This document shows positions 1 through 64,000 of a DNA stretch of 64,000 bases, piece after piece (position 1 is the stretch's first letter; every line of letters starts with the position of its first letter). The notes under the pieces are model-generated. The model was given only the letters and a program-made list of their open reading frames with translations. It did not search any database and had not been told where the DNA came from. This DNA comes from Desulfosudis oleivorans (GTDB lineage: Bacteria; Desulfobacterota; Desulfobacteria; Desulfobacterales; SURF-7), in assembly GCA_020723305.1 (NCBI GenBank), contig DYJC01000002.1, forward strand, positions 372,001 through 436,000, given 5' to 3'. A program made the translations under genes and the position numbers.

Positions 1-134
1 TGAAAAAACTCAACCCCTTTAAATAAACACTCCTGCTATAAAAAACCACCAGCTTGGATAAACCCGTAAAAACCTCCCAGTTCCATTATGCGGGGACTGG
101 ATTTTCCAGCATCCAGATTTTCCTGATGGCGCAA

Positions 135-401
135 TATTGCTTCATTTTCAGGAGCATTGTCTTTTTCGTACCCGACATTTGTCTTCATTAAATGTCACAT
201 CCAGAACCCAGTGGAGGCTGTTTTCAATGTGCCAATGATTCCGGCCCACTTTTCTTTGCCTTGAAGACATTCAATGTCGCTGTTTGTCCAGTACCTTCTG
301 GTTTCGATGCGACCATGATCGGCATCGATCGTTTCCAGGTAGCTAAAATCATTCGGACTGTTCAGGCTGTCTTGAAAGAATATTTTAATCTGATCATGCA
401 T
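135..401 (-). pseudogene. Decayed ISAs1-family transposase, C-terminal fragment
   Basis: The minus strand encodes the ISAs1 hallmark DADHGRIETRRYW followed by a KEKWAG segment. After that the family's next block, [20 protein letters not shown], is present but in another reading frame (about 180-225). A further frame change is needed to reach [14 protein letters not shown] (about 135-165). Compared with the family's usual length of about 370 residues, the N-terminal two thirds is missing. About 45 residues between KWAG and the HWHIEN block also appear deleted. No terminal inverted repeats are visible. It is a dead insertion-sequence remnant; the family call rests on recognised motifs. Confidence 0.8.
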
Positions 402-436
402 ACCGGATTGATTGCATTTTAATTGGACACAATGAA

Positions 437-1066
437 TTACTTATGCGGCCAAATATAGACATACGGTACTTCGATGCGCATTTTATAGGTTTGGGTAATG
501 GTCAGGAGCAGATTCTTGGATTCTTTGGTGGCCTCCCAGTCCGGCTCGCCGGCCTGGCCTTCTCCCACCAGATATATATCTCTTCGGTTGTTAATGGTTG
601 AAATGGTAACCGGCGCGCCTTTCGTTCTGACATACGGTGTATTGGGCGGTAGAGCCACCGGGGGCGCGGGGTCAAACTCCCGGTATTGGGGCAATGGTCT
701 GCCGTCAGGGCCGGTATGAAACAGATCGATAAGGGTCACGCCCAGCCCTTGTGGGAAATAGGGGTGCTTGTCAAATTCAATGATATATTTAACAGGCTCA
801 GGGGAAATCAGGGCGATATAGTTTCCATCATCGCCATAGTAGGCTGCCTTGAATGATAATGATATTTCGCCGGCGGGCTCGATGACAACGACATGCTGAT
901 TGAAATAATGAACGATGTGATCTTCATCGTATTGGATCGATACGGTGGGGGACGCCTGCCCGGATGTGTCATACAGTTCATCCTCGTGAAGGGGTTCAAG
1001 GGCAAACAGTGGATTTGTGAAAAAGATGATGATACAGAGGATTGTCTGCAATCGCTTGCCGGTCAT
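437..1066 (-). CDS. Secreted protein with N-terminal GQA motif (DUF6160-like)
   Basis: A predicted exported protein of 209 residues. The start is placed at the internal ATG at 1066 because it begins a good signal peptide (MTGKRLQ, hydrophobic core, then an A-L-E cleavage region). The longer frame runs back into the terminator hairpin. Just after the signal peptide it carries LHEDELYDTSGQASPTVSI, the same layout as the LDTISDNDLDSVTGQAGVSI motif of the upstream gene. I recognise this as the N-terminal signature of the DUF6160/FilA-like group of secreted proteins. The rest is beta-rich by eye and has no catalytic motif I know. It lies downstream of a terminator-like hairpin, so it may be expressed by read-through. 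Confidence 0.6.
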   Translation of the reverse strand: MTGKRLQTILCIIIFFTNPLFALEPLHEDELYDTSGQASPTVSIQYDEDHIVHYFNQHVVVIEPAGEISLSFKAAYYGDDGNYIALISPEPVKYIIEFDKHPYFPQGLGVTLIDLFHTGPDGRPLPQYREFDPAPPVALPPNTPYVRTKGAPVTISTINNRRDIYLVGEGQAGEPDWEATKESKNLLLTITQTYKMRIEVPYVYIWPHK

Positions 1067-1097
1067 AAAATTTGCTATTCCTTTCCTCGCACGAAAT

Positions 1098-1144
1098 CGA
1101 AAAAGGGGGAAGTGACCAGACAGTCGCTTCCCCCCTTTTGTTTT
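1098..1144 (-). terminator. Rho-independent terminator-like hairpin
   Basis: On the minus strand a stem of AAAAGGGGGGAAGCGAC pairs with GTCACTTCCCCCTTTT and is followed by a short T run. It sits between the 1204-1923 gene and the 437-1066 gene. The opposite strand also reads into a T-rich flank, so it could act in both directions. Called from base pairing by eye. Confidence 0.7.
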
Positions 1145-1203
1145 GGTTACGCCGCGGTTGCAGCGTTGCATCTTAGACTACTGACGTCATAACCTCGTTC
1201 ATA

Positions 1204-1923
1204 TTATTCATGAGAGGTGATGAGAAGTTTGATCTGGTCTGCATGATTGATAGTGCCAGCAGGAACTGTTGTTGTCATATTGTCTCCCAAGTTGTTCCAT
1301 GCGAGCGCATCACACATACCTAAATAACCGGCTATAACAGAGTCTACGCCGGACAGGGTGCCGTAGACAGCATTAAAATCTCTGACGGCCAAGCTGATTT
1401 TGGTGGTTCCACCATTTGTGGAGATCTTGATCAGCTCATTGGCCTCATTGGCAATACTTGCAGCATCAGATGCATAGTATGTTTTTGTATTTTTGATATT
1501 ATTGATTACGATTGCGTTCGGCAGGGTGATCTGAACACCGGAATCACCAAGATCAGAAACATCATAGAATGTAGTTACAACGGTGGCCCCTGCAGCAGCA
1601 TTAATAACACCAACTGCATCATTAATATCTATGATGTCAATGTTGATCGGATCATATCCCAAGAAGAAGATCTGTTGTACTGTTTGGTCGGCAACAATTG
1701 TGAAGTTACCTGCCGCTGCGGTGCTACCAGCGTTGTCACCTGCTCCATTGGAATCGGTGTAGGTGGTTGTTACCCCTGTTTTCACGATCTGGATTGAGTT
1801 GGTGAAGATGCTCACACCAGCCTGACCGGTTACGCTGTCAAGGTCGTTGTCTGAAATGGTGTCCAAAGCGAATGCTGAGAACGGAATCAACATGATTGCC
1901 AGAAAAATTGCCAGTTTTTTCAT
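1204..1923 (-). CDS. Secreted DUF6160/FilA-like protein under riboswitch control
   Basis: A 239-residue exported protein with a clean signal peptide (MKKLAIFLAIMLIPFSAFA, then LDTIS). The motif DNDLDSVTGQAGVSI follows immediately and is typical of DUF6160/FilA-like proteins. The remainder is rich in T, V, I, N and D and predicted beta-structured, as in surface or pilus-associated proteins; no enzymatic motif is visible. ATG at 1923 is preceded by AAAGGAAA, a good ribosome binding site. The roughly 200-nt leader contains a c-di-GMP-I class riboswitch whose 3' arm can pair with that ribosome binding site, so translation is probably controlled by a cyclic dinucleotide. The paralogous N-terminus of the next gene suggests the two work together. 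The exact function is unknown. Confidence 0.75.
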   Translation of the reverse strand: MKKLAIFLAIMLIPFSAFALDTISDNDLDSVTGQAGVSIFTNSIQIVKTGVTTTYTDSNGAGDNAGSTAAAGNFTIVADQTVQQIFFLGYDPINIDIIDINDAVGVINAAAGATVVTTFYDVSDLGDSGVQITLPNAIVINNIKNTKTYYASDAASIANEANELIKISTNGGTTKISLAVRDFNAVYGTLSGVDSVIAGYLGMCDALAWNNLGDNMTTTVPAGTINHADQIKLLITSHE

Positions 1924-1957
1924 TTTCTTTTTCCTTTAAGTAAGATGTTAATTACCT

Positions 1958-2046
1958 TACCAAAGGCAACCCGGCTATCCCATCCATTGGGACCCGTGGC
2001 TTTCCGTCCCCCGGTCACCCGGGGTTTGGTTTTTTCTATGGTGCCT
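1958..2046 (-). promoter_or_regulatory. Cyclic di-GMP-I (GEMM) class riboswitch
   Basis: On the minus strand the leader contains CCAAACC, a CCCGG-GTGA-CCGGG stem capped by a GNRA tetraloop, and GGGGGACGGAAAGCCACGGG. A second stem (GGGTCCC with GGGAT) follows, and then ATAGCCGGGTTGCC. This order and wording match the GEMM-I aptamer. AGGCACC upstream can pair with GGTTGCCT downstream as P1. The core has G where ACGCAAAGCC usually has C. Immediately after the aptamer, CCTTTGGTAAG can pair with CTTACTTAAAGG, which includes the Shine-Dalgarno sequence of the 1923 start, suggesting translational control. The ligand (c-di-GMP or 3',3'-cGAMP) cannot be told from sequence alone. Confidence 0.85.
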
Positions 2047-2054
2047 GAAACTTG

Positions 2055-2081
2055 GCAAAAAGAACGATTAATTCTTTTTGC
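2055..2081 (-). promoter_or_regulatory. Perfect leader hairpin upstream of the riboswitch
   Basis: GCAAAAAGAA and TTCTTTTTGC are perfect inverted repeats separated by 7 nt, directly upstream of the riboswitch in the same leader. It is AU-rich and ends in a U-run-like arm. It could be a weak terminator, a transcript-stabilising hairpin or a second regulatory stem. Confidence 0.5.
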
Positions 2082-2134
2082 ACCCAAAGCTGGTTGAGAT
2101 TTTGTGTGTGAACCTCTTTGGGAAAGATGAACTG

Positions 2135-2163
2135 TGTTTAGCATACTGCAGATTTAAAATCAA
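2135..2163 (-). promoter_or_regulatory. Proximal sigma70-like promoter (copy 1 of 3)
   Basis: On the minus strand TTGATT (2163-2158) is followed by exactly 17 nt and TAAACA (2140-2135). It lies upstream of the hairpin and riboswitch and would give a leader of about 205 nt for the 1204-1923 gene. The palindrome AACACTGTT lies 47 nt upstream of the -35 (2211-2219), and ATCAATCAAGTT lies between them. This unit is one of three diverged tandem modules. Confidence 0.55.
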
Positions 2164-2290
2164 GAGAAAAATTACAATGAATCTTTTTCTAAACTTGATT
2201 GATCCGAATAAACACTGTTCATGCGAACCCAAAAAAACACAAGGATCACAACCAGCGTGTCCACCTTTTTGTTTTAAAGAGCTGGAACCA

Positions 2291-2319
2291 TGTTTATCAT
2301 TCATTTTGTTGTATGTCAA
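2291..2319 (-). promoter_or_regulatory. Promoter-like module, copy 2 of 3
   Basis: Minus-strand TTGACA (2319-2314), 17-nt spacer, TAAACA (2296-2291). The AACATTGTT palindrome at 2349-2357 is 29 nt upstream of the -35. Same arrangement as copy 3. Confidence 0.45.
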
Positions 2320-2409
2320 GCAAAAAATAAACTTGATTGACTGTGATAAACATTGTTCAGGATGTGGTATATCCAAATCTCTTCAAAACATGTGAAAGAA
2401 CTGATTCAC

Positions 2410-2438
2410 TATTTACAGCTTTCAAAATGAAAAGTCAA
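2410..2438 (-). promoter_or_regulatory. Promoter-like module, copy 3 of 3
   Basis: Minus-strand TTGACT (2438-2433), 17-nt spacer, TAAATA (2415-2410). The AACATTGTT palindrome at 2468-2476 is again 29 nt upstream of the -35. The copy ends about 20 nt before the stop of the 2496-4640 gene. Confidence 0.45.
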
Positions 2439-2495
2439 GAAAAAAAATAACCTGATTGATGGGCGTGAACATTGTTTATGGCAGGAACGGTAATT

Positions 2496-4640
2496 TTATC
2501 GGGGTATGGAAGAAATAATATACTGATATTCTTTGGTATTTCTGATATTTGACAGATCCTTATCCTGTTCCATCACTTCCCGTTTGGTGAATCCGTTTAT
2601 TACAGCTTTCCGCAGCCAGTGCAGTGCCTGTGATTTGTTGTTCCGCAGAGAATAGGCGCACGCTATATTATAATAGATGCGATTGTCATCCGGCTGTATC
2701 CGGAGCATTTGCTTGAATGTTTCAATGGCGCTATCATATTCTTTTGTGACCATTTGTACGGCGGCCTTTCCCTGCAGGGCTGGAAGATGCCTGCCGTCCA
2801 GGTACAAGGCTTGGTGATAGTAGTCCATGGCTTCCCTGAAATTCCCTTTCAGAAAATACAGACGCCCTAACCGGGAGAGATACTCAATATTCTGCGGCTC
2901 GGTTTTCAGCCTGTCGAGGGTAATACTGATCTGCCGGTTAAATTTTTCAAGGCCCTCGACAGCTCGCCGGAGGTTGGCCGGAGCATCCGGATGATTTGGC
3001 TGGAGACGAAGCGCTTCCCGGTAATGAAAAATTCCTTCTTCCAACTGTTTTTTATCGATCAATGCAACACCAAGATCATTATGCGCATCTGCCAACTCCG
3101 GATCGCTCTGCAGGGCTCTCCTGTAATAATCGATCGCCTCATCCAGTTTGCCTTTATGATAAAAGGCCAGGCCCATGTTGCGGAGGGCGAATTGATGATA
3201 CAAGTTCAACTGCAGCGCTTTTTGATAAGCGGCGATTGCCTCGTCCCATAGGCCTTCGGCTGCCAGAGCCTTGCCAAGGTTTGCATGGGTTCGATCTTTA
3301 TGCGGTGATTTTTTTACACAGTCCTGCCAAAAAACAATCGGACTTGACCAGATATTGTTTCTTTCAATTGTCCAGTATGCAAGTAAAACAGTGATGAGCA
3401 AATATAATCCCATCTTGAAACGGTCGGCGGTTATGAAACGCCAGAGCAGCGTAAGAACAATTACGCTCAGATAAACAGATGGAAGGTAGGTTCGATGTTC
3501 AAAAATCAAATCCACCGGAATGATGGACGATTCGATTGCCAGATTGCCGATAAACCAGAGTATCCCAAAAGAGAGGAGTCGTTCTTTTTTTGAAACGGCG
3601 ATGGCAAACAGGACAAGGCCAATCAGTATGCCGGCCGATAGAAGTGTCGTAATGGGATCGGTAAACGATTGTGAAATCGTAAAATCATAATCAAAGTTCA
3701 GTCTATCCGGATGGGGAAAAAAGAATAAGCTTATATAATGTACGACCACGCGAAATTCTGTCAGAACGCGTTGATACATCGTAAACGGAAAACCCGCATA
3801 ATAGGTCGCAAAATAAGATTTCAGATAGCCAAAACCGATAATTAGCTGAAATAACAGAATCGAAAGCAACGTAACAATGATGGTGCCCCCGAAAAAGAAT
3901 GTAATGGCTTTTTTGCGAAGGCCTTGAAAGAAAAATAGTTCATACAACAAAATGTAAAACGGTAACGTGACCGCTATCTCTTTGCAGCCCAGTGCCAGAA
4001 GACCACTGATAAAAGAGCCTCCGAATAAGAGATGGCTGGTATAGGTTGTTTGATTCGAAATGGATGCAGCCTGAATTTTGTGTTTTCTTCCCTGAATATA
4101 AAGAATCATGGAAAGCAAGAAAAACAGGCATGCCAGGCTGTTCATCCGTTGCACGATGTATGTAACTGAGTTTGTTTGAAGAGGATGCGCAAGCCAGATC
4201 AATGATGAAAAAAATGGTATATATAACAAATGAGGCAGCCCATGGTCGGTAATCGTGCCCCCTTGTCCGTTTTCCTGCAACACCGTCAAGGTCTTTTTTA
4301 CCAATAGATAAATGAGGATCCCGTTCAGGATATGAATGATGACGTTTACCAGATGGTAGCCAAATACATCCAGTCCTCCCCAATAATAATTCAGGGCAAA
4401 CGTTGCGGTTGAGATGGGCCGAAGGCCATAAACGAATCTGAACATATTGCTGACAATTATCCACGATAGCTCCGTAAGGTGCAGATTGGGATTCTGCGTA
4501 ATCGTGATTTCATCGTCAAAATTAAAAGGGTAGTGAAGGGTGTGTGCATACAGCAGGAAAGTAAAAACTGATAAAACAGACAGTAGAATTAAATCAGCTT
4601 TGTAAGAAATTGTTGATTGTTGTTTGCGTTTTTTACTCAT
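2496..4640 (-). CDS. TMTC-like GT-C membrane protein with C-terminal TPRs
   Basis: An integral membrane protein of about 714 residues. The first 430 or so form about 11 membrane segments; the loop after the first carries FDDEITITQNPN, the acidic loop motif of GT-C glycosyltransferases using polyprenyl-phosphate sugars. The C-terminal 280 residues hold about seven tetratricopeptide repeats (for example AIAAYQKALQLN, AIDYYRRALQSDP), ending in an NIACAYSLRNN...DKDL..IRNT block. The start is placed at the second ATG (4640), which has AGAAAG just upstream. The layout resembles TMTC-type O-mannosyltransferases and bacterial relatives. A GT2/DUF2304 pair next door could supply a lipid-linked sugar donor. 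Acceptor unknown. Confidence 0.75.
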   Translation of the reverse strand: MSKKRKQQSTISYKADLILLSVLSVFTFLLYAHTLHYPFNFDDEITITQNPNLHLTELSWIIVSNMFRFVYGLRPISTATFALNYYWGGLDVFGYHLVNVIIHILNGILIYLLVKKTLTVLQENGQGGTITDHGLPHLLYIPFFSSLIWLAHPLQTNSVTYIVQRMNSLACLFFLLSMILYIQGRKHKIQAASISNQTTYTSHLLFGGSFISGLLALGCKEIAVTLPFYILLYELFFFQGLRKKAITFFFGGTIIVTLLSILLFQLIIGFGYLKSYFATYYAGFPFTMYQRVLTEFRVVVHYISLFFFPHPDRLNFDYDFTISQSFTDPITTLLSAGILIGLVLFAIAVSKKERLLSFGILWFIGNLAIESSIIPVDLIFEHRTYLPSVYLSVIVLTLLWRFITADRFKMGLYLLITVLLAYWTIERNNIWSSPIVFWQDCVKKSPHKDRTHANLGKALAAEGLWDEAIAAYQKALQLNLYHQFALRNMGLAFYHKGKLDEAIDYYRRALQSDPELADAHNDLGVALIDKKQLEEGIFHYREALRLQPNHPDAPANLRRAVEGLEKFNRQISITLDRLKTEPQNIEYLSRLGRLYFLKGNFREAMDYYHQALYLDGRHLPALQGKAAVQMVTKEYDSAIETFKQMLRIQPDDNRIYYNIACAYSLRNNKSQALHWLRKAVINGFTKREVMEQDKDLSNIRNTKEYQYIISSIPR

Positions 4641-4706
4641 AACATAACTTTCTGGTTTCATGAAATCATGTCTATATTTATTCCCCCTATAGTTGTTCCA
4701 TATGAC

Positions 4707-4791
4707 ATTCCCCCCTTGAGGGGGGCCAAGGGGGGGTGTTTAACAATCGCTACTGCTTACACCCCCCTAAATCCCCCCTCAAGGGGGGAGT
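4707..4791. repeat. C-rich palindromic repeat pair (CCCCCCTTGAGGGGGG)
   Basis: Two inverted copies of TTCCCCCCTTGAGGGGGG followed by (G)GGGGGGTGT face each other across about 20 nt, forming a long stem-loop. Related copies lie at 6064-6175 and 10414-10479, and a short piece lies near 61602. It lies between the TMTC-like gene and the DUF2304 gene and may also terminate or stabilise transcripts. Confidence 0.8.
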
Positions 4792-4895
4792 ATTTATGGC
4801 AATCTCCTTCAAGGGCGAAAAATGCAATATGCTACAATTATAGGGGGGAATTTGTCATAATTGTTATAGCCATATGTAAACCTGAATCAAGTTGA

Positions 4896-5279
4896 TTAAT
4901 CGGTTGATATGGTTTGGGCATCGGAATTCATACCTGGTTTTCCCTGATCCGCCTCGGCTTCAAGAAAACTGATTTTTTGCGCCAGATTTTTTACTTCATA
5001 GGTCAACAGCGATATTTTGATTGCAAAATGCAGAGACAGCATGAGCAGAAAAATAATGCCGAAAACAAACAACGTTGTCGTTGGCAAGACAGCCCCGGTG
5101 AGCTTTGTAATAAACAACAACAAATCATACCAGAGAACAATGATAATCAGGACAATACCGGTAAGTATCCAAAGCCATGAATACTCTTCCCTCAGTTTGC
5201 CTTTTTTCACAAGCTGGACAATCAGCCAGAATATGGACAGGACGGTGAACACAGCAAAGAGTTTTTGATATAGTGTCAT
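4896..5279 (-). CDS. DUF2304 small membrane protein
   Basis: A 127-residue protein with three predicted membrane helices (about residues 5-24, 36-53 and 65-88), then a short charged coiled-coil-like tail (NLAQKISFLEAEAD). This is the DUF2304 layout (EYSWLWILTGIVLI, then a hydrophobic third helix). These proteins commonly sit beside a dolichyl-phosphate-mannose-synthase-like GT2, as here: its start overlaps the stop of the GT2 by 4 bp (ATGA). It probably anchors or assists that enzyme in making a polyprenyl-phosphate sugar; this role is inferred from context. Confidence 0.8.
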   Translation of the reverse strand: MTLYQKLFAVFTVLSIFWLIVQLVKKGKLREEYSWLWILTGIVLIIIVLWYDLLLFITKLTGAVLPTTTLFVFGIIFLLMLSLHFAIKISLLTYEVKNLAQKISFLEAEADQGKPGMNSDAQTISTD

Positions 5280-6004
5280 GCGTCAATCGCCTCTTTTTTT
5301 AAATAGTTTTTTTTGCTTATCAGAGAGATGAAAATTGACAGGAACATTTTGAAAAAATAGTACATAACGGTAAACGTACCATGATGCATGCTTTTTCCCT
5401 CGGGATTTTCCTTCATTTGTACCGGAAGTTCTTTCACGATAAATCCCATGCGGTGCAACCGGATAATGATATTGGTGTCCGGGTAATCGCATGGAAAGTC
5501 GTCATCGGTAAAAACATCGAAGACTTCTTTTGTCATGCATTGATAACCGGATGTGGGATCTGTAATCTCAGTGCGGTTAATCATTCTTATGATAATTTTA
5601 AAAAGCAGGATTCCGATTCTTTTGGGCAATGAAGGCTTGTAGCTGTTGCTCCCTAAAAATCGCGAGCCAATAAGAACATCACAATCGCCTGCCTCGACCT
5701 TTTCAAAGAACAACGGTATCGAATCCGGTGTGTGCTGTCCATCACCGTCAATCTGGAGCAGTATATCATAGTGATGCCGGATGGCAAATTTATAGCCGGT
5801 CTGAAGTGCAACGCCGTACCCCATATTAAAGGGATGGGAGATGACGAAAACACCTGCTTTTAACGCTTGGCGTTGTGTTTGATCTTTTGACCCGTCATCA
5901 ATGACAATGATGTCGGCATCTGTTACCTTTTTTATGTTTTCAATGACATTCAAGATGTTTTTGCTTTCATTATATGCAGGGATAATAATGCATTTCTTTT
6001 TCAT
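5276..6004 (-). CDS. GT2, polyprenyl-phosphate sugar synthase (DPM1-like)
   Basis: A 242-residue GT-A glycosyltransferase of family 2. The N-terminus reads IIPAYNESKNILNVIENI, then VIDDGSKDQT, NMGYGVALQTGYKFA, the metal-binding DGDGQH and GSRFLG, all typical of dolichyl/undecaprenyl-phosphate sugar synthases. There are no membrane domains of its own, and it overlaps the DUF2304 gene by 4 bp. The predicted reaction is transfer of a sugar from a nucleotide donor to undecaprenyl phosphate on the cytoplasmic face. The likely user is a GT-C enzyme such as the 2496-4640 product. The sugar is not predictable. Confidence 0.85.
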   Translation of the reverse strand: MKKKCIIIPAYNESKNILNVIENIKKVTDADIIVIDDGSKDQTQRQALKAGVFVISHPFNMGYGVALQTGYKFAIRHHYDILLQIDGDGQHTPDSIPLFFEKVEAGDCDVLIGSRFLGSNSYKPSLPKRIGILLFKIIIRMINRTEITDPTSGYQCMTKEVFDVFTDDDFPCDYPDTNIIIRLHRMGFIVKELPVQMKENPEGKSMHHGTFTVMYYFFKMFLSIFISLISKKNYLKKEAIDA

Positions 6005-6063
6005 ATCCTGTTCCTATTTTTGATCAGAGTAATCGCATTTGGAAATAATATCCTTATTCAATC

Positions 6064-6175
6064 TATTCCCCCCTTGAGGGGGGATTAAAGGGGGGTGTAA
6101 ATACCATGGTTTTTTCCAAAAAAGTTACTATCGTGAATGACTCAACACCCCCCTGGCCCCCCTCCAGGGGGGAAT
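6064..6175. repeat. C-rich palindromic repeat pair, second copy
   Basis: TTCCCCCCTTGAGGGGGGATT...GGGGGGTGTAAA at the left faces an inverted ACACCCCCCTGGCCCCCCTCCAGGGGGGAA at the right, about 50 nt apart. This fills most of the gap between the genes ending at 6218 and starting at 6004. Same family as 4707-4791. Confidence 0.8.
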
Positions 6176-6217
6176 ATAAAAAAAAATTCCAAATGCGATT
6201 ACCCTGTATCTTTGATG

Positions 6218-7012
6218 CTATCCATTGGACTTGTAGGCCAGTTTATAGCACAATGACAGCCAGCCTGCAAACCATGCGGGCCACAACCGTTCGAATATTC
6301 TGCGGTCTTCTTCATGCCGGGTTCGGTTTGTCAATGCATTTGTCGATTCCGATCCTTCGTGTATTCTACGGGTAATCAGCTTGTGCTTTACATATATGAA
6401 GTCGCCTTGCATGCCGGACAACCGGAGGGCGGCGTCCCAATCCAGATTCATTGTATAGAAAGAATTAAAGGTAAACGGCCCTATATTTTTCACATTGTAC
6501 ATAATGCTGGGGCAGCATACTGGATTGCCGAATGACAATATCTTTTTTTTGTAACCGGCAGATGACAGGTTTTGTTTAAACAGAAAAAACAGATTCAGGA
6601 GCAATCTTTTAAACAGCAACAGCAGATTGTTGTCTCGGATTTTATTGTGATAGAGTTCATTGTAATCACTGAATATGATCAGGTTTTTTTTGTATTTTGT
6701 TGCGGCGGCAAGATACAGTTCCGTGTATTTTGGAAGATATAAGTCATCTTGATGCGCCAGCGTCAGGTATTCTGTTTCACAGTTTTGATAGGCAAACGAC
6801 CAGTCTGCTGCAATTCCATGCGGGATTGGGTTGATAAGCAACGGAATGTTATATTTTTGAGAGAGGGCTGTGATATAGTCGGATGGCGTTGAAGTAGACA
6901 ATCTGATCGAGCTCGGTGTTGTCTGGTTTACTAATGACTGAATACACTCCGGCAGATAAGGCGAATTTTGATAAGCAAGTATGATAAACGTGTGATTAAT
7001 GGTGGAAGCCAT
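6218..7012 (-). CDS. Glycosyltransferase family 2
   Basis: A 264-residue protein with a GT2 beginning (HTFIILAYQNSPYLPECIQSLVNQT) and an acidic AHQDDLYLPKY motif near residue 95 in the place of the DxD metal site. The C-terminal half (DWDAALRLSG, then a basic region and a hydrophobic tail) resembles small capsule and O-antigen transferases. The donor and linkage cannot be read. The C-rich palindrome lies directly downstream, and the AlgJ-like gene lies 34 bp or more upstream. Confidence 0.75.
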   Translation of the reverse strand: MASTINHTFIILAYQNSPYLPECIQSLVNQTTPSSIRLSTSTPSDYITALSQKYNIPLLINPIPHGIAADWSFAYQNCETEYLTLAHQDDLYLPKYTELYLAAATKYKKNLIIFSDYNELYHNKIRDNNLLLLFKRLLLNLFFLFKQNLSSAGYKKKILSFGNPVCCPSIMYNVKNIGPFTFNSFYTMNLDWDAALRLSGMQGDFIYVKHKLITRRIHEGSESTNALTNRTRHEEDRRIFERLWPAWFAGWLSLCYKLAYKSNG

Positions 7013-7045
7013 GTGCTTTGGATGCGAACGCTTTATTTTTACTGT

Positions 7046-8908
7046 TTATGGTGTTTTTAAGTCTGCTGAGACAAGTTTTTTAAAAAATACCGTATTCCTC
7101 ATATTTTTTAAATCATGGTCGAACCGCAATCGGTTGTAATCATGATAGCCGTTTTCAATTGCTTTTTTCAGCGCCGTAACAGCTTGTTCCAGTTTATTTT
7201 GAATGGAATAGACACAAGCCAGATTGTAAAAAACATCGGCTCTTTTTGGCGCAATTACAATAATTTTATTGAAAAAAGTAATTGCATCGTCATACTTTTT
7301 TTCCTGTGCATAGATCAGCGCAATGTCTTTCATTGCATCAATGTCCGAATCATCGATCATCAGAACCTTGAAAAAGCAGTTTAACGCTTTATCCGTTTCA
7401 CCTCTTCTTTGATATGCCCGCCCCAATTTTTTTAGCAAGGAAACATCATCCGGATTGGATAGGAGCATTTGTTCAAGTGCTGTTATTTCCGTATTCAGTT
7501 TTTGTATAATGTCATATGTGATGCGAAGGTTTTCATTTGATTTTATATGATTGGGATCAAGGTGAAGGGCATGTTTGAATGATTCAACGGCCTGCATGAA
7601 CTGTCTTGCTTTTAAAAAAGCAAATCCCAAATTGCAATAACTGTCTGGGTCGTTCGGCTTTACGGCTGCCGCTTTTTTAAAATATTCTATGGCGGCCCCG
7701 GTTTCGCCCCGAATCAGCAGATCATTTCCCATGGTTGCGAAAATCGCCTCCGGCAGAAAAGCAAGGAAGGTGTGGCGTTCAATTCCCTCTTCAATGACAA
7801 TATCCGGTTTTATCTTTTTGATGAGATCCTCTATCACACTGTAATCAAACTTGGATGCGATGTATGCGCCGTGTCGGAAATGCTGTGCAAAGAAGGGGAG
7901 CAGAGCATCGAAAAACGAATCGCGAAAGACAATGCAATTTGCTTCCGTCTCCTGGTTTGTTGTTTCAAAAGGCTGGAACCACCAGGGCCAGCCGGTAACG
8001 GCCCATTTTGGATTATCATTTTTAAGGAAGGAACTGTTTTTCAGACTGTATGAAGGGACATTGAATTCCGTCAAATCCGGAAGACCGATCAGTTTGGCAA
8101 GATCTCTCCCAGATTCAGATCGTTCTTCTATCTCAAGATTTGATTCCGGAATACTGCTGTGCACCTTGACCGAGGCTGTTTTGATCCTGTCTATAATGCG
8201 CTGATATGCGATAAAAGCGCCTCGATCATTCCAGTGAGAATCCGTCTTGAAATAAATGCGTCCTTGATTTTTTGTATTTATCAGGACCGCTCGGAGATCA
8301 AGGATTTGCAAGTCGGAATTTTGTTTCATATACTCCAGAAACTGGTCAAGTTGGGTCTGTCGCGAAACAACTTTAAATCGTTCCGGAAAATATTCAGGAT
8401 AGACGGTCTGCTTATTGGGGACGGCGATATAAATATAGTGAATGCCTCTTTTGCCGAGCCAGTCCCGTTTGGTTTCAAGATTCCGTCTCATTCCTTCAAG
8501 TTGTAATTCCGATAGTTTTATCAAACCACGGAAATCATCGGAAAGAGAGATCCCGAAAGTATCCGTCTGATAAAACAGCCAGCCATCTTTACCGATTGCG
8601 ACCTGCGGGTTGGGAGATTTTTTCAGCCATCTGTATTTGATCAGGTTATTGTTGTGTATGAGCCAATCTCTGAATCCAAAGTGATCCTTGATGTATAATT
8701 CAAAATTTTCAGGGAAAGTTTTTATACTTGGGTAATCCCATGTTAAATCTGGAAACCGGGCGAGAGTCCTCTTCTCTATTTGTGAGATGGTTTCACCGGT
8801 CTGTACTGTCATCAAAATACCCGGCATAAATATAGATAACAGAAACAGAAAAGCTATAGTCGCGTTGTAGAATCGGAAATTACTAAATTTCATTGCAGAT
8901 GCTGTCAT
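7046..8908 (-). CDS. AlgJ/AlgX-like O-acetyltransferase with TPR tail
   Basis: A protein of about 620 residues, anchored by an N-terminal membrane helix. A periplasmic SGNH-like acetyltransferase domain follows: QIEKRTLARFP, GKDGWLFYQTD, catalytic Asp/His in KTDSHWNDRGAF (about residue 223) and the nucleophile Ser in FRDSFFD (about 329). From about residue 400 there are some seven TPRs ending in an NLACVYSIQNK...NMRNT block very like the end of the 2496-4640 product. The next gene upstream is an MBOAT, the usual partner that passes acetyl groups across the membrane. The start is uncertain: GTG at 8971 (overlapping the MBOAT gene), ATG at 8908 or ATG at 8893, none with a clear ribosome binding site. 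Confidence 0.8.
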   Translation of the reverse strand: MTASAMKFSNFRFYNATIAFLFLLSIFMPGILMTVQTGETISQIEKRTLARFPDLTWDYPSIKTFPENFELYIKDHFGFRDWLIHNNNLIKYRWLKKSPNPQVAIGKDGWLFYQTDTFGISLSDDFRGLIKLSELQLEGMRRNLETKRDWLGKRGIHYIYIAVPNKQTVYPEYFPERFKVVSRQTQLDQFLEYMKQNSDLQILDLRAVLINTKNQGRIYFKTDSHWNDRGAFIAYQRIIDRIKTASVKVHSSIPESNLEIEERSESGRDLAKLIGLPDLTEFNVPSYSLKNSSFLKNDNPKWAVTGWPWWFQPFETTNQETEANCIVFRDSFFDALLPFFAQHFRHGAYIASKFDYSVIEDLIKKIKPDIVIEEGIERHTFLAFLPEAIFATMGNDLLIRGETGAAIEYFKKAAAVKPNDPDSYCNLGFAFLKARQFMQAVESFKHALHLDPNHIKSNENLRITYDIIQKLNTEITALEQMLLSNPDDVSLLKKLGRAYQRRGETDKALNCFFKVLMIDDSDIDAMKDIALIYAQEKKYDDAITFFNKIIVIAPKRADVFYNLACVYSIQNKLEQAVTALKKAIENGYHDYNRLRFDHDLKNMRNTVFFKKLVSADLKTP

Positions 8909-8936
8909 TACTGTTAATTGACTGATCTTGGAAGTT

Positions 8937-10388
8937 CTAGAATCGGAAGTAAATAAACGGGTTATATGCACCGGCGGCCAGACTCATTACCGAGGCAAGA
9001 AAAATTAAAACAAGTGTCAGCATGCTGGTGACAGCAGATACACTCTCCGGCCGACAGAATATGTTTTTCATATCCGTGGTTGATAACGTGCCCCATTGTT
9101 TCTGCACCCAGGGGAGTACCGGGATGGAAAAAATCGTCCCCGCAATCATGGTCAGGATGATTTCATTGTCCAAATAAAGACCTGTATGATGGATGATGCC
9201 GTCGCCTTGTGCTAATCCAAACATCGCACCAAGAAACGAGATCGCCTGCGGAAGTGTTTCCGCACGGAAGAAAACCCAGCAGATCATGACAACCAGAAGT
9301 GAATAGATATACCGGATCGGTGACCAGATACGGTTGATCAATTTTTCAAGCCCGATTCGTTCCAGCACCAGAAAAAGACCATGCATAAGTCCCCATATGG
9401 CAAAATTCCAGCTCGCCCCGTGCCACAGGCCGCAAAGGAAGAAAACCGTGACTAAATTCATGTATGTCCGGAATGTTCCGCATTTGCTTCCACCCAGCGG
9501 AATATAAAGATAATCGCGAAACCAGGTGGAAAGGGAGATGTGCCATCGCTTCCAGAATTCCCTGATGGATCGGGATATATAGGGGTAGTTGAAGTTCTCC
9601 AGAAAATGGAATCCAAACATTCGTCCCAGGCCGATGGCCATATCGGAATATCCGGAAAAGTCAAAATAAATCTGAAGCGTATAACAGATGATGCCCAGCC
9701 AGGCGAGGCTGAATGTCAGATGTTCGGACGGGATCGCAAAAATTTTATCCGCAGCCACGGCAACGGAGTTTGCGATCAGCACTTTTTTCCCCAATCCAAA
9801 AATGAAGCGTTCAATACCTTCTGCAAAATCATTCAAACTGGTTTTTCGGGAAATAATCTGCTGGGCTATATCGCTATAACGGACAATTGGCCCTGCGATC
9901 AACTGAGGGAACAAAGAAATGAAAAGGCCGATATTCAGCGGATTTTTTTGCACCGGTACTTCATTCCGGTATACATCGATCACGTAACTTAATGCCTGAA
10001 ATGTAAAAAAGGAGATGCCGATCGGCAGATGGACAGGGTCAACCTGTATCGGTCCTGCCAGAACATCAGAAAAAATCTGATTGAAATTGTTGACCAGAAA
10101 ATTGGTATACTTATATGCAACCAGCAGTCCGAGGTTCACGGTTACTGCAAAACCGAGAAACAGCTTTGCCCTGGTACTGCTTCTGAATTTATCGATCATC
10201 AGGCCAAACAGGTAATTCGCTGAGATAGAAACCAGCATAATCAAAACATAAAATGTCTCTCCCCATGCATAAAAGAAAAGACTGGCAAACAACAGAAACA
10301 GATTCCTGAATCGTTTTCCTATCGGGAAATGGATCAATAACGTGACCGGTAAAAATAAAAACAGAAAAATAATTGAACTGAAAACCAT
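8937..10388 (-). CDS. MBOAT O-acyltransferase (AlgI-like), module 1
   Basis: A polytopic MBOAT protein of 483 residues. The start is placed at ATG 10388 because GGAGT lies 8 nt upstream and the family begins MVFSSIIFLFLFLP. Motifs include YFDFSGYSDMAIGLG, FWKRWHISLSTWFRDYLYIPLGG, WHGASWNFAIWG (about residue 323) and the catalytic His in LMHG (about 334). It moves acetyl groups from the cytoplasm to the periplasmic face for the adjacent AlgJ-like enzyme. It is the first of three MBOAT genes in the window. Confidence 0.9.
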   Translation of the reverse strand: MVFSSIIFLFLFLPVTLLIHFPIGKRFRNLFLLFASLFFYAWGETFYVLIMLVSISANYLFGLMIDKFRSSTRAKLFLGFAVTVNLGLLVAYKYTNFLVNNFNQIFSDVLAGPIQVDPVHLPIGISFFTFQALSYVIDVYRNEVPVQKNPLNIGLFISLFPQLIAGPIVRYSDIAQQIISRKTSLNDFAEGIERFIFGLGKKVLIANSVAVAADKIFAIPSEHLTFSLAWLGIICYTLQIYFDFSGYSDMAIGLGRMFGFHFLENFNYPYISRSIREFWKRWHISLSTWFRDYLYIPLGGSKCGTFRTYMNLVTVFFLCGLWHGASWNFAIWGLMHGLFLVLERIGLEKLINRIWSPIRYIYSLLVVMICWVFFRAETLPQAISFLGAMFGLAQGDGIIHHTGLYLDNEIILTMIAGTIFSIPVLPWVQKQWGTLSTTDMKNIFCRPESVSAVTSMLTLVLIFLASVMSLAAGAYNPFIYFRF

Positions 10389-10413
10389 TATTTTTTTACT
10401 CCATATTCCAATC

Positions 10414-10479
10414 AATTCCCCCTTTGAAGGAGAAATTAATAAGCTAATTCCCCCTTTGAAGGGGGACTAAGGGGGATGT
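10414..10479. repeat. C-rich palindromic repeat, third copy (direct halves)
   Basis: ATTCCCCCTTTGAAGG is present twice in the same orientation (about 10414 and 10447). The second copy continues GGGGGACTAAGGGGGATG. Same family as the repeats at 4707 and 6064 but with a TTTGAA centre. It fills the gap between the MBOAT and GT4 genes. Confidence 0.7.
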
Positions 10480-10481
10480 CA

Positions 10482-11618
10482 TCATAAACAAACAATCCGC
10501 TTGAATTCACATTCAAGTTCTTCTCCGATTTTTTCCCAGGTGTATTTCCCAACTACTTTTTTTCTGGCGAGCTCCCCCATCTTTTCGCATCTGGATTGAT
10601 CTTCAGCCATAAATAAAATGCTGTTTTTCAAATCCGTCCGGGAACCGATTTTTGTTATCAGGCCGTCAACACCATGGTTGACCAGTTGTGAAGGGCCGGG
10701 AAGAGCGGACACGATAACAGGTTTTCCGGATGCCATGGCTTCAATAACAACCAGCCCGAACGATTCGGAATGGGTGGATGGGAGTACCAGAAAGTCACAC
10801 AGGTTGTAATACGCCGGTAGTTCCTTGTCCGGAAACTGGGGCCCGGCAAAGATAACTCTTTTTATTACTTCGCGTTCTTCAGCCTGTTTTTTGTATAAGG
10901 CCTCGCTGTAGCCGCCACCCACAACAAGCAGGACAAGGGTTTCATCTTCAATCTCAGCAATCACATCAATCAGAATATGGAGCCCTTTAAACGGAATCAG
11001 GTTGCCGACAAAAAGCGCCACTGTTTTATTTTCAAGACCATGTTTTTGGATCAGGTGCTTTTCTTTCTCCCTTGGCATGTATCGTTTGACATCCACACCC
11101 CCGTATCCCACTGTTGTAACTTTACTCCAGGGGATAAAGGCACCTGCTTTGGTTGATTTCAGATATTCATTTCCCGGCGAACAGATCCCTTGAGAGCTGT
11201 TTACGATTCGCTTTGTAAGGAGTGGTTCATATCCGGTAATCACTAGCTTTTTCAGTTTCGTGTCTCCAAATACATCCATATGATAGGTAAGGAAGTAGTT
11301 TTTCTTTTTAAAAAGATGAGCCAGATACACATATTCGGCAGCCCCGAAAAAAGGGTAGTGAAGATGGATGATGTCAAACGAATCCAGCATCCGGTAAAGC
11401 TGCGGCACCATGCCCGCATCCCCATACTTCACAGGGGTTTTCAATCGAACGATCTGAAATTCTTCCGGGTCAGTCTCATAGACGGTCCGGCCGTAATTCA
11501 GTGTGAATACGGTTACATCATGATCCCTCTTTGCCAACTGCATAGAGTTATGAAAGCAGATGTAACCCATACCGCCATGAAGGGGAGGGAAGGTGCCTAT
11601 GATTTGTGCGATTTTCAT
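10482..11618 (-). CDS. Glycosyltransferase family 4
   Basis: A 378-residue GT-B glycosyltransferase. The N-terminal domain begins MKIAQIIGTFPPLHGGMGYI (glycine-rich acceptor loop). The C-terminal domain has ALFVGNLIPFKGLHILID, the E-x7-E motif region ESFGLVVIEAMASGKPVI, and a final GKYTWEKIGEEL helix. This is standard for retaining GT4 enzymes that use nucleotide sugars on the cytoplasmic face. The ATG at 11618 lies just after a CGGTTA-rich stretch and has no obvious ribosome binding site. Specificity unknown. Confidence 0.85.
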   Translation of the reverse strand: MKIAQIIGTFPPLHGGMGYICFHNSMQLAKRDHDVTVFTLNYGRTVYETDPEEFQIVRLKTPVKYGDAGMVPQLYRMLDSFDIIHLHYPFFGAAEYVYLAHLFKKKNYFLTYHMDVFGDTKLKKLVITGYEPLLTKRIVNSSQGICSPGNEYLKSTKAGAFIPWSKVTTVGYGGVDVKRYMPREKEKHLIQKHGLENKTVALFVGNLIPFKGLHILIDVIAEIEDETLVLLVVGGGYSEALYKKQAEEREVIKRVIFAGPQFPDKELPAYYNLCDFLVLPSTHSESFGLVVIEAMASGKPVIVSALPGPSQLVNHGVDGLITKIGSRTDLKNSILFMAEDQSRCEKMGELARKKVVGKYTWEKIGEELECEFKRIVCL

Positions 11619-11627
11619 AATAGCGGT

Positions 11628-11664
11628 TATCGGTTGACGGTTAACGGTATTCGGTTAGTGGTTG
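11628..11664. repeat. Short degenerate CGGTTA tandem repeat
   Basis: CGGTTA-type hexamers recur every 7-12 nt (CGGTTAT, CGGTTGA, CGGTTAA, CGGTATT, CGGTTAG). The stretch lies between the stop of the SGNH gene and the start of the GT4 gene. No function assigned. Confidence 0.5.
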
Positions 11665-11676
11665 GTTTCTCTTTTC

Positions 11677-12882
11677 TCAGGGAGTTATGGATTGCCTGGA
11701 GCATTTTGAGTGCATTGAGAATGAACTTTTTACTTGGCCGTTACAATTTTGACTTGTGATACTATTAACTTTAGAAGCTATGAATTTTCCTATAATTTCA
11801 GAATGTTTTTTGGAATAATGGCCTATAGCAATAAATTCATTTTCTTTTATCTTTTCATGCAATTCTTTGTTGATATCAATATAATCTACAGAATTTGGCA
11901 TTAATGAGACTATCTCATCATAGTATCTTTTCTCAGCGCCAGGTGTTGGAAGGAATACAAATAATACACGCTGATTTTTCCCCTCAAAATAACTTGTTAT
12001 AGAATTAATATAGTCAACAAAAAAACTAGAATCTGATAATTTTATTCCTGCATTTAGCTCAACTTTTTTGTTTTGATCTGTTGGAATTTTTAAGACAGTG
12101 AGAGCGTATTCGAAAAGTTTTTTCTTTATTTGGGATACTCTAAAATATAAATCATCAAGGTTGTTGCTGAGACTGTGTATGATAATGCTATTATAATATA
12201 AATACCCTACTCTTTTTGCAATGCCATATTGGGGTTCAAGAAAAACTTGATCACGACTATAAAAGAATAATTTATCTATCGTTTTTTTTTTATCTTCAAT
12301 TATAGACGAAGTGTCTTGGATTTGTTTTTCTTCCCTCAATATATTCGAAATGTTCTTGTATTCTTTGAAACTTTTTAAATTTTCACCATAAAAAAAGCAT
12401 ATTATGAGTTTTGGATTAATCTGGTTCTCTAATTTTCTTTTATAAACTAAAAAATTTCGATGTATATTGGTGCCTGCCCAGGCTGTATTAAAAACATTTG
12501 AAGGTAAGTCAAGATTGTTTTTTATGTGGTAATGAATTGTTTCACTGTCCTCCATTCCATAACCGAAAATCATTGAAGCACCTCCAATCAATACGATATC
12601 ACGCTCTGCAGCGGAATTCATTGCTGGATTTCTAAAACCATTATTATCAAGTGTGAGTCTTTTTAAAAAAGTTTTATCTTTATGCCTCATCCAGCCTCTA
12701 TAATTAGGCGTGAATATATAATAAAGAGACGAATCTGGAGTGTGAATATTTGATGTAAACCATTTTGACATCAAAATCGTTGGGGAGTAAACTAAATTTA
12801 AAAAGCCTTCAGCAATTAGAATACTGAATACGGAGATGAGTGTATATTTTACAATAGACTTGATCATATTTGTAATTGTCAA
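11677..12882 (-). CDS. SGNH-hydrolase-like acetyltransferase partner, module 2
   Basis: A 401-residue protein with one N-terminal membrane anchor and a presumed periplasmic domain. Block I of the SGNH fold is visible as IGGASMIFGYGM (about residue 103), and a late IGHYSKKHSEI segment (about 355) is a candidate for the His-containing block. The C-terminus is Ser/Gln-rich. Its start overlaps the stop of the MBOAT gene upstream by 4 bp, and it takes the place of AlgJ, so it is inferred to be the periplasmic O-acetyl transfer enzyme of the pair. An A10 run in the coding strand near 12282 (Lys codons) is a possible slippage site. The family is too divergent for a firm name. Confidence 0.65.
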   Translation of the reverse strand: MTITNMIKSIVKYTLISVFSILIAEGFLNLVYSPTILMSKWFTSNIHTPDSSLYYIFTPNYRGWMRHKDKTFLKRLTLDNNGFRNPAMNSAAERDIVLIGGASMIFGYGMEDSETIHYHIKNNLDLPSNVFNTAWAGTNIHRNFLVYKRKLENQINPKLIICFFYGENLKSFKEYKNISNILREEKQIQDTSSIIEDKKKTIDKLFFYSRDQVFLEPQYGIAKRVGYLYYNSIIIHSLSNNLDDLYFRVSQIKKKLFEYALTVLKIPTDQNKKVELNAGIKLSDSSFFVDYINSITSYFEGKNQRVLFVFLPTPGAEKRYYDEIVSLMPNSVDYIDINKELHEKIKENEFIAIGHYSKKHSEIIGKFIASKVNSITSQNCNGQVKSSFSMHSKCSRQSITP

Positions 12883-14312
12883 AACTGGAAATAAAGAAAT
12901 GGTACTGTTTTCCCACTAACACTGATTATCATTAAAATCATAATTGTATAAAAACTGTATATAAACTCTTTTGGCTGTTTCAAAATAATCATCTCATTTC
13001 CTTTTATTTCTTGTATGATATGCAGTCCGATTAAACAAAGAAAGGTGATCCCAATAGGAGTCGCTATTGGTAAACAATTATCTGTATAATGAAAATTTGT
13101 GAATACATTTTTCACATATAAAGGCAGCATGCTAAGATCTGATAATCTAAATAACAACCATCCAATTAAAGTTAGCAAATACATAGCGATGATTTTCATT
13201 ACTCTTTTGACTTTTGGATATATCCTTAACGTAAAAGGTAGTGAAATACGATAATCACGCAAAATGTGCTCAAATATTAGCAAAAGTCCATGATACCATC
13301 CCCAAAGTAAAAAATTCCAGGACGCTCCATGCCAAAGCCCCCCTAATACCATTGTCAACATTAAATTATAATATTTCCTAAAGTTTGATACCCTTCCTCC
13401 ACCAAAACTGAAATATAGATAATCTCTTAACCAGAATGATAGGCTTATATGCCACCTACGCCAAAAATCTCTTGGGGATATTGCCAAGTAAGGCCTATTA
13501 AAGTTTTTAGTTAAATCAATTCCCATTAACTTCGAGATTCCAAGTGCTATATAGGAATAACCTGCAAAATCTCCATATATTTGTAGTGAAAAGGCAACCA
13601 ATCCCAATAAACTTATCACTCCTGAAGTCGATTCCAGGTTTTGGAATGAATATTCAACATACTGAGCCATGTTATCGGCGATTATTATTTTTTTAAAATA
13701 ACCGATTGTTATCCAGTAAATCCCTTTCGAAATATCATTTCTTGTAATATTTCGTTTATTTGTAATTTGAGGCAATAAATTTGAGGCCTTCTCAATTGGG
13801 CCGGCTACTAGCTGAGGGAAAAAAGAAATATACAATGCAAAATTAACAAAATTGTTTGTTGGTTTAATTTCATCCCTATAAGTGTCAACTGTATAACTAA
13901 TAATTTGAAATGTATAAAAAGAAATGCCAACAGGTAAAATAATAGAGAGAGTTGAAAAATGAGCATTGAGTCCAATATTTTCCATTAAATAATTGAAACT
14001 TTCTATTCCAAAATTGAGATATTTAAAGAAAAATAAAAGTCCTAAATTGATTGTGATACTAGTAATTAAATATGTTTTTTTTTGTTTTTTATTTTTTGTT
14101 TTATAGATTGATAATGAAAATAAATAATTTATTATTGTAGAAAATAGAATTAAACTTAAAAGTTTGTAATTCCAAGCTGCGTAGAATATATAAGATGCAA
14201 TTACTAATAACAAATTTTGGTAATGTACATCTTTTTTTGTTTTAAAAAAAAAGATATAAAGGGAGTAAACAACAATGAAAAAAATAAGGAATTTGATACT
14301 TGTAAATATCAT
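12879..14312 (-). CDS. MBOAT O-acyltransferase, module 2
   Basis: A polytopic MBOAT of 477 residues. The start is placed at ATG 14312 (MIFTSIKFLIFF), with AAAGG 8 nt upstream. Motifs: GDFAGYSYIALGISKLMG, RRWHISLSFWLRDYLYFSFGG, WHGASWNFLLWG (about residue 327) and the catalytic His in WYHG (about 339). It ends with the family's typical FLYFQF. It forms an overlapping pair with the SGNH-like gene. The sequence around its start (GAGACCTTTGCACAA at 14316) resembles the ends of the inverted-repeat element at 52025. Confidence 0.9.
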   Translation of the reverse strand: MIFTSIKFLIFFIVVYSLYIFFFKTKKDVHYQNLLLVIASYIFYAAWNYKLLSLILFSTIINYLFSLSIYKTKNKKQKKTYLITSITINLGLLFFFKYLNFGIESFNYLMENIGLNAHFSTLSIILPVGISFYTFQIISYTVDTYRDEIKPTNNFVNFALYISFFPQLVAGPIEKASNLLPQITNKRNITRNDISKGIYWITIGYFKKIIIADNMAQYVEYSFQNLESTSGVISLLGLVAFSLQIYGDFAGYSYIALGISKLMGIDLTKNFNRPYLAISPRDFWRRWHISLSFWLRDYLYFSFGGGRVSNFRKYYNLMLTMVLGGLWHGASWNFLLWGWYHGLLLIFEHILRDYRISLPFTLRIYPKVKRVMKIIAMYLLTLIGWLLFRLSDLSMLPLYVKNVFTNFHYTDNCLPIATPIGITFLCLIGLHIIQEIKGNEMIILKQPKEFIYSFYTIMILMIISVSGKTVPFLYFQF

Positions 14313-14349
14313 TATGAGACCTTTGCACAACTTACAAAGAGTAATTTAA

Positions 14350-15189
14350 TTATATGAAATTAATTGTAAATTGGTTGCCGATTTCTTTTTTACGAGCAAC
14401 CCATATATCCTGTATGCTGGAATCAAACCTGCCATTGTGCAATATATCAAAAGACTTCAATAGGTTGTGGCGAACAAACTTTGGCGAATGATAAGCTTGA
14501 TACCATTTCTTCCCTTCTTTTACGTCACCTCGCACAACTAACTTGCCGGAATCATATAAATGTTTTTCATGTGATAAGAGTCTGTTCGTTGTAAGGTCTC
14601 CATGGGTAGTAATAATAATTAAACCGCCAGGTTTTAAAATGCGCTCTATCTCTTGTATCCATTGAGTGTGCATTTCTTCGGATAAATGTGTAAAAACCGA
14701 TATAGCATATACACAATTGAAAAAAGCCGGTTGAAAAGAAAGAGGCGGCTCTAATTGATTTACGATAAACTGAATTCCTTTTATATTTTTCTGGTTCCAC
14801 TTTATCGATTTTTTATTATAGTCTGATCCATACAATTCAACATCATTTTTTAACAGATTTCTAAGATGCCGGATTATGCGCCCGGGGCCACACCCCCACT
14901 CAAGAACTTTGAAATTGCTGGTGATTTTTTCTTTGTTTATAATGTCTGATATTACGGTTGAACTGTTCACTCCCTGATCAAAATATGAAGGCCAATGAAT
15001 ATTACCATAGGCATCAAACGCAAGTCGTGCAGGTGGAACTGGAAAGTCCTTATGATTTAAAAGAAAATCTCTATTAATTTTTCTGTTTTTAATCAGGCTG
15101 TGAATTCCAAGTATATAATCAGCAACTGAGATAAGTTTTAATTTTTTTAATATTTTCGAAATGATATGTACAGTTTGGAAATTCATCAT
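14350..15189 (-). CDS. Class I SAM-dependent methyltransferase
   Basis: About 280 residues. The start is placed at ATG 15189 (MMNFQTVH) because AGGAG lies about 8 nt upstream; the longer frame runs into the mobile repeat at 15219. Motif I is VLEWGCGPGRIIRHL, the acidic loop is ELYGSDYNKKSI, and the motif after strand 4 is CVYAISVFTHLSEEMHTQW, followed by LKPGGLIIITTHG. These are Rossmann-fold methyltransferase features. A methylated sugar position in the glycan is the likely product; the substrate cannot be read. The gene is followed by MBOAT module 2. Confidence 0.85.
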   Translation of the reverse strand: MMNFQTVHIISKILKKLKLISVADYILGIHSLIKNRKINRDFLLNHKDFPVPPARLAFDAYGNIHWPSYFDQGVNSSTVISDIINKEKITSNFKVLEWGCGPGRIIRHLRNLLKNDVELYGSDYNKKSIKWNQKNIKGIQFIVNQLEPPLSFQPAFFNCVYAISVFTHLSEEMHTQWIQEIERILKPGGLIIITTHGDLTTNRLLSHEKHLYDSGKLVVRGDVKEGKKWYQAYHSPKFVRHNLLKSFDILHNGRFDSSIQDIWVARKKEIGNQFTINFI

Positions 15190-15218
15190 TTCATGATCTC
15201 CTGGTTCTATATTTTTGA

Positions 15219-15360
15219 GAGCCAATCTCAAAATGATAAAAAACCGTCACACCGGCGAAGGCCGGTGTCCAGAAACGAAGTAAAAATACGGGATATCACT
15301 TCACTTTTCTGGATTCCGGCCTTCGCCGGAATGACAACAAGAGACTTTTGAAATTGGCTC
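15219..15360. mobile_element. MITE-like inverted-repeat element, copy A (142 bp)
   Basis: Long imperfect inverted repeats begin GAGCCAATCTCAAAA at the left and end TTTTGAAATTGGCTC at the right. Inside are CACACCGGCGAAGGCCGGTG and CCGGCCTTCGCCGG. TTGA flanks both ends (15215-15218, 15361-15364), consistent with a 4-bp target duplication. There is no coding capacity. It lies just upstream of the methyltransferase start at 15189. Confidence 0.85.
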
Positions 15361-15401
15361 TTGAGCTAACTCAATTTTCAGAAATACCGTTAACTGCTGT
15401 T

Positions 15402-16325
15402 TTAATATGTCTTATAATATTCATTCCACCGGAGCCCCATCTTTTTTATATATTGCCAATTCAGCATCTTGATATCGGCGGCCCTGATATACTTGTTCAT
15501 CTGAAAATATTTGATCAGGGATAAAAAGACCGCAATTCCTATCGTTAACGGTTTTGACATTCTGAAATATTTTTTTACCACATTTTCGGCAACCTGATAA
15601 CAATACCCATAAACCCGATTTGCCGGAGCCCATCCATAATGCTTGAAAGCAGTCTCCAGTGTTTCCTTGCTGTTGGGCAAAGCTTGTATATCGTCCATCG
15701 TTTTTGAAGCAGTATGCAGCCGGTTGTTGGAAAGATATTCTGCAAGATAGAACGCTTTAGAATTTTTTATTATTCTAATCCAGAGGTCATAGTCCATTGT
15801 GTAAGAAAGGGATTCATCCAATTCACCGGCTCTGTAAAATGCATCTCTTGTAAAAAAGGCCGAGGGTTGGGAAATAAAATTGAACATTGCCAGGCGGTTG
15901 TAATTGAATGGTTCCGTTGGATAGCTCCCGATAATATCTCCGTTTTTATCCGTGAAGTATGATTTCCCATAAACAAGTTTCACTTCCGGATTGGTCATAA
16001 AGTATTCCACAACCTTGGTGATCACTCCCGGCAAAAGGACATCGTCAGAATTTAGCCAGCATAAAATTTCACCTTTTGACATTCTGAAACCTTTATTAAT
16101 GGCATCTGTCTGCCCCTTATCTTTTTCCGATATCCAGGTGACCTGCTGATTATATTTTTTTAAAATCGATATGGTCTCATCCGTGGAGCCGCCATCTACT
16201 ATAATATACTCTTTGTGGGGGTAGTCCTGTGAAAGGATACTCTGGATGGTTTCTTCTATGAAATCGGCTTGATTATAGGAAGGGGTTATAATGGATATGA
16301 GAGGGCAGGATTTTTGAGCTTGCAT
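15402..16325 (-). CDS. Glycosyltransferase family 2
   Basis: A 307-residue GT2. The N-terminus is ISIITPSYNQADFIEETIQS, then IIVDGGSTDETISIL, the DxD-type CWLNSDDVLLPG, and a later YTMDYDLWIR typical of the acceptor half of capsule GT2 enzymes. A hydrophobic stretch near residue 270 may contact the membrane. Its start is 5 bp from the stop of the next GT2 gene upstream, so the two are probably translated from one message. Linkage unknown. Confidence 0.85.
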   Translation of the reverse strand: MQAQKSCPLISIITPSYNQADFIEETIQSILSQDYPHKEYIIVDGGSTDETISILKKYNQQVTWISEKDKGQTDAINKGFRMSKGEILCWLNSDDVLLPGVITKVVEYFMTNPEVKLVYGKSYFTDKNGDIIGSYPTEPFNYNRLAMFNFISQPSAFFTRDAFYRAGELDESLSYTMDYDLWIRIIKNSKAFYLAEYLSNNRLHTASKTMDDIQALPNSKETLETAFKHYGWAPANRVYGYCYQVAENVVKKYFRMSKPLTIGIAVFLSLIKYFQMNKYIRAADIKMLNWQYIKKMGLRWNEYYKTY

Positions 16326-16330
16326 TGGAA

Positions 16331-17176
16331 TTATCGGGTATATCTCTGTTGCTTCAGATCAAAACGAACGATTGTTTCTCTGTTCAAACGTTTTTTCAGG
16401 TCGTTTGGTAAAAGGAAATGCAATCTATCAAAAATATAGGCGAGATAGTTGGAAATTGTTGGTCGTTTTGCTAATGAATGCATTTCTTTTTTATAAGAAT
16501 GAAGATCAGCGGAGATCTGTCCCTGATGGATTTTCCAACCGCCGAGCCATGCTTCTATGATGAATAAATCAGTTTGTTCGGAGAATTTTTTCCACAAATA
16601 AAAATCTCCGGCAAACTGCAAAGATGCAAGTTTTTGCAAGTCAATCAAAGCCAGAAGATCATTTCTCCAGAAAGTTGTTTCCTGCTGGATAAACGGAAGA
16701 CGGCCGTCATAAAAACCGCATTGAATCAATTGACGTCTGTATTTGAAAGGCAGCCAGACACCAATCATATGGTTATATTCATTATATAAAATAGTTAGCC
16801 CTGTAATCCATTTTATCTTTGATTCCGAAAAGACTGTATTTACAATTTCGAAAGCATGAGGCGAGTATAGATCTCCTGCATTCAAATATGATATTGTATT
16901 GCCGGTAGCTCTTTTTAGACCCGCTGCCAATGCAGAGTACATACCACTGTCTTTTTTGGATTTCAACTCTATCTGTATGTGATTGTATGTTGCTTGACTC
17001 AATATCTTTTCTATTATGGGTATTGTTTGATCCGTTGATGCGCCATCACAGATAATATATTCCAGCTTAATATCCTTGTTGACGACAGCCTTGTTATTCA
17101 AGACAGAAAGGATGGTGTCTTCAATGTATCGTTCCGCATTGAAACAAGGGGTAATTACAGTAAATTTATTTTTCAT
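16331..17176 (-). CDS. Glycosyltransferase family 2
   Basis: A 281-residue GT2 beginning FTVITPCFNAERYIEDTILS, with YIICDGASTDQTIPII, KDSGMYSALAAGLKRATG and the acidic SYLNAGDLYSPH in the metal-site position (Asp once rather than DxD). Similar proteins are often annotated as WcaA-like or colanic-acid-type transferases. It lies between two other glycosyltransferase genes with short gaps of 5 and 14 bp. Confidence 0.85.
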   Translation of the reverse strand: MKNKFTVITPCFNAERYIEDTILSVLNNKAVVNKDIKLEYIICDGASTDQTIPIIEKILSQATYNHIQIELKSKKDSGMYSALAAGLKRATGNTISYLNAGDLYSPHAFEIVNTVFSESKIKWITGLTILYNEYNHMIGVWLPFKYRRQLIQCGFYDGRLPFIQQETTFWRNDLLALIDLQKLASLQFAGDFYLWKKFSEQTDLFIIEAWLGGWKIHQGQISADLHSYKKEMHSLAKRPTISNYLAYIFDRLHFLLPNDLKKRLNRETIVRFDLKQQRYTR

Positions 17177-17190
17177 TAAATACCGGATGA

Positions 17191-18432
17191 TTATGCTTTC
17201 ATTTTATACAGATCGATGTACATGTCAGTAACAATATCTATCGAAAGGTATTGCTGAATATGCTTTCGAGCGTTTATTGACAGCGTTTCCCATCTGTCCT
17301 TGTCTTCTATCACCCAGAAGATCCCGTTGGCAAGGTCTTCAGCATCAAATGCTTTTGCCAAATACCCGGTCATTTTATGCCTGATAACATCCTTAAGGCC
17401 GGTTGTATCAAAAGCAACCACCGGGGTACCGGATGAAAGGGATTCAAGCGCAGTAAGTCCAAAAGATTCCTGAAGTGACGGTACGACAACAACATCAACT
17501 GAATTATATAACAGTGACAGGCTTATTTCATCTTCCAGGCGACCGATGTAATGCGTTTTGACACCGATATCCGCGTCATTTTTTGGCGCTGACATGCCAA
17601 ATATTACCAGCTCGAGCGATTCTGCGGAATATTTTTCAATGAAGCGCCTGATTGCTTCCCGCAGTAGATGTAATCCCTTGTTTTTATCTGTATCAATGGC
17701 AATCGCACCGATCATGATTAATATTTTATTCATCGGCAGGTTGAGAAATTTTCGGGCCTCGGTCCGGTTGGTGGGTTTGAAACGATTGATATCAATACCA
17801 TTGGGTATTACATGAACTTCTCGATTGCGAAACAGACTGCTTGATTGAACACATTCCGCAAGCCATCTGCTTGGGGTAACAAGCGTCAAATCCAAATTTT
17901 TCCATGCTTTCTTTTTTCTCTGAATAATTTTCATTGAAAGGTCTGCAATCTTGTTGGATGCAAGGGCAGGGCATTTCCCGCAACTGTCCTGATATCTTTT
18001 ACATTCGAACGGGACATGGCAACCCCCTGTAAACGCCCACGAATCATGAAGCGTCCATACAATTGGTTTGTTTATTTCTGCCAGGGATTCAATCCGGAAA
18101 AAGCCATCGCCAATCCATTGCAGATGTATGATATCGGAATCGCTGTCTTTAATCCATTGAAATGGTTGCGGGGAAAACCGGGCAGCCGTGAAATAGATAT
18201 TGGGCCTGTTGCGGTAAGAAATGACAGAAAGGTATTCAATATATCGGCTTAGAATTAAAGAAATTCTTGCATGGCGGGTTGAAGGCCCCCAAACAGTGCA
18301 GTCGTCCGAAATCTTGGAGCTAACGATAAAACGTGAATCATGCCCTTTAATGCGCAAGGCATGATGAAGTCGATATGCGGATCGTGCCGCCCCACCTGTT
18401 TTTTCATATGTGCTGAAATGAAAAATTCTCAC
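17191..18432 (-). CDS. Glycosyltransferase family 4
   Basis: A GT-B enzyme of 413 residues. GTG at 18432 is preferred because AGGGG lies about 9 nt upstream; a TTG two codons further up is possible. The N-terminus has KTGGAARSAYRLHHALRIKG. The C-terminal domain has ILIMIGAIAIDTDKNKGLHL and the motif VPSLQESFGLTALESLSSGT with the two conserved Glu. CHVPFECKRYQDSCGKCPAL in the middle is a four-Cys cluster seen in a subset of GT4 enzymes. Specificity unknown. Confidence 0.85.
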   Translation of the reverse strand: MRIFHFSTYEKTGGAARSAYRLHHALRIKGHDSRFIVSSKISDDCTVWGPSTRHARISLILSRYIEYLSVISYRNRPNIYFTAARFSPQPFQWIKDSDSDIIHLQWIGDGFFRIESLAEINKPIVWTLHDSWAFTGGCHVPFECKRYQDSCGKCPALASNKIADLSMKIIQRKKKAWKNLDLTLVTPSRWLAECVQSSSLFRNREVHVIPNGIDINRFKPTNRTEARKFLNLPMNKILIMIGAIAIDTDKNKGLHLLREAIRRFIEKYSAESLELVIFGMSAPKNDADIGVKTHYIGRLEDEISLSLLYNSVDVVVVPSLQESFGLTALESLSSGTPVVAFDTTGLKDVIRHKMTGYLAKAFDAEDLANGIFWVIEDKDRWETLSINARKHIQQYLSIDIVTDMYIDLYKMKA

Positions 18433-18536
18433 CGACAAGCCCCTATACTTTTAGAAAGAGAACGAACGATATTTGATTGCATAGAAAATACGAATACTAC
18501 TCTCCGGATAGGATGCTGTTTTGAAGTCGATCCGTT

Positions 18537-19532
18537 TTATTTGAACCACTGCAAAATTGTTTGACAATGCTGCAAGGCACTATTTTTATTGTCATTAGGT
18601 ATCTCGGTACAAAGTTTTTGTAGTGATTTCTTTGTTGTCCCACTTCTGTATCTGTTTATTATATCCGTAAGAAAAGAGGTGTATATCGGGGCGCTAGTCT
18701 GATCCAGATGAATCCCATCCTCTGTCGAAAACTTTGAACAATCCTGTATTTGCAGAAAGACATATTGGTTGGGGGGAAAAACATCACATATCAATTTCCG
18801 TACACTTTCCATCAGTTTTGAATTGGCTAATTTTTCATCAATAGGCATTTCATAAAGAATGATTTCAATACCTTTTTCCTTAAAATACTCCTTGTAGTGT
18901 ATCAGCTTTTTTTTCTGTTCTTCAACGATGCTATCATGCGGAGGCTTAGAGTGGTCCGCAATAAGAATATCGAGCATAAATTTTTTAATATCGTTTCCTA
19001 CAGACGGATTTGCTTTACTATTCCCATTGGCAATTATCTTTTTTTCAGTACCGGGAACGAGCAAGTCTTTAATTTTCGGCAAAGACCAGAAGACGGCTGT
19101 GTTCAAGAGGCAGACCGGTTGATTTTTTTCCTGCAGAGCAGGGAAGATTTTTTTCAGCGTATATCGAATCGGCATAAAGAGGCCGTTCTGAAAATCTTCG
19201 GCAGCAGATCGAAAAATTTCATTCGTTTCAATCAAAACGATTCCCGGTTGGGAATCGGTTTTTTTTATGATATCCAGACCATCAAAAGCACTTTGGCCGC
19301 CGAATGAAAGATTGTAACAGTTTTTCGGCAGTAAGTCATCAACCAGGCGGACTGAAAGAGAAGAGCCAACAATGACAATTTTTTTATCATTCTGTTCGTA
19401 GATATAATTTTCAGCTGTTATAATATTGTCTTGCCACTGATGGCCGGGTGTAACTGAAAATTTGATTGCGGAGACAAATAAATTATACCCGAGAAAAAGT
19501 AACGTTGTTATGTAGATAGTTTTTTTTATCAT
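18537..19532 (-). CDS. SGNH-like acetyltransferase partner, module 3
   Basis: A 331-residue protein with one N-terminal membrane helix and a presumed periplasmic domain. KIVIVGSSLSVRLVDD (about residue 58) fits SGNH block I with Ser as nucleophile. The late STEDGIHLDQTSAPIYTSFL (about 270) supplies the Asp-x-x-His block V. The gene overlaps the MBOAT gene upstream by 1 bp, so it is inferred to receive acetyl groups from that MBOAT and put them on the glycan. It does not resemble the module-2 partner closely. Confidence 0.7.
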   Translation of the reverse strand: MIKKTIYITTLLFLGYNLFVSAIKFSVTPGHQWQDNIITAENYIYEQNDKKIVIVGSSLSVRLVDDLLPKNCYNLSFGGQSAFDGLDIIKKTDSQPGIVLIETNEIFRSAAEDFQNGLFMPIRYTLKKIFPALQEKNQPVCLLNTAVFWSLPKIKDLLVPGTEKKIIANGNSKANPSVGNDIKKFMLDILIADHSKPPHDSIVEEQKKKLIHYKEYFKEKGIEIILYEMPIDEKLANSKLMESVRKLICDVFPPNQYVFLQIQDCSKFSTEDGIHLDQTSAPIYTSFLTDIINRYRSGTTKKSLQKLCTEIPNDNKNSALQHCQTILQWFK

Positions 19533-20941
19533 TAAAACTGAAAATAAATAAAAGCATTGGAAGAGCCGCTGTTCGTAATAATCATGAAAAGAAGAAAACC
19601 ATAAACAGCGGGCTCTAAAAGTTTTTTATATGAAATCGAAGTCCGGTTTCGAAGAAGATATAGAAGGTGATAAACAACAATCGGAAAAGAATAGATCGCT
19701 ATCGGAAGTACAATATGTAAGTTGAAGCTGGTATTTATGTTATTGACTAGTGTGGCAAGGAAACTGACAACATGATTAAAGTCCGGCAGTTTAAAAAGAA
19801 GCCAGGCAACAGATACATATGAAAAAACCATAGCCACTTTTAAAGCGGTTATTACATTGTTCCTCGGAACTTTAATTTTGTCTCTCAGGAACCTTTCTAC
19901 TGCGAGAGCCGCACCATGTGCAAAACCCCATACGGCATAGCTCCATGCAGCACCATGCCAGAACCCACCAAGTACCATCACAATCATCAGGTTTATATAC
20001 GTTCTTTTTTTTCCTTTTTGATTCCCGCCAAGAGGGAAGTAAAGATATTCCTTGAGAAAGGTTGACAAAGAAATGTGCCATCTGGTCCAGAATTCGGAAA
20101 ATGATTGGGAGATATATGGGAAATTAAAGTTTTCCGGAAGCCTGTATCCAAAAAGACCTGCAACACCGATGGCGATCAGGGAATATCCGGCAAAGTCTGA
20201 AAAAATTTGAATCGAATATCCAAAGAGCATGGCTATGAGTGTAATGGCGGTTTGTCCCTGAAAGTACGGGTATGCAATCCAGAAAGTCATATCTTTCAGG
20301 TTGTCCGCAATTACCATCTTTAAAAAGTATCCGAGAACAAGCGCCTTGAAACAATGATCCCAGTCGATATCTTTTAAATATTTTGTTTTAATCTGGGGTA
20401 TGAAATCATGGGCCTTTACAATCGGTCCAGCTAAGATTTGCGGGAAAAACGATATAAACAGTGCAGTATTTATAGAGTAGTGCATGATGGATTTGTTATT
20501 CAGAACCTTGTATTCAGCTATCCTGTCGGATCGGAAGCTGTCTACCAATAGGGTTATTCCCAGAAAGGTAAAAAACGAAATCCCGATCGGCAGAGGAATC
20601 ATCATAAGGAAATGCCCGACGGAATTTCCTTGCGGGAAGAAGGATTTTCCGAACAAAGGGCTGTATTTAAAAAAAGCAAGCGTCAGCAGGTTTAAACATA
20701 CACCTGTTGCTGCGTATGCCTTTCTATATTTGAAACTGCCTGAAAAGACAAGGTAACTGGTGATCGTATTGATGATGATGGAAAAAGTCAAAAGCAGGAG
20801 CAGCTTCGGGTGGTTTGCTGAATAAAAAATAAAACTCGCTAAAATTAGCAGTACAGGCTGCCTATTTTTAATTGGCGGTAAATAGTAGATAAAAAACGAA
20901 ACCGCAACAAGTGCGATAAATTGGTAACTGTTAAAAAGCAT
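19532..20941 (-). CDS. MBOAT O-acyltransferase, module 3
   Basis: A polytopic MBOAT of 469 residues. Motifs: IFSDFAGYSLIAIGVAGLFG, RWHISLSTFLKEYLYFPLGG, WHGAAWSYAVWG (about residue 329) and the catalytic His in FAHG (about 340). The ending AFIYFQF matches the other two MBOATs. It overlaps its SGNH partner by 1 bp. Third MBOAT/SGNH pair in the island. Confidence 0.9.
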   Translation of the reverse strand: MLFNSYQFIALVAVSFFIYYLPPIKNRQPVLLILASFIFYSANHPKLLLLLTFSIIINTITSYLVFSGSFKYRKAYAATGVCLNLLTLAFFKYSPLFGKSFFPQGNSVGHFLMMIPLPIGISFFTFLGITLLVDSFRSDRIAEYKVLNNKSIMHYSINTALFISFFPQILAGPIVKAHDFIPQIKTKYLKDIDWDHCFKALVLGYFLKMVIADNLKDMTFWIAYPYFQGQTAITLIAMLFGYSIQIFSDFAGYSLIAIGVAGLFGYRLPENFNFPYISQSFSEFWTRWHISLSTFLKEYLYFPLGGNQKGKKRTYINLMIVMVLGGFWHGAAWSYAVWGFAHGAALAVERFLRDKIKVPRNNVITALKVAMVFSYVSVAWLLFKLPDFNHVVSFLATLVNNINTSFNLHIVLPIAIYSFPIVVYHLLYLLRNRTSISYKKLLEPAVYGFLLFMIITNSGSSNAFIYFQF

Positions 20942-20988
20942 ATATTTTTTTTATTTCAATATAGTTAAAATACAGAGCAGAGGACTAT

Positions 20989-21735
20989 TCACTTTACAGA
21001 GGATCCTTTTAAATAAATTCGTAGCGCATGATATCTATTAATGGCGTTAATTAGCCAGACTTTCACCACTTGTGGCCAGTAGGTCTTGATAATTTTTAAA
21101 ATTTCTCTATAAGCTAACGATTTGTTCGTATTGGAAAGCCCATCTTCATCATGCTTGCTGAGTTTAATGGAGAGCGTGTCAACTACCGTATCTTTTGAAA
21201 AGCATCGAAACCAGAAATCATAATCCATTGCGATTTTATAAGATTCATTAAAATTACCGTAACGCGTGTAGAGGTTTTTCCTGGTTACGGTAGAAGGGTG
21301 GGGTATCCAGTTTATGATCGGAGGCCAGAGTCCTGACAGCGGAGGGCGTTCGAGGATATCACCGGATTGCATAAATTCCATTTGAAAGATAACTGCATCT
21401 GCAAGCGTGTTGCAGAGGATAAATAAAAGATTTTCAGCCTTGACATCCGGATGGACTTCATCTCCACCGTTCAGGAACCATACCCACTCGGCATCGGATT
21501 GGCTTAGCCCTTTATTGAAGGCGGAGGCAATACCGGAAGGTTTCTGCCAAATGTATTCAATGTTTGGCTCGTTATGGATGAATACTTCAATCTGTTTTCG
21601 ACCTTCATCGCAACTGCTGTCGACGATAATTTGTTTAAATTCATTCTGCTGTCGTAACGCTCGAGTACTTTTTACGGTGTTGCATACCCCCTTAATATCG
21701 TCTTTCGTTATTGTAATAATATCAATTCGCGTCAT
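20989..21735 (-). CDS. Glycosyltransferase family 2 (248-residue type)
   Basis: A GT2 of 248 residues: RIDIITITKDDIKGVCNTVK, then a WFLNGGDEVHPD acidic motif and NFNESYKIAMDYDFWFR. The 45789-46535 product is the same length and clearly paralogous (IDIITVTKDDFEG..., WFLNGRDEVHPD, MDFEIWLRFFS). It resembles WcaE-type transferases. The ATG at 21735 lies just inside one end of an inverted-repeat element's downstream flank (21790-21937), so its promoter or leader may contain that element. Confidence 0.85.
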   Translation of the reverse strand: MTRIDIITITKDDIKGVCNTVKSTRALRQQNEFKQIIVDSSCDEGRKQIEVFIHNEPNIEYIWQKPSGIASAFNKGLSQSDAEWVWFLNGGDEVHPDVKAENLLFILCNTLADAVIFQMEFMQSGDILERPPLSGLWPPIINWIPHPSTVTRKNLYTRYGNFNESYKIAMDYDFWFRCFSKDTVVDTLSIKLSKHDEDGLSNTNKSLAYREILKIIKTYWPQVVKVWLINAINRYHALRIYLKGSSVK

Positions 21736-21789
21736 TTGTGATTTCCCATAAAAACAAAGTCAGTATATATCACATAACCTAAAATAGTC

Positions 21790-21937
21790 TTACAAGCCAT
21801 CTCAAAATAATCTTTTGGCCCAAACTCGGCGTTGAATTCAATTTCCAAATTTTCGAAATACTTTAGTATGTCTGCGATTCGAAAATCGAATCCGCCTTGA
21901 TCTTGACCCAAAATCTTTATTTTGAGATAGCTTGTAA
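21790..21937. mobile_element. MITE-like inverted-repeat element of a second family (148 bp)
   Basis: The left end TTACAAGCCATCTCAAAATA matches the right end TATTTTGAGATAGCTTGTAA in inverted orientation, with pairing continuing inward. No transposase is encoded; the 81-residue open frame across it is made of the repeat. One copy in this window. A clear target duplication is not visible. Confidence 0.65.
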
Positions 21938-21990
21938 TAAATATAACCTTGTTTTTATAGATCGTTATAAAAGTCATCCCTTCGAAAATT

Positions 21991-23601
21991 TTAAATATTT
22001 TTTTTTATGTAAACTATTAGTGAAGGTGGTTTGGAACTGATATTCAATTTTTTATAATGCTTAGCAGCGGGGTTATGCCTAAAATCATGCCATGTGGGAT
22101 CACTTTTAAGCTTAATATGATTTCTCAATTCTTCAGAGTCAATTATGATATCAATATCATTTTTCGTTATATATGAATCAAAGTCGTCTATTTTTGATGC
22201 ATACGATAAATCGCAGTAATTATTATTTATATATACAGAAAACCCTACCTTATCTGAAAATATTTTTATTTCCTCTTTACTTTTACTTTGTATTTTCCTT
22301 AGCAGTTTTATCACGGTAAGATTAAGTCTAGGATTTGGATCTATCTGTTTTGAAATAGGGGTAATAATAAATGCAAGAATGGTGAAAGCTATTAAGTATT
22401 TCCTTATAGGTTGTTTTTCTATTTTTATATAAATAAGAGACAAAAAATAGATAATGATAGGTAGTAAAAGGATTAGATAGTGTGGTCTTGGATAAATCAC
22501 AATACTGGAAATAAATATAGGCATAGCAAACAACACCAATATAATAAGGTTGTCAATTTGCTTTTTGTCATAAATCGTCTTTGTGATGTAATAATCGAAA
22601 GGATTATGCAATATATTTTTTTTTATGTTCACAATAAGCAGTACAAAGGCAACACTTCTTATGACAATACTACTAGGATCAAGTAGTGGGTAAGGTGCGA
22701 CTAAAAGATATAGTAAAAGAGGTATGGCCCTTAAAAAATTAGAAAAAATATGTTTAAGAAAGGAAGATGGATTGATTCGAATTGCATCAAATATCGAAGT
22801 TGCTTCAGGAAAATCTTTACCGAAAAATAGATATACATGGGTCCAAGGATTTAGATCTGAGTTAGACCACCTCGAAGCATTTAATGAGTAGTGTTGTGAA
22901 AAAGCAGACCAACTCCTATGCATATCGGACATTGGTATTCCTACAAAGTAGATTAGGAAGATGCATATTGCTATTGAGATAATTATTGTAATTTTATCTT
23001 GTTGAATAATTTTACGTCTTTTGTATGTCAGATGGAAAATAATGAATATACAAAGGAAAATGAAGGTTAAAAAAAATTCAGGACGAGCATAAGATATGAT
23101 GAGTGAAGTTATTATACAATATGATAATTTTATTATCCTACTGGAGTTATTTATTATAGTTGATAGAGATAAGAGTAGTAAGACAGATGAGAAATGACTT
23201 ATCCGAGGCCATATTGGAAAATTGATGGCGCTTGTCAGGATTACAAGAGAGTTTATTGCGGCAATAAATATGTTGATGTTGAGAACCCGTTGAAAAATAA
23301 AACAGGCAATGGGTAGCAACAAAGTAGTCAGTTGATAATTTAAATAGTATAAATCGATAGGGTCAGTTTTTATAAAAGATAATAAATAATACCATAAAGC
23401 ATAAAGGGGCGCTCCATGTGGATATCCATAGGCTGGAGGCAGGCCGAGCTTAGGGATATCTAATCCGTTTGATAGGTAATAAGTTTCATCCTCTAGCTCG
23501 ATATCGATAATGTTTTGAAAATTAAAAATATAAATGAAACCAGCTATAAGGATTAAGAATAAAATAATCGTATCAAAGTATATTGATTTTTTTATTTGCA
23601 C
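21991..23601 (-). CDS. GT-C-like polytopic membrane protein
   Basis: A 536-residue protein with about 11 membrane helices. The loop after helix 1 has IELEDETYYLSNGLDIPKLG, the acidic-pair position of GT-C glycosyltransferases, and then PAYGYPHGAPLYALWYYLLS, like PMT/GT39 relatives. The C-terminal 100 residues are soluble and probably periplasmic. The GTG start at 23601 has only weak upstream signals. It may transfer a sugar from a polyprenyl-phosphate donor to the glycan or a protein. No close family is recognised. Confidence 0.55.
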   Translation of the reverse strand: MQIKKSIYFDTIILFLILIAGFIYIFNFQNIIDIELEDETYYLSNGLDIPKLGLPPAYGYPHGAPLYALWYYLLSFIKTDPIDLYYLNYQLTTLLLPIACFIFQRVLNINIFIAAINSLVILTSAINFPIWPRISHFSSVLLLLSLSTIINNSSRIIKLSYCIITSLIISYARPEFFLTFIFLCIFIIFHLTYKRRKIIQQDKITIIISIAICIFLIYFVGIPMSDMHRSWSAFSQHYSLNASRWSNSDLNPWTHVYLFFGKDFPEATSIFDAIRINPSSFLKHIFSNFLRAIPLLLYLLVAPYPLLDPSSIVIRSVAFVLLIVNIKKNILHNPFDYYITKTIYDKKQIDNLIILVLFAMPIFISSIVIYPRPHYLILLLPIIIYFLSLIYIKIEKQPIRKYLIAFTILAFIITPISKQIDPNPRLNLTVIKLLRKIQSKSKEEIKIFSDKVGFSVYINNNYCDLSYASKIDDFDSYITKNDIDIIIDSEELRNHIKLKSDPTWHDFRHNPAAKHYKKLNISSKPPSLIVYIKKNI

Positions 23602-23689
23602 TGTTTTAATACCATAAATACACGATGTCTCTGCACAACCTGGTTGCGACTATTCATTGATGTTATCTCAAAATTCTACTATATGATGA

Positions 23690-24340
23690 CTATTTCCATT
23701 TGATATCCTTTTTGATGATTTTTGCCGGATTTCCACCAATGAGCAAATTTGACTCTGGGAAAGATTTTGTCAATACAGAGTTCGCAGCAATTACATTTCC
23801 TGATCCAATCTTAACTCCTTGTAAAATTTTCACTCCACTCCCAATCCAGACATTGTCACCTATCTCTATATTTGGATCTTTATTTTTTTTACCGCCATAT
23901 TGTATCTCATGAAAGTATTCATCAAGAAATTCACATCCCCATGAGATCGCAACATTTTTACCTACCTTCAGCCCATGCATGATAATAATCACACTGTTGG
24001 CATTTATATAGCCGCCATCGAAGGAACAAACCGCATTCCTACCAATATCAAACCGGCAACCTCTGCCAATGGAGAAGTCTGAGTTTATAATTAGCTTGCC
24101 ACTAATATTTAAGAGGGTTTTATCAGATTTATGCATGAAACCAACATACGAGGTTCCGACTTGCAACTCCCCGTGGGTGGCGATATTCTTTAGCCCTTTT
24201 ATTGTTACACGGTGATGGCAAAAAATTTTCTTTTTATGAAGTCTATAGTACAGATGGCGAATAATTATTATAGGAATTGAACAACCTGCTTTTTTAAATT
24301 CAATGAGTTTTCGAAGAATGCTTATAATTATCATGTTCAA
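23690..24340 (-). CDS. Hexapeptide-repeat acyltransferase (LbH)
   Basis: A 216-residue protein with left-handed beta-helix hexapeptide repeats from about residue 75 on. These end in NVWIGSGVKILQGVKIGSG, VIAANSVLTKSFPESNLLIG and GNPAKIIKK, the standard WbbJ/CysE-like end. It is a predicted cytoplasmic O- or N-acetyltransferase acting on a sugar or lipid-linked intermediate with acetyl-CoA. It is unrelated to the MBOAT route, so acetylation may occur on both sides of the membrane. Confidence 0.85.
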   Translation of the reverse strand: MNMIIISILRKLIEFKKAGCSIPIIIIRHLYYRLHKKKIFCHHRVTIKGLKNIATHGELQVGTSYVGFMHKSDKTLLNISGKLIINSDFSIGRGCRFDIGRNAVCSFDGGYINANSVIIIMHGLKVGKNVAISWGCEFLDEYFHEIQYGGKKNKDPNIEIGDNVWIGSGVKILQGVKIGSGNVIAANSVLTKSFPESNLLIGGNPAKIIKKDIKWK

Positions 24341-24473
24341 TTTTTATAAATTTTAAAATCGGTAATCTTGAAAGATTTTTAAAGTTTTGATGATAAAAAT
24401 ATGGTGGCAAAAAACAACTCAAATCAAAGCGGGATAGAAATATGTATCAAGAAAATATCAGATGCATTCACTC

Positions 24474-25103
24474 TCAGATATTGATTTTTTTATAAACAAA
24501 CAACTGGTTTAAACCAAATTGGAATCGTCGGTAGGTTTGCAGTTGAAACATATTCTTTGTATACTTCTGCATCTGTTCGCGATTTAAATAATGTTCGTGT
24601 TCTTCGGAAACCTTTTTCCCTCTGAGTTGATTGGAACCTTTGTCCAAAAGTGGCAAAATTTTGTCAACGATACTGCTGGGCGTTGTGATAATGAGAGCTC
24701 CACTTTCGCTGAGAATTCGATGAAATTCTTCCAGTAGTGATTTAATATTTTTAATATGTTCAATAATGGCGATTGCAGTAATACAGTCAAAACGTTCATC
24801 CTCAAATGGTATTTTATCAGAGAACAAGAAACCATCAGAGTAATTTTCATTTATGATTTTTCCATCCGTATCTCGAAGCAGGGATAATTTTGCCTTCTCA
24901 TCAATACTTATGGCTTTTTGGCACGTTGTGTTTTTAATCAGGTAACCATAACCGCCACCAAAATCAAGCAGTTCATTTGTATTCTTAGGAATGTTTCTGA
25001 TCGCTAGTTGATTACGACTTTTTATGGCCCATGGGTAGATTAATCGTCCGATAAAAGTCAAGTTTTCAAAATCTAAATTGTTGTAATTATTTAATTTATC
25101 CAT
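24474..25103 (-). CDS. Class I SAM-dependent methyltransferase
   Basis: A 209-residue protein: motif I is LLDFGGGYGYLIKN, with ERFDCITAIAIIEHIKNIKS and FHRILSESGALIITTPSSIV. The length fits a single Rossmann methyltransferase domain. It lies 32 bp upstream of nothing but in the same block as an FAD oxidoreductase and a B12-type radical SAM protein, which suggests a local sugar- or lipid-tailoring group. Substrate unknown. Confidence 0.85.
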   Translation of the reverse strand: MDKLNNYNNLDFENLTFIGRLIYPWAIKSRNQLAIRNIPKNTNELLDFGGGYGYLIKNTTCQKAISIDEKAKLSLLRDTDGKIINENYSDGFLFSDKIPFEDERFDCITAIAIIEHIKNIKSLLEEFHRILSESGALIITTPSSIVDKILPLLDKGSNQLRGKKVSEEHEHYLNREQMQKYTKNMFQLQTYRRFQFGLNQLFVYKKINI

Positions 25104-25135
25104 GTCGCTACAAGTAACAATGAATATGTATATTA

Positions 25136-26497
25136 TTAAAAATCTCCTCGAAAAACTCCGTTCACTGGTATGGGAGCAGATGAGGAGAGCTTATCCTTAT
25201 CAATTTTATCAGCCAGATCAATGGACGATTTGATTGAATGATCCATATTATTATACCAAAATCCACCTGTTCTCCCAAAGGCTAACAGGTTTTTTACTGC
25301 TTTCATTTTTTCTTTATATGCTTTTAATTTTTCTATGTAATCAATGCTATAAATAGGATAGGTCTGACCAATTCTCTCAAAGTGAACATCAACGATTGAA
25401 TTGAAGTTACGAACAACTTTTGTTTTAATTAGATTTTGTATAATTATATTTAAAAGATTATCTGCTTCCTTCCAAACATAATCGTTTTTATAGCAAACAA
25501 TTTCAGCACAAATGCCATAATAACCTTGTGGTGCCAGATCTATATTGAAAGATGTGTTTGTTGATACCCGGCAAAAAATTATTTCCCTTGAACCAAAATA
25601 TTCCCATTGGGATGGGACCGGAGGAGGACCTTCAACTAATAAATTACACAATACGGTTGAACAAAATGTCAAATTTGAGGTCTGAAAGCCTATCAGCTTC
25701 TCCAAATTGGATGGGCAGCCAGACCAGAGCAAATAATCGGTTTCTAATTCCTGCCCACTGTTAAGGACAATAGATTTAACCAATGAGTTCTCTTTAATAA
25801 TTTTATCTACTTTGGTATTCGTCATTATCGTTCCGCCTAACAGCACAATTTGTTCCGATAAAAGTTTTGGGAATATATCAATCGCTCCATTTTTCGGATA
25901 TAGGAAATTCGTTTGTATTTTTTTCCGGCTTAATATGCCGAAAAGAAGTTCTATTATGCTTGATGTTTTTACATTTTCATCAATTGTCGCTCTGTTAATT
26001 CCAGTTTCTGCCCAGTCTCGATGGCATTTATCCAATTTGATTTTTAAGAATTTTTCCGTGTATTCTCGAAAGAAAGAATTGGTCAGGGCTTTGCCGTATT
26101 TGCACATGACGTAGGATTCAAAGCTTTCACCCGTGGATCTGGGACGAAACATTAAATCTTGCACTGATTGAAGAATAAGCGCAGGTGGTAACTGAAATAA
26201 AGATTTTAGTGTCAGAGGCCATTCGAAATGTTTGCCATAAAAAAAAACTTTACTATTTCTTGGAATTTCTATCAATAAATCTTGCATAGTTGTATTTAAA
26301 AAATTTTGCACAACAGGATCATCGGTGTGAAAACGATGCGGTCCGATATCTATACTCCAGTTTTTATAATGAAAACTTCTCGCTAATCCCCCGACTTCGT
26401 CTTCTTTCTCAATTATAGTTACGGGTATTCCTTTTTTTGATAATAAATATCCAAGTGTAAGCCCTGCAACACCTGCACCGACGATAGTGATATTCAT
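25136..26497 (-). CDS. FAD-dependent oxidoreductase, UGM/protoporphyrinogen-oxidase-like
   Basis: A 453-residue flavoprotein: FAD-binding ITIVGAGVAGLTLGYLLSKKG at the N-terminus, EKEDEVGGLARS, then IDIGPHRFHTDDPVVQNFL. The last resembles the GPH-x-FHTD segment of UDP-galactopyranose mutase. It is longer than UGM (about 370-390) and reads more like the amine-oxidase/desaturase branch. The C-terminal FGRTGGFWYNNMDHS is the flavin-contacting end. It could be a mutase, desaturase or sugar oxidase; the sequence does not decide. The B12 radical SAM gene is 49 bp upstream. Confidence 0.65.
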   Translation of the reverse strand: MNITIVGAGVAGLTLGYLLSKKGIPVTIIEKEDEVGGLARSFHYKNWSIDIGPHRFHTDDPVVQNFLNTTMQDLLIEIPRNSKVFFYGKHFEWPLTLKSLFQLPPALILQSVQDLMFRPRSTGESFESYVMCKYGKALTNSFFREYTEKFLKIKLDKCHRDWAETGINRATIDENVKTSSIIELLFGILSRKKIQTNFLYPKNGAIDIFPKLLSEQIVLLGGTIMTNTKVDKIIKENSLVKSIVLNSGQELETDYLLWSGCPSNLEKLIGFQTSNLTFCSTVLCNLLVEGPPPVPSQWEYFGSREIIFCRVSTNTSFNIDLAPQGYYGICAEIVCYKNDYVWKEADNLLNIIIQNLIKTKVVRNFNSIVDVHFERIGQTYPIYSIDYIEKLKAYKEKMKAVKNLLAFGRTGGFWYNNMDHSIKSSIDLADKIDKDKLSSSAPIPVNGVFRGDF

Positions 26498-26546
26498 CTT
26501 AAGAACTCCTAAATTTGAAATAACTGATATTGTTTTCGCATGTCTA

Positions 26547-28022
26547 TTAATCAGGTCTAACCGGCCAGGATTTTTTATTTCCGGAAAAGCTGTTGGCTAT
26601 CAATCTACCTATACCCATTTCACCTTTTGTCTCAAACTCACGATTTAATATATTTTTGATGTGTCGCCATATTGAAAGCGGCTGGAACATTACTTTCAAT
26701 ATTGCATACTGTATATATAGTAAATTTCTTACCGTTGCCCATTTAAAATAATCATCTCTCCACTTAGGAGACCAACATAATCCTAAGTAGTCTTTCGGAA
26801 AATTATTTTCAAATTTTTTTGCCATGGGGGCGCCTGGAAGGGGTGAAAAAATAAAAATACTGATATCGTCAGCACCATATAATATCATTTTAGCCATCAT
26901 CTTGGTTGTTTTTAAAATATCTTGTAAATTCTCTCCTGGGCTACCGATAATAAAACAGATTCCGGTTTTTATTTTCAGTGCTTTACAATGTTTTTGTATT
27001 TTATATAATTTTTTCTCATTCAGCGTTTTGTTCATCAGTTTTCTGATTCTTTTTGATCCTGATTCCGGTGAGAGCGAGAGATAACCAACTCCAGCCTGTT
27101 GCATGATACCCAGCAATTCCGGTGTCAATGTTTCCAAACGAACCCCTGATGGCAGACTCAGCCGAACACTTAGCCCTTTTTCTATTATTATTTCACAGAT
27201 TTTTTTTGCGCGATTCGGATTGGCGCTAAAGTTATCATCTTGAATCATTATGTCTTCAGCTTGATATTTATCATGGAGCAGCTGGATTTCGTTTACTACT
27301 CTTTGAGGAGAATAAGATCGCCATTTACCTTTGCTTGTCAAAGGGGTTGTACAGAATGCACACTTGAACGGACACCCTCTAGAGGTAATCATAGGAAGAA
27401 ATTTCCCTTTAAAAGGGCTATGATTGATGCGTGTACGCCAATAGTTTTCAAGTGGAATTAGATCCCATGCCGGAATTGGCAAATCATCCATTTGCAAAAC
27501 TTCACCGTCTTGAAGTAATCCTCTCATATTAATTGCGACACCTGCAATGTTTTTGCCGTCTCCCCCCTCCTGTAGTGTTCTTAAAAGCTGAAAAAATGTT
27601 TGTTCACCTTCGCCGATTATGGCAAAATCTATTCCGGCTTCTGTAAATTGAGAATAGTTTAATGTTATATGGGGGCCACCAACAACTACTGGCTTTCCTA
27701 TCTTTTTTTTTATAGCCAATCCAAGATCAAGGCAGAATTTCGCCACCATTGCAGAGTGTACAGAAATCCCTATGACATCTATATTTTTATCAATGCGTGC
27801 AAGGATATCTTCAATGTCCAAACCGATGATGACAAATTGGTCACGATATTTTTTGGACTGGAATGGATTGGCTCCAAATGCATCAATCAGATCAACCGGC
27901 ATGCCTTTTTCTCGTAAAAAAGCTGCTATTGATGCTAGCCCGATCGGTGGCGAAGGGATCATACCAAAAATATCTTTATCATAAGCGATCAGAGGGGGGG
28001 AAATAAGTTGGATGCGGTACAC
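26547..28022 (-). CDS. B12-binding-domain radical SAM protein
   Basis: A 491-residue protein. The first 170 or so residues form a B12-binding-like Rossmann domain (VIGISVHSAMVAKFCLDLG, VVVGGPHITLNY) without the DxHxxG base-off histidine motif. The radical SAM core follows, with RGCPFKCAFCTTPLTSKGKW giving the CxxxCxxC iron-sulfur ligands (about residue 220) and later YLSLSPESGSKRIRKLMNKT. GTG at 28022 has AAGGAGTC about 12 nt upstream. Members include methylases and ring- or carbon-skeleton-modifying enzymes of polyketides, hopanoids and sugars. Flanking methyltransferase and FAD genes suggest a joint pathway. Product unknown. Confidence 0.85.
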   Translation of the reverse strand: MYRIQLISPPLIAYDKDIFGMIPSPPIGLASIAAFLREKGMPVDLIDAFGANPFQSKKYRDQFVIIGLDIEDILARIDKNIDVIGISVHSAMVAKFCLDLGLAIKKKIGKPVVVGGPHITLNYSQFTEAGIDFAIIGEGEQTFFQLLRTLQEGGDGKNIAGVAINMRGLLQDGEVLQMDDLPIPAWDLIPLENYWRTRINHSPFKGKFLPMITSRGCPFKCAFCTTPLTSKGKWRSYSPQRVVNEIQLLHDKYQAEDIMIQDDNFSANPNRAKKICEIIIEKGLSVRLSLPSGVRLETLTPELLGIMQQAGVGYLSLSPESGSKRIRKLMNKTLNEKKLYKIQKHCKALKIKTGICFIIGSPGENLQDILKTTKMMAKMILYGADDISIFIFSPLPGAPMAKKFENNFPKDYLGLCWSPKWRDDYFKWATVRNLLYIQYAILKVMFQPLSIWRHIKNILNREFETKGEMGIGRLIANSFSGNKKSWPVRPD

Positions 28023-28028
28023 AGTATT

Positions 28029-28793
28029 TTAAGACTCCTTGGTAAATTGGCCAAAAACCAAAAGTCTGATCGGCCAAAATTTAAATACATTGGCGAATAA
28101 CATAGTGGTTAATTCTGCTATAAAATTTGCTATTAAGCCGGATTTATTGGCCGCCACATAATTTATCGGTGAGATTTGAATATTATTCACATAGGGTTTG
28201 AGCATGTTGACAAGTTTTGTTTTCGTGTTGCGCTTGATTGCGCCTCTTTCTTCTTTTGGTATGAAGTGGGATAGAAAGACTAATGGATTGTTGACATTGG
28301 GCTCGATTAATAAAAACGATGCATCTTTTTTGGCTACCCTTGAAAGCTCTTCTAGTACAGCCTCAGGGTTTTCAACATGATGAAATGAATCAATCATCAC
28401 TATAAGATCACATGAATTTGATTTCAGAGGTATTGTTTCAGCCTCAGATTGAATAGTAATCGTTTTTGGAAATTTTATGGTGTCTATTATTTTTTTGGAT
28501 TCATTCAGCAATCCGTATGACAAATCAAGCCCAACCAATACTTCCGAAAAGGATGCCAGCAAGGGTAAATATATTCCTGACCCGCTACAACAGTCAAGGA
28601 CTACACCTTTCCTATCAGGAAGTTTCTTGGTAAAAATATCATAAAAAAATTGATACATTTTTTTATTGTTCACCAACAAGAATGGATTATAACGCTCTTC
28701 AAAACTACATGAAAAAGGTATACTTGATTTTTCCCGAATTTCGGTTAAACGATCGTAATGGTTTCTTTGATAGTTTTTCAAATTACTTGTCAT
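28029..28793 (-). CDS. Class I SAM-dependent methyltransferase
   Basis: A 254-residue protein: GVVLDCCSGSGIYLPLLA as motif I (with two Cys in the SAM loop), VLVGLDLSYGLLNESKKI, and DLIVMIDSFHHVENPEAVLE, followed by VAKKDASFLLIEPNVNN. It lies 7 bp upstream of the B12 radical SAM start in transcription order, so the two are probably co-translated. The C-terminal helix (FANVFKFWPIRLLVFGQF) is hydrophobic, hinting at a lipid-linked or membrane-associated substrate. Confidence 0.85.
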   Translation of the reverse strand: MTSNLKNYQRNHYDRLTEIREKSSIPFSCSFEERYNPFLLVNNKKMYQFFYDIFTKKLPDRKGVVLDCCSGSGIYLPLLASFSEVLVGLDLSYGLLNESKKIIDTIKFPKTITIQSEAETIPLKSNSCDLIVMIDSFHHVENPEAVLEELSRVAKKDASFLLIEPNVNNPLVFLSHFIPKEERGAIKRNTKTKLVNMLKPYVNNIQISPINYVAANKSGLIANFIAELTTMLFANVFKFWPIRLLVFGQFTKES

Positions 28794-28881
28794 TTTTCTA
28801 TTTCGTTACATTCTTTACTATTAATTCTGATTATTCCCCTTGGAAGGTTTCTTAATTTTGAGGCACATGTTTACCTCGAAA

Positions 28882-30624
28882 TTATTTATGCCTAAAGCCT
28901 GTCTCGATTGTGTCTCCTCGTAACTCAATGTGGTTGCCAATACGGTCTGGTGAGCAAGGAAGGTCACTGTTCCAGCAGAATGGCCAACGGGCCCCATAAG
29001 GGACAAAATATGAATAATTACTACCTGTTATTTTTTTTAATTTTGCTTGTTCATATTTTTCCGGCAGAAGGATATTGTTCATCAATATCCTTTTAACGGG
29101 GGACAGTAAGATGCTTCTTGAAAAGGCTAAAATCAAAAGAAAAAAACAAAAATATAACGTACAAAATTTAATAGGTTTTAGAATATCTTTGATCTTTGAA
29201 ATTGTAAATACACGATTGCAATCATTGATAAATAATTTTTCACTAGTTTTATACACTATAAATATAGTAAAAAGAACATTTATGCATAAAAACGCAATCG
29301 CATACCTGAAATCAGGAGCAGTGAAAAACCAAAACAGAATTCCAGCAAATGATATCGTTATTATAAGCAGTTCCGATTTCATTATTGAATCGATTTTTTT
29401 TGTTATCACTTGATAGAGGATTAAAATTATAGGGGAAACAGTTGCAAAAGATAGTAGTATAAGATCAAAAAGTAACTGACGCTTAAACCAGATTGGAAAC
29501 CATTTAGAAAATGGCTGTTCAATACCAGGTTCATATGACCACGTTTTAGTCCAGCTATATAATAAATCTTTCATAAAAGTAACCTGTTCAACGGGTATCT
29601 TCCAATCAAATGAAAATATATTTAAATATGGAACTGGATAAATCAAATAACCTGATAAAAAAAGATTTCTAATGAAAAAAGGTATTGCAAAGAATAACGC
29701 AATGAAAAATGCGAATAAATAGGTTTTATATAGATTTTTACTGAAGATTTTAATTAAGATAATAGCAGGCAATAGTAAAATAAATAGAGATGAAATTTTT
29801 ACTGTGATTGAAAAAACAGAAAGAAGGATAATTGAAAATAGGTTAAAACTAAAGTTGAGTTTGGCCTCCTGTATGGTTTCAATAAAAATAATAAAAATAA
29901 ACCAAATTAAAGTAGTCGAAAAGATATCTGCAGCAGGTGATGACAAATGAATGTTAAAATAATGACGATATAAATAGAGAAGACCTATCCAGATAATTCC
30001 GTATTTATCACTGCCGATTAGTGATTTTCCCATCTGATGTATTAGTGTAAAAGAGAATAATATTGCCAAATAACTATTTACTAAGTGAAACGTATGAGTT
30101 TTCATGAAGGAAAAAGAGAATAACGCTTCTACCAGAAAAGAATGATTATTAAATGCAAAACGCCCATGAAAATTCCCCAATCCGGGGACCACTTTATATT
30201 CATTTATCCATTTTATACACTGCGCATGATACAATCCTGTATCACCGTATATGGGTTGATCTGTGCTTTTTACTAGTATCAGGAGAAGGACCGTTGGATA
30301 TAGAAGTAGTAGTATGTTTGGCGTATTTTTTATGTTACTAATTAATTGGGTTACTATTTTATTAATTTCTTTTTTGTATATAATCGTTGATAATATTGAA
30401 AATGAAAAAAGAAAGCTATTAAGAAGAAGTCCAACCTTATCGAAAAGCGAATAGTATCCTGTAATTGTAGCTATTACTGAAAAACCAACTATGCTTATGA
30501 AGGAGAATGATTCGGAGATCTGTCCTTCAATCAGGTCTGTCTTTTTTACAAAAGATAAAAACGTAAAACCAAGAACAAACGATAGAAAACTTATATATAA
30601 CCATATTAACAATATTGTAAGCAT
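28882..30624 (-). CDS. LIC_10190-type polytopic membrane protein
   Basis: A 580-residue membrane protein with about 12 helices. The segment PIYGDTGLYHAQCIKWINEY and VVPGLGNFHGRFAFNNHSF is the hallmark I associate with LIC_10190-family membrane proteins, which are found in surface-glycan clusters and probably belong to the GT-C fold class. The C-terminal 60 residues are soluble and contain Cys and Arg. A lipid-phosphate-sugar transferase or polymerase-like role is possible; none is proven from sequence. It is the only polymerase-like candidate in this part of the island. Confidence 0.6.
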   Translation of the reverse strand: MLTILLIWLYISFLSFVLGFTFLSFVKKTDLIEGQISESFSFISIVGFSVIATITGYYSLFDKVGLLLNSFLFSFSILSTIIYKKEINKIVTQLISNIKNTPNILLLLYPTVLLLILVKSTDQPIYGDTGLYHAQCIKWINEYKVVPGLGNFHGRFAFNNHSFLVEALFSFSFMKTHTFHLVNSYLAILFSFTLIHQMGKSLIGSDKYGIIWIGLLYLYRHYFNIHLSSPAADIFSTTLIWFIFIIFIETIQEAKLNFSFNLFSIILLSVFSITVKISSLFILLLPAIILIKIFSKNLYKTYLFAFFIALFFAIPFFIRNLFLSGYLIYPVPYLNIFSFDWKIPVEQVTFMKDLLYSWTKTWSYEPGIEQPFSKWFPIWFKRQLLFDLILLSFATVSPIILILYQVITKKIDSIMKSELLIITISFAGILFWFFTAPDFRYAIAFLCINVLFTIFIVYKTSEKLFINDCNRVFTISKIKDILKPIKFCTLYFCFFLLILAFSRSILLSPVKRILMNNILLPEKYEQAKLKKITGSNYSYFVPYGARWPFCWNSDLPCSPDRIGNHIELRGDTIETGFRHK

Positions 30625-30709
30625 TTTTTTATCATCCAGTTGTCACAAGCATTCTATCCAGAAATAAGATATTCCTGTTTACTCACTCTGAACTAAAATC
30701 TATTTTATA

Positions 30710-30851
30710 GAGCTAATTTCAAAACGATGAAAAACCGTCACACCGACGAAGGCCGGTGTCCAGAAAAGAATTGAAAATACTGGATAGCACTTCATTTCTC
30801 TGGATTCCGGCCTTCGCCGGAATGACAACAACGGACTTTTGAAATTGGCTC
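30710..30851. mobile_element. MITE-like element, copy B (142 bp)
   Basis: Ends GAGCTAATTTCAAAA and TTTTGAAATTGGCTC, with the same interior as copy A including the extra 20 nt that copies C and D lack. It has entered the 3' end of the 30792-32384 gene, so that gene's last 17 codons are read from the element. Flanks (tata / tact) do not give a clean 4-bp duplication. Confidence 0.85.
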
Positions 30852-32384
30852 TACTTTTTTTATAAATTCGTCGATAGTAAAAAAATATTTTTCAACAATT
30901 TGGAGTTTGTTCAATGGCCAGTCCCACCACTTTATTGCTAAGAGTTTTTTGATAGTCTCATCATCAAAACGGTATCGAAGGAGTTTAATAGGGTTACCAA
31001 CTGCAATGGCATATGGTGGGATGTCTTTTGATACAACCGCACCGGCACCGATAACCGCACCGTTTCCAATCCGAACTCCATTCAAAATGGTCACATTCGC
31101 CCCAATAAACACATCATGGCCTATCGTAATTTTTTTTTGTTCTTCTATTTTATTGTATGTGGAAATAGTTGTTCCATTTTGCTTTGCTGTTGAATAGAAC
31201 ATTGGGCTGGTAGATATCCCATTTGTTGGGTGCATCCCCCATCCACAGATCAGGTTGGGGCCGATTGAACAGAATTTACCGATCTCTGTCATCGAAACCT
31301 TTGAATTTGAGGAAATATAGGTATAATCGTCAACTGAGGAGTTTACTAATTTATATGGCTGATAGATTTTGGATTTACTGCTGATTGTGCTGTTTGCCAG
31401 GCTATCTTCATAATAGTCCCAGGCAAAAGAGTCCTTGAGCAGTTCTTTTATTATGGGAATAAAACGCAACAATATGTTTTTTATTATTTTTGTTACTACA
31501 GTATGAAATGGGGATATTTTACCTTCATAAAACGTATAAAAAAGCTGTAATTCCGTTTTTCGGTTGGGTTTCAGTTTTTTTGGATATCGTAAAGGAAATT
31601 CAATAGCATGCGCTTGAATATTTGCCAATTTATGGTCAGGATCAAGGGTATGCGTGGCATTTTCCCCAAAACCAATATTTTTTACAAGGTTACGGGCAGG
31701 CATTATCGCATAGCCTTCATGTTTCCAAAGAGTATAGAACCATTGATAATCCCATGTGAAGGATGAATGTTCATTTCTCAGCTTTGAAAAAATAGTCATC
31801 CAGTGTTTTTTCATCTGCGTATTATAAAGTGTTTGATCGACGACTTTTTGAATCGTACTCTTGTTATCATTGAATAGTTCATAATGATAACATTTCCAGG
31901 CTCGTCTCCATGTTGCCCACCCCCAGATAAACGGAAAGTTTGAGACAAAGAAAGATGCTTGATTGCCGACGTCAATAAAATTATTGCCGCTGATGTGCCA
32001 GATTTTATGATCGTATCGATATCTCTCCAGCAATTCCTGGCAGAAATGGAAAAAGGACATTTCAGGAATGACATCATCTTCCAGTATGATTCCCATCTCA
32101 ACATGTTCAAAAAACCACGTTATTGCAGAACTGACCGCAATACCGCACCCCAAATTCTGTTCTCGAAAAAGCGTTTTGACTTCACAATCCCAATCAATTG
32201 ATTCAAGAACCAGCTCACGGGTTTGTCGGCATATTTCGAATTCACCATCTTTATGTGCACGAGGGCCATCTGCAGCAATAAAAAGCTGTTTCGGTCCGAT
32301 GCTTCGAATTTGTTCTAATACGAGCTTTGTTGTGTCAGGACGATTAAATATGATTAATAATATTGGAGTTTCAAACATTTTCAT
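30792..32384 (-). CDS. Fused glycosyltransferase-hexapeptide acetyltransferase
   Basis: A bifunctional protein of 530 residues. Residues 1-300 or so resemble GNT-I/GT13-like transferases ([38 protein letters not shown], the acidic [14 protein letters not shown]). Residues 340-510 are a left-handed beta-helix acetyltransferase ([50 protein letters not shown]). This suggests a sugar is added and then acetylated by one chain. The C-terminus after FIKKV is encoded by repeat copy B (EPISK...[12 protein letters not shown]). Without the insertion the frame would reach a TAA at once, so the native protein probably ended there. Confidence 0.8.
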
Positions 32385-32403
32385 AAAGGAATTCTACCAA
32401 ATT

Positions 32404-33039
32404 CTATTTTAGCGCTTCTGCATAGATGGATTCAAAATCTCTCATTTTGAAATCAAGTGCGGGATCAAATGCCCGTAAATGGACATTCTTAAATCCTTTT
32501 GATTCTAAAATGTGAATCAAATTTTCTTCATCGAACATATACTGATGATGACCGTCCATATATGCGATGTAATTCAAATAATCTATTTTTGTTGTCCGGT
32601 TAAAAGCTGGTTTATAAACAATGTATTCTTCTGGTAGTCGATAGTCTGGATCAAGGTATGCCTTTGCATATATTTTAGCATTTGGAACGCAAATAGAAAA
32701 AATGCCGCCTTTGACCAAAACTCTTAGACATTCATCAAGGAAAATCTGCGCTTCTTTGAATGATAGATGCTCGAGGAAATGAGATGAATAAATTTTATTG
32801 ATGCTTTCATTTGGAAAAGGGATTCCTTTTCTTAGATCCCAAAAAATATCACATTGATTTGAGATGTCGATGGTGATCCAATTATTTTCTCCTTTCTTGT
32901 CGCCTGCGCCAACCTCTAAGCATATCTCTTTTTTTTTATTTACGATATTTTTGATATTGGCTTTGGATAATTGAAACTTTATGAAGAGCTTAATCATCTG
33001 AACGAAATTATTTATGATGACAAAGATTTTAAATACCAT
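32404..33039 (-). CDS. Class I SAM-dependent methyltransferase
   Basis: About 211 residues from ATG 33039; a TTG at 33060 gives a slightly longer form. Motif ICLEVGAGDKKGENNWITID, then IFWDLRKGIPFPNESINKI and SSHFLEHLSFKEAQIFLDEC, LVKGGIFSICVPN. This matches the short Methyltransf_11 predicted methyltransferases often found among O-antigen transferases. The 30792-32384 gene follows after 19 bp. Confidence 0.8.
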   Translation of the reverse strand: MVFKIFVIINNFVQMIKLFIKFQLSKANIKNIVNKKKEICLEVGAGDKKGENNWITIDISNQCDIFWDLRKGIPFPNESINKIYSSHFLEHLSFKEAQIFLDECLRVLVKGGIFSICVPNAKIYAKAYLDPDYRLPEEYIVYKPAFNRTTKIDYLNYIAYMDGHHQYMFDEENLIHILESKGFKNVHLRAFDPALDFKMRDFESIYAEALK

Positions 33040-33148
33040 TTCTCTTGATGCCGCAAACAAAGCTCACTCCGAAATTTAAATATTCAGTTTGTATAATAGC
33101 GTCTTCTTAACCATCTTTTTAGATTCATTTTGGTAAACCCCCGGCTTT

Positions 33149-34204
33149 TTATTCTCCATTTTTCCCTTTCGGCAACAAGCGGTTTTTGGCAAAATCTATT
33201 TTTTGGGTTATTAAATGCAAAACGGATATTATCCGATAAAATAAATCATTAATTTTTTGTATTATTTTCTTTATTTGATAATATATAGTAATAGCGAAAG
33301 ATGAATTTGAAGATAAAATCCAATATTTATATTTTGAAAAATTAAGCAGAGAGGGATTTAGCTCAATTGATTTTTTATAACAGTAAGTTGAAAAATTATG
33401 AATCTTTTCAAAATTTAAATCTCCAATTTTTTGGTATGTAAATGCTGCCTTGATATTACTATCCATCATATCAGGTGCTTCTGAATAAAAAAATAATATA
33501 CCATATTTATTAAGTAAGCTGAACATCAGGGTTTCCAGTTCCTGTAAGACGGTTTTGTTCAACCTGTAATAACCGCTTTCCTGATGATCCCTTCGTTGGA
33601 CAAGGATTTTTTTTAAATGCCAGACATCATAATTGTGCAATAACATCAGGATGAATTCGACATCCTGCGTTGTCTTGTATTCTTCATTAATCATACCTAT
33701 TTTTAAAAGACATGACTTATGAACAAGTAATGTACATGCATAGATGAACAAGTCCCAAAAACGAATAGCACCTCGCAATTTTTCATGTCCTTCCTGGTAG
33801 TAAGGTTTGGATGTAATTCTACCAAAACCATCTATTATTTCCAGATTACAGAATACGATTTCCACACCAGGGTTGTCGTCAATAAAATCAATCTGTTTTT
33901 CAGTTTTTTCAGGATAAAAAATATCATCATGGCTTAACCAGGAGAAATATTCTCCCTCCATTTTTTGAATCCCAAAATTAAGTGCTGTTGCAACGCCACC
34001 ATTTTCTTTATAAAAATAGCGGATTTTATCACCATATGATTTTGCAATCGCTTCGGTTTTTCCTTCATCATTAGAGCCGTCATTTACTACAATGACCTCC
34101 GTATTTTGATAGGTTTGTGCAAGGGCGCTGTCAATAGCTTCCCTCATGTAATTGGAACCATTATAAACAGGAATGATAATTGAAACTTTTGGATTAAATG
34201 CCAT
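33149..34204 (-). CDS. Glycosyltransferase family 2
   Basis: A GT2 of 351 residues. ATG 34204 is chosen over a TTG at 34225 because GGA lies about 9 nt upstream and the GT2 fold begins right after it. It has KVSIIIPVYNGSNYMREAI, EVIVVNDGSNDEG and WLSHDDIFYPEKTE. The first 110 residues are about 70% identical by eye to the N-terminal domain of the GT2-methyltransferase fusion at 39613-41217, so the two are recent duplicates. It follows the fnlC-like gene with a 4-bp gap. Confidence 0.85.
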   Translation of the reverse strand: MAFNPKVSIIIPVYNGSNYMREAIDSALAQTYQNTEVIVVNDGSNDEGKTEAIAKSYGDKIRYFYKENGGVATALNFGIQKMEGEYFSWLSHDDIFYPEKTEKQIDFIDDNPGVEIVFCNLEIIDGFGRITSKPYYQEGHEKLRGAIRFWDLFIYACTLLVHKSCLLKIGMINEEYKTTQDVEFILMLLHNYDVWHLKKILVQRRDHQESGYYRLNKTVLQELETLMFSLLNKYGILFFYSEAPDMMDSNIKAAFTYQKIGDLNFEKIHNFSTYCYKKSIELNPSLLNFSKYKYWILSSNSSFAITIYYQIKKIIQKINDLFYRIISVLHLITQKIDFAKNRLLPKGKNGE

Positions 34205-34208
34205 CTTT

Positions 34209-35291
34209 TTATTTCCGGTATCCAAGAACTATTTTGATTACCGTACTGGTAACATTTTTTACGAGATATTCTTGAGGTGGAATCCAGTCGCAAGGCCTGC
34301 TCAGCACAGTTTTTACGCAAGAGACAATCATAGCCGGATCAGCTCCGCTAAGCATGCTGCTCCCGACTTCAATTGCTTCCGGACGTTCCGTAACATCTCT
34401 TAGGGTTACACTAGGTATGTTAAAAATGCAGCACTCCTCCTGTACGGTTCCGGAATCTGTGAGTACACATTTGGCATTCAGTTCCAGATGGACAAAGTCA
34501 AAGAGACCAAGGGGTTTGACAGCCCGGACACCGCCTTTTTCCATTACTTTTCCTTGTTTTTCTAGTTGGGATTGAGTCCTGGGGTGGAGGCTGCAAAGCA
34601 CCGGGATATTATAATCATGGTTCAGTTTCTGAAAAGCCTCGATGAACCCTGTAAGTCGCTCTTCAACATCAACATTTTCTGCACGATGAAGGGTCACAAG
34701 AAAATAATTTCCTGCTTCCAGATTATATTTTGAAAGCGCCTTGCTGGAGTTGATCTGTGTTGAATAATAATTGAGAACTTCTTTTATGGGATTACCAACA
34801 ACATATGTCTTATTTCCGGGGATGCCTTCCCGAATAAGGTTTTCCCGGCTTCTTTCCGTATAGGGCATCAATATGTCACTGGAATGGTCGATCAATCTCC
34901 GGTTGACTTCTTCCGGAACCCGGTCGTCATAGGCCCGGTTACCTGCCTCCATATGATAAACAGGGATGCCCATCCGTTTTGCAACAATTGCGGAAAGCGC
35001 ACTGTTTGTATCCCCAAGAAGCAGCAAACGGTCTGGCTTTTCTTTTATAATTACTTTCTCACACTCCAATAGAATGGTTCCAATCTGGTCCATCAGGCTT
35101 TCTGCCTTGCATTTCAGTATGTGATCCGGCTGCCTGATTTTCAACTCTTCAAAAAAAATATCGTGTAAGGTAGGGTCATAATTTTGTCCAGTATGAACCA
35201 GGATATGATTGCACAGTTTGTCCAGCATCGGAATGATTCGGCTTAATCGGATGATTTCCGGACGAGTACCCAAAATGGTCATGATTTTCAT
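34209..35291 (-). CDS. fnlC: UDP-sugar C2-epimerase (WecB/FnlC family)
   Basis: A 360-residue non-hydrolysing UDP-GlcNAc-type 2-epimerase: TILGTRPEIIRLSRIIPMLD, HTGQNYDPTLHDIFFEEL, LLLGDTNSALSAIVAKRMG, YHMEAGNRAYDDRVPEEVNR and SGTVQEECCIF. The FFEEL after HDIF and the ERPEAIEVGSSMLSG end are typical of the FnlC/CapG/WbvD branch, which converts a UDP-2-acetamido-2,6-dideoxy-L-sugar at C2. The start overlaps the dehydratase stop by 4 bp. It works with the two genes upstream. Confidence 0.85.
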   Translation of the reverse strand: MKIMTILGTRPEIIRLSRIIPMLDKLCNHILVHTGQNYDPTLHDIFFEELKIRQPDHILKCKAESLMDQIGTILLECEKVIIKEKPDRLLLLGDTNSALSAIVAKRMGIPVYHMEAGNRAYDDRVPEEVNRRLIDHSSDILMPYTERSRENLIREGIPGNKTYVVGNPIKEVLNYYSTQINSSKALSKYNLEAGNYFLVTLHRAENVDVEERLTGFIEAFQKLNHDYNIPVLCSLHPRTQSQLEKQGKVMEKGGVRAVKPLGLFDFVHLELNAKCVLTDSGTVQEECCIFNIPSVTLRDVTERPEAIEVGSSMLSGADPAMIVSCVKTVLSRPCDWIPPQEYLVKNVTSTVIKIVLGYRK

Positions 35292-36352
35292 CGTAAGAAT
35301 TCCCCTTCCTCTTGAATGTCTTTTCCAACCATTAAATTATGCTTTTTAAGCATACCGATTGTTTCCTCTAGCGTCATAAGTGAGTCAGCCGAGCTATACT
35401 CTTTAATCAGTGCCGGCTTTGAGGGCGGCTCCCCAAGCAGTTCCGGGAGCATTGGTTTGATTGCATAATATTTACCCTGTTCATATGTGTGCCATGCTTC
35501 TTCATCCGAAACCATGATTTCATGGATTTTTTCTCCAGGGCGGATTCCTGAAAAAGTAAGTTTGATATTCCTGTCTCCGATTAAAGCTTTTGCCACATCG
35601 ACAATTCTAGATGCTGGAACCTTGGGGACAAATGTATCACCGGCTTCAGCTCCATCAATGGCAGCGGCAACCGTGTCCACAGCTCGTTCAAGGGGTAGTA
35701 AAAAGCGGGTCATCTCTTTGGTTGTGATGGTGACAGGCCCGCCGTTTTTAATCTGGTCATGGAAAAGAGGAATAACCGATCCCCGCGATGCCAGAACGTT
35801 TCCATATCTGACACAGATAAAACGTGTTGAGGGCGCGGTTATGTTTGCTGAAATAAAAATACGTTCCTGAAGGGCCTTGGTCATACCCATGACATTGATC
35901 GGCTTGCAGGCTTTATCGGTAGAAACGCCAACTACTGTTTGAACCGGAAAGTCATGCTCCCGGATCGCCTGGACAATGTTATTTGCACCCTCAATATTGG
36001 TTTGAACTGCTTCATGTGGAAAGTATTCACACGATGGAACCTGTTTCAAGGCAGCGGCATTGATGACAATATCCGCATTTTTAAGGACAGAGCAGACTGA
36101 ATGATAATTGCGGACATCCCCGATCCTGAATTCAAGCAACTGTGCAAAATTGTGATATATGATTTCATCCGTTACTTTTTGTTTCTGCTGATACTCTACC
36201 CGCATGAAATGCTGTTTGGCTTCATCTCGTGAAAAAATGATAATCTTTTTTGGGGTGCCAAGGGTTCCGGAAAGAAGGCGTCTGGTCAATACCTTGCCGA
36301 GTGATCCGGTTCCGCCTGTGATTACTACAGTCTTATTGTCAAACGGATTCAT
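35288..36352 (-). CDS. fnlA: UDP-GlcNAc 4,6-dehydratase/5-epimerase (FnlA/CapE/WbvB family)
   Basis: A 354-residue SDR enzyme: nucleotide-binding VVITGGTGSLGKVLTRRLL, STDKACKPINVMGMTKALQE with Met where many SDRs have the catalytic Tyr (MxxxK), and FLLPLERAVDTVAAAI and RPGEKIHEIMVS. These are the marks of the FnlA/CapE/WbvB group, which makes a UDP-2-acetamido-2,6-dideoxy-4-keto-L-hexose from UDP-GlcNAc. It sits between a reductase and the C2-epimerase, so the three form one pathway (order B-A-C). Confidence 0.9.
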   Translation of the reverse strand: MNPFDNKTVVITGGTGSLGKVLTRRLLSGTLGTPKKIIIFSRDEAKQHFMRVEYQQKQKVTDEIIYHNFAQLLEFRIGDVRNYHSVCSVLKNADIVINAAALKQVPSCEYFPHEAVQTNIEGANNIVQAIREHDFPVQTVVGVSTDKACKPINVMGMTKALQERIFISANITAPSTRFICVRYGNVLASRGSVIPLFHDQIKNGGPVTITTKEMTRFLLPLERAVDTVAAAIDGAEAGDTFVPKVPASRIVDVAKALIGDRNIKLTFSGIRPGEKIHEIMVSDEEAWHTYEQGKYYAIKPMLPELLGEPPSKPALIKEYSSADSLMTLEETIGMLKKHNLMVGKDIQEEGEFLR

Positions 36353-36377
36353 GATTTGAATTCCTTATTAAGGGTGG

Positions 36378-37268
36378 TTAAGAATTATAAAGCCCGGAGG
36401 AATGGTAATGGTCATACATTTTACCGATCAGTTCCGGCCAGGATGGCGGAGCATAGCCTGTTTGCCTCTGAAAAAGCTCAGAATTCAAAGAGCGGTCACA
36501 ATGAAATTCATCGGATGGTTCAATATGGATTTTTTTATTATATTTTTCTGCAACGATCTTCAGCAGATCGTATTTTGAAATCGGAGCGGATGAAACATGG
36601 TATAAGCCTGAGAGGTTCGGGTTTGGAATGATCCATTTTGAGATTATTTCGGCAATCTCGACCGTAGGAAAGCCGGTGTAGATGGCTTTTGTAAAGCCTT
36701 TGATATCTTCCTTCTGGGAGAGAAACCAATCCACCAGGCCGAGCCTGGTCTTTAACTCATGACCGATTATTGAAGTTCGCATGGTCAGGCAATGTGGATA
36801 GTCTACCTCGCCAAGGTATTTTGTTTTTCCATAAAGATCATTTGCAGTGGATGGGTCTGTTTCCTTATATCCGCCAATCATTCCGTCAAAAACGCAGTCC
36901 GTGCTGATGTGAATCATACGTGCTTTGGCAGTCTTGCAGATTAAGGATATTCGATGGGGCAGTTGTGCATTAACAGTAATTGCGGATAAAGGATCGTTTG
37001 CAATAGGTAGTTGTTTGATAAGCCCTATACAATTAATGACTACATCAGGTTGAATAGAAGCCATCGCCCGGTTGATACTGTCAAAGTTTTCTGCATCGAC
37101 ACCATTTCTGACCTTATCTAAAATTTCAGGTTTGAAAATGGTTTTTTCTTTATCGATATTTCTTGCGGTCCCATATACATCAAGGTCTTTAATTCCTGAC
37201 AGTTTATTGAGAAGCGTATGGCCAAGCATTCCTGAAACACCCAGAATCAACACCTTATGTCTTTTCAT
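36378..37268 (-). CDS. RmlD-like SDR reductase of the L-sugar pathway
   Basis: A 296-residue RmlD-type reductase. ATG 37268 is chosen because AAGGAGAG lies upstream; the longer frame has no support. VLILGVSGMLGHTLLNKL binds NADPH, and TDCVFDGMIGGYKETD with DLYGKTKYLGE gives the YxxxK active site. It lacks the C-terminal cupin domain of CapF/FnlB (about 370 residues), which makes L-FucNAc precursors. It is closer in layout to WbvR, the reductase used for UDP-L-RhaNAc/QuiNAc. Inferred role: reduction of the 4-keto sugar made by the adjacent dehydratase. Confidence 0.8.
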   Translation of the reverse strand: MKRHKVLILGVSGMLGHTLLNKLSGIKDLDVYGTARNIDKEKTIFKPEILDKVRNGVDAENFDSINRAMASIQPDVVINCIGLIKQLPIANDPLSAITVNAQLPHRISLICKTAKARMIHISTDCVFDGMIGGYKETDPSTANDLYGKTKYLGEVDYPHCLTMRTSIIGHELKTRLGLVDWFLSQKEDIKGFTKAIYTGFPTVEIAEIISKWIIPNPNLSGLYHVSSAPISKYDLLKIVAEKYNKKIHIEPSDEFHCDRSLNSELFQRQTGYAPPSWPELIGKMYDHYHSSGLYNS

Positions 37269-37331
37269 TGACTGCTCTCCTTTTTTCAAGCATTGAGCGC
37301 ACAACCTCATATAAATTCATTTAGTTTTCGA

Positions 37332-38339
37332 TTAAATAAGGCGACGACAATTTTTACAGGCTGGTGAAATCCCAGTTTTGATTTTTTTTCTCAGATTCTC
37401 ATATGGCTCTCCCTTCCAGATCTCTTCAAAACTTTTTTCTTTTATATTGCCTAAATTTATCTGTGACCAACAGCATGGAGAAACCTTGCCATCTGGTTCG
37501 ATAAAAAATTTATTATATACCCAATCACATGACTTGATAATTTCCTTCAGGCGGGCTTGGTCAATTGGTTTTTCTGGAGTGGACTGGTTTTCAAGGTTAC
37601 AGATATAGGCTTCAACCCCTTCTGACTTTGCAAGCTCACGCATTGAATCAAGAAATTCCCGATTTTTTTTTGTATTATCAACAACTAAGTCGGACGGATA
37701 CATATGCTGTAGTGTGGGTGTAAGTCCTAAACAGGAAATGGAAGTCACACGATTGTTTTTTGCATATTGGATAAAATTTGGAATTTCATGCAAATTATAG
37801 CTGGTGATAACAAAGCTTAATCGAATCGGAAAATTATGGGGCAGTGAAATTAAATATTCAACATTCTCCAATGTGTTTGCAAGACTTGTATGAGGGCCAT
37901 GCAACCGGGAGTACGTTTCCGGTGTTAACGAATTCAGGGAGAAAACAATTTCTGAAACTTTAGAGCGAACCAGATAGTCAGAACACTCCTTGGTTAGTTT
38001 TGATCCATTGGTTACAAATCGAATAGGAATATCTTTGTTATAAAAAAATTTGATGATTTCAAGAAAATCCGGATGACAAGTGATTTCACCATATCCAGTG
38101 ATATCAACCATACACGCATGTTCGGCAATTTCATCTATGTTAACAATTTCATGTAGCCTGATTATTTTTTTCTTCACATCTCTATTGCAAAAAATGCAAT
38201 TATAATTGCAAATTGTTGAAAGATTAAGGAATAAGTCAACTTTTTTTTGTGGCGAACTTTCCTTTTTAATTGACCTTAATAAATAGTTTATATGTTTACC
38301 AAATGATAATGGCATTTTACTTAGAATATTTTTCATCAA
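37332..38339 (-). CDS. Radical SAM/SPASM-domain protein
   Basis: A 335-residue radical SAM protein with LSTICNYNCIFCNRDVKK (CxxxCxxC, about residue 46), a central barrel, and a C-terminal Cys-rich region: SPCCWSQINLGNIKEKSFEE and SPACKNCRR (about 290-330). The latter is the SPASM-type auxiliary cluster signature. Known relatives modify peptides or sugars, or are maturases. There is no peptide substrate gene beside it. It sits between the L-sugar pathway and a GT4 gene, so a sugar-modifying role is more likely than RiPP maturation, but this is inference. Confidence 0.85.
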   Translation of the reverse strand: MMKNILSKMPLSFGKHINYLLRSIKKESSPQKKVDLFLNLSTICNYNCIFCNRDVKKKIIRLHEIVNIDEIAEHACMVDITGYGEITCHPDFLEIIKFFYNKDIPIRFVTNGSKLTKECSDYLVRSKVSEIVFSLNSLTPETYSRLHGPHTSLANTLENVEYLISLPHNFPIRLSFVITSYNLHEIPNFIQYAKNNRVTSISCLGLTPTLQHMYPSDLVVDNTKKNREFLDSMRELAKSEGVEAYICNLENQSTPEKPIDQARLKEIIKSCDWVYNKFFIEPDGKVSPCCWSQINLGNIKEKSFEEIWKGEPYENLRKKIKTGISPACKNCRRLI

Positions 38340-38400
38340 TGCTTCCTTCTTGCTGAAAGGTTAATATTTCCCCCTAGCATTAAAAAAATGCATTTTAAGA

Positions 38401-39591
38401 CTAATTCAGTTTTTCTTTTATGACTTCTTTATAAAATTCTATTGTCTTATTTTTTAAAATTGAAATATCAAGCCTTTCCTCTATAACTTTAGAGTTGATT
38501 ATTGATGCCTGATTTACAAGTTCGTCATCTGTTAAAGCCTTTCTGATGGCCTTTTCAACTGTTTCAGGATCATCAGGGTGAACCAGAAGACCGGTTTCTC
38601 CATCAACGAGCCATTCATCTGCACAAGCTGTCCGGGATTGAATAGGAAAGGAACCCATTGCCATGGCTTCAAGAAGTGATGTGCTGATTGCATCGCTTAT
38701 GCTCAAACCAATTGAAATTCTGCTGGAGCCATGGATTTTCAGTATATCATAATGTGGAGAATCCCCTGGTATTATGTTGACTTGGATTCCAGTTGATTTT
38801 TGAAAAAGTTCCGCTGCAATGAGAACCTCCGGAGCCGCTACAAAAATATTAATTTTATATCCAGTGAGTATATCTGCACATCGCTCCAGTGCTCTTAAAC
38901 CCACAAGAGCCCTTCCAGCCCAACCCTGGTATCCTTTCAGCGTTATATTGCGTCTGTTCGAAGTATTTCCATTTTGTTTAAAACGATATAATGCTTTAAG
39001 GTCTAACCCACCTGTATTGGAAAAGACAGGAAGGACTTTGCCTCTGAAACCCATATTTTTTGCCAGTACTACATCGCGTTCACATTCACATGAGTAATAG
39101 TCACATGAGGCCAGTATTTCTGAAATTTTTTGTTTGTGTTCTTGCAATCGTCCAAACAGATAAATATCGCTGCCATAATTGGTTACAATCCATGGAGGAA
39201 ATTTTTGTCTGTATATTTTCATCGCCTCAAGGGTTAAGTAACCCGCATGTTGAATTTCTATGGAGTGCATAATATCTGGTTTTAGTCTTTTGATAAGTCG
39301 GCCAAGTTGTGCTGCACGATAGTTTGGAATGAATCGATTGATTAATTCCTTAAAAAGGACAACAAGATCAGCTATAGGGAGCGGTACGCCACGGAAACTA
39401 AGATCAGATTTTTTTTTATTGATACGTGTCCAGTAAATTGAGTGGTGAACAGTGACTCCTGTCATCTCAGGGTGAATGAAACCAAAATCAATGCTTGGGA
39501 AAAGATGGATTTCCCATCCCTCTTGATTTATCTGGTTAATCCATCTGACAACATGAATACTGTTTGCCATGCCGATTATTAAGAGCTTCAA
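38401..39591 (-). CDS. Glycosyltransferase family 4
   Basis: A 396-residue GT-B enzyme. The N-terminus is LLIIGMANSIHVVRWINQIN, a form shared with the 41294-42796 product (GLAESSHTHSWINLI). The C-terminus contains SRISIGLSISDAISTSLLEA and MAMGSFPIQS with the conserved Glu, then GETGLLVHPDDPETVEKAI. A Cys motif (CDYYSCECERDVVL) lies near residue 160. It lies 21 bp upstream of nothing else and follows the GT2-methyltransferase fusion in transcription. Specificity unknown. Confidence 0.85.
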   Translation of the reverse strand: MKLLIIGMANSIHVVRWINQINQEGWEIHLFPSIDFGFIHPEMTGVTVHHSIYWTRINKKKSDLSFRGVPLPIADLVVLFKELINRFIPNYRAAQLGRLIKRLKPDIMHSIEIQHAGYLTLEAMKIYRQKFPPWIVTNYGSDIYLFGRLQEHKQKISEILASCDYYSCECERDVVLAKNMGFRGKVLPVFSNTGGLDLKALYRFKQNGNTSNRRNITLKGYQGWAGRALVGLRALERCADILTGYKINIFVAAPEVLIAAELFQKSTGIQVNIIPGDSPHYDILKIHGSSRISIGLSISDAISTSLLEAMAMGSFPIQSRTACADEWLVDGETGLLVHPDDPETVEKAIRKALTDDELVNQASIINSKVIEERLDISILKNKTIEFYKEVIKEKLN

Positions 39592-39612
39592 TTGACGGTT
39601 CCTCTTTTACTA

Positions 39613-41217
39613 TCACAAGTTAATACTATCTAAAAGCCATAACCCTAAACTTTTATCAGAATAATCGCCATCATATTCTGAACATTTTTCATTAATTAAC
39701 AGTATTGGTTCCGGGAAGTCGAATGGATGGAGATTCAGGTTGAGTGTTCTCCAGAATCCATTATTTAAGTCCATATTTTGATTTCTACCAGTAAATGTTG
39801 TCGTCAATAAGTATCTGGAGCCACTTTTTTTAAAATTATTCAGTACTCTTTTCGCATCATTGTAAGACAAATGTACCAAGCAGTCCCGGCAGAAAATGAG
39901 ATCCGCATAAGGCAAAGCATCTTGCGTAAGATCTTTACAAAGAAAAAGCCTTCCTGGGTTTGCATAGTGCTTGTTATTATAATCGATCACATGCTGAACA
40001 ACATCGATTCCTATATATTTGTTAACATTCAGATCGGTTTCTTTCATCCAGTGGAAATCTCCACAAGGGGCATCCATGAATGTATTTATTGCAAATTTTT
40101 TTATCATCTCTGGAAGTTCTTTTCGGATCACTTCCGTCTGGATAAGATCCGAACCTTGTCCAGACCTTGATGTTACACCTTTGAAAAGGTTTTTTTTATA
40201 TACTTCTGTGAATTTTTTCTGAAGATTTGGTTTTGTTTGAAAAGGTGTGAGTAGATGGTTAATTGTTTCTCTGGAAAATAGATGGATCAGGGGTTTAAAT
40301 TTCTTCCAGGTGTTATTTATCCATAATGGCACATCAGTTATAGCTATAAACATTTTAATATAAAAGAATAACCCTTTTTCAAATGAATATTTGAGCGATA
40401 GCTGATTTGCCGATCTATATGCCCCCTGAAGACCTCTGCTTCGATAATTAAGGGCAAGTTTACGAAAAAAAATAGGGGGCTCAATGTTGTAAATATCCGG
40501 TATGTTTTTTGTCGATATTTTATTCATAAACCAGATATAAAATTCATCAATTTCTTTGAAGTGATTTTTTTGACATGAGCCTTGTTCCGCATGTGTACGG
40601 CTCTGTATCAAGCTCTCTGGAAGATGAATAAAATTGTACTGTTTTGCCATTTTCACCCAGAGGTGATAGTCTTGTGTTGTTTTCAATGTCTCATCGAAAA
40701 GACCGATTTTTTTAAAGCAGATTTTTGGAATCAACAATGTACAGCCATGCAAAAATGAGGACTGTATTAATTCATATTCAAATTGTTCAGGCTTATAATG
40801 GGGAATTATAAACTTATTGATAATGGCCGAAGAACCATCGATTACATCAAAATCGCTATATAGTATAACATTTTTATTTTTTTCGCCTCGTAGATGTTTA
40901 ATCTGTCTTTCAATTTTATTTGGATAGTAAACATCATCATGGCTCAACCAGGAAAAATAATCTCCTGCCATTTTGTCTATTCCAAGATTTAAGGCACTGG
41001 CAACACCACCATTTTTTTTCTTTAGGTAATGTATTTTATTACCGTATGATTTTGCGATAGCCTCTGTCTCTCCATTATCGTTTGATCCATCATTCACGAC
41101 AATGATTTCACAATTGGTATATGTTTGTGATAGTGCTGAATCAATAGCCTCGCGCATGTAGTTGCTCCCATTATAAACAGGGATAACAATAGAAACAAGA
41201 GGGTTAAATTTCATCAT
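39613..41217 (-). CDS. Fused GT2 glycosyltransferase-SAM methyltransferase
   Basis: A 534-residue fusion. Residues 1-250 are GT2 (LVSIVIPVYNGSNYMREAI, NDGSNDNGETE, WLSHDDVYYPNKIE). After a linker, residues 350-534 form a class I methyltransferase (MDAPCGDFHWMKETDLN, YIGIDVVQHVIDYNN, LIFCRDCLVHLSYNDAKRVL). The likely job is to add a sugar and methylate it, or to cap the chain with a methylated residue. Its GT2 domain is a duplicate of 33149-34204. In ABC-exported O-antigens a terminal methyl can be the length and export signal, which makes this one to test. Confidence 0.85.
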   Translation of the reverse strand: MMKFNPLVSIVIPVYNGSNYMREAIDSALSQTYTNCEIIVVNDGSNDNGETEAIAKSYGNKIHYLKKKNGGVASALNLGIDKMAGDYFSWLSHDDVYYPNKIERQIKHLRGEKNKNVILYSDFDVIDGSSAIINKFIIPHYKPEQFEYELIQSSFLHGCTLLIPKICFKKIGLFDETLKTTQDYHLWVKMAKQYNFIHLPESLIQSRTHAEQGSCQKNHFKEIDEFYIWFMNKISTKNIPDIYNIEPPIFFRKLALNYRSRGLQGAYRSANQLSLKYSFEKGLFFYIKMFIAITDVPLWINNTWKKFKPLIHLFSRETINHLLTPFQTKPNLQKKFTEVYKKNLFKGVTSRSGQGSDLIQTEVIRKELPEMIKKFAINTFMDAPCGDFHWMKETDLNVNKYIGIDVVQHVIDYNNKHYANPGRLFLCKDLTQDALPYADLIFCRDCLVHLSYNDAKRVLNNFKKSGSRYLLTTTFTGRNQNMDLNNGFWRTLNLNLHPFDFPEPILLINEKCSEYDGDYSDKSLGLWLLDSINL

Positions 41218-41293
41218 TTATGCTCCATATCTCAAGAGAGGTAATAATTGCATAACGGATATCCTCCTGAGAGCAAAATATTATAATTATTTT

Positions 41294-42796
41294 TCATCTG
41301 GAATTCAGAGTCTCTGCAATATTATTATAGTATGCAGTGATCTTTTGTGCTATTTTTTTTCTATCCGCTATTCTGTAAACAAGCTCCAAATTATTCTTGA
41401 CGGCCTGATCAACCAATGAATCATCTTGCATTGCTCTTGATAGCGCAGCCGCGATCTCGTGTGGATATAGGTTCCGTGCAAACAGCACATTCGTTTCATC
41501 ATTGACCACAGTGTTAATTGTCTCCAATGGTGACACAATCGGAAATGCACCGCATGCCATTGCTTCGTAAAGAGTGTTGGGAATGCCATCCACTAATGAT
41601 GGTGCCAATAAGACTCTGGCTCGTGTCATGAGACTTAACAACTCTGAGTGCGGAATGCGTGGTTGGAATTGGCAGTTTTTGAGAATTTCATCTGGTAAGG
41701 TCCGCAACCACATTGAAATTTCTTCTTGATCTCCTGCTGTCATATATATTGTACAGGGCTGGATTTGGTTCCAGGCTATATTAATAGCCTCGAACACCGG
41801 CAAAGCTTTTGACCACGGACACTCATATGTTTTTGGCCAAAGAATAATTCTTTCTCTTTGAGATGGAAGCAGGGTAAATGTCGATGCAAGTTCATCGACA
41901 GCTATTCCTCCAGTGCCTGGAACTGGTGTAAGAGGGGAAAATTTCTTTTCAGATACTTCCACTTCTTTGGCAAATTCTATATTGATGATATTATCACTTA
42001 TAAGATGGTCACATTCATTCAGGATTTCTGATATCTCTTGTATGAATTGCGGGTCATGCCGCCTGAGTGTCAAGTCAGACCCACCCCGCAACTGGAGTAC
42101 CCATCGCCCATTTTTTTCAAGATTATACTGTTTTCTAACCTTATAGTAAAAAAGTCCTCCCTGGTTGTCATATAATCCTAATGTGTGAATGATATCGGGT
42201 TGCCATTCCTGAATAGTTTTTGCCAGCCAGGCCTCGGCTGAAGAAGCTTTTGGAGATAGAAATTCCTCTATTGGTTTATTGATTTCTTGGAAGGCATCTG
42301 TATGTGTTGCATCCAAGCGTGGTTTATGGAAATGTCCTTTTATGATTTTTCTCCGGCATTTTGATGCCAATGAAACCGGTAGAAATGCCATAAATATAAA
42401 TAACTTGACAAACAATTTAACCATGCTGTCTTGCGAAGGATGAATAGGAAAACCTTGATTAAATAGAGTCTGTAATCTAAAGAAAGGGTTTTGAAGTTTC
42501 TTTTCTTGATATTTTTTATATTCTTCATGTTCTTCAGGTGTGGGATATAAACATTTCCGATAATTGGGATCAAGGCCAGATGGATACCATTGCCCAGATA
42601 AATATGTGCGTATATCCCATTTTTCAGATGGGTATCCTCCCGTAGGGATGGCAAACAAACGAATATTAAATTCAGCATCATCTATTAAATTAATCCAGCT
42701 ATGGGTATGGCTGCTCTCAGCCAAACCAATAAAAAGGATTTTCGGTTTTCCTGGAAAAGGGTCTATATCAAAAAGATTGTTGGCTCGCATTAACAT
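41294..42796 (-). CDS. Glycosyltransferase family 4, long form
   Basis: A 500-residue GT-B enzyme: KILFIGLAESSHTHSWINLI, VPGTGGIAVDELAS, ILWPKTYECPWSKALPVFEA and ARVLLAPSLVDGIPNTLYEA followed by MACGAFPIVSP. It is longer than usual because of an insert of about 100 residues after the N-terminal Rossmann start (residues 60-165). The ATG at 42796 is 5 bp from the asnB stop and is probably coupled. The mode is retaining; the substrate cannot be predicted. Confidence 0.8.
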   Translation of the reverse strand: MLMRANNLFDIDPFPGKPKILFIGLAESSHTHSWINLIDDAEFNIRLFAIPTGGYPSEKWDIRTYLSGQWYPSGLDPNYRKCLYPTPEEHEEYKKYQEKKLQNPFFRLQTLFNQGFPIHPSQDSMVKLFVKLFIFMAFLPVSLASKCRRKIIKGHFHKPRLDATHTDAFQEINKPIEEFLSPKASSAEAWLAKTIQEWQPDIIHTLGLYDNQGGLFYYKVRKQYNLEKNGRWVLQLRGGSDLTLRRHDPQFIQEISEILNECDHLISDNIINIEFAKEVEVSEKKFSPLTPVPGTGGIAVDELASTFTLLPSQRERIILWPKTYECPWSKALPVFEAINIAWNQIQPCTIYMTAGDQEEISMWLRTLPDEILKNCQFQPRIPHSELLSLMTRARVLLAPSLVDGIPNTLYEAMACGAFPIVSPLETINTVVNDETNVLFARNLYPHEIAAALSRAMQDDSLVDQAVKNNLELVYRIADRKKIAQKITAYYNNIAETLNSR

Positions 42797-42801
42797 CTCG
42801 C

Positions 42802-44757
42802 TTAATCAATAAACTCCCTGCACCATAATTCAATTATCATTAACAACCATGGTAAAGACCAGTGTGAATGGTTATCAAGGAAGTTGTTATATACTGCCTG
42901 AACTTCATTTGTTTTAAAAAACCCTCTTTTGATAATTGATTGTGCTGAGAGGGTATCATCTAACACATCTTTTAATGAACTTTTAAGCCACGCATCAAAC
43001 GGCATTCCAAACCCTCTTTTTTTTTGAAGGTCCATCCCCTTGGGGAGAACATGCTTGGATATATCAATAAGTATTTTTTTGGTGCCTGTCTCTCGATACG
43101 TTGCATTTGAAAGGTTAGCTGTAGATGTAATATCACCCATTTTTGTGTTGTCAGGAAGAGAAAGAGCAATATCCACTAAAGCTGGATTTAAAAATGGAAC
43201 ACGGACTTCAAGTGAATGCGCCATCGAGACAGCATCAATATCGCGGAGAAGCTGGTTTTGAGTATACCCCCTTAAACATAGTGCAGACACTCTGTTAATT
43301 ATCGATTCGTTCGGAAGCTCGTCGCTCGAAGCAATATCTTGGGATGGCTTTCTTCCAATGTGAGAATATCTGCAGAAATCTTTTTGTAAAAGATTTGCCG
43401 CTCCAATAGCGCCGTATATCTGATATTGTCCGGCAAAAAGGGAAAGAAAATCCAAATTGCTTTTTGGATCGTTCAAACGATTCCTATCTGCTTGGCCTGA
43501 ACGCCCAACAGATAGTAATTTTGCTAAAGACGCAAGTCGGGATAAGACATTCCGGAGGTGTTTCATCGGCGTTAAATGTTCGTTTCGATTGCCCGGGTGA
43601 TATGCTTTTACCATATTGGCAAACCATGGATATCCGGCAAAAAGCTCATCACCGCCGGTTCCGGAAATCGCTACGGTTACCGCCTGCCTCGCGGCATACG
43701 ATACGAAATAGGAATTGACACCATCAACAGAAGGTTGATCTAATGCTTTGACAATATGATTGATTTTGTCACGGACATCCTTACCGGTTACAACAACCCG
43801 CGAATGATCAGTGCCGATAAATTTTGCAACCCTTTGAGCATCATCTGTTTCATCAATATCTGCACCTTCCTGCCCAAACCCGACAGAAAAAGTTTTAATC
43901 CTGCTGCCTATAGTATTTTTTGCCATCAAGGCAACCAGAAGTGAAGAATCCACACCACCGCTCAGGAATGCTCCTATCGGAACATCACTGATCATTTGCA
44001 TATTTATGGCTTTTTCAAGTGATTCTGTCACAGCAGAAACCATTTCTTCATAGGAGCTGTTCTTCAGTGTGGATGCTCTGTCAGTTTCCAGTTTCCAGTA
44101 TCTTTCAAGTTTTTCATTGCCCGGTTCGATAATCATACGATGACCGGGCAGCAGCATATTTACACCTGTAACGGCTGTCATCGGCTGACGAACCGAACCG
44201 AATGTCAGTAAAAGGCGCAGCGCTTCCGGATCAAACTGTTTTTTAATAAAACCGCTTGCAAGAATCGATTTCATCTCTGAGGCAAAAACAAACTTCGAAC
44301 CTGCGCGAGAATAAAGAAGCGGTTTGATACCTAAATGATCCCTTGCCAATAGAAGTCTTTCTTTACCTGACCCACGTCTTTTATCATAAACAGCCAGGGC
44401 GAACATTCCATTCATACGAAGAATAAAATCATCACCATATTCTTCATACATTTTTAATACAACTTCAGTGTCAGAGGAGGAATGGAAAGCATACCCTTTT
44501 TGTAACAGGACATCACGTTCTTCCCGAAAATTATAGGTTTCTCCATTATAGACAATCCAGACAGACCCATCATTGTTTCTCATTGGCTGATGTGCATTAG
44601 GAGATAAGTCAATTACCGCGAGGCGCGTCATGCCAAAAGCAATGCCGTCTTCCAAGAACATGCCGGAATCATCAGGACCGCGATGATTCATAGCTGAAAT
44701 CATGGATGAAATGTCCAACCGGCCGGAATGTCCGAATATACCGCAGATACCGCACAT
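42802..44757 (-). CDS. asnB: Asparagine synthase-like glutamine amidotransferase
   Basis: A 651-residue AsnB-type enzyme. The start is placed at ATG 44757 because the second residue must be Cys (MCGICGIFG) as the N-terminal nucleophile; the upstream frame would bury it. The glutaminase half has HRGPDDSGMF, VYNGETYNF and SSSDTEV. The synthetase half has the pyrophosphate loop SGGVDSSLLVALMAK (about residue 269) and GGDELFAGYPWF. In surface-glycan clusters such enzymes amidate uronic acids, so amidation of a sugar acid is inferred; general asparagine synthesis is the alternative. Confidence 0.9.
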   Translation of the reverse strand: MCGICGIFGHSGRLDISSMISAMNHRGPDDSGMFLEDGIAFGMTRLAVIDLSPNAHQPMRNNDGSVWIVYNGETYNFREERDVLLQKGYAFHSSSDTEVVLKMYEEYGDDFILRMNGMFALAVYDKRRGSGKERLLLARDHLGIKPLLYSRAGSKFVFASEMKSILASGFIKKQFDPEALRLLLTFGSVRQPMTAVTGVNMLLPGHRMIIEPGNEKLERYWKLETDRASTLKNSSYEEMVSAVTESLEKAINMQMISDVPIGAFLSGGVDSSLLVALMAKNTIGSRIKTFSVGFGQEGADIDETDDAQRVAKFIGTDHSRVVVTGKDVRDKINHIVKALDQPSVDGVNSYFVSYAARQAVTVAISGTGGDELFAGYPWFANMVKAYHPGNRNEHLTPMKHLRNVLSRLASLAKLLSVGRSGQADRNRLNDPKSNLDFLSLFAGQYQIYGAIGAANLLQKDFCRYSHIGRKPSQDIASSDELPNESIINRVSALCLRGYTQNQLLRDIDAVSMAHSLEVRVPFLNPALVDIALSLPDNTKMGDITSTANLSNATYRETGTKKILIDISKHVLPKGMDLQKKRGFGMPFDAWLKSSLKDVLDDTLSAQSIIKRGFFKTNEVQAVYNNFLDNHSHWSLPWLLMIIELWCREFID

Positions 44758-44788
44758 AAAATATAAATTTATAATGTCAAAAGTATGT

Positions 44789-45760
44789 TTAGAGTTCAGG
44801 TTTATTTGCCATTGCTTCAACACCGTTTCCGGCATATCGTGCAATGATATCAGTCATACCACAATTCAGCAAATGCGTTTCAATTTCTTCAGCACTTCGC
44901 AAGTGTTTGTATACATCCGTAAGCGTATCATGCGTATCCAGCATGGCCCATTCATGCATCATTTTAGAACTAAGCTGAGGATACGCATCCTGATAATCAA
45001 CAAGGGGTGATAAAGTAAGGAATATGGATCGAAGCCGATTTGCTGCTTTTATTCCTCTTATTTTCCATAATCCTATATGTATCGGCCATAAAACATGTGT
45101 GAGCACCTGGCAAAACTGCATTGAAAAATTTTTTGATGTTTTTAAAAGTATGGAACGAAGTGCTCGGCGCACAGGTGTTACCGGATAACCATATGTATAG
45201 TGATCAATTATTAAAAGACCTCCGGGTTTGACATGAGAGCATAAAGCTGCCATAGTTCTTTCAGGGTCAGGGGTATGCTGAATCACGCCGATACAGACTA
45301 CAATATCAAATTGTTCGGGTGAAACAGGCAAGTGAAGCAGATCAGCCTGGCAGACGAAATAATTTTTATATTTACTACAGTTTTTATAATTTGCTTCCAC
45401 TGCTTCAGATAGATCTGCTGCAAAAACTGTTGCGCCGGCTGAAAGCATGATTTCCGTAAACCGCCCGGCGCCACAGCCTGCTTCCAGCACCTTTTTCCCC
45501 TTAAAGATTTCTAATGAGCCGCCTGCCAAGCGGGCTAATCTGTCTTTTGAAATCGAAAGACCTGAAAATGAATCCAGTTGAGTTGTTCTGAACTTATTCC
45601 ATTGAAGACCAAAGGATGCAGCATAGTTGTTTTGCGCAACAAATCTAGGTATTTCACCTATAATTGGGAAAAAGCAACCATATTGGCATTGGTATCTGTT
45701 TTGTGTACTATCAATATTCAATGATGTGTTATGTTTAGGGCAGATCAGGCTGATGTTCAT
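44789..45760 (-). CDS. Methyltransferase with N-terminal Trm112-like zinc segment
   Basis: A 323-residue protein. The first 45 residues (SLICPKHNTSLNIDSTQNRY, QCQYGCFFPIIGEIPRF) resemble a Trm112p-like Cys segment with CxxH...CxxxC. The class I methyltransferase follows, with VLEAGCGAGRFTEIMLSAGA, DIVVCIGVIQHTPDPERTMA and HVKPGGLLIIDHYT. Trm112-like fusions are common among glycan and nucleoside methyltransferases in bacterial clusters. Substrate unknown. Confidence 0.85.
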   Translation of the reverse strand: MNISLICPKHNTSLNIDSTQNRYQCQYGCFFPIIGEIPRFVAQNNYAASFGLQWNKFRTTQLDSFSGLSISKDRLARLAGGSLEIFKGKKVLEAGCGAGRFTEIMLSAGATVFAADLSEAVEANYKNCSKYKNYFVCQADLLHLPVSPEQFDIVVCIGVIQHTPDPERTMAALCSHVKPGGLLIIDHYTYGYPVTPVRRALRSILLKTSKNFSMQFCQVLTHVLWPIHIGLWKIRGIKAANRLRSIFLTLSPLVDYQDAYPQLSSKMMHEWAMLDTHDTLTDVYKHLRSAEEIETHLLNCGMTDIIARYAGNGVEAMANKPEL

Positions 45761-45788
45761 GTTTATTCGATATCGAGAGGGTTATTGA

Positions 45789-46535
45789 TTATTGCCGACT
45801 TGTTTTCCGATAGTGCTGAATAGAGTTATAAATCATTTTACCGTTGCTTACCCACTTTTTTGCTAACATAAAAAACTTATTCCTCAGTATTTCTTTTGCT
45901 TCTATAGCTGAATGACTGATTTGTGTCGATGAAATACCGGTTTCGTCATACAGGGCAATTGGAATAGAGATTGTGTCAACGATGATAGGCTGGGAGAAAA
46001 ACCGGAGCCAAATTTCAAAATCCATTGATGTCTTATATTTTTCATGAAAAAATCCATACCTTTTAAATACATCGTATCGAATGATCGTGGATGGATGAGG
46101 CACCCAACTGTTAACGGGTGGCCACATGGCCCACATGGGTGGGTGGCCGCATATTGTGCCGGACTGCATCAATTCCATCTGAAAGATGACAATATCAGCA
46201 GAATTTTTTTTTATGATATAAATAAGCTTGTCTGGTTCAACGTCTGGATGCACTTCATCTCTGCCGTTCAAAAACCATATCCACTCGGCATTTGAAAGCT
46301 TCAGTCCATGGTTGAAAGCTGCTGCTGTCCCAAGTGGTTCCTGCCAGGTATAATCAATATTTGGCTCATCAATAATTGCTTTTTTAATATTTTCTTGTGT
46401 TTTTTTTATGCTGCTATCAACGATAAGTTGCCTTATACTATTGTTAATCCTGAGTTCCCTTGTACTTTTTATTGTGGATGAAACACCTTCGAAATCATCT
46501 TTTGTGACGGTTATAATGTCAATAATTCTTTCCAT
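45789..46535 (-). CDS. Glycosyltransferase family 2 (248-residue type, paralog)
   Basis: A 248-residue GT2 with IDIITVTKDDFEGVSSTIKS, WFLNGRDEVHPDV and TSMDFEIWLRFFSQP. It aligns end to end with the 20989-21735 product, so these two genes, 25 kb apart, are duplicates. It sits with a Trm112-type methyltransferase and a GT-B gene. The two may add the same or related sugars in different positions. Confidence 0.85.
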   Translation of the reverse strand: MERIIDIITVTKDDFEGVSSTIKSTRELRINNSIRQLIVDSSIKKTQENIKKAIIDEPNIDYTWQEPLGTAAAFNHGLKLSNAEWIWFLNGRDEVHPDVEPDKLIYIIKKNSADIVIFQMELMQSGTICGHPPMWAMWPPVNSWVPHPSTIIRYDVFKRYGFFHEKYKTSMDFEIWLRFFSQPIIVDTISIPIALYDETGISSTQISHSAIEAKEILRNKFFMLAKKWVSNGKMIYNSIQHYRKTSRQ

Positions 46536-46594
46536 TGTTTTTAACCTGACAGAATAAGAAAAAAGGTTAGATAAACATGATTAAAAGTCAGAGG

Positions 46595-47707
46595 TTATAA
46601 TAAATTCTTTATCGCAGATTCAAGGGCATATTGATCAGGGGGTAACATAATGGGAATTTCCCTTTCCCATAATCCCTCATCTTGAAGAACATTTTTAATA
46701 TTTGCAAAGGAGAAAAATTCAAAGATACCAGGCAAATTGTAATACGATCGCGCAGCATGTGTATTTGCGATAACCGGAACACCTGCAATCAGCATATCTG
46801 TGATACGTGTAAGTGCACCTGACCCACTCTCCTGGTAGCACAAGCATGCTTTTACATCTCCTAAAAGTTGATCCAACTTTTGGGGTGATACACTTCCAAG
46901 CAGCTCAATGTTGTATTGCGAGATTTGATCTCGGAGGTTTTCTGTGTTGTATCCTGCCACGATTAGTTTTCCGATGGATCGATTCAGATCATACTTTTCC
47001 CAGTTTTTAATTGCAGCAATCATTCCCGTTGCCGTAGGTCGATTGCCGGCTGAACCTAGAATAAGAATTCCTTGTTTTGGATTATTTTTTCTTTGAAGAC
47101 GTATTTTATTCAGGCGTAGGAGGTTCTCTTCATCCGGATAGTAAGGAAAAAAGAAGGTGTTTATTCCAAAGTTGTTTAAAATTGCAGTATCTTCTCTTGA
47201 AATGGTTACAACCAGATTGCATCTATTTAATATAGATAGTTCATACATGAACAAATCTTTTTGCTTTTCAGGTGTCATTTGCCCTGGAACGAGGCTTTCA
47301 ATATTGTGAGCTAAAGCAATGGTTGGTATCATTTTCTTTCTTAATTCCAGAACCAGAGGTTCAAAATATATCGGATCATCAATAAGGGCAATGTGTATTG
47401 ACTCTTTTTCAAGAACTGAAATTATCCATTCTTGTGAGACAAGATTAAAGAAATCGATAGATGGGCGAAATGTCTCATGCCATAAATTTTGTTTATCTAT
47501 TTTTTTTTCTTTAAATGAGTTGAATAATTTCGATTTGAAACTTTTTGATGGAGTGTTTGATTTAGTAGGGAGGTTCAGAGATAGCGCACTTGAAATCCGG
47601 GGTGATAGGAATGAAAATGCATTACGGAGCTGTGCTGCTCGACGCGACCCTCCATCTTTATTGGCATCTGGCATAAAACGTGTAAAATAAATACATTTTT
47701 TATTCAT
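46595..47707 (-). CDS. Glycosyltransferase, GT-B fold (GT4-like)
   Basis: A 370-residue GT-B protein: the N-terminus CIYFTRFMPDANKDGGSRRA is unusual but keeps the Gly loop. The C-terminal domain has ILILGSAGNRPTATGMIAAI, LLGDVKACLCYQESGSGALT and RITDMLIAGVPVIANTHAAR. It overlaps the WbsX-like gene by 8 bp. This is a divergent GT4-like enzyme; specificity unknown. Confidence 0.75.
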   Translation of the reverse strand: MNKKCIYFTRFMPDANKDGGSRRAAQLRNAFSFLSPRISSALSLNLPTKSNTPSKSFKSKLFNSFKEKKIDKQNLWHETFRPSIDFFNLVSQEWIISVLEKESIHIALIDDPIYFEPLVLELRKKMIPTIALAHNIESLVPGQMTPEKQKDLFMYELSILNRCNLVVTISREDTAILNNFGINTFFFPYYPDEENLLRLNKIRLQRKNNPKQGILILGSAGNRPTATGMIAAIKNWEKYDLNRSIGKLIVAGYNTENLRDQISQYNIELLGSVSPQKLDQLLGDVKACLCYQESGSGALTRITDMLIAGVPVIANTHAARSYYNLPGIFEFFSFANIKNVLQDEGLWEREIPIMLPPDQYALESAIKNLL

Positions 47708-48794
47708 TTTTAATATGAAGAATTTCCTCTTGACAGATTTTTAGATAGGATTTTCCAAACCTCTGGTCAGGTTCAAGGTAGTTTCCTTCAGCCCACTCAT
47801 TCCACGATTTTATAAATACAAGGCGTTTTTCGGGTTCATCAGATGATACATGGCTAATCGCTTGCTGCAGGTGAATACGAAAAAGCTGTGGTGTTGATCC
47901 ATGAAATACAACTCCATTATGGCGGCTCCGGGGTGTATTATCCCAATTGGGAATTATGCAAGGATAATGCTGTGAAATTGAATTATTGAGAATATGGGGA
48001 TATTCATTGATGAGATCCTGGTAGTTATATATATCTGGCATTGGATTTTTTCTTTTAAAAATTTTTGAAATCAAGCCGGAGCTTGAAGGTTTTAACCTTG
48101 ATAAAATAAATGGAAGCGTATCCGGAATAAGAGCATCAAAGCCATTTTCTGCCGGATTCCATGAAGGATAGGAATTTCCAATAAAATATATACCTTTTAA
48201 CCCAGCTTCTGCTGCCAATGTTCTCCAATAGTCAGTAAAAAAGTTCGGATCAGGGATTCCTGTTGGATTGTAAACAATAAAAAGAGGTTTTTCATCGATT
48301 TTGATATAACGGGAATCAGTGAAGGCATCTAAAAGAGAGTAAAAATGCGCTCTATAGTCATCTTTTCCCGGATATTCTTGTTTTATTAATATTCTGTCCG
48401 GAGCGCCATGCCATATACCTGTCCACGTCTGATTCGCCCATCCGAGACAAAAGGGATAATCAGGTTCACCTGACTTTAATACTTCCCCAAATGGCCTTTC
48501 GAGCAAGCGTTTGCCTGCAAACCAATAATGCCAGTAGCAGAATCCTTCAATACCGTGTGCTCTGGCCAGTTCAGCCTGAGCAATCCTGGTTTCCGGCACG
48601 CGCAAATCATAGAACCCGAGATCAGCAGGAATATTGGGCTGGTGGTGGCCGCGGAAGAGCGGTTTTGCATTAGCAAGATTTGTCCACTCGGTAAATCCTT
48701 TTCCCCACCACTCATCGTTTTCGGGGATAGGATGGAATTGAGGCAGATAGAAAGCGATAAGGCGCACAGACGCTATTTTTTTATTATTGTCCAT
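47700..48794 (-). CDS. WbsX-like glycan protein (GH99-like fold)
   Basis: A 364-residue protein of the WbsX family (PF14307): RLIAFYLPQFHPIPENDEWW, GKGFTEWTNLANAKPLFRGH, HGIEGFCYWHYWFAGKRLLE and SWNEWAEGNYLEPD. WbsX proteins are found in O-antigen and capsule clusters beside transferases and are related to GH99 glycosidases. Whether they transfer or cleave sugars is not settled. The overlap with the next gene suggests co-translation. Recognition is strong; the catalytic role is not. Confidence 0.85.
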   Translation of the reverse strand: MDNNKKIASVRLIAFYLPQFHPIPENDEWWGKGFTEWTNLANAKPLFRGHHQPNIPADLGFYDLRVPETRIAQAELARAHGIEGFCYWHYWFAGKRLLERPFGEVLKSGEPDYPFCLGWANQTWTGIWHGAPDRILIKQEYPGKDDYRAHFYSLLDAFTDSRYIKIDEKPLFIVYNPTGIPDPNFFTDYWRTLAAEAGLKGIYFIGNSYPSWNPAENGFDALIPDTLPFILSRLKPSSSGLISKIFKRKNPMPDIYNYQDLINEYPHILNNSISQHYPCIIPNWDNTPRSRHNGVVFHGSTPQLFRIHLQQAISHVSSDEPEKRLVFIKSWNEWAEGNYLEPDQRFGKSYLKICQEEILHIKNE

Positions 48795-49952
48795 TCAAGC
48801 AAGAAAATTGTTTATAATCTTAAGAATCTTAGGTGCAGTAGTTAAAATACTATGCCTATCCCTTACCTTATTGGCAGCCTGATCTCCTAACTGTTTACGG
48901 AGGTTTTTATTTTTACATAGCTGAATTACTTTTTCTGCCATTGCTTCAACATCGAGATATGGAACCACAAAACCTGAATCTTCTTCAACGAGTTCTGGTG
49001 AGCCACCAGCGTTGTTGAAGCAAAGGATTGGCTTACCTAGTGAGGCGACTTCAATGTTAACAACTGGGTATGGGTCTTCCCGTGATACCATTGCGAACAT
49101 GTCAAAGTCTGTATAATAATCCAATGGGTTTGATACCTCTGGAAGAAAGAAAACTTTATCGGTAAGGTTTGCCTTTTTTAAATCATGGAGAATTCTATAC
49201 GAATCTTCGCTATCGTTTTCGCCTCCAAGCCAAACAAAATAAATAGGTAAGTTTTTGCATCTATTAAATACATTGATGGCGAGTTGGATAAATAGATCCT
49301 TACCTTTACGCCATATCTCGGCGCCGGAGCCACCGACAATTATCCCGTCTTCTGGTATATTCATTTTTTTTCGGAGTGTGTTTTTTTCTATATTATTGGT
49401 GGGGTCAATGAAGCCATGAATAACATCTATTTTTTCCCCCGGGATTTTATGGTTTCGGATGAGGTTTTCTTTCACAGCGTTTGAGACAGCAATAAAATGT
49501 GAGGAATATTTCTTCACCTGTTCAAAGTTGACTTTTCCTGATCTATTAATCCAGTAATCAAGCTCTGCAACCCTGCATATAACCGGACATTGCAGATGTG
49601 ATAACGAAGATAAAATCTCACCGTTCGTGATGGTATTTGAAAATATTAAGTCAACTGAACCTATAGGATATTTTTGTTTTAAATATTCCGGCTGCTGTCT
49701 TTTATCAGAAAAATATGTCTTAATACGATTAATAAAGTTCTGAGTGAGGATGTCTTTTTCCTTCTGGGGCGCATGATAAATGATTACAGGTGATAACTTT
49801 TCGTATTCCGCCCGTAATACTCCATCGCATTTAAGTATTATTTCAAAATCTATATCTGAGTTTTCTTTTAACCACTTCATTAGCCGCAAGAGAATTATCG
49901 GAGCTCCTGTATAGCCTGCATAATGACCGATAAAGAGGATTTTTTTTCTCAT
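48795..49952 (-). CDS. Glycosyltransferase family 4
   Basis: A GT-B enzyme of 385 residues. ATG 49952 is chosen because GGAAGG lies upstream; the earlier frame has no signal. Motifs: KILFIGHYAGYTGAPIILLR, AVSNAVKENLIRNHKIPGEK, VGGSGAEIWRKGKDLFIQLA, and the Glu motif region FDMFAMVSREDPYPVVNIEV with ASLGKPILCF. It ends 1 bp before the WbsX-like start. Confidence 0.85.
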   Translation of the reverse strand: MRKKILFIGHYAGYTGAPIILLRLMKWLKENSDIDFEIILKCDGVLRAEYEKLSPVIIYHAPQKEKDILTQNFINRIKTYFSDKRQQPEYLKQKYPIGSVDLIFSNTITNGEILSSLSHLQCPVICRVAELDYWINRSGKVNFEQVKKYSSHFIAVSNAVKENLIRNHKIPGEKIDVIHGFIDPTNNIEKNTLRKKMNIPEDGIIVGGSGAEIWRKGKDLFIQLAINVFNRCKNLPIYFVWLGGENDSEDSYRILHDLKKANLTDKVFFLPEVSNPLDYYTDFDMFAMVSREDPYPVVNIEVASLGKPILCFNNAGGSPELVEEDSGFVVPYLDVEAMAEKVIQLCKNKNLRKQLGDQAANKVRDRHSILTTAPKILKIINNFLA

Positions 49953-50089
49953 GTAATACCTTCCGTTTGCAAAAAATAGAACATATGAGGATAGCAAACT
50001 ACAGATAATCTCTCATATTTTTTTTTGGTGTCAGGATATAGCAATCCTAATAATGAATGGCAATATATTGAGACCTTTTTATTTGGAAT

Positions 50090-51976
50090 TTATCTGGTTT
50101 CTGACCATTTATACAATATTGTTCCGATTTTGCATAATGCTTTGCCGATAAACCATGGAGTAAACCGAACAACACCTACCTCTTTCAAACCATTTATAAG
50201 ATGATTTCTCCAATTGTATCGAGGGGGGGGGGCCATATCCACAAGGGTATTTCCATTTGTTTCTATATTTGTTAGCTTGCCGATCATCCGGAGAAATTTC
50301 AGATATTCTTCTGAAGGGGAGTAATTTTTAATAATATTCAAAATGTCCGATGTGTTAAACCCATCGGGGGGAATAGGACTTTTTTCATTTACTCCATGGG
50401 CACGTAACAGAATATCTATCTCTTCTCCAAACAACCGGATATCTGATGTAATTGACGAGTCGGTGACTTGACTTGCTCGATACCCCCATACTGCAACTTT
50501 AAAATCTGAGTTATTTATAGAGAGGCGTTCCCAAAGGGGAAGCAACGCTTCTGATATAAAAGGCTTATGCTTTTTGCCGTGAAAAAAAGACTTTCTGTAA
50601 ATATCTCGATAGTATTGCTCATAGTCATGAAGAACAAGCGTCATGTCATTTTTAATCTGCTCATAACCAAGTGCCTGCATGCGATCGATAGTAAAAGTCT
50701 CTGGGCGTGAGCTGAATCCTTCGAAGGGGATTTGTTTTAACGCGATATCGAGTAGTGAGGTGCGAAAAAGGTGGAGGCCACCATCCTTCGGGCCGCCAAA
50801 AAATTTATCCATCATTTGAGTGTTTATTTCAAATACATTTTTTGATGCATTTTCTGCTATGTTGATAAGGTTTGATATGGCATTAGGCAAAACAAGAAGG
50901 TCTGCATCAACGGCGATTGTCCACGGCAGATTCGAATCCAGCCCGATTTCAAACATCTTTTTCAGGGCATTACTGAATGGTTTAACCCCCTTGATAATAT
51001 GGATATTTTTATCAATGACTTGCTTATCAATTAACTCTTTGCACAAGTCCTCAGTTCGTTCCCCCGATGATCGAATAATCACAGAGGCATTGGAAATTTT
51101 TTTACATTCAGCATCAGGTTTGGGGCACTCAATATTATATATTCTCTCAGTAATGGCAGAATTACCGTTTCCCGCTATATTGATTGATTCATAACCATAC
51201 TGCTGGTTAAGTTTGCCGGCGATTCTTTCAAACGTTGATAATTGAAAAGGATCCAACTCATAACGCCATCTTTCATCTTTAAAGTCATCCGGGCTTTGCT
51301 GATTATAAAATTGATCATCCATGGTCAGGGAATTGGACCCTAAATACTGCTTTACATAAGAAAGGTTTCCTTTGTTTACGCCAACCAGGTGGTGCTTAAC
51401 TTTCCAGTATTCAAGCATGGAGGACTCAAATTCAATTCCGATAAAGTTACAAATCAATAATAATTTACTTTTCTTATCTGAAAGGATATCCTCGTACCGA
51501 AGCGTCAATCTATCGTTTGAAGGGAAAGAAGATACCCAGTCATCAATTTTTATAGATGAGTTGCGCCATGTTTGAACTATTGAATCGATAGTAAAGTGGC
51601 TGTGGTTTTGAAGAGTACAGGCAGTAAAGGCGCGGCCGTCTCTTATCAATCGAATAACTTTGATTGTTATATTTTCTGAATACAGATAGTTGTTAAAATT
51701 CCCAATATTGCTTACAGAAATAAATGGTTTCCCACTGAATTCTGAAAGTTGTGAAAAAAAATCACCATTTGGCTGCCATATTTTGTTAAATTTGCCCCAG
51801 AACCGGCATTCGCCGACACATAGTGAGCAGGCGTCGCGCAGATCTGCTTTACCAAATATTTTACTAATCTCCCCTAATGAAATAATTTTAGAGTGAGATC
51901 CAAGGAGAATATTAAGGGTATGATTTTCAGCCGTTCCCGGAGATGCGATCACAACAATAGTAATTTTATTTTTCAT
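50090..51976 (-). CDS. Fused sulfotransferase-glycosyltransferase-like protein
   Basis: A 628-residue fusion. Residues 1-230 look like a PAPS-dependent sulfotransferase: a phosphosulfate-loop-like IVVIASPGTAENHTLNILLG, SHSKIISLGEI, and the 3'-phosphate motif VIRLIRDGRAFTACTLQ. From about residue 290 a GT-A-like domain follows, with VIIRSSGERTEDLCKELID and a DxD candidate in WTIAVDADLLVLPN (about 350). A C10 run in the coding strand (50223-50232, residues about 580-585) could slip and swap the last 45 residues. It suggests a sulfated or otherwise modified sugar. The GT half is less certain than the sulfotransferase half. Confidence 0.7.
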   Translation of the reverse strand: MKNKITIVVIASPGTAENHTLNILLGSHSKIISLGEISKIFGKADLRDACSLCVGECRFWGKFNKIWQPNGDFFSQLSEFSGKPFISVSNIGNFNNYLYSENITIKVIRLIRDGRAFTACTLQNHSHFTIDSIVQTWRNSSIKIDDWVSSFPSNDRLTLRYEDILSDKKSKLLLICNFIGIEFESSMLEYWKVKHHLVGVNKGNLSYVKQYLGSNSLTMDDQFYNQQSPDDFKDERWRYELDPFQLSTFERIAGKLNQQYGYESINIAGNGNSAITERIYNIECPKPDAECKKISNASVIIRSSGERTEDLCKELIDKQVIDKNIHIIKGVKPFSNALKKMFEIGLDSNLPWTIAVDADLLVLPNAISNLINIAENASKNVFEINTQMMDKFFGGPKDGGLHLFRTSLLDIALKQIPFEGFSSRPETFTIDRMQALGYEQIKNDMTLVLHDYEQYYRDIYRKSFFHGKKHKPFISEALLPLWERLSINNSDFKVAVWGYRASQVTDSSITSDIRLFGEEIDILLRAHGVNEKSPIPPDGFNTSDILNIIKNYSPSEEYLKFLRMIGKLTNIETNGNTLVDMAPPPRYNWRNHLINGLKEVGVVRFTPWFIGKALCKIGTILYKWSETR

Positions 51977-52024
51977 ATTTCAGAATTGGAATGTGTCGTG
52001 TCTATTTTTCAGCTACTGTTTAAC

Positions 52025-52123
52025 GAGACCTTTGAATTTCTCATTTTTTCAAAATTCGCATATAATGAAAACAATCAGTTATAAAACGAAACTTGCTAAA
52101 AACAGCAGTTTTTCAAAGGTCTC
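52025..52123. mobile_element. Small inverted-repeat element of a third family (99 bp)
   Basis: Starts GAGACCTTTGAA and ends TTCAAAGGTCTC. TTAAC flanks both ends (52020-52024, 52124-52128), consistent with a 5-bp target duplication. No coding capacity. Similar GAGACCTTT words occur at 14316 and about 50067. It lies in the gap of about 370 nt between the genes starting at 51976 and ending at 52347, which otherwise holds repeat copy C and AT-rich sequence. Confidence 0.7.
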
Positions 52124-52226
52124 TTAACGTTAAAATTACATCAGAAGGTATATAAATGTAATTGTTAAGAAAAGCGTAGCACCGATTCTAAAATGGAGAC
52201 AGAAGGCCTAAAAAAAATAATATAAT

Positions 52227-52347
52227 GAGCTAATTTCAAAACTATCAAAAAGCGTCACATCGGCGAAAGCCGGTGTCCAGAAAGAGGCGAAAATACTGGA
52301 TTCCGGCTTTCGCCGGAATGACAATAATGTACTTTTGAAATTAGCTC
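52227..52347. mobile_element. MITE-like element, copy C (121 bp)
   Basis: Ends GAGCTAATTTCAAAA and TTTTGAAATTAGCTC are perfect inverted repeats; the interior is the short form. TAAT flanks both sides (52223-52226, 52348-52351), a 4-bp duplication. Its last base supplies the G of the TAG stop of the methyltransferase gene ending at 52347. Confidence 0.88.
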
Positions 52348-53402
52348 TAATGTTTGAAAACAAATCTGTTTTTCTGTGAAGTAAGCTTTTGGTAGAACCG
52401 ATAAAATAGCATAGGGAAATGCAAATTGGGATCAGTCGACTTCGATTCAGAGTTAAAGCGAAAATAGCAGGACGTATTTACCATTTTTCTTTTTGGTATT
52501 GTTTGATCAGTTGTTGGATTGAAAATTTCAAAGCCACAGTTGTTTATAAATTTCCATAAAAGCTGGGGGCTAAAATAATTTAGGTGCTCCCAGGAGTTAA
52601 GATTTTTATCTGAAAGTTGCCCGTGGGCAATATTTTTGATACTTTGCTGCAGCTTTTCATCAGAATAATAGGGGACAGAGATATAACCGATAAAGTTTGT
52701 TGATAATAATGGTTTCATTGCCAGTAGAGATTCCACCGGCTCACTGAGGTGCTCGAAAACCTGATTTGCTAAAAAGATGTCAAAGCGATGGCCGGAATTA
52801 ATTTCCTCAAAAGTGGAATAAACATTTAATCCGTTCTGGTTACAAAAATCCAGTTTTCTCTTATCGGTCTCGATACCTGTGCAGTCAACACCGTGGGAAG
52901 ATGCGACGCTTAAGAAGTCGCCCCAGCCGCAACCGTGTTCCAGAAGATGTATGCTATCGAAAGATGATGGATCCCTTTTTAAGACATAGCTATATAATTG
53001 ATTCCAAATGTTTAGGTTCAATAATCGTTTTGAGTGCTGGAAGATTTTATTCTTGCTTTTTTCCGCCGAAATTATTTCATTATAGACTACCGATAGCCAT
53101 CGATTATTTAGACCGTACTTCGTATAGGCAAATTTGCATTTTTTGCATTTCACCAGTGGTATGTGCGGCAAGTTGAGAATACCACATTCCTTGATCACAG
53201 ATGTATTCAGCGAGAGGTTTGTTTTAATAAAATGTGCGGGGTCTATATGGAGCAACAATTTATATTTTTTTGATTTGCATAGAGGGCAGTCTCTTTCGAT
53301 GAAGCTTTCATTCATAAGAGCTAATTTACCATTGGTCACGTCAATTATGATGTTGTTTTTTCTGGTTCGTTGTTGGTAAAAAAGGGCAGTAAACTTCTTC
53401 AC
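52347..53402 (-). CDS. Class I SAM methyltransferase with N-terminal zinc-ribbon
   Basis: About 351 residues from GTG 53402; an internal ATG at 53315 (MNESFIERDCPLC) would drop 29 residues and is a real alternative. Two Cys pairs (CPLCKSKKY, CKKCKFAY) form a zinc-ribbon-like segment. Then LLEHGCGWGDFLSVASSHG gives motif I, followed by DIFLANQVFEHLSEPVESLL. This is the C-methyltransferase-like layout seen with deoxysugar enzymes. The stop codon is made by repeat copy C; without the insertion the frame would run on about 19 residues. Confidence 0.8.
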   Translation of the reverse strand: MKKFTALFYQQRTRKNNIIIDVTNGKLALMNESFIERDCPLCKSKKYKLLLHIDPAHFIKTNLSLNTSVIKECGILNLPHIPLVKCKKCKFAYTKYGLNNRWLSVVYNEIISAEKSKNKIFQHSKRLLNLNIWNQLYSYVLKRDPSSFDSIHLLEHGCGWGDFLSVASSHGVDCTGIETDKRKLDFCNQNGLNVYSTFEEINSGHRFDIFLANQVFEHLSEPVESLLAMKPLLSTNFIGYISVPYYSDEKLQQSIKNIAHGQLSDKNLNSWEHLNYFSPQLLWKFINNCGFEIFNPTTDQTIPKRKMVNTSCYFRFNSESKSTDPNLHFPMLFYRFYQKLTSQKNRFVFKH

Positions 53403-53473
53403 TCTCTAATTGAAAACCGATTTCATATAGTTTTTATATTCCGAATCCATCACAACAAGCCTGAAGTTCAAGC

Positions 53474-54139
53474 CTATTTGCGCTTGCGCAGGCCAATCCA
53501 TTCACCGACATGCGTTAGCGGCTTATAATCTGGTAGTATAGTTTTCCATACAGCAGGGTGGCGAGCGCCTATAAACAAGAGATAGATTGCAGCATCTTTA
53601 AAAGGAGATGCCGATTCATATATAATCGACAAACCGTTTGTGGAATATAATTTTCGCATTGCAGCAGGGCAAAAGCGCCAGTAGTCGCCATAAGAGACAT
53701 TTGCGTCGTGTTGTAGTTGGGAAAAGGGTACAACAGAAATGATAACATCTCGAGTCAGAAAGCACATGTTTGCGAAAGCTTTAAAACAATCAAAAATATG
53801 TTCAAGAACAGTATGATTAAAAACAACGTCGAATCCCGCTTTTAAACTGTCTGGAATTTCTGCCATGAGATCAATGCTGACTTTTTCTTGACAGGCTTCA
53901 TCAATATCACTGCTTCTGTCCTCACCTGGACAATTCGATATGGTATAGGAGGTCGCATTTTTAAAATACTCGCGATAAGTTCCCCCCTGCTTGTCCTCAT
54001 CTTTCCATCCACTCAAGTTAAGAACATCTCCGGTAAAAAGTGGGGCCAACCTGCGCAATTCTTTATTGCTCCAATGTCGTACGATAAGAGATTGTTTATA
54101 TACGCCAGCCTTAATATCCTCTTTTGTTCTTCTATCCAA
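53474..54139 (-). CDS. Class I SAM-dependent methyltransferase-like protein
   Basis: A 221-residue protein starting at TTG 54139, which has AGGAG 6 nt upstream. FTGDVLNLSGWKDEDKQGGTY replaces the usual GxGxG motif I (LSGWKDED). KAGFDVVFNHTVLEHIFDCF and the later SYGDYWRFCPAAMRKLYS match the SAM methyltransferase helper group found beside NeuA and surface-carbohydrate proteins. SAM binding is less certain than for the other methyltransferases here because motif I is altered. Confidence 0.65.
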   Translation of the reverse strand: MDRRTKEDIKAGVYKQSLIVRHWSNKELRRLAPLFTGDVLNLSGWKDEDKQGGTYREYFKNATSYTISNCPGEDRSSDIDEACQEKVSIDLMAEIPDSLKAGFDVVFNHTVLEHIFDCFKAFANMCFLTRDVIISVVPFSQLQHDANVSYGDYWRFCPAAMRKLYSTNGLSIIYESASPFKDAAIYLLFIGARHPAVWKTILPDYKPLTHVGEWIGLRKRK

Positions 54140-54177
54140 TATGATCTCCTGTATAAATTGTTAGTGTGTAATCATTT

Positions 54178-54299
54178 GAGTCAATTTCAAAACGATTAAA
54201 AAACGTCACACCGGCGAAGGCCGGTGTCCAGAAACGTACTGAAAATACTGGATTCCGGCCTTCGCCGGAATGACAACAACAGACTTTTGAAATTGGCTC
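54178..54299. mobile_element. MITE-like element, copy D (122 bp)
   Basis: Left end GAGTCAATTTCAAAA and right end TTTTGAAATTGGCTC, with the short-form interior. ATTT flanks both ends (54174-54177, 54300-54303), a 4-bp duplication. Element plus duplication is 126 nt, a multiple of three, and it sits in frame inside a small open frame that otherwise ends on the start of the 54139 gene. Confidence 0.88.
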
Positions 54300-54366
54300 A
54301 TTTTGCCATTTTTTCTGAGTATACCGGATCTTGGGGAGGTCTCCGAATTTTTTAATCAGCATTTTT

Positions 54367-57204
54367 TCATAATTTATAAATCCATGCATAGCTTCGATTG
54401 TAAATAATAACTCTGCTTGTGCCATCTCCGGCAGAATCAAAAGCTTCACTTTCAAAAGATAAGCCATGGTCATTTATTCTCCGCAGTTTAGGGCGCATAT
54501 CTTTAGTTTCTGCGTTACTGGTGGGGGGGAAAAACAAACATGGGCTGCCATTGCTATCAATTCCATAGGGCCATCCTCCCTCATTATATACAAATAAGTC
54601 TGGATTACCTTCAGAGCGTCGAATTATGGCTGCTGGAGCATTCATATGAATAGGCCTTGCGGTATAACTACTTAGTGGACGCTTTATCGGCCAATGCTCA
54701 GGAAATAAGCACTCCCAAAGCAGTGTACCATTAATATCAAAGCAGTTCATTATCTCGCGCTGATTGAGAACGATTATACGTGCTTCTTTCCCTTTGCTTA
54801 AAACAACTGTGTACTGGGGGTGGGGCAATTTTTTTTCCCATTTGCATCGTCCAGCCGAGTCGATAAAATACAACTGATCACTACCTGCAATGGCAGCAAA
54901 CCAATCGTTATTTATTTTGACAATCGATACATCATCGACATGTTGTTCAGCAGGTTCATCCATTTTTCGGTTTTTCCATTTGTCCATAGTCCATATTACT
55001 TGACCATTAATATCAACAAGTTGATACCCAATCAGAAATTCATCGACCCCGTCAGCGTTGGCGTCAAAAACCACTGCATTATGTCCTGCACCGATATATT
55101 CTCCCTGGTGAATCAGTTCGAAATTTCCATTGTAAAAAAGCCATGGATTGCCATATTCGTAAGGCATGTAAGGTTTATCTGCGTTACCGATCAGAATGCG
55201 GTTGCCTTGCCGAGTTCCCTCTTTTGTACTGGTTTTCACAATGGAGAAGTTGTCGGCCGGCAGTTTAATTGATGCTTTGACTTTCCCGTTGAGGCCATCC
55301 AGTATGAGCAAGTTGTTTGAACTATCCAGTACGATAACCTCATTTTGACCATCAGCGTCTATATCTGCGATTGAAACCATTCGCTCACAGGCATGTGAGA
55401 CAAATGACGGGCTTGACTGAGTATACGGAGCTCCAACCTGCCATAGCAAACGGTTATTTTGATCTGTTGCCGTCAGGCAAAACAGATGCTGGTTAAATCC
55501 CGGATCTAGTCTTTCATTAAAGTGTTCGTTCTGAGCAAATAAATCAGATTTGAATATGCCGGCGCTCTGTAGCCAAATAAACTCCTTTATCCCGTCATTG
55601 TTGATGTCTCCGATAAATAATTGACTACCTCCTTGGTTTCCTAATGAGATTTCTGACATCAACGTCGCTTGGGGTAAATTCCTGGGAAACGTCTTGTCCA
55701 AATCTTCAGGACACTGGATTGAATTCAAACTGCTTGTTTTTTTATTTCTATAAGGATCTGTGGGTTTTATCTTTTTAAGGTCGGGGAAAATTGATGTAAA
55801 TTTGCATAACAATCGTTTTGCGAGTGTAATGGGGGATAATCTATTTTTTTTTGACTCGAATAAATACATTGAAGGTCCAATTTGTTTTGCTGACACATCT
55901 TGAAACCGACCGCTTATTGTTTGAAACTTGCTTAGCAGATAATTGACCTCAACCTTCGAAAGCCCTGAGAATTTGTGCCTGACGTATTGACTGGAAATAT
56001 CATTTGCACCAGATAGGAAATCTGAATTGTCATAATTTGTATATTTTTGTTTTTCCAAATACTCGAAAAACTCTTTGGTCCTGGAGTCATTATTATCGAT
56101 TTTAATTCTATCTAACGTATCGATAATCTTATCAACTGCATAGCTGTTTCGTAAATTTGCAATATAATAATTCATCTCTTTGGAATTTTTCTTATCATCA
56201 AATATTTGTTTCCCGTCCAAATAAGATGCCACAATAGAAACCAAATCGCTTAGCGTGAAGGCTTCATAGCTTACAAAACTTGGAAGAAATGTCTCGATAA
56301 GATCATTTTTGATCGGACGATAGGTCACTGCGGCTTTATTGAGGATAACGGCCTCCACGCCTGTTGTACACCCATTGTGAATCATTACTTCCGATGCTTT
56401 TAGCCAAGGGATGACACAGCCTTCGTGGTGAATTACTACATTTTTAAAATCATGGAAGATTTTTCTATTGGTATCATGGTTTTCTGCTGGATGAGGTCTT
56501 ACGATTATTTTCATCTTTGGGAATGAATTGCTTATCGCTTTTATCATTTCGATAAAATATCCATTCATTTGGCTCTGAAATTCAAATCTGCTTTTGTGAA
56601 AAGCCTCATCATAGTCAGTAGATAAATTGTATGCTTTCTTTATATGCTCATAGTAATCAGTCATTCCTTTAAAATTATTTACAAGACCAAAATTGGTATT
56701 CACCAAAATAAATGGGCCGTAAGTTTTTTTGATTTTCTCCACACGATCATCAAACACTTTATTATATGGCTCTCGCAATAAATCGATACGAGGTGAACCA
56801 GTGGTTATTATTTTGGTGCTGTATTCCGGAAATGTTTCCGAAATCAATTGTTTTTGATTTTCTCCCCAGGTAAAAACATACTGAATCAGATTCAGTGTTT
56901 TATTTGATAGGCGATACTTCTGGTACCGGCCATGCTGCCACACCACGAGACCTTCTTCATCTTGAGCAATAATTCGGTGCCCAAAATTTGTCGCATTTTC
57001 TAAAATCGGCAATAAATTCTCTGCCATGCCATAAGTTAGAAAGATACCTTGGGGCATTATACTCAGGCTTGTCTGAATCTCATTTTTATGACCAAGGACA
57101 ACACGATATCCTCTATCAGCAGCTATGCACGCCATCAATATACGTGTTTCCAGCTCCCTGACTTTTAATTCGATCGGTAGATAAAGCCATTTATTCTTAT
57201 TCAT
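54367..57204 (-). CDS. Surface-carbohydrate transferase with FG-GAP-like tail
   Basis: About 945 residues from ATG 57204 (GTGAG upstream); the frame may begin six codons earlier. Residues 1-400 match the surface carbohydrate biosynthesis / glycerophosphotransferase-like group (LYLPIELKVRELETRILMAC, IIVRPHPAENHDTNRKIFHD, MIHNGCTTGVEAVILNKAAV). Residues 520-940 carry FG-GAP/VCBS-type repeats with calcium-loop words DINNDG (about 539), DIDADG (about 620) and DANADG (about 720), usually seen in secreted beta-propellers. There is no signal peptide. The combination is unusual; the tail may bind glycan or form a scaffold. The start overlaps neuA by 8 bp. Confidence 0.75.
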   Translation of the reverse strand: MNKNKWLYLPIELKVRELETRILMACIAADRGYRVVLGHKNEIQTSLSIMPQGIFLTYGMAENLLPILENATNFGHRIIAQDEEGLVVWQHGRYQKYRLSNKTLNLIQYVFTWGENQKQLISETFPEYSTKIITTGSPRIDLLREPYNKVFDDRVEKIKKTYGPFILVNTNFGLVNNFKGMTDYYEHIKKAYNLSTDYDEAFHKSRFEFQSQMNGYFIEMIKAISNSFPKMKIIVRPHPAENHDTNRKIFHDFKNVVIHHEGCVIPWLKASEVMIHNGCTTGVEAVILNKAAVTYRPIKNDLIETFLPSFVSYEAFTLSDLVSIVASYLDGKQIFDDKKNSKEMNYYIANLRNSYAVDKIIDTLDRIKIDNNDSRTKEFFEYLEKQKYTNYDNSDFLSGANDISSQYVRHKFSGLSKVEVNYLLSKFQTISGRFQDVSAKQIGPSMYLFESKKNRLSPITLAKRLLCKFTSIFPDLKKIKPTDPYRNKKTSSLNSIQCPEDLDKTFPRNLPQATLMSEISLGNQGGSQLFIGDINNDGIKEFIWLQSAGIFKSDLFAQNEHFNERLDPGFNQHLFCLTATDQNNRLLWQVGAPYTQSSPSFVSHACERMVSIADIDADGQNEVIVLDSSNNLLILDGLNGKVKASIKLPADNFSIVKTSTKEGTRQGNRILIGNADKPYMPYEYGNPWLFYNGNFELIHQGEYIGAGHNAVVFDANADGVDEFLIGYQLVDINGQVIWTMDKWKNRKMDEPAEQHVDDVSIVKINNDWFAAIAGSDQLYFIDSAGRCKWEKKLPHPQYTVVLSKGKEARIIVLNQREIMNCFDINGTLLWECLFPEHWPIKRPLSSYTARPIHMNAPAAIIRRSEGNPDLFVYNEGGWPYGIDSNGSPCLFFPPTSNAETKDMRPKLRRINDHGLSFESEAFDSAGDGTSRVIIYNRSYAWIYKL

Positions 57205-57916
57205 TATTATACTCACATTCATTGGGATGGCGGGACATCATCCATTCCGCTAACTCAAGGTCAAACGGATCATCTATATTGACGGATCGTTCACGCGACA
57301 TGATGTATGCTGTCGGATTGGCGCAGACAAAGCTTTTCCGATCCACAAGTTGTTCTTTATTTACGATATATAAAGCCCCGTTGCGCACGAAAACCGGCTT
57401 GTACTCCTGGCGCCGTTTTATCCGGCGTCCTTCCTCAAGAATCGGTTCAAGCTTGTCGTCATGCAGGTAATACATTAAGTTTGGATGATTTGTAGTCGCT
57501 TCGTACACGCTGATAAGTGACGCTGCATTTGATTTTAAGAAAATATTCAAGGCACAATCAATGTCAACGGAGGTGCGCATGGGTGCTGTGGGTTGGAGAA
57601 GGACGATAATATCCACACTCACATTATGTTCATTCTCATACTTTTGTATTTCATAAATAGCTACATCAACACTGTTTGCTTCATCCGAGGATAGTTCAGG
57701 TGGCCGTAATGATGAACTCTTCAACCCATATTCTGCAGCACACCGGGCGATTGCTTCTGAGTCGGTTGACAGGATGAAATCATGTAAGAGTCTACTTTTT
57801 TTAGCGGCTTCGATTGTGTGGGCGAGTAAGGGCTTCTCTCTGAGATTCGCAATATTCTTGTTAGGAATTCCTTTGGAACCACCCCTTGCCGGAATAATAC
57901 CCAAAATAAACGTCAT
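57197..57916 (-). CDS. neuA: CMP-nonulosonate cytidylyltransferase
   Basis: A 239-residue cytidylyltransferase: FILGIIPARGGSKGIPNKNI with the nucleotide-binding RGGSKGI, LSTDSEAIARCAAEYG, IVLLQPTAPMRTSVDIDCAL and VNIDDPFDLELAE. This is the NeuA/PseF/LegF family, which activates Neu5Ac, pseudaminate or legionaminate with CTP. With neuB and neuC beside it, sialic acid or legionaminic acid is more likely than Kdo. The three genes run neuB, neuC, neuA in transcription order. Confidence 0.88.
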   Translation of the reverse strand: MTFILGIIPARGGSKGIPNKNIANLREKPLLAHTIEAAKKSRLLHDFILSTDSEAIARCAAEYGLKSSSLRPPELSSDEANSVDVAIYEIQKYENEHNVSVDIIVLLQPTAPMRTSVDIDCALNIFLKSNAASLISVYEATTNHPNLMYYLHDDKLEPILEEGRRIKRRQEYKPVFVRNGALYIVNKEQLVDRKSFVCANPTAYIMSRERSVNIDDPFDLELAEWMMSRHPNECEYNNE

Positions 57917-57943
57917 TATTTTTTTCCCCTTTTAATAGAGCCG

Positions 57944-58010
57944 GTTTCAAAAGTTTGTTGATGTCATTCCGGATTTAATCCGGCATCCAGCATTTACCCA
58001 ACAGTTTTGA
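57944..58010. repeat. Half copy of the MITE-like element
   Basis: AGAGCCGGTTTCAAAAGTTTG followed by GTCATTCCGG...CCGGCATCCAG matches one inverted end and the adjoining interior of copies A-D, but the other end is missing. It lies in the gap between neuC and neuA. Confidence 0.65.
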
Positions 58011-58027
58011 TTACACCGGTTTTATGG

Positions 58028-59182
58028 TCAGGCATTGTAAAAAATCTTTTTGATATCAAAATGATGCGATGCTAAAATCTCGGCCATTTTCTTCCCTGCA
58101 TTTCCATCCCCATAAAGATTGGTTGGTTTGTATTTCCCATGCTCCACTTGGCATTTGATCGCCTGGTATATAGCATTCGCTTCATTTTCGACATCCATGA
58201 CATTTTTCCCGCGCTCTCTTTGATTTTGCCGGGACCCAATATTCACACAGGGTGTTCCCAGAAAAGAACCTTCTCGAATTCCACTTGACGAGTTCCCAAC
58301 GATACACTCGCAGCGGTCAATAAGCCGGACATAATCTTCAGGTGAGAAATTGCGGTAAAAATGAAATGGAGCATTTCCATTGGAGACGATAAAAAGGCGC
58401 AGGGCTTTGGAAACAGCGTCTGATCCGGCGTCAACGTTGGGCCAGAACCAAGCGGTCTGCATGCCGATTTGTTTAAGTGCTTCCAGGGTTTGATTCGTTT
58501 GGTTAAATGCAACTTTATATTCTGTTGTCACAGGATGTTGTAGTACCACTAAAAATGGTTTGTTCCAGTCCAGCCGGCTGCCGGTGCCTCCATATTTTTG
58601 AAAGAGGTCTATAGAGTTATCCTTGCAGGCCTGTGCTGCCAGATCTATGGAGGGACATCCGGTCACGAAAATATTCGCCGGGTTTTCGCCCATTTTCCGA
58701 AGAATCTGTTCGGCCTTTTTTGTAGCTGGAAAATGAATATGAGCAAGTTTGGTGATAGCATGTCTGACTGACTCATCAATGGACCCGGTTAACTCCCCAC
58801 CCTGGGTGTGAGCTAGCGGGATATTCATGTAACTGGCGGCTACGGCCGTCGCAAGTGTTTCAAAACGGTCAGCTACAGTTAGAACGATATCAGGTTTTAG
58901 GTTTTCAAATTGGGTGGCTAACTCCAAAATGCCCATTCCGGTGGATTTGGCCATGGTGGAGGGAGTTTCTCCTTCAACAACGGAATATACAACGCTAACC
59001 GGATCAAATCCATCTGCTCGAATAATGTCAATTACAGAGCCGAAGCGATATAGAAGCGCTGAGGCGCCCACAATGAGTTGAAGCTCTAATTGAGGGTGCT
59101 CATCAACAGCCTCAAGAAAACTTTTTATTCGGCCGTAGTTGGCCCTGCTGTTTACGACGACACAGATTTTTTTTTTATCCAT
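58028..59182 (-). CDS. neuC: UDP-GlcNAc 2-epimerase (hydrolysing), NeuC/LegG type
   Basis: A 384-residue hydrolysing 2-epimerase. ATG 59182 is chosen because GGGAGG lies just upstream. KICVVVNSRANYGRIKSFLE replaces the usual GTRADYG opening, and VLTVADRFETLATAVAASYM, AHTQGGELTGSIDESVRHAI and CIVGNSSSGIREGSFLGTP are diagnostic. It produces ManNAc or a 4-substituted relative for neuB. A run of ten A in codons 3-6 is a possible slippage site. The start overlaps the neuB stop by 8 bp. Confidence 0.88.
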   Translation of the reverse strand: MDKKKICVVVNSRANYGRIKSFLEAVDEHPQLELQLIVGASALLYRFGSVIDIIRADGFDPVSVVYSVVEGETPSTMAKSTGMGILELATQFENLKPDIVLTVADRFETLATAVAASYMNIPLAHTQGGELTGSIDESVRHAITKLAHIHFPATKKAEQILRKMGENPANIFVTGCPSIDLAAQACKDNSIDLFQKYGGTGSRLDWNKPFLVVLQHPVTTEYKVAFNQTNQTLEALKQIGMQTAWFWPNVDAGSDAVSKALRLFIVSNGNAPFHFYRNFSPEDYVRLIDRCECIVGNSSSGIREGSFLGTPCVNIGSRQNQRERGKNVMDVENEANAIYQAIKCQVEHGKYKPTNLYGDGNAGKKMAEILASHHFDIKKIFYNA

Positions 59183-60224
59183 CCAGATCCTCCCACCGTA
59201 ATAGTCGTATTTTGGGGACATCATTTATAAGTTTTTTCCCTATTAATTTTTTTTTCTGTTGCAAGGGAATACCAGTGCCGGGTTTTTTAGCGGTGAGCAT
59301 TTCTTCATTTAAAATTGTCCCAGCAGGCAGGTCATTCACTAAGGCCATGCTTTTCCCGAAGACTATACGGGTCTGACGCAATTTTTCGGCCATTTTATCC
59401 TTATTCATTGGGTTGGAAAACATTCGATTAAAAGCATTTCTCGCATTGACGAGCAGTTTGAAATCCTCAACAGTCAACGAAGCCTGTGTATCTGGACCGA
59501 ACATCCGTTTGTCAAAAACAATGTGCGCTTCTATTATGGAAGCGCCTTGGGCCATGGCTGCAAGGCCTGGAAAAACGCTTCCGGAATGATCAGACAAACC
59601 CACCGGACAAGCATAGCGCGCTTTGAGTTCCTGAATAATATTTAAGCCTATCTCAGAGAATTCAACAGGATATTTGCTTGTGCACTGAAGCAGAGCAAAC
59701 TCTGCCTTGTGTTGGTGAAACATTTTTACAAGATTGTCGATTTCCCTGACGGTACTCATACCGGTGCTGACAAGGATAGGTTGTTTTGTTTCGAGGATCG
59801 TTTCCAAGAGATCTTTGGAGACGGTTTCTCCAGAGCCGATTTTCCAGGCGGGAATCTCCAGTTTTTCGAGCATCCGGATCGCCTGAATTGAAAACGGAGA
59901 AATAAGAATAATAAGTCCTTTTTCTTTAGCATGCAGGGTTAGCCCCTTCCATTGTTCGAAGGTAAATTCCATCCTTTGCCAGTAAGAATAGCGTGTATCA
60001 TCTTGCATGGAAAATCGGGTGCGAAAAGGTTCATCTATGGTTGATTCGGCTTCGGCGATATGGAGTTGAAATTTGATTGCATCCACCCCAGCTTCGGCGG
60101 CAGCATCAATATAAGCATGGGCCATCCCTAGAGATCCGTCATGGGCTTGTCCAACCTCCGCTATAAGAAAACATGAACCCTCATCCCCAATAGTTCGGGT
60201 ACCGATTTGAATATTTTTTTTCAT
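59175..60224 (-). CDS. neuB: N-acylneuraminate/legionaminate synthase
   Basis: A 349-residue NeuB-family synthase: FLIAEVGQAHDGSLGMAHAY, AIKFQLHIAEAESTIDEPF, WKIGSGETVSKDLLETILET and LQCTSKYPVEFSEIGLNII form the TIM barrel. From about residue 285 an SAF (antifreeze-like) domain follows, with LVNDLPAGTILNEEMLTAKK and GIPLQQKKKLIGKKL. It condenses phosphoenolpyruvate with ManNAc or a diamino-hexose. No dehydratase or aminotransferase for legionaminate or pseudaminate is seen nearby, so Neu5Ac-type chemistry is the simplest reading. Confidence 0.9.
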   Translation of the reverse strand: MKKNIQIGTRTIGDEGSCFLIAEVGQAHDGSLGMAHAYIDAAAEAGVDAIKFQLHIAEAESTIDEPFRTRFSMQDDTRYSYWQRMEFTFEQWKGLTLHAKEKGLIILISPFSIQAIRMLEKLEIPAWKIGSGETVSKDLLETILETKQPILVSTGMSTVREIDNLVKMFHQHKAEFALLQCTSKYPVEFSEIGLNIIQELKARYACPVGLSDHSGSVFPGLAAMAQGASIIEAHIVFDKRMFGPDTQASLTVEDFKLLVNARNAFNRMFSNPMNKDKMAEKLRQTRIVFGKSMALVNDLPAGTILNEEMLTAKKPGTGIPLQQKKKLIGKKLINDVPKIRLLRWEDLDG

Positions 60225-60263
60225 TAATGACTTCCATGATCCGGCAAATAGTTTCAGTCAAGG

Positions 60264-61577
60264 TTACATTTCTATTGTCCAATCTGCGTTTAGTTGAATT
60301 GATGCTGGGCCCAGAAAAGAATCATTGCATACTCTGAATTGAATAAAATGTTTATATATAGCAATATTCTCGCTGGCGTGATCACGTCCTTTGGATTCCC
60401 GAAGTTGAACTTTTAATGAATATTTTCCTTGCTTCAAATTAAAAGAACTAATCAATGCTTTGATGGTCATAGGCACATTTTTATTTTCAAAAAAGGCCGC
60501 ACTTGTTGTTGAAAAACACTGCGCGATAAGCCCTTGTTCAAGTCCGAGCACTGAATAGGTTACATCAAACCATTTGACAGAGGGGGCGATCTCCAATTTT
60601 AGTGTAATCATAACCGGCTTACCGAATTCAATATCCACCATGAGCGGTTCTATATTATTTAGTTCGTGTAAAACCGGTTCCGGGTCTCCGTTACTAAAAT
60701 TCATCATCGATATCCCCAGCAATCGTTCCCTGCCGGTTGATGCAATCTCTATCTGACCGAAACCAAACATAGCCGTGTATGCATCTATCACCTCACCTAT
60801 ATTATCACTCATCATTTGTATCTTGCCTTGATCCAGCAAAATCCCTCTATTGCATAGTCTTCCCACATGCGTCATGGAATGACTGACGAAAACCACAGCC
60901 GCCTTATCTATCACTTTGGTTATCGCGTTGTAGCTTTTTGTTTTAAATCCTATATCTCCGACAGATAGGACTTCATCAATAACAAGAATATCCGGATCAC
61001 ATTGGACGGCAATCGAAAATCCCAATCTGACTTTCATTCCTGAGGAGTAGTTGGAAATTGGCGTATCGATGAAATCGCTAATATCAGCAAAATCGATTAT
61101 CTCATCAAGTTTTTTTTTTATTTCAAATTGCTTCATGCCTAGAATCGCAGCATTCAAGAAGATGTTTTCTCTGCCTGTCATATGTGGATGAAAGCCTGCT
61201 CCAAGAGCAATTAGTGCGCTCATTCTGCCTCTATATTGGACCGTTCCTTTATCCGGAGGAAATATGCCGTTGAGCACTCTCAGCAGTGTTGATTTGCCGC
61301 TTCCATTTTTGCCTATCAATGCTAACGCATCTCCTCTTCGCACTTCGAAACTGACATCTTTAAATGCCCAAAATTCATCCTTACGAAGCATGGTTCTATC
61401 CGGACAAATACCTATGAGGTTTTGGGAGAGATCTTTGATGCCATAAAACAAGCTTTGCTTGAGATTGCGGCAGAATTTTTTAGAAACATTTTTGACGGAA
61501 AGAACCACGTCTTTTGGCAGATCAGGGGAAAACAAAAGATGCTGTTGCGGTATGGGTGTTTTTGTTGTTATCTTCAT
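60264..61577 (-). CDS. wzt: ABC exporter ATPase with C-terminal glycan domain (Wzt)
   Basis: About 437 residues from ATG 61577. Walker A ALIGKNGSGKSTLLRVLNG (about residue 94), the Wzt/TagH-type signature ISNYSSGMKVRLGF (about 177), Walker B DILVIDEVLSVGD and switch VFVSHSMTHV. From about residue 280 a 150-residue beta-rich domain (KPVMITLKLEIAPSVKWFDV, RVCNDSFLG) matches Wzt_C, which in ABC-exported O-antigens recognises the modified chain end. Pairs with wzm. It couples ATP hydrolysis to export of the finished glycan on its lipid carrier. Confidence 0.92.
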   Translation of the reverse strand: MKITTKTPIPQQHLLFSPDLPKDVVLSVKNVSKKFCRNLKQSLFYGIKDLSQNLIGICPDRTMLRKDEFWAFKDVSFEVRRGDALALIGKNGSGKSTLLRVLNGIFPPDKGTVQYRGRMSALIALGAGFHPHMTGRENIFLNAAILGMKQFEIKKKLDEIIDFADISDFIDTPISNYSSGMKVRLGFSIAVQCDPDILVIDEVLSVGDIGFKTKSYNAITKVIDKAAVVFVSHSMTHVGRLCNRGILLDQGKIQMMSDNIGEVIDAYTAMFGFGQIEIASTGRERLLGISMMNFSNGDPEPVLHELNNIEPLMVDIEFGKPVMITLKLEIAPSVKWFDVTYSVLGLEQGLIAQCFSTTSAAFFENKNVPMTIKALISSFNLKQGKYSLKVQLRESKGRDHASENIAIYKHFIQFRVCNDSFLGPASIQLNADWTIEM

Positions 61578-61733
61578 TTTTTTATTAACCCTATATGTTC
61601 CTTGAGGGGGGAGAGCATTTGTTTCGGTGGAAAGGCATTGCCATTGATACAAGGTTTGTTAAATCCGTAAGTCATTCTATCAGTAATGATAAAATTGAAA
61701 ATAGGGATAAACACAATAACCCGATATTGTATA

Positions 61734-62597
61734 TTAAACCATTCTTTCGATAATTGTATTTTCAGATATATAGAAAAGTCTCCACGAAATCAGAAATAAT
61801 AGGAAGGAAATCCCAGCACAAATAAAAAAACCAGTTGTGTTATATAGTCTGCCATAAATAATAATATCACGAGCTGAACAAACAAGATATGTGAGCGGGT
61901 TCCATTGTATAAGCCACCTGATGAATTGGCTGTCAATTTTATCTGAATAAATTAAAGGCGTTGTGTACATCATTAATCCAAATCCCATAGAGACGATCCT
62001 ATCGAGATCTACGGCTACAATTGAAATCATCGATACAATAAGACCGATTGCCGCTCCTAAAAAGAATAGAGGCAGAATGACTATAGGGAGAAAGATTATC
62101 TGCCAGCTTGGAATCACCCCGAATATGAGAAGCACGATGATATTCATTGAGAATGAGATCAGAAAATTGGCCAGAAGCTGAGCGGTCTGTTGGAAAAGAA
62201 GAGCTTCGTGTGGGTAGTTTACCTGCATTACCAATGTCTGGCCTGATGAAAGGGTTGCTTTCGCTGCCTCAAAAAAACCCATAAAAAGCCCCCACATGGA
62301 TGTCCCGATAAGGATGTAAGCAGGATAGGGGATTCCGACATCTCCGGGCTTGAGAACGCCGGTCATTTGGAAAAAAACCCAGGTGATAATACCAAAGAGA
62401 GGAGAAATAAACACCCAGGCGACCCCGATAAAAGATTTTTTATAAGCACCAAAAAAATCACGTTTGAAGAGCTGCAATATCAACTCCCTGGAGTTGATGA
62501 TATTTCGTGTCATTACTATCCATGTTGCAAAGAATCCGAGCTCATGTCTTTGATTTGGTTTGTATATGGTTATGGATGGGTCTGTTTTTTTTGTCAT
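61734..62597 (-). CDS. wzm: ABC-2 type glycan export permease (Wzm)
   Basis: A 287-residue ABC-2 permease with a cytoplasmic N-terminus (SRELILQLFKRDFFGAYKKS) and six predicted membrane helices: FIGVAWVFISPLFGIITWVF, YILIGTSMWGLFMGFFEAAK, and later ones ending before YISENTIIERMV. LIQWNPLTYLVCSARDIIIY is the typical extracellular segment of Wzm/TagG. It forms a transporter with the Wzt-type ATPase 156 bp downstream. The first gene of the glycan block in transcription order; no clear promoter is visible in the 19 bp before it. Confidence 0.9.
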   Translation of the reverse strand: MTKKTDPSITIYKPNQRHELGFFATWIVMTRNIINSRELILQLFKRDFFGAYKKSFIGVAWVFISPLFGIITWVFFQMTGVLKPGDVGIPYPAYILIGTSMWGLFMGFFEAAKATLSSGQTLVMQVNYPHEALLFQQTAQLLANFLISFSMNIIVLLIFGVIPSWQIIFLPIVILPLFFLGAAIGLIVSMISIVAVDLDRIVSMGFGLMMYTTPLIYSDKIDSQFIRWLIQWNPLTYLVCSARDIIIYGRLYNTTGFFICAGISFLLFLISWRLFYISENTIIERMV

Positions 62598-62616
62598 TTG
62601 GATTTTACCTTATTTG

Positions 62617-63322
62617 CTATCTTCCTATTGGTTTCATATTCGTGACAAAATAGCCGCCGGTTCTGGGTGCGCCGCGAAACTCAATTTCACCTTGGCCTTT
62701 TAGCTGTTTCAGCCAGCGTTCAATGGTTTTACGAGGGCTTCCGGTAGCGGTTTCAAAAAAAGGCGCTCTTTGCCCGGGGTTTTGACGAATCAGAACGAGG
62801 AGTCGGGTTACTCCCTCACTTACTCCCTCACTTACTCCCTCACTTACTCCCTCACTTACACCCTCACTTACACCCTCAGTTACTCCCTCATCCAGTATAG
62901 ATTTAAATAATGTTACTTTAAATCCATGCTGAAATTCTTGAAAAAGCGGGGCAGGGATGCACCACCATATTCACAACAATTTCCCGTATGGCTTCCATGG
63001 GGTAGTCGTAGCGTTCCTCTCTTTCCGGTTTTCCTGTGATAATATAAGCAAGCATGAGATTTTTTTTGATGAAATCAATTGACTGATCAAGTTGACCAAT
63101 CAAATCCGAGTTTAGGCTGATACTGTCGATAATGGTGGTTTCGCTTTTAAATCTTCCGATTTGCAGAGAGGTAATAGCAGAAACATTATCAACAAAAAGC
63201 AAATAGGCTGCAAAAGTCAGTTTATCGGTTTTTAAATGCAATCGGCTTAATTGGGTGTTCACTGACAGTGATTTCAACAATGTTTTTACTATTTTTAGGT
63301 GGCAAAAATTAAGATGGCTCAT
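62617..63322 (-). pseudogene. Decayed AlbA_2/RecG-like transcriptional regulator
   Basis: The minus strand keeps the family's middle block, QIGRFKSETTIIDSISLNSD and YPMEAIREIVVNMVVH (about 62950-63200). A frame change then follows, and the continuation is FKNFSMDLK or FQEFQHGFKVTLFKSILDEG. The AlbA_2 N-terminus is missing and about 100 residues around HRDY...GNG appear deleted. The far C-terminus is a winged-helix-like segment (GSPRKTIERWLKQLKGQGE, FRGAPRTGGYFVTNMK) ending at TAG 62617. Several GAGGGxGTAAGT units encode EGVS repeats between them. Not functional as one protein. Confidence 0.75.
62810..62892. repeat. 12-bp tandem repeat (about six units, EGVS coding)
   Basis: The unit ACTCCCTCACTT (with ACACCCTCACTT and ACTCCCTCAGTT variants) repeats about six times. 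On the minus strand it encodes EGVS/EGVT repeats. It lies inside the decayed regulator, in the linker where intact relatives carry similar repeats of variable number. Confidence 0.85.
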
Positions 63323-63335
63323 TAGGATATTTGAT

Positions 63336-63638
63336 TTATGACAATCGTATTCCGGTCTTTGCTACTTCACGATAAAATTCCAAAGGATCTTTATCGGTAA
63401 CAAATAGATGTGGTTCGATCCTGACATCAATATGCCGCCTTATCTGATACAATTTTTTCATGGTGGACAGATAATCTGCATCCAGACTTTTGACAATTAT
63501 GCCGACATCAATATCACTGTCATCCCTTTGCTGTTTTCTGGCATAAGAGCCAAAAAGCCAGGCGCTTTCAAAATGAATAATCCGGCTGATGTCTTTCAGG
63601 TATTTTTGCACTGTTGCAATAGCTGCTGCTTGATCCAT
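63336..63638 (-). CDS. MNT-domain nucleotidyltransferase
   Basis: A 100-residue minimal nucleotidyltransferase: SAWLFGSYARKQQRDDSDID matches GSxARGxxxxxSD(I/L)D, with the two catalytic Asp in DSDIDVGI. A third acidic position in HIDVRIEPHLFV fits the family. It overlaps the HEPN gene by 43 bp. Such pairs are often toxin-antitoxin or substrate-modifying modules, with this protein in the MntA role. Here the activity of either partner cannot be told. Confidence 0.85.
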   Translation of the reverse strand: MDQAAAIATVQKYLKDISRIIHFESAWLFGSYARKQQRDDSDIDVGIIVKSLDADYLSTMKKLYQIRRHIDVRIEPHLFVTDKDPLEFYREVAKTGIRLS

Positions 63639-64000
63639 TGGTGCATCTCCAGAGTTTGCCGATACATGGTATCTGCATATTTTTGATCAAATCGTTCGTT
63701 TATGAAATCTTTATATTCCGGATATCTGGTCTGAATATTCAATGGTTCCAATTCATCGAGCAAATCAACATAAACTTCCGGAAACAAATTCAATATCTCT
63801 ACTTTTGAACTGAGAAACGCTAGATTATGCGTTCTTGGAGGTATTTCGGAAAATTTAAACTGCCAAAATGCTTTTAATATTTTCTCTATTGTCTGATGAC
63901 ACATAAAACCAACATAAAGGAATCGCTTGGCCTTCAACATCGACTTGGCAGTATCTAAATCATATTCTGAAAGGTTTATCCAATAAGAGATTTTTTTATC
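63596..64000 (-). CDS. HEPN-domain protein, N-terminus beyond the window
   Basis: The frame runs without a stop to the window edge, so the true start is outside; the internal ATG at 63940 would cut the fold. In the visible part, SYWINLSEYDLDTAKSMLKAK, KRFLYVGFMCHQTIEKILKA and PPRTHNLAFLSSKVEIL match the HEPN (PF05168) pattern. The RxxxxH-type ribonuclease motif of HepT toxins is not evident. It overlaps the nucleotidyltransferase gene, the usual HEPN-MNT arrangement. Confidence 0.8.
   Translation of the reverse strand, partial: DKKISYWINLSEYDLDTAKSMLKAKRFLYVGFMCHQTIEKILKAFWQFKFSEIPPRTHNLAFLSSKVEILNLFPEVYVDLLDELEPLNIQTRYPEYKDFINERFDQKYADTMYRQTLEMHQWIKQQLLQQCKNT

Follow-up and report, generated by a model that had tools for sequence, protein, structure and literature searches.

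Tandem operator-promoter-like cassettes upstream of a c-di-GMP riboswitch and a filA-like gene in Desulfosudis oleivorans

Three diverged repeats in an intergenic gap of Desulfosudis oleivorans raise the question of whether they are stacked promoter/operator modules on the minus strand or the remains of a plus-strand coding sequence for a repeat peptide, the two readings offered in the preliminary description of the locus. The repeats were analysed within a 64,000-nucleotide stretch of the genome (the window; positions count from its first letter, and features lie on the minus strand unless stated otherwise). We favour, with a probability of roughly 0.78, the reading that this is the control region of a filA-like gene, in which three tandem operator-promoter cassettes, served by a predicted regulator, precede a riboswitch.

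Layout of the cassettes and their leader

All window genes near the repeats lie on the minus strand, and the units occupy the gap between a TPR-protein gene (2496-4661) and the filA-like gene (1204-1923). Between positions 2111 and 2478, three diverged copies of one cassette were found, each consisting of a 30-bp operator-like site followed by a T-tract and a -35-like hexamer, with exactly 17 nt separating the latter from a -10-like hexamer (TAAACA or TAAATA), and with unit starts 138 and 119 bp apart. The AACANTGTT palindromes of units 3, 2 and 1 lie at 2468-2476, 2349-2357 and 2211-2219. They are followed at 29, 29 and 47 nt by the -35-like hexamers TTGACT (2433-2438), TTGACA (2314-2319) and TTGATT (2158-2163), and 17 nt past each of these come TAAATA (2410-2415), TAAACA (2291-2296) and TAAACA (2135-2140). 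The palindromes, distances and spacings given in the preliminary description were verified in the sequence, and the three tandem units are real.

The palindrome proved to be part of a longer, 30-bp site, which ends in AATCARGTT in the window units and has the general structure of a 13-bp palindrome TRAACANTGTTYA, about seven free bases (N7) and then YAATYRRGTT. Sites were scored with a weight matrix trained on sites of other loci only, the window's own sites being excluded. In the 64-kb window, this matrix ranked unit 2 first (30.9 bits; 2330-2359, TGAACAATGTTTATCACAGTCAATCAAGTT), the proximal unit 1 second (28.2 bits; 2192-2221, TGAACAGTGTTTATTCGGATCAATCAAGTT) and the distal unit 3, also recovered in genome pattern searches, third (27.7 bits; 2449-2478, TAAACAATGTTCACGCCCATCAATCAGGTT). 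Ten shuffled windows peaked at 15.3 bits. The next and fourth-best window score, 10.9 bits, belongs to a weak copy at 2111-2140 (TAAACACAGTTCATCTTTCCCAAAGAGGTT), which overlaps the -10 element and start region of the proximal promoter-like pair and is not significant by score alone; its counterparts in two relatives score 14.2 bits (G001, same genus) and 26.8 bits (G006, another genus of the family), and its distance to the upstream site is 81-82 bp in all three genomes alike.

The pairs downstream of the operators were designated P3 (TTGACT-17-TAAATA, 2410-2438, 10 nt downstream of its operator), P2 (TTGACA-17-TAAACA, 2291-2319, with TG one base ahead of the -10) and P1 (TTGATT-17-TAAACA, 2135-2163, with TGC ahead of the -10). 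All three have a TTGACA-like -35 hexamer within the 16-18 nt spacing range of sigma-70 promoters, a feature kept in relatives for P1 and P2: P2 has the equivalent TTGACA-17-TAAAAG in G001, and P1 is the best conserved of the three. The -10 hexamers (TAAATA, TAAACA and TAAACA) lack the final T and depart from the TATAAT-like pattern with A second and T sixth, and a formal sigma-70 consensus scan requiring T at the last -10 position called none of the three pairs, P3 included. Because of both results, P1-P3 are termed promoter-like here and regarded as putative promoters. The -35/-10 pairs of the preliminary description are thus present with exact 17-nt spacing, but their hexamers are weaker than it had implied.

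Beyond the operator and the -35 element, modules 1 and 2 remain similar, with a score that was reached by 1 of 1000 shuffles, and module 1 contains an 18-nt insertion. Modules 2 and 3 are not significantly alike outside these elements (their score was matched or exceeded in 881 of 1000 shuffles), so for this pair only the block of operator and -35 speaks for copying.

Downstream of P1, the predicted leader contains a strong, AT-rich hairpin of 11 bp (GCAAAAAGAAUUAAUCGUUCUUUUUGC, 2055-2081; leader fold z = -3.9), located between P1 and a c-di-GMP-I-UAU riboswitch aptamer (RF03168, 1961-2039) that scored 69.6 bits against a gathering cut-off of 65.9. G001 keeps a stem similar to this hairpin with different bases, and c-di-GMP-I aptamers occupy the equivalent place in both G001 and G006. 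The filA-like gene that follows encodes a secreted DUF6160 protein of 239 aa (PF19657, E = 3.7e-9); its match to the FilA model NF050077 (E = 1.1e-4) is far below the curated cut-off. The next gene (437-1171) encodes 244 aa including '...LYDTSGQASPTVSI...', and its product had no family match in family-model searches. A similar gene follows the filA copies in G006 and G001, and in the window this gene is probably part of the same transcription unit as the filA-like gene.

The filA control region in relatives and the opposite-strand reading

The filA control regions of the window genome (G000), G001 and G006 were aligned. The unit-1 site, TTGATT, the 17-nt spacing, ATGCTAAACA, the weak site and the riboswitch are kept in all three, with TTGATT, the spacing and ATGCTAAACA identical throughout, while the DNA between the conserved elements is largely unalignable across these three species and two genera. 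A search for the unit in related genomes, as the preliminary description had suggested, returned counterparts at the same place in both relatives, including one of unit 2 in G001 (L056:7014-7043) and those of unit 1 in G001 and G006. G001 carries two units, the first of which corresponds to unit 2, with TTGACA again following after 10 nt and the 17-nt spacing unchanged. Cassette number varies from three in G000 through two in G001 (units 1 and 2) to one in G006 (unit 1); among these genomes, triplication is special to the window genome.

The same comparison bears on the plus-strand reading. The plus strand does contain the motif N-L-I-D-x-x-(K/E)-H-C, in the forms NLIDPNKHCS, NLIDCDKHCS and NLIDGREHCL, and some of the differences among these copies are synonymous, as would suit a decayed Cys/His repeat peptide made up of a 105-aa ORF (2078-2395) and a third copy. 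However, no single open frame runs across the repeats and species. The window units occupy two frames, one shared by units 1 and 2 and another used by unit 3, which has no start; the units of G001, 139 bp apart, are in different frames, one of them reading NLIDATKRRS with Arg-Arg in place of His-Cys; and the frame in G006 extends for only 20 residues. The 'synonymous' changes sit at positions that are degenerate in the DNA site, and the plus-strand peptide has no Pfam match. Sites at other loci, when read on the opposite strand, generally give N-L-I-x-x-x-(K/E)-(H/Q)-C in short unrelated frames (NLINTNEHCL at filB, NLIIIYKQCL at the second filA-like gene, and similar strings at lipoprotein genes). 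Because these other sites yield similar peptides in unrelated frames, the plus-strand peptide is best regarded as a by-product of the DNA site, and we attach next to no credence to a repeat peptide. The case illustrates that a strong DNA site can mimic a conserved peptide repeat.

The promoter/operator part of the preliminary description fared better. Support for it comes from two other species (one of the same genus, one of another) in which the arrangement is conserved, from recurrence of the site within the gene cluster and from homology between modules, while its peptide alternative is unsupported.

Distribution of the site and candidate regulators

Genome-wide counts were obtained from pattern searches with the reversed pattern as control. 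In 12 genomes of the family, a first pattern matched 23 times and its reverse twice. With a stricter pattern, these 12 genomes had 18 matches and none for the control, and the corresponding numbers for 279 other genomes of the order were 3 and 2. A matrix scan of 210 kb of other related DNA found no match of at least 12 bits. The site is thus almost restricted to a single family. The exact palindrome TRAACANTGTTYA occurs at six places in the 5.4-Mb genome, three of them in the region studied here; the others lie before filB, before a lipoprotein operon and between two unrelated genes.

In several genomes, and above the matched control, the same site was found before functionally related genes (filA, filB and lipoprotein genes). 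It precedes the C39-peptidase gene filB and a HEAT-repeat lipoprotein operon in four species each. In G006, it also stands before a second filA-like gene and before a gene for a 2215-aa protein. Lcl_C-type lipoprotein genes beside DUF6160 genes are preceded by the site in G001 and G006, the Lcl_C assignment having been tested for the G006 protein and judged by resemblance for that of G001. Adjacent matches to the FilB, FilC and FilD models (E = 6e-58, 9e-43 and 2e-60) were all below curated cut-offs, and FapD and FapF models also match in the cluster. Since related species also have the site in front of further genes of this secretion cluster, it looks like the signature of a small regulon, and we propose that it marks a set of secreted-fibre or surface genes.

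The differing tandem copy number (3, 2 and 1) would also be expected if the units were a mobile or recombination-generated repeat, MITE-like or a protein-bound structural element, without a role in transcription. Yet there are few copies per genome, mostly at the starts of functionally related genes, and neither terminal inverted repeats nor target duplications were seen at the units. Moreover, conservation is sharply limited to the palindrome and box positions: in 16 aligned sites, this block is mostly invariant and the positions outside it are near random. A repeat of this kind is accordingly considered highly improbable.

No transcription factor gene was found among the inspected ORFs of the window, and none was obvious in the flanks that were read. 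An IclR-family regulator was considered since the core of the site equals that of the KdgR box: the KdgR consensus AAATGAAACAnTGTTTCATTT has AACAnTGTT in common with the site (PMC5559549), and both are odd palindromes with this identical core. A search for the exact palindromes in the literature returned nothing relevant beyond this box. Each of the four genomes of the genus encodes exactly one IclR_C protein. However, an IclR regulator is not found wherever the site occurs, as G006, which is ~99% complete and carries up to seven sites (as many as any genome searched), has no IclR_C match. There is no operator near the IclR genes, and the site departs from the KdgR operator in its outer bases (TR/YA) and in the second box, AATYRRGTT, at a fixed distance; the targets also differ, being fil genes here and pectinolysis for KdgR. 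We therefore consider an IclR-family regulator very unlikely.

Other candidates were rejected. Genes for MalT-like LuxR (LAL) proteins of ~935-1150 aa adjoin filA paralogs in G001 (contig C59, L065) and G002 (contig C131, L066) and lie near one in G006 (contig C63). The L065 and L066 paralogs have a riboswitch, but all three paralogs are without the 30-bp site, so that this candidate is unsupported. Near the G006 cluster there are response regulators and kinases, and near a weak G000 match there is a chemoreceptor, but no DNA-binding domain was found in these proteins. Reading TGAAC...GTT as an ECF sigma promoter appears to be ruled out by the 21-nt spacing and the palindrome, and an IHF-type site does not seem to fit the consensus.

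Mode of control and relation to known systems

Within the favoured reading of the locus as tandem operator-promoter cassettes, a dimeric DNA-binding regulator would contact both the 13-bp palindrome TRAACANTGTTYA and, one 19-bp step along, the AATYRRGTT box that flanks it; the fixed box may take a second dimer or provide a further contact. Three sigma-70-like promoters would feed one leader, in which the c-di-GMP-I riboswitch, a model match, precedes the filA-like gene. The riboswitch would gate filA expression by c-di-GMP, adding control to all transcripts. Through the sites at filB-C-D, the second filA-like gene and the lipoprotein genes, the regulator would time transcription of the whole secreted-fibre system. 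Strong or layered control by the stacked modules, as first suggested for this locus, is plausible.

The position of the sites relative to promoters bears on the sign of this control. The filB site comes after a conserved TTTACA-17-TATRRR pair, with its end only 34-41 bp from the ATG; that of the HEAT-repeat lipoprotein operon lies between TTGACA and the -10-like TATGAA; and those of the second filA-like gene of G006 and the lipoprotein gene of G001 end 14-15 bp before the ATG. Repression seems somewhat likelier than activation, because the sites of filB and of the HEAT-repeat lipoprotein operon, like the weak copy at P1, either overlap core promoters or are placed at or beyond the predicted start. 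Each filA operator also lies downstream of the preceding cassette's promoter, and the pair of filA sites 81-82 bp apart would permit cooperative or looped repression.

The same cassettes could instead serve an activator, with each site recruiting polymerase from upstream of its own -35 element and the units stacked for strength. Weak -10 elements would then be expected, and at the filA units they are indeed poor, while the -35 elements are good. The palindrome centres, at about -69 for P2 and P3 and about -87 for P1, are at class-I-like distances upstream of all three filA promoters. On the other hand, the sites of filB, the HEAT-repeat lipoprotein operon and the second filA-like gene of G006 lie within or after the promoter or near the ATG, and the weak site overlaps the P1 -10 element in three species. 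We consider the activator rather unlikely. Some findings count against the favoured reading: no regulator gene turned up in the window or the flanks read, the -10 hexamers are poor, and G001 and G006 have fewer units than the window genome. In addition, the operator-to--35 gap is either 10 or 28 nt, a difference of 18 nt that does not correspond to complete helical turns.

Taken singly, the elements are familiar: operator-promoter modules in tandem are a known kind, as are c-di-GMP riboswitches. Tandem regulated sigma-70 promoters, found in bacteria generally, share with this locus several promoters in a row and in one direction, a regulator site for each and a single leader; here, by contrast, each module resembles a copy of one cassette, and the leader holds a c-di-GMP riboswitch. 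The above-gathering c-di-GMP-I (GEMM, RF03168/RF01051) aptamer in the leader of a surface-structure gene is nothing unusual. With the Acinetobacter fil operon (FilA-F, a putative pilus system) and the Pseudomonas Fap amyloid system (FapD, FapF), the cluster shares a FilB/FapD-type C39 peptidase, a FilC with a FapF-like end, an OmpP1-type FilD and a DUF6160 FilA-like secreted protein. It differs from them in scores below curated cut-offs, in the division of its genes into several units with their own operators and in that FilE and FilF were not identified.

In the literature searched, the site, its regulon and a triplication before a riboswitch were not found, and there was little on regulation of the fil operon. 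Tentatively, and with slightly less than even confidence, we suggest that the regulator is one not described before, that it recognises a distinctive bipartite operator made up of the 13-bp odd palindrome and the AATYRRGTT box, that its small regulon of surface-fibre genes occurs almost exclusively in one family of Desulfobacterota, and that amplification of the filA cassette to three before a c-di-GMP riboswitch forms a two-input, copy-number-tuned switch. The site offers a DNA signature, precise enough to be tested, of how fil/fap-like extracellular fibres are controlled in uncultured relatives of sulfate reducers, and the locus presents operator-promoter cassettes multiplied ahead of a c-di-GMP riboswitch.

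Several further features were observed around the locus. Some 8 kb to the left of the window, three consecutive tandem c-di-GMP-I aptamers (L049:8133-8418, minus strand; contig C45 of G000, 364132-364417) lie upstream of a gene for a small secreted protein (L049:7559-8119), and tandem aptamer pairs are also present in the G001 and G006 clusters. On the other side of the units, positions 5276-62597 hold a very long minus-strand run of glycosyltransferase, acyltransferase and export-like genes, which by inspection is an exopolysaccharide or glycan cluster adjoining the fil cluster. Short minus-strand frames at 148-401 may represent the remnant of an ISAs1-type transposase end. Finally, G- and C-run inverted repeats of the CCCCCCTTGAGGGGGG type, typical of dispersed intergenic repeats, lie between two genes at 4700-4860.

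Follow-up and report, generated by a model that had tools for sequence, protein, structure and literature searches.

The window, a stretch of 64,000 nucleotides from Desulfosudis oleivorans, contains on its minus strand, between 7046 and 20941, three pairs of an MBOAT gene and an adjoining gene for a membrane-anchored SGNH-type protein; all coordinates below refer to this strand. The first-pass annotation had described three MBOAT genes, each overlapped or closely followed by its membrane-anchored partner, and this description holds: the coordinates are confirmed, and all three proteins match PF03062 above its cut-off of 27 bits. M1 (8937-10415, 492 aa, 102.1 bits) overlaps its partner S1 (7046-8971) by 35 nt, provided that S1 indeed begins at the GTG listed as its start. 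M2 (12879-14330, 483 aa, 87.7 bits, 28.9% GC) overlaps S2 (11677-12882, an open frame of 401 aa, 30.3% GC) by 4 nt, and M3 (19532-20941, 469 aa, 93.1 bits) overlaps S3 (18537-19532) by 1 nt. Each of the three partners begins with a transmembrane segment, these N-terminal anchors being judged by eye from the hydrophobic N-terminus. Glycosyltransferases surround all three modules, with a single gene direction and short gaps. One lies between S2 and M1 (10482-11618) and has an ortholog in the corresponding island of a congener (75.5%). The interval between M2 and S3 (14350-18438) holds a methyltransferase (14350-15231) and three glycosyltransferase-like genes, one of them (15402-16325) assigned, like the methyltransferase, by Pfam and the other two from their translated ORFs. 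Genes for a CMP-sugar synthetase, a UDP-GlcNAc 2-epimerase-like protein, a NeuB-like protein and the ATPase and permease of an ABC transporter occupy 57197-62597. Because these NeuB/NeuC-like and CMP-sugar genes and the ABC exporter adjoin the island, one surface glycan, that of the locus, is the likely target of the modules. The three MBOATs are the only PF03062 matches in the genome (5.4 Mb, 47 contigs), and they span 11.2 kb, which three random points would do with a probability of about 1e-5. A PF03062 match was found in 82 of 297 sampled genomes of the phylum, this one included; on a reading of the match table by eye, three MBOATs within 15 kb occur in at least two of the 297, this genome and G258, a lower bound given the draft contigs.

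The catalytic-type His of the WHG motif is aligned and kept in M1, M2 and M3, and each protein has a C-terminal FXYXXF motif, namely FIYFRF, FLYFQF and FIYFQF, respectively. As located by motif and alignment, the two residues are Tyr489 (8949-8951) and His332 (9420-9422) in M1, Tyr480 (12891-12893) and His334 (13329-13331) in M2, and Tyr466 (19544-19546) and His329 (19955-19957) in M3. An invariant MBOAT His and a C-terminal FXYXXF with its Tyr belong to the definition of a PatAB-like mechanism; in PatA, this Tyr becomes acetylated, and O-acetyl-FIYANF can act as the donor for PatB (PMC12148441). Since the catalytic His and the FXYXXF end are kept in all three, each MBOAT should be a PatA-like relay. 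With the DltB model TIGR04091 they reach 150.7, 167 and 153.8 bits (M1, M2 and M3), below the cut-off of 375. In a tree of 145 MBOAT rows, the three fall into separate clades, M2 on a long branch apart from the other MBOATs with partners that score strongly against the S2 profile. A recent local duplication of one module was considered and is ruled out by the three clades and by identities to M3 of 33-42%. The proposed independence of the three modules is thus corroborated by three MBOAT lineages whose partners also differ in kind. Partner type tracks the MBOAT tree, the ALGX label changing twice as against 27.8 times in shuffles; 83 of the 145 rows bear the label 'none', either because the neighbour fell outside the three profiles or because a short locus cut it off, and one of them (L011) was mislabelled, its S3 gene being present but an overlong ORF start having exceeded the distance limit.

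S1 consists of the N-terminal transmembrane segment, an ALGX domain (AlgJ-type, circularly permuted SGNH) and C-terminal TPRs, in agreement with its earlier designation as AlgJ-TPR. The ALGX model PF16822 matches at 84.4 bits (cut-off 26.5) and TPR_1 at 108.6 bits, the TPR region covering approximately residues 414-636 (7064-7732). In the PDB, the protein matches PatB1 (6e-11) and AlgJ (2e-8). The triad is complete, with D244, H246 and S352, and D244-S-H246-W precedes R-D-S352-F, which is the permuted order; circular permutation of AlgJ/AlgX-type SGNH proteins is described in PMC4148444. When the TPR region was compared with 29 ALGX-type MBOAT-adjacent partners (24 of them uncut), nothing fell below E 0.1, and a partner of the same family in genome G300 (383 aa) has no TPR match. 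A match to S1 at E 1e-40 is absent from two other genomes of the genus, which are 89% and 85% complete. The island also encodes, at 2496-4661, a multi-TM membrane protein whose C-terminal TPRs are related to those of S1 (30% identical over 223 aa).

The partner of M3 carries the SGNH residues and is predicted to adopt the SGNH fold. Ser of block I (S58, 19359-19361), Gly of block II (G79, 19296-19298), Asn of block III (N104, 19221-19223) and the Asp-x-x-His of block V (D272, 18717-18719; H275, 18708-18710), placed by alignment, are invariant in all seven aligned members of the family. The AF2 model of S3 (pLDDT 76.3), with an N-terminal helix at 2-22, has the SGNH fold; its top VIA match is a sialate O-acetylesterase (Z 12.7), and OatA (Z 10.7), PatB (Z 10.5) and DltD (Z 10.5) are also matched. 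The best Pfam match has an E of 0.086, under the cut-off, and NCBIfam gave none at E 1. An S3-type gene lies directly downstream of all five M3-clade MBOATs of the tree (SH-aLRT 100), and the three S3-profile matches across the 297 genomes all adjoin an MBOAT. The identity matrices of M3 and S3 over six gene pairs correlate with r 0.947, a value reached in 3 of 720 permutations. M3 and S3 are a pair inherited together, and this holds for no fewer than three groups, namely this phylum, Bacteroidota and Alphaproteobacteria.

The assignment of S2 is of another kind. AF2 on S2 alone yielded a pLDDT of 34.8, so that its SGNH assignment comes from profile matches, which place it in a wider GDSL/AlgJ-like family: a profile of S2 with six relatives finds AlgJ at 2e-7 and GDSL esterases at 1.5e-5 to 9e-5. 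By itself, S2 gave no SGNH match in Pfam or the PDB, and in NCBIfam just NF047474, at 24 bits against a cut-off of 300. Ser103 (12574-12576) is kept and His355 (11818-11820) probably so, on its MAFFT placement in block V; HMMER, when aligning S2 with a profile built from 12 relatives, stops at residue 358 and does not put His355 there. At position -2 to this His, S2 has Ile353 (11824-11826), where all 12 relatives carry the block-V Asp. An alignment-independent motif scan found neither DxH nor DxxH anywhere in S2, which also has GAS where GDS is expected and an E-x-H at 340-342. Six of the ten full-length matches to the S2 profile in the 297 genomes adjoin an MBOAT (four of them rows of the profile and one S2 itself); the other four lie in genomes without an MBOAT match, which speaks against S2 as a partner exclusive to MBOATs. 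A single family of S2 and S3 is likewise not supported, for their profiles first find mostly different partners and merge into one SGNH superfamily only upon iteration. A tblastn search of plasmids with S2 and S3 returned no match. The first-pass annotation had suggested that both divergent partners may represent new transferase families, and had named partners lacking the Ser-His-Asp arrangement as what would speak against its proposal. S1 and S3 have the full set, and the suggestion is supported for S3, whose family has no Pfam or NCBIfam model yet keeps the SGNH residues and fold; S2 is without the block-V Asp and so goes against the proposal on its own terms. As its family is wider and also occurs in MBOAT-free genomes, and as this Asp is missing, S2 appears from its sequence to be a degenerate or re-wired member of the GDSL/AlgJ-like family and not clearly a new active family.

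In the congeneric genome G297, an island of partial synteny encodes four MBOATs together with three ALGX-TPR proteins, an S3 and a GDSL-TPR protein, besides three AT3 genes. The TPRs are thus borne there by permuted ALGX chassis, as in S1, and in one protein by a canonical GDSL chassis. This island retains M1/S1-like and M3/S3 modules and the same flanking glycosyltransferases, and one AT3 gene occupies the place taken here by M2/S2 and the four genes at 14350-18438; M2/S2 was not seen in the congener contig. With the low-GC M2/S2 and four genes here and an AT3 gene there, acylation cassettes thus turn over at the locus. G258 has four MBOATs in a 34-kb stretch; every one of them has a gene beside it, and three of these neighbours match the S2 or S3 profiles.

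We propose, with a probability of roughly 75%, that the locus holds three separately acquired MBOAT-SGNH acyl relays within one surface-glycan locus. Each MBOAT would carry an acyl group through the inner membrane, in all likelihood an acetyl taken from acetyl-CoA, and load it on the Tyr of its own C-terminal FXYXXF tail. The tail would then offer the group to the Ser of the SGNH protein anchored in the membrane, and this protein would hand it to a glycan hydroxyl in the periplasm, presumably with each module serving its own site or sugar. That one glycan is heavily acetylated in this way, as the first-pass annotation proposed, is an inference. The competent core would consist of the two modules kept in the congener, M1/S1 and M3/S3. 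M2/S2, low in GC, looks to have arrived later, and the catalytic acid of S2 may have been lost or replaced, so that S2 may be weak, operate with Ser-His only, or rely on another acid. The locus bears on how a cell sets the sites of acyl groups when more than one MBOAT system serves a glycan: with three pairs of separate descent (four in the congener), single deletions could link pair to site, and S2 offers a test case for the need of a catalytic Asp.

That M2/S2 does not function as a transferase, S2 being a decayed or structural partner and two modules only being active, is a reading to which we give sizeable, if minority, weight. The missing Asp, the GAS triplet, the lack of DxH or DxxH, the low GC and the absence from the congener contig all point in this direction; they are countered by the full-length frame of S2, its 4-nt overlap with M2, the retained Ser103 and aligned His, and the intact motifs of M2. 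Furthermore, not all such partners carry the acid: the neighbour of an archaeal MBOAT (L030) likewise lacks one at both -2 and -3, and in several relatives on the S3 side -3 is occupied by Glu. The E-x-H of S2 also makes another His/acid pair possible. It is unlikely that the three modules act on different polymers, for instance one on the surface glycan and one on peptidoglycan or a lipid-linked glycan, in an island that collects envelope genes. Any MBOAT-based peptidoglycan acetylation would have to use one of the three, as the genome has no other MBOATs, and the likeness of S3 to PatB, OatA and DltD at similar Z does not discriminate acceptors; however, all three modules stand amid glycosyltransferases that share their orientation and are closely spaced, and in the congener M1/S1 and M3/S3 sit in the same glycosyltransferase frame. 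It is highly improbable that the SGNH partners are esterases stripping acyl groups added by something else: these proteins are membrane-anchored and joined to a shuttle-tailed MBOAT, as in PatAB and AlgIJ, and although a sialate O-acetylesterase tops the S3-model matches, Z gaps of 1-2 cannot separate esterase from transferase. PMC4148444 does report acetylesterase activity of AlgJ in vitro.

The three relays proposed here belong to a known type of machine; what is unusual is the mix of modules, the TPR fusion on one partner and a partner without a catalytic residue, and the TPR-fused transferases are the newest aspect. A full-text literature search that took in few subscription papers, and is hence weak evidence of absence, brought up no paper on a glycan locus with multiple MBOAT modules or on SGNH-TPR acyltransferases. 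M1/S1 resembles AlgI/AlgJ/AlgX and, in cellulose modification, WssH/WssI in combining an MBOAT with a permuted ALGX-type SGNH protein in which D-x-H-W precedes the Ser, but S1, unlike AlgJ, has C-terminal TPRs in the same chain. In the alginate system, AlgK is a TPR protein in its own right that binds AlgX (PMC9734138); the fusions suggest a tethering principle so far seen as two proteins. Tentatively, it can be hypothesised that acyltransferases uniting AlgK and AlgX in one chain were built in this genus by placing a shared TPR on two SGNH chassis whose active sites run in opposite order, each with its own MBOAT. The TPR might then be a docking or glycan-holding module that lets interchangeable cassettes act in turn on one nascent glycan.

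With PatA/PatB, the peptidoglycan O-acetyltransferase of Gram-negative bacteria, the modules share separate genes for the MBOAT and the membrane-anchored SGNH protein, the catalytic His and the FXYXXF tail, and S3 shares the fold of PatB in its model (Z 10.5); the modules of the window differ in lying within a surface-glycan locus, and S3 in having no detectable sequence family in common with PatB. The MBOAT/SGNH logic is also that of DltB/DltD, which D-alanylate teichoic acid, and the DltD alignment covers 222-225 residues of the S3 model, more than in the other rows examined, but M1, M2 and M3 have a shuttle tail of their own and not a DltX. Another multi-MBOAT island, L057 of the Bacteroidia, contains two complete tandem MBOAT/ALGX pairs and a third MBOAT cut by the contig; its pairs are closely related and of ALGX type, whereas the window combines three partner types with three MBOAT clades.

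Three MBOAT genes lie on the minus strand between 7046 and 20941 of the window, each with another gene, encoding a membrane-anchored SGNH-type partner, joined to its 3' end: M1 (8937-10415) with S1 (7046-8971), M2 (12879-14330) with S2 (11677-12882) and M3 (19532-20941) with S3 (18537-19532). The overlaps are 35 nt for M1/S1, provided that the listed S1 start is right, 4 nt for M2/S2 and 1 nt for M3/S3. M1, M2 and M3 all pass the Pfam cut-off (PF03062) and are its only matches in the whole genome; their span of 11.2 kb out of 5.4 Mb corresponds to a random closeness of three points of p ~1e-5. Of 297 genomes sampled from the phylum, with the source genome among them, 82 match PF03062, and three matches inside 15 kb, counted by reading the match table, occur in two (the source genome and G258). 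The clustering of the three modules is real, beyond chance. Several modules per island are not unique to the window: a 34-kb stretch of G258 holds four MBOATs and a gene adjoining each of them, three of these neighbours matching the S2/S3 profiles, and locus L057 carries two MBOAT/ALGX pairs in full, plus a third MBOAT truncated at the contig end.

The independence of the three modules, proposed in the first-pass annotation, is borne out by a 145-row MBOAT tree in which M1, M2 and M3 each fall in a different clade. Partner type agrees with the MBOAT tree, with 2 changes of the ALGX partner label on the tree against 27.8 in shuffles, 2 against 4.0 for the S3 label and 5 against 9.8 for the strong S2 label. 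M2 sits on a long branch, is not grouped with the other MBOATs having strong S2-type partners, and has a GC content of 28.9% (S2, 30.3%), the values being 44.2/40.7% for M1/S1 and 39.2/37.2% for M3/S3.

The mechanism class is already known. According to PMC12148441, the Tyr of the FXYXXF tail of PatA is auto-acetylated from acetyl-CoA, the MBOAT His being required, and PatB accepts an O-acetylated FIYANF peptide as donor. The window's modules share the working mode of PatAB and AlgIJ; the testable features of such a pair are present in M1/S1 and M3/S3, and M2/S2 lacks one. The WHG histidine is common to the three MBOATs, which end in FIYFRF (M1), FLYFQF (M2) and FIYFQF (M3). Since a loose FXYXXF-type end is present in 147 of 151 MBOAT frames of the collected loci (duplicates and own copies counted), it is a mark of the class and not of the island. 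MBOAT genes also occur on contigs classed as viral (L118-L130), most with such an end, and those of L124, L126, L127 and L129 form one tight clade.

S1 combines an ALGX domain (PF16822, 84.4 bits) with C-terminal TPRs, and matches the solved PatB1 and AlgJ structures at the sequence level. Its P-x-K at 185-187 resembles, by eye, the Pro/Lys signature of AlgJ, and its D244-x-H246-W preceding Ser352 follows the circularly permuted active-site order described for AlgJ in PMC4148444. The TPRs are unusual among ALGX-type partners: against 29 such partners of other MBOATs (24 uncut), they gave no match below E 0.1. In the congener G297, ALGX plus TPR is found in 3/3 ALGX proteins. The alginate proteins AlgK and AlgX are two proteins, binding each other and the polymer (PMC9734138), whereas TPR and SGNH form one chain in the window and G297. 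No description of TPRs joined in one chain to SGNH acyltransferases of the permuted and the canonical active-site order was found in open papers. The multi-TM protein at 2496-4661 carries TPRs related to those of S1 (30% identity over 223 aa), and its G297 ortholog (51.7%) lies in the same place.

Neither Pfam nor NCBIfam has a family for S3, which upholds the earlier suggestion of an undescribed partner family in its case. The four MBOATs nearest to M3, from Dysgonomonas, Pedobacter, Rhizobium johnstonii and Bradyrhizobium, each have an S3 relative beside them, and further S3 relatives occur in G263 and G297. An AlphaFold2 model from an 18-row alignment has a mean pLDDT of 76.3, with poor confidence at residues 153-185 and 319-331, and resembles the SGNH structures of sialate O-acetylesterase (Z 12.7), TesA (11.4), OatA (10.7), PatB (10.5) and DltD (Z 10.5 over 222-225 residues); Foldseek was weak, with a single match of E under 0.001. 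Such predicted fold likeness cannot separate transferase from esterase. M3 and S3 are inherited together: the M3-clade MBOATs (n=5) form one clade with SH-aLRT 100, an S3 gene lies directly downstream in 5/5, and the identity matrices of six gene pairs correlate with r 0.947, equalled in 3/720 permutations. The S3 profile matches 3/297 genomes (own, G263 and, weakly at E 4e-6, G088), adjoining an MBOAT in 3/3. In G263 (L187:4347-6723, G263:C16), the M3-like MBOAT beside the S3 homolog is split by an in-frame TAG, which may reflect decay, sequencing error or readthrough.

The parallel claim for S2 is wrong or unproven. S2 alone gives a sub-threshold NCBIfam match to a GDSL family and nothing else; iterated profiles place it in a GDSL/AlgJ-like family, a joint profile built from S2 plus six relatives matches AlgJ in the PDB (2e-7) as well as GDSL esterases, and a profile made from 12 relatives without S2 gives it 45.9 bits. 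It keeps Ser103, with GDS changed to GAS. The Ser-His-Asp arrangement expected of the partners, whose lack the first-pass annotation named as refuting, is not seen: Asp stands at His -2 in 12/12 relatives and Ile in S2, with the block-V His positioned by MAFFT, a placement that the HMMER alignment does not support, and S2 contains no DxH or DxxH anywhere, its last Asp being residue 336. E-x-H at 340-342 is another possible His/acid pair. Folded alone, S2 reaches a pLDDT of 34.8. S2 need not be dead, because it is encoded by a complete frame and some proteins encoded beside other MBOATs lack the Asp as well. Four S3-side rows have Glu at -3. In an archaeal MAG (Thermoplasmatota), an SGNH-like gene just before an MBOAT (L030:3943-4998) has Thr-Gly preceding the block-V His, and hence is without the usual Asp.

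At E 1e-40 over 11 relatives, own included, S1 is matched in the source genome, in G297 from the same genus and in G300 from the same family, but in neither of two further congeneric genomes, whose completeness is 89% and 85%. A 29.6-kb G297 contig has the same glycosyltransferase frame, 54.9-77.2% identical to that of the window, with an M1-like MBOAT (80.3%) followed by two ALGX-TPR proteins (one 57.0% identical to S1), an M3-like MBOAT (70.6%) with S3 (53.2%), another MBOAT with ALGX-TPR, a fourth with a GDSL-TPR protein, and three genes of the AT3 acyltransferase type, one read in part as it crosses the locus boundary. Between S3 and the ortholog of the glycosyltransferase at 10482-11618, G297 has a single AT3 gene, in a place taken in the window by M2/S2, a methyltransferase gene and three glycosyltransferase-like genes. 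Two acylation cassettes are thus kept, and others seem to come and go. In total, the G297 island (L194:1-20000 and L195; G297:C61) has four genes for MBOATs and three for AT3 enzymes, together with three ALGX-TPR fusions, one GDSL-TPR fusion and a single S3. One G297 MBOAT may feed two transferases, because two tandem ALGX-TPR genes come after it.

The wider window encodes NeuB, a UDP-GlcNAc 2-epimerase-like protein, a CMP-sugar synthetase, an ABC exporter, Polysacc_synt_2 and hexapeptide acyltransferases, a gene set like that of O-antigen or similar surface-glycan loci. We infer that the surface glycan of the locus is the likeliest target of the modules; the identity of the acyl group and the division of sites among them we infer likewise, and the single heavily acetylated glycan of the first-pass annotation is unproven. 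Cytoplasmic sugar acylation may supplement the MBOAT modules, because two hexapeptide-repeat acyltransferase-type proteins are encoded at 23690-24340 and 30792-32384, the latter with a glycosyltransferase-like N-terminal part and the hexapeptide domain behind it. A 951-aa protein at 54367-57222 combines an N-terminal part that is, by eye, capsule/teichoic-type transferase-like with C-terminal FG-GAP-like repeats.
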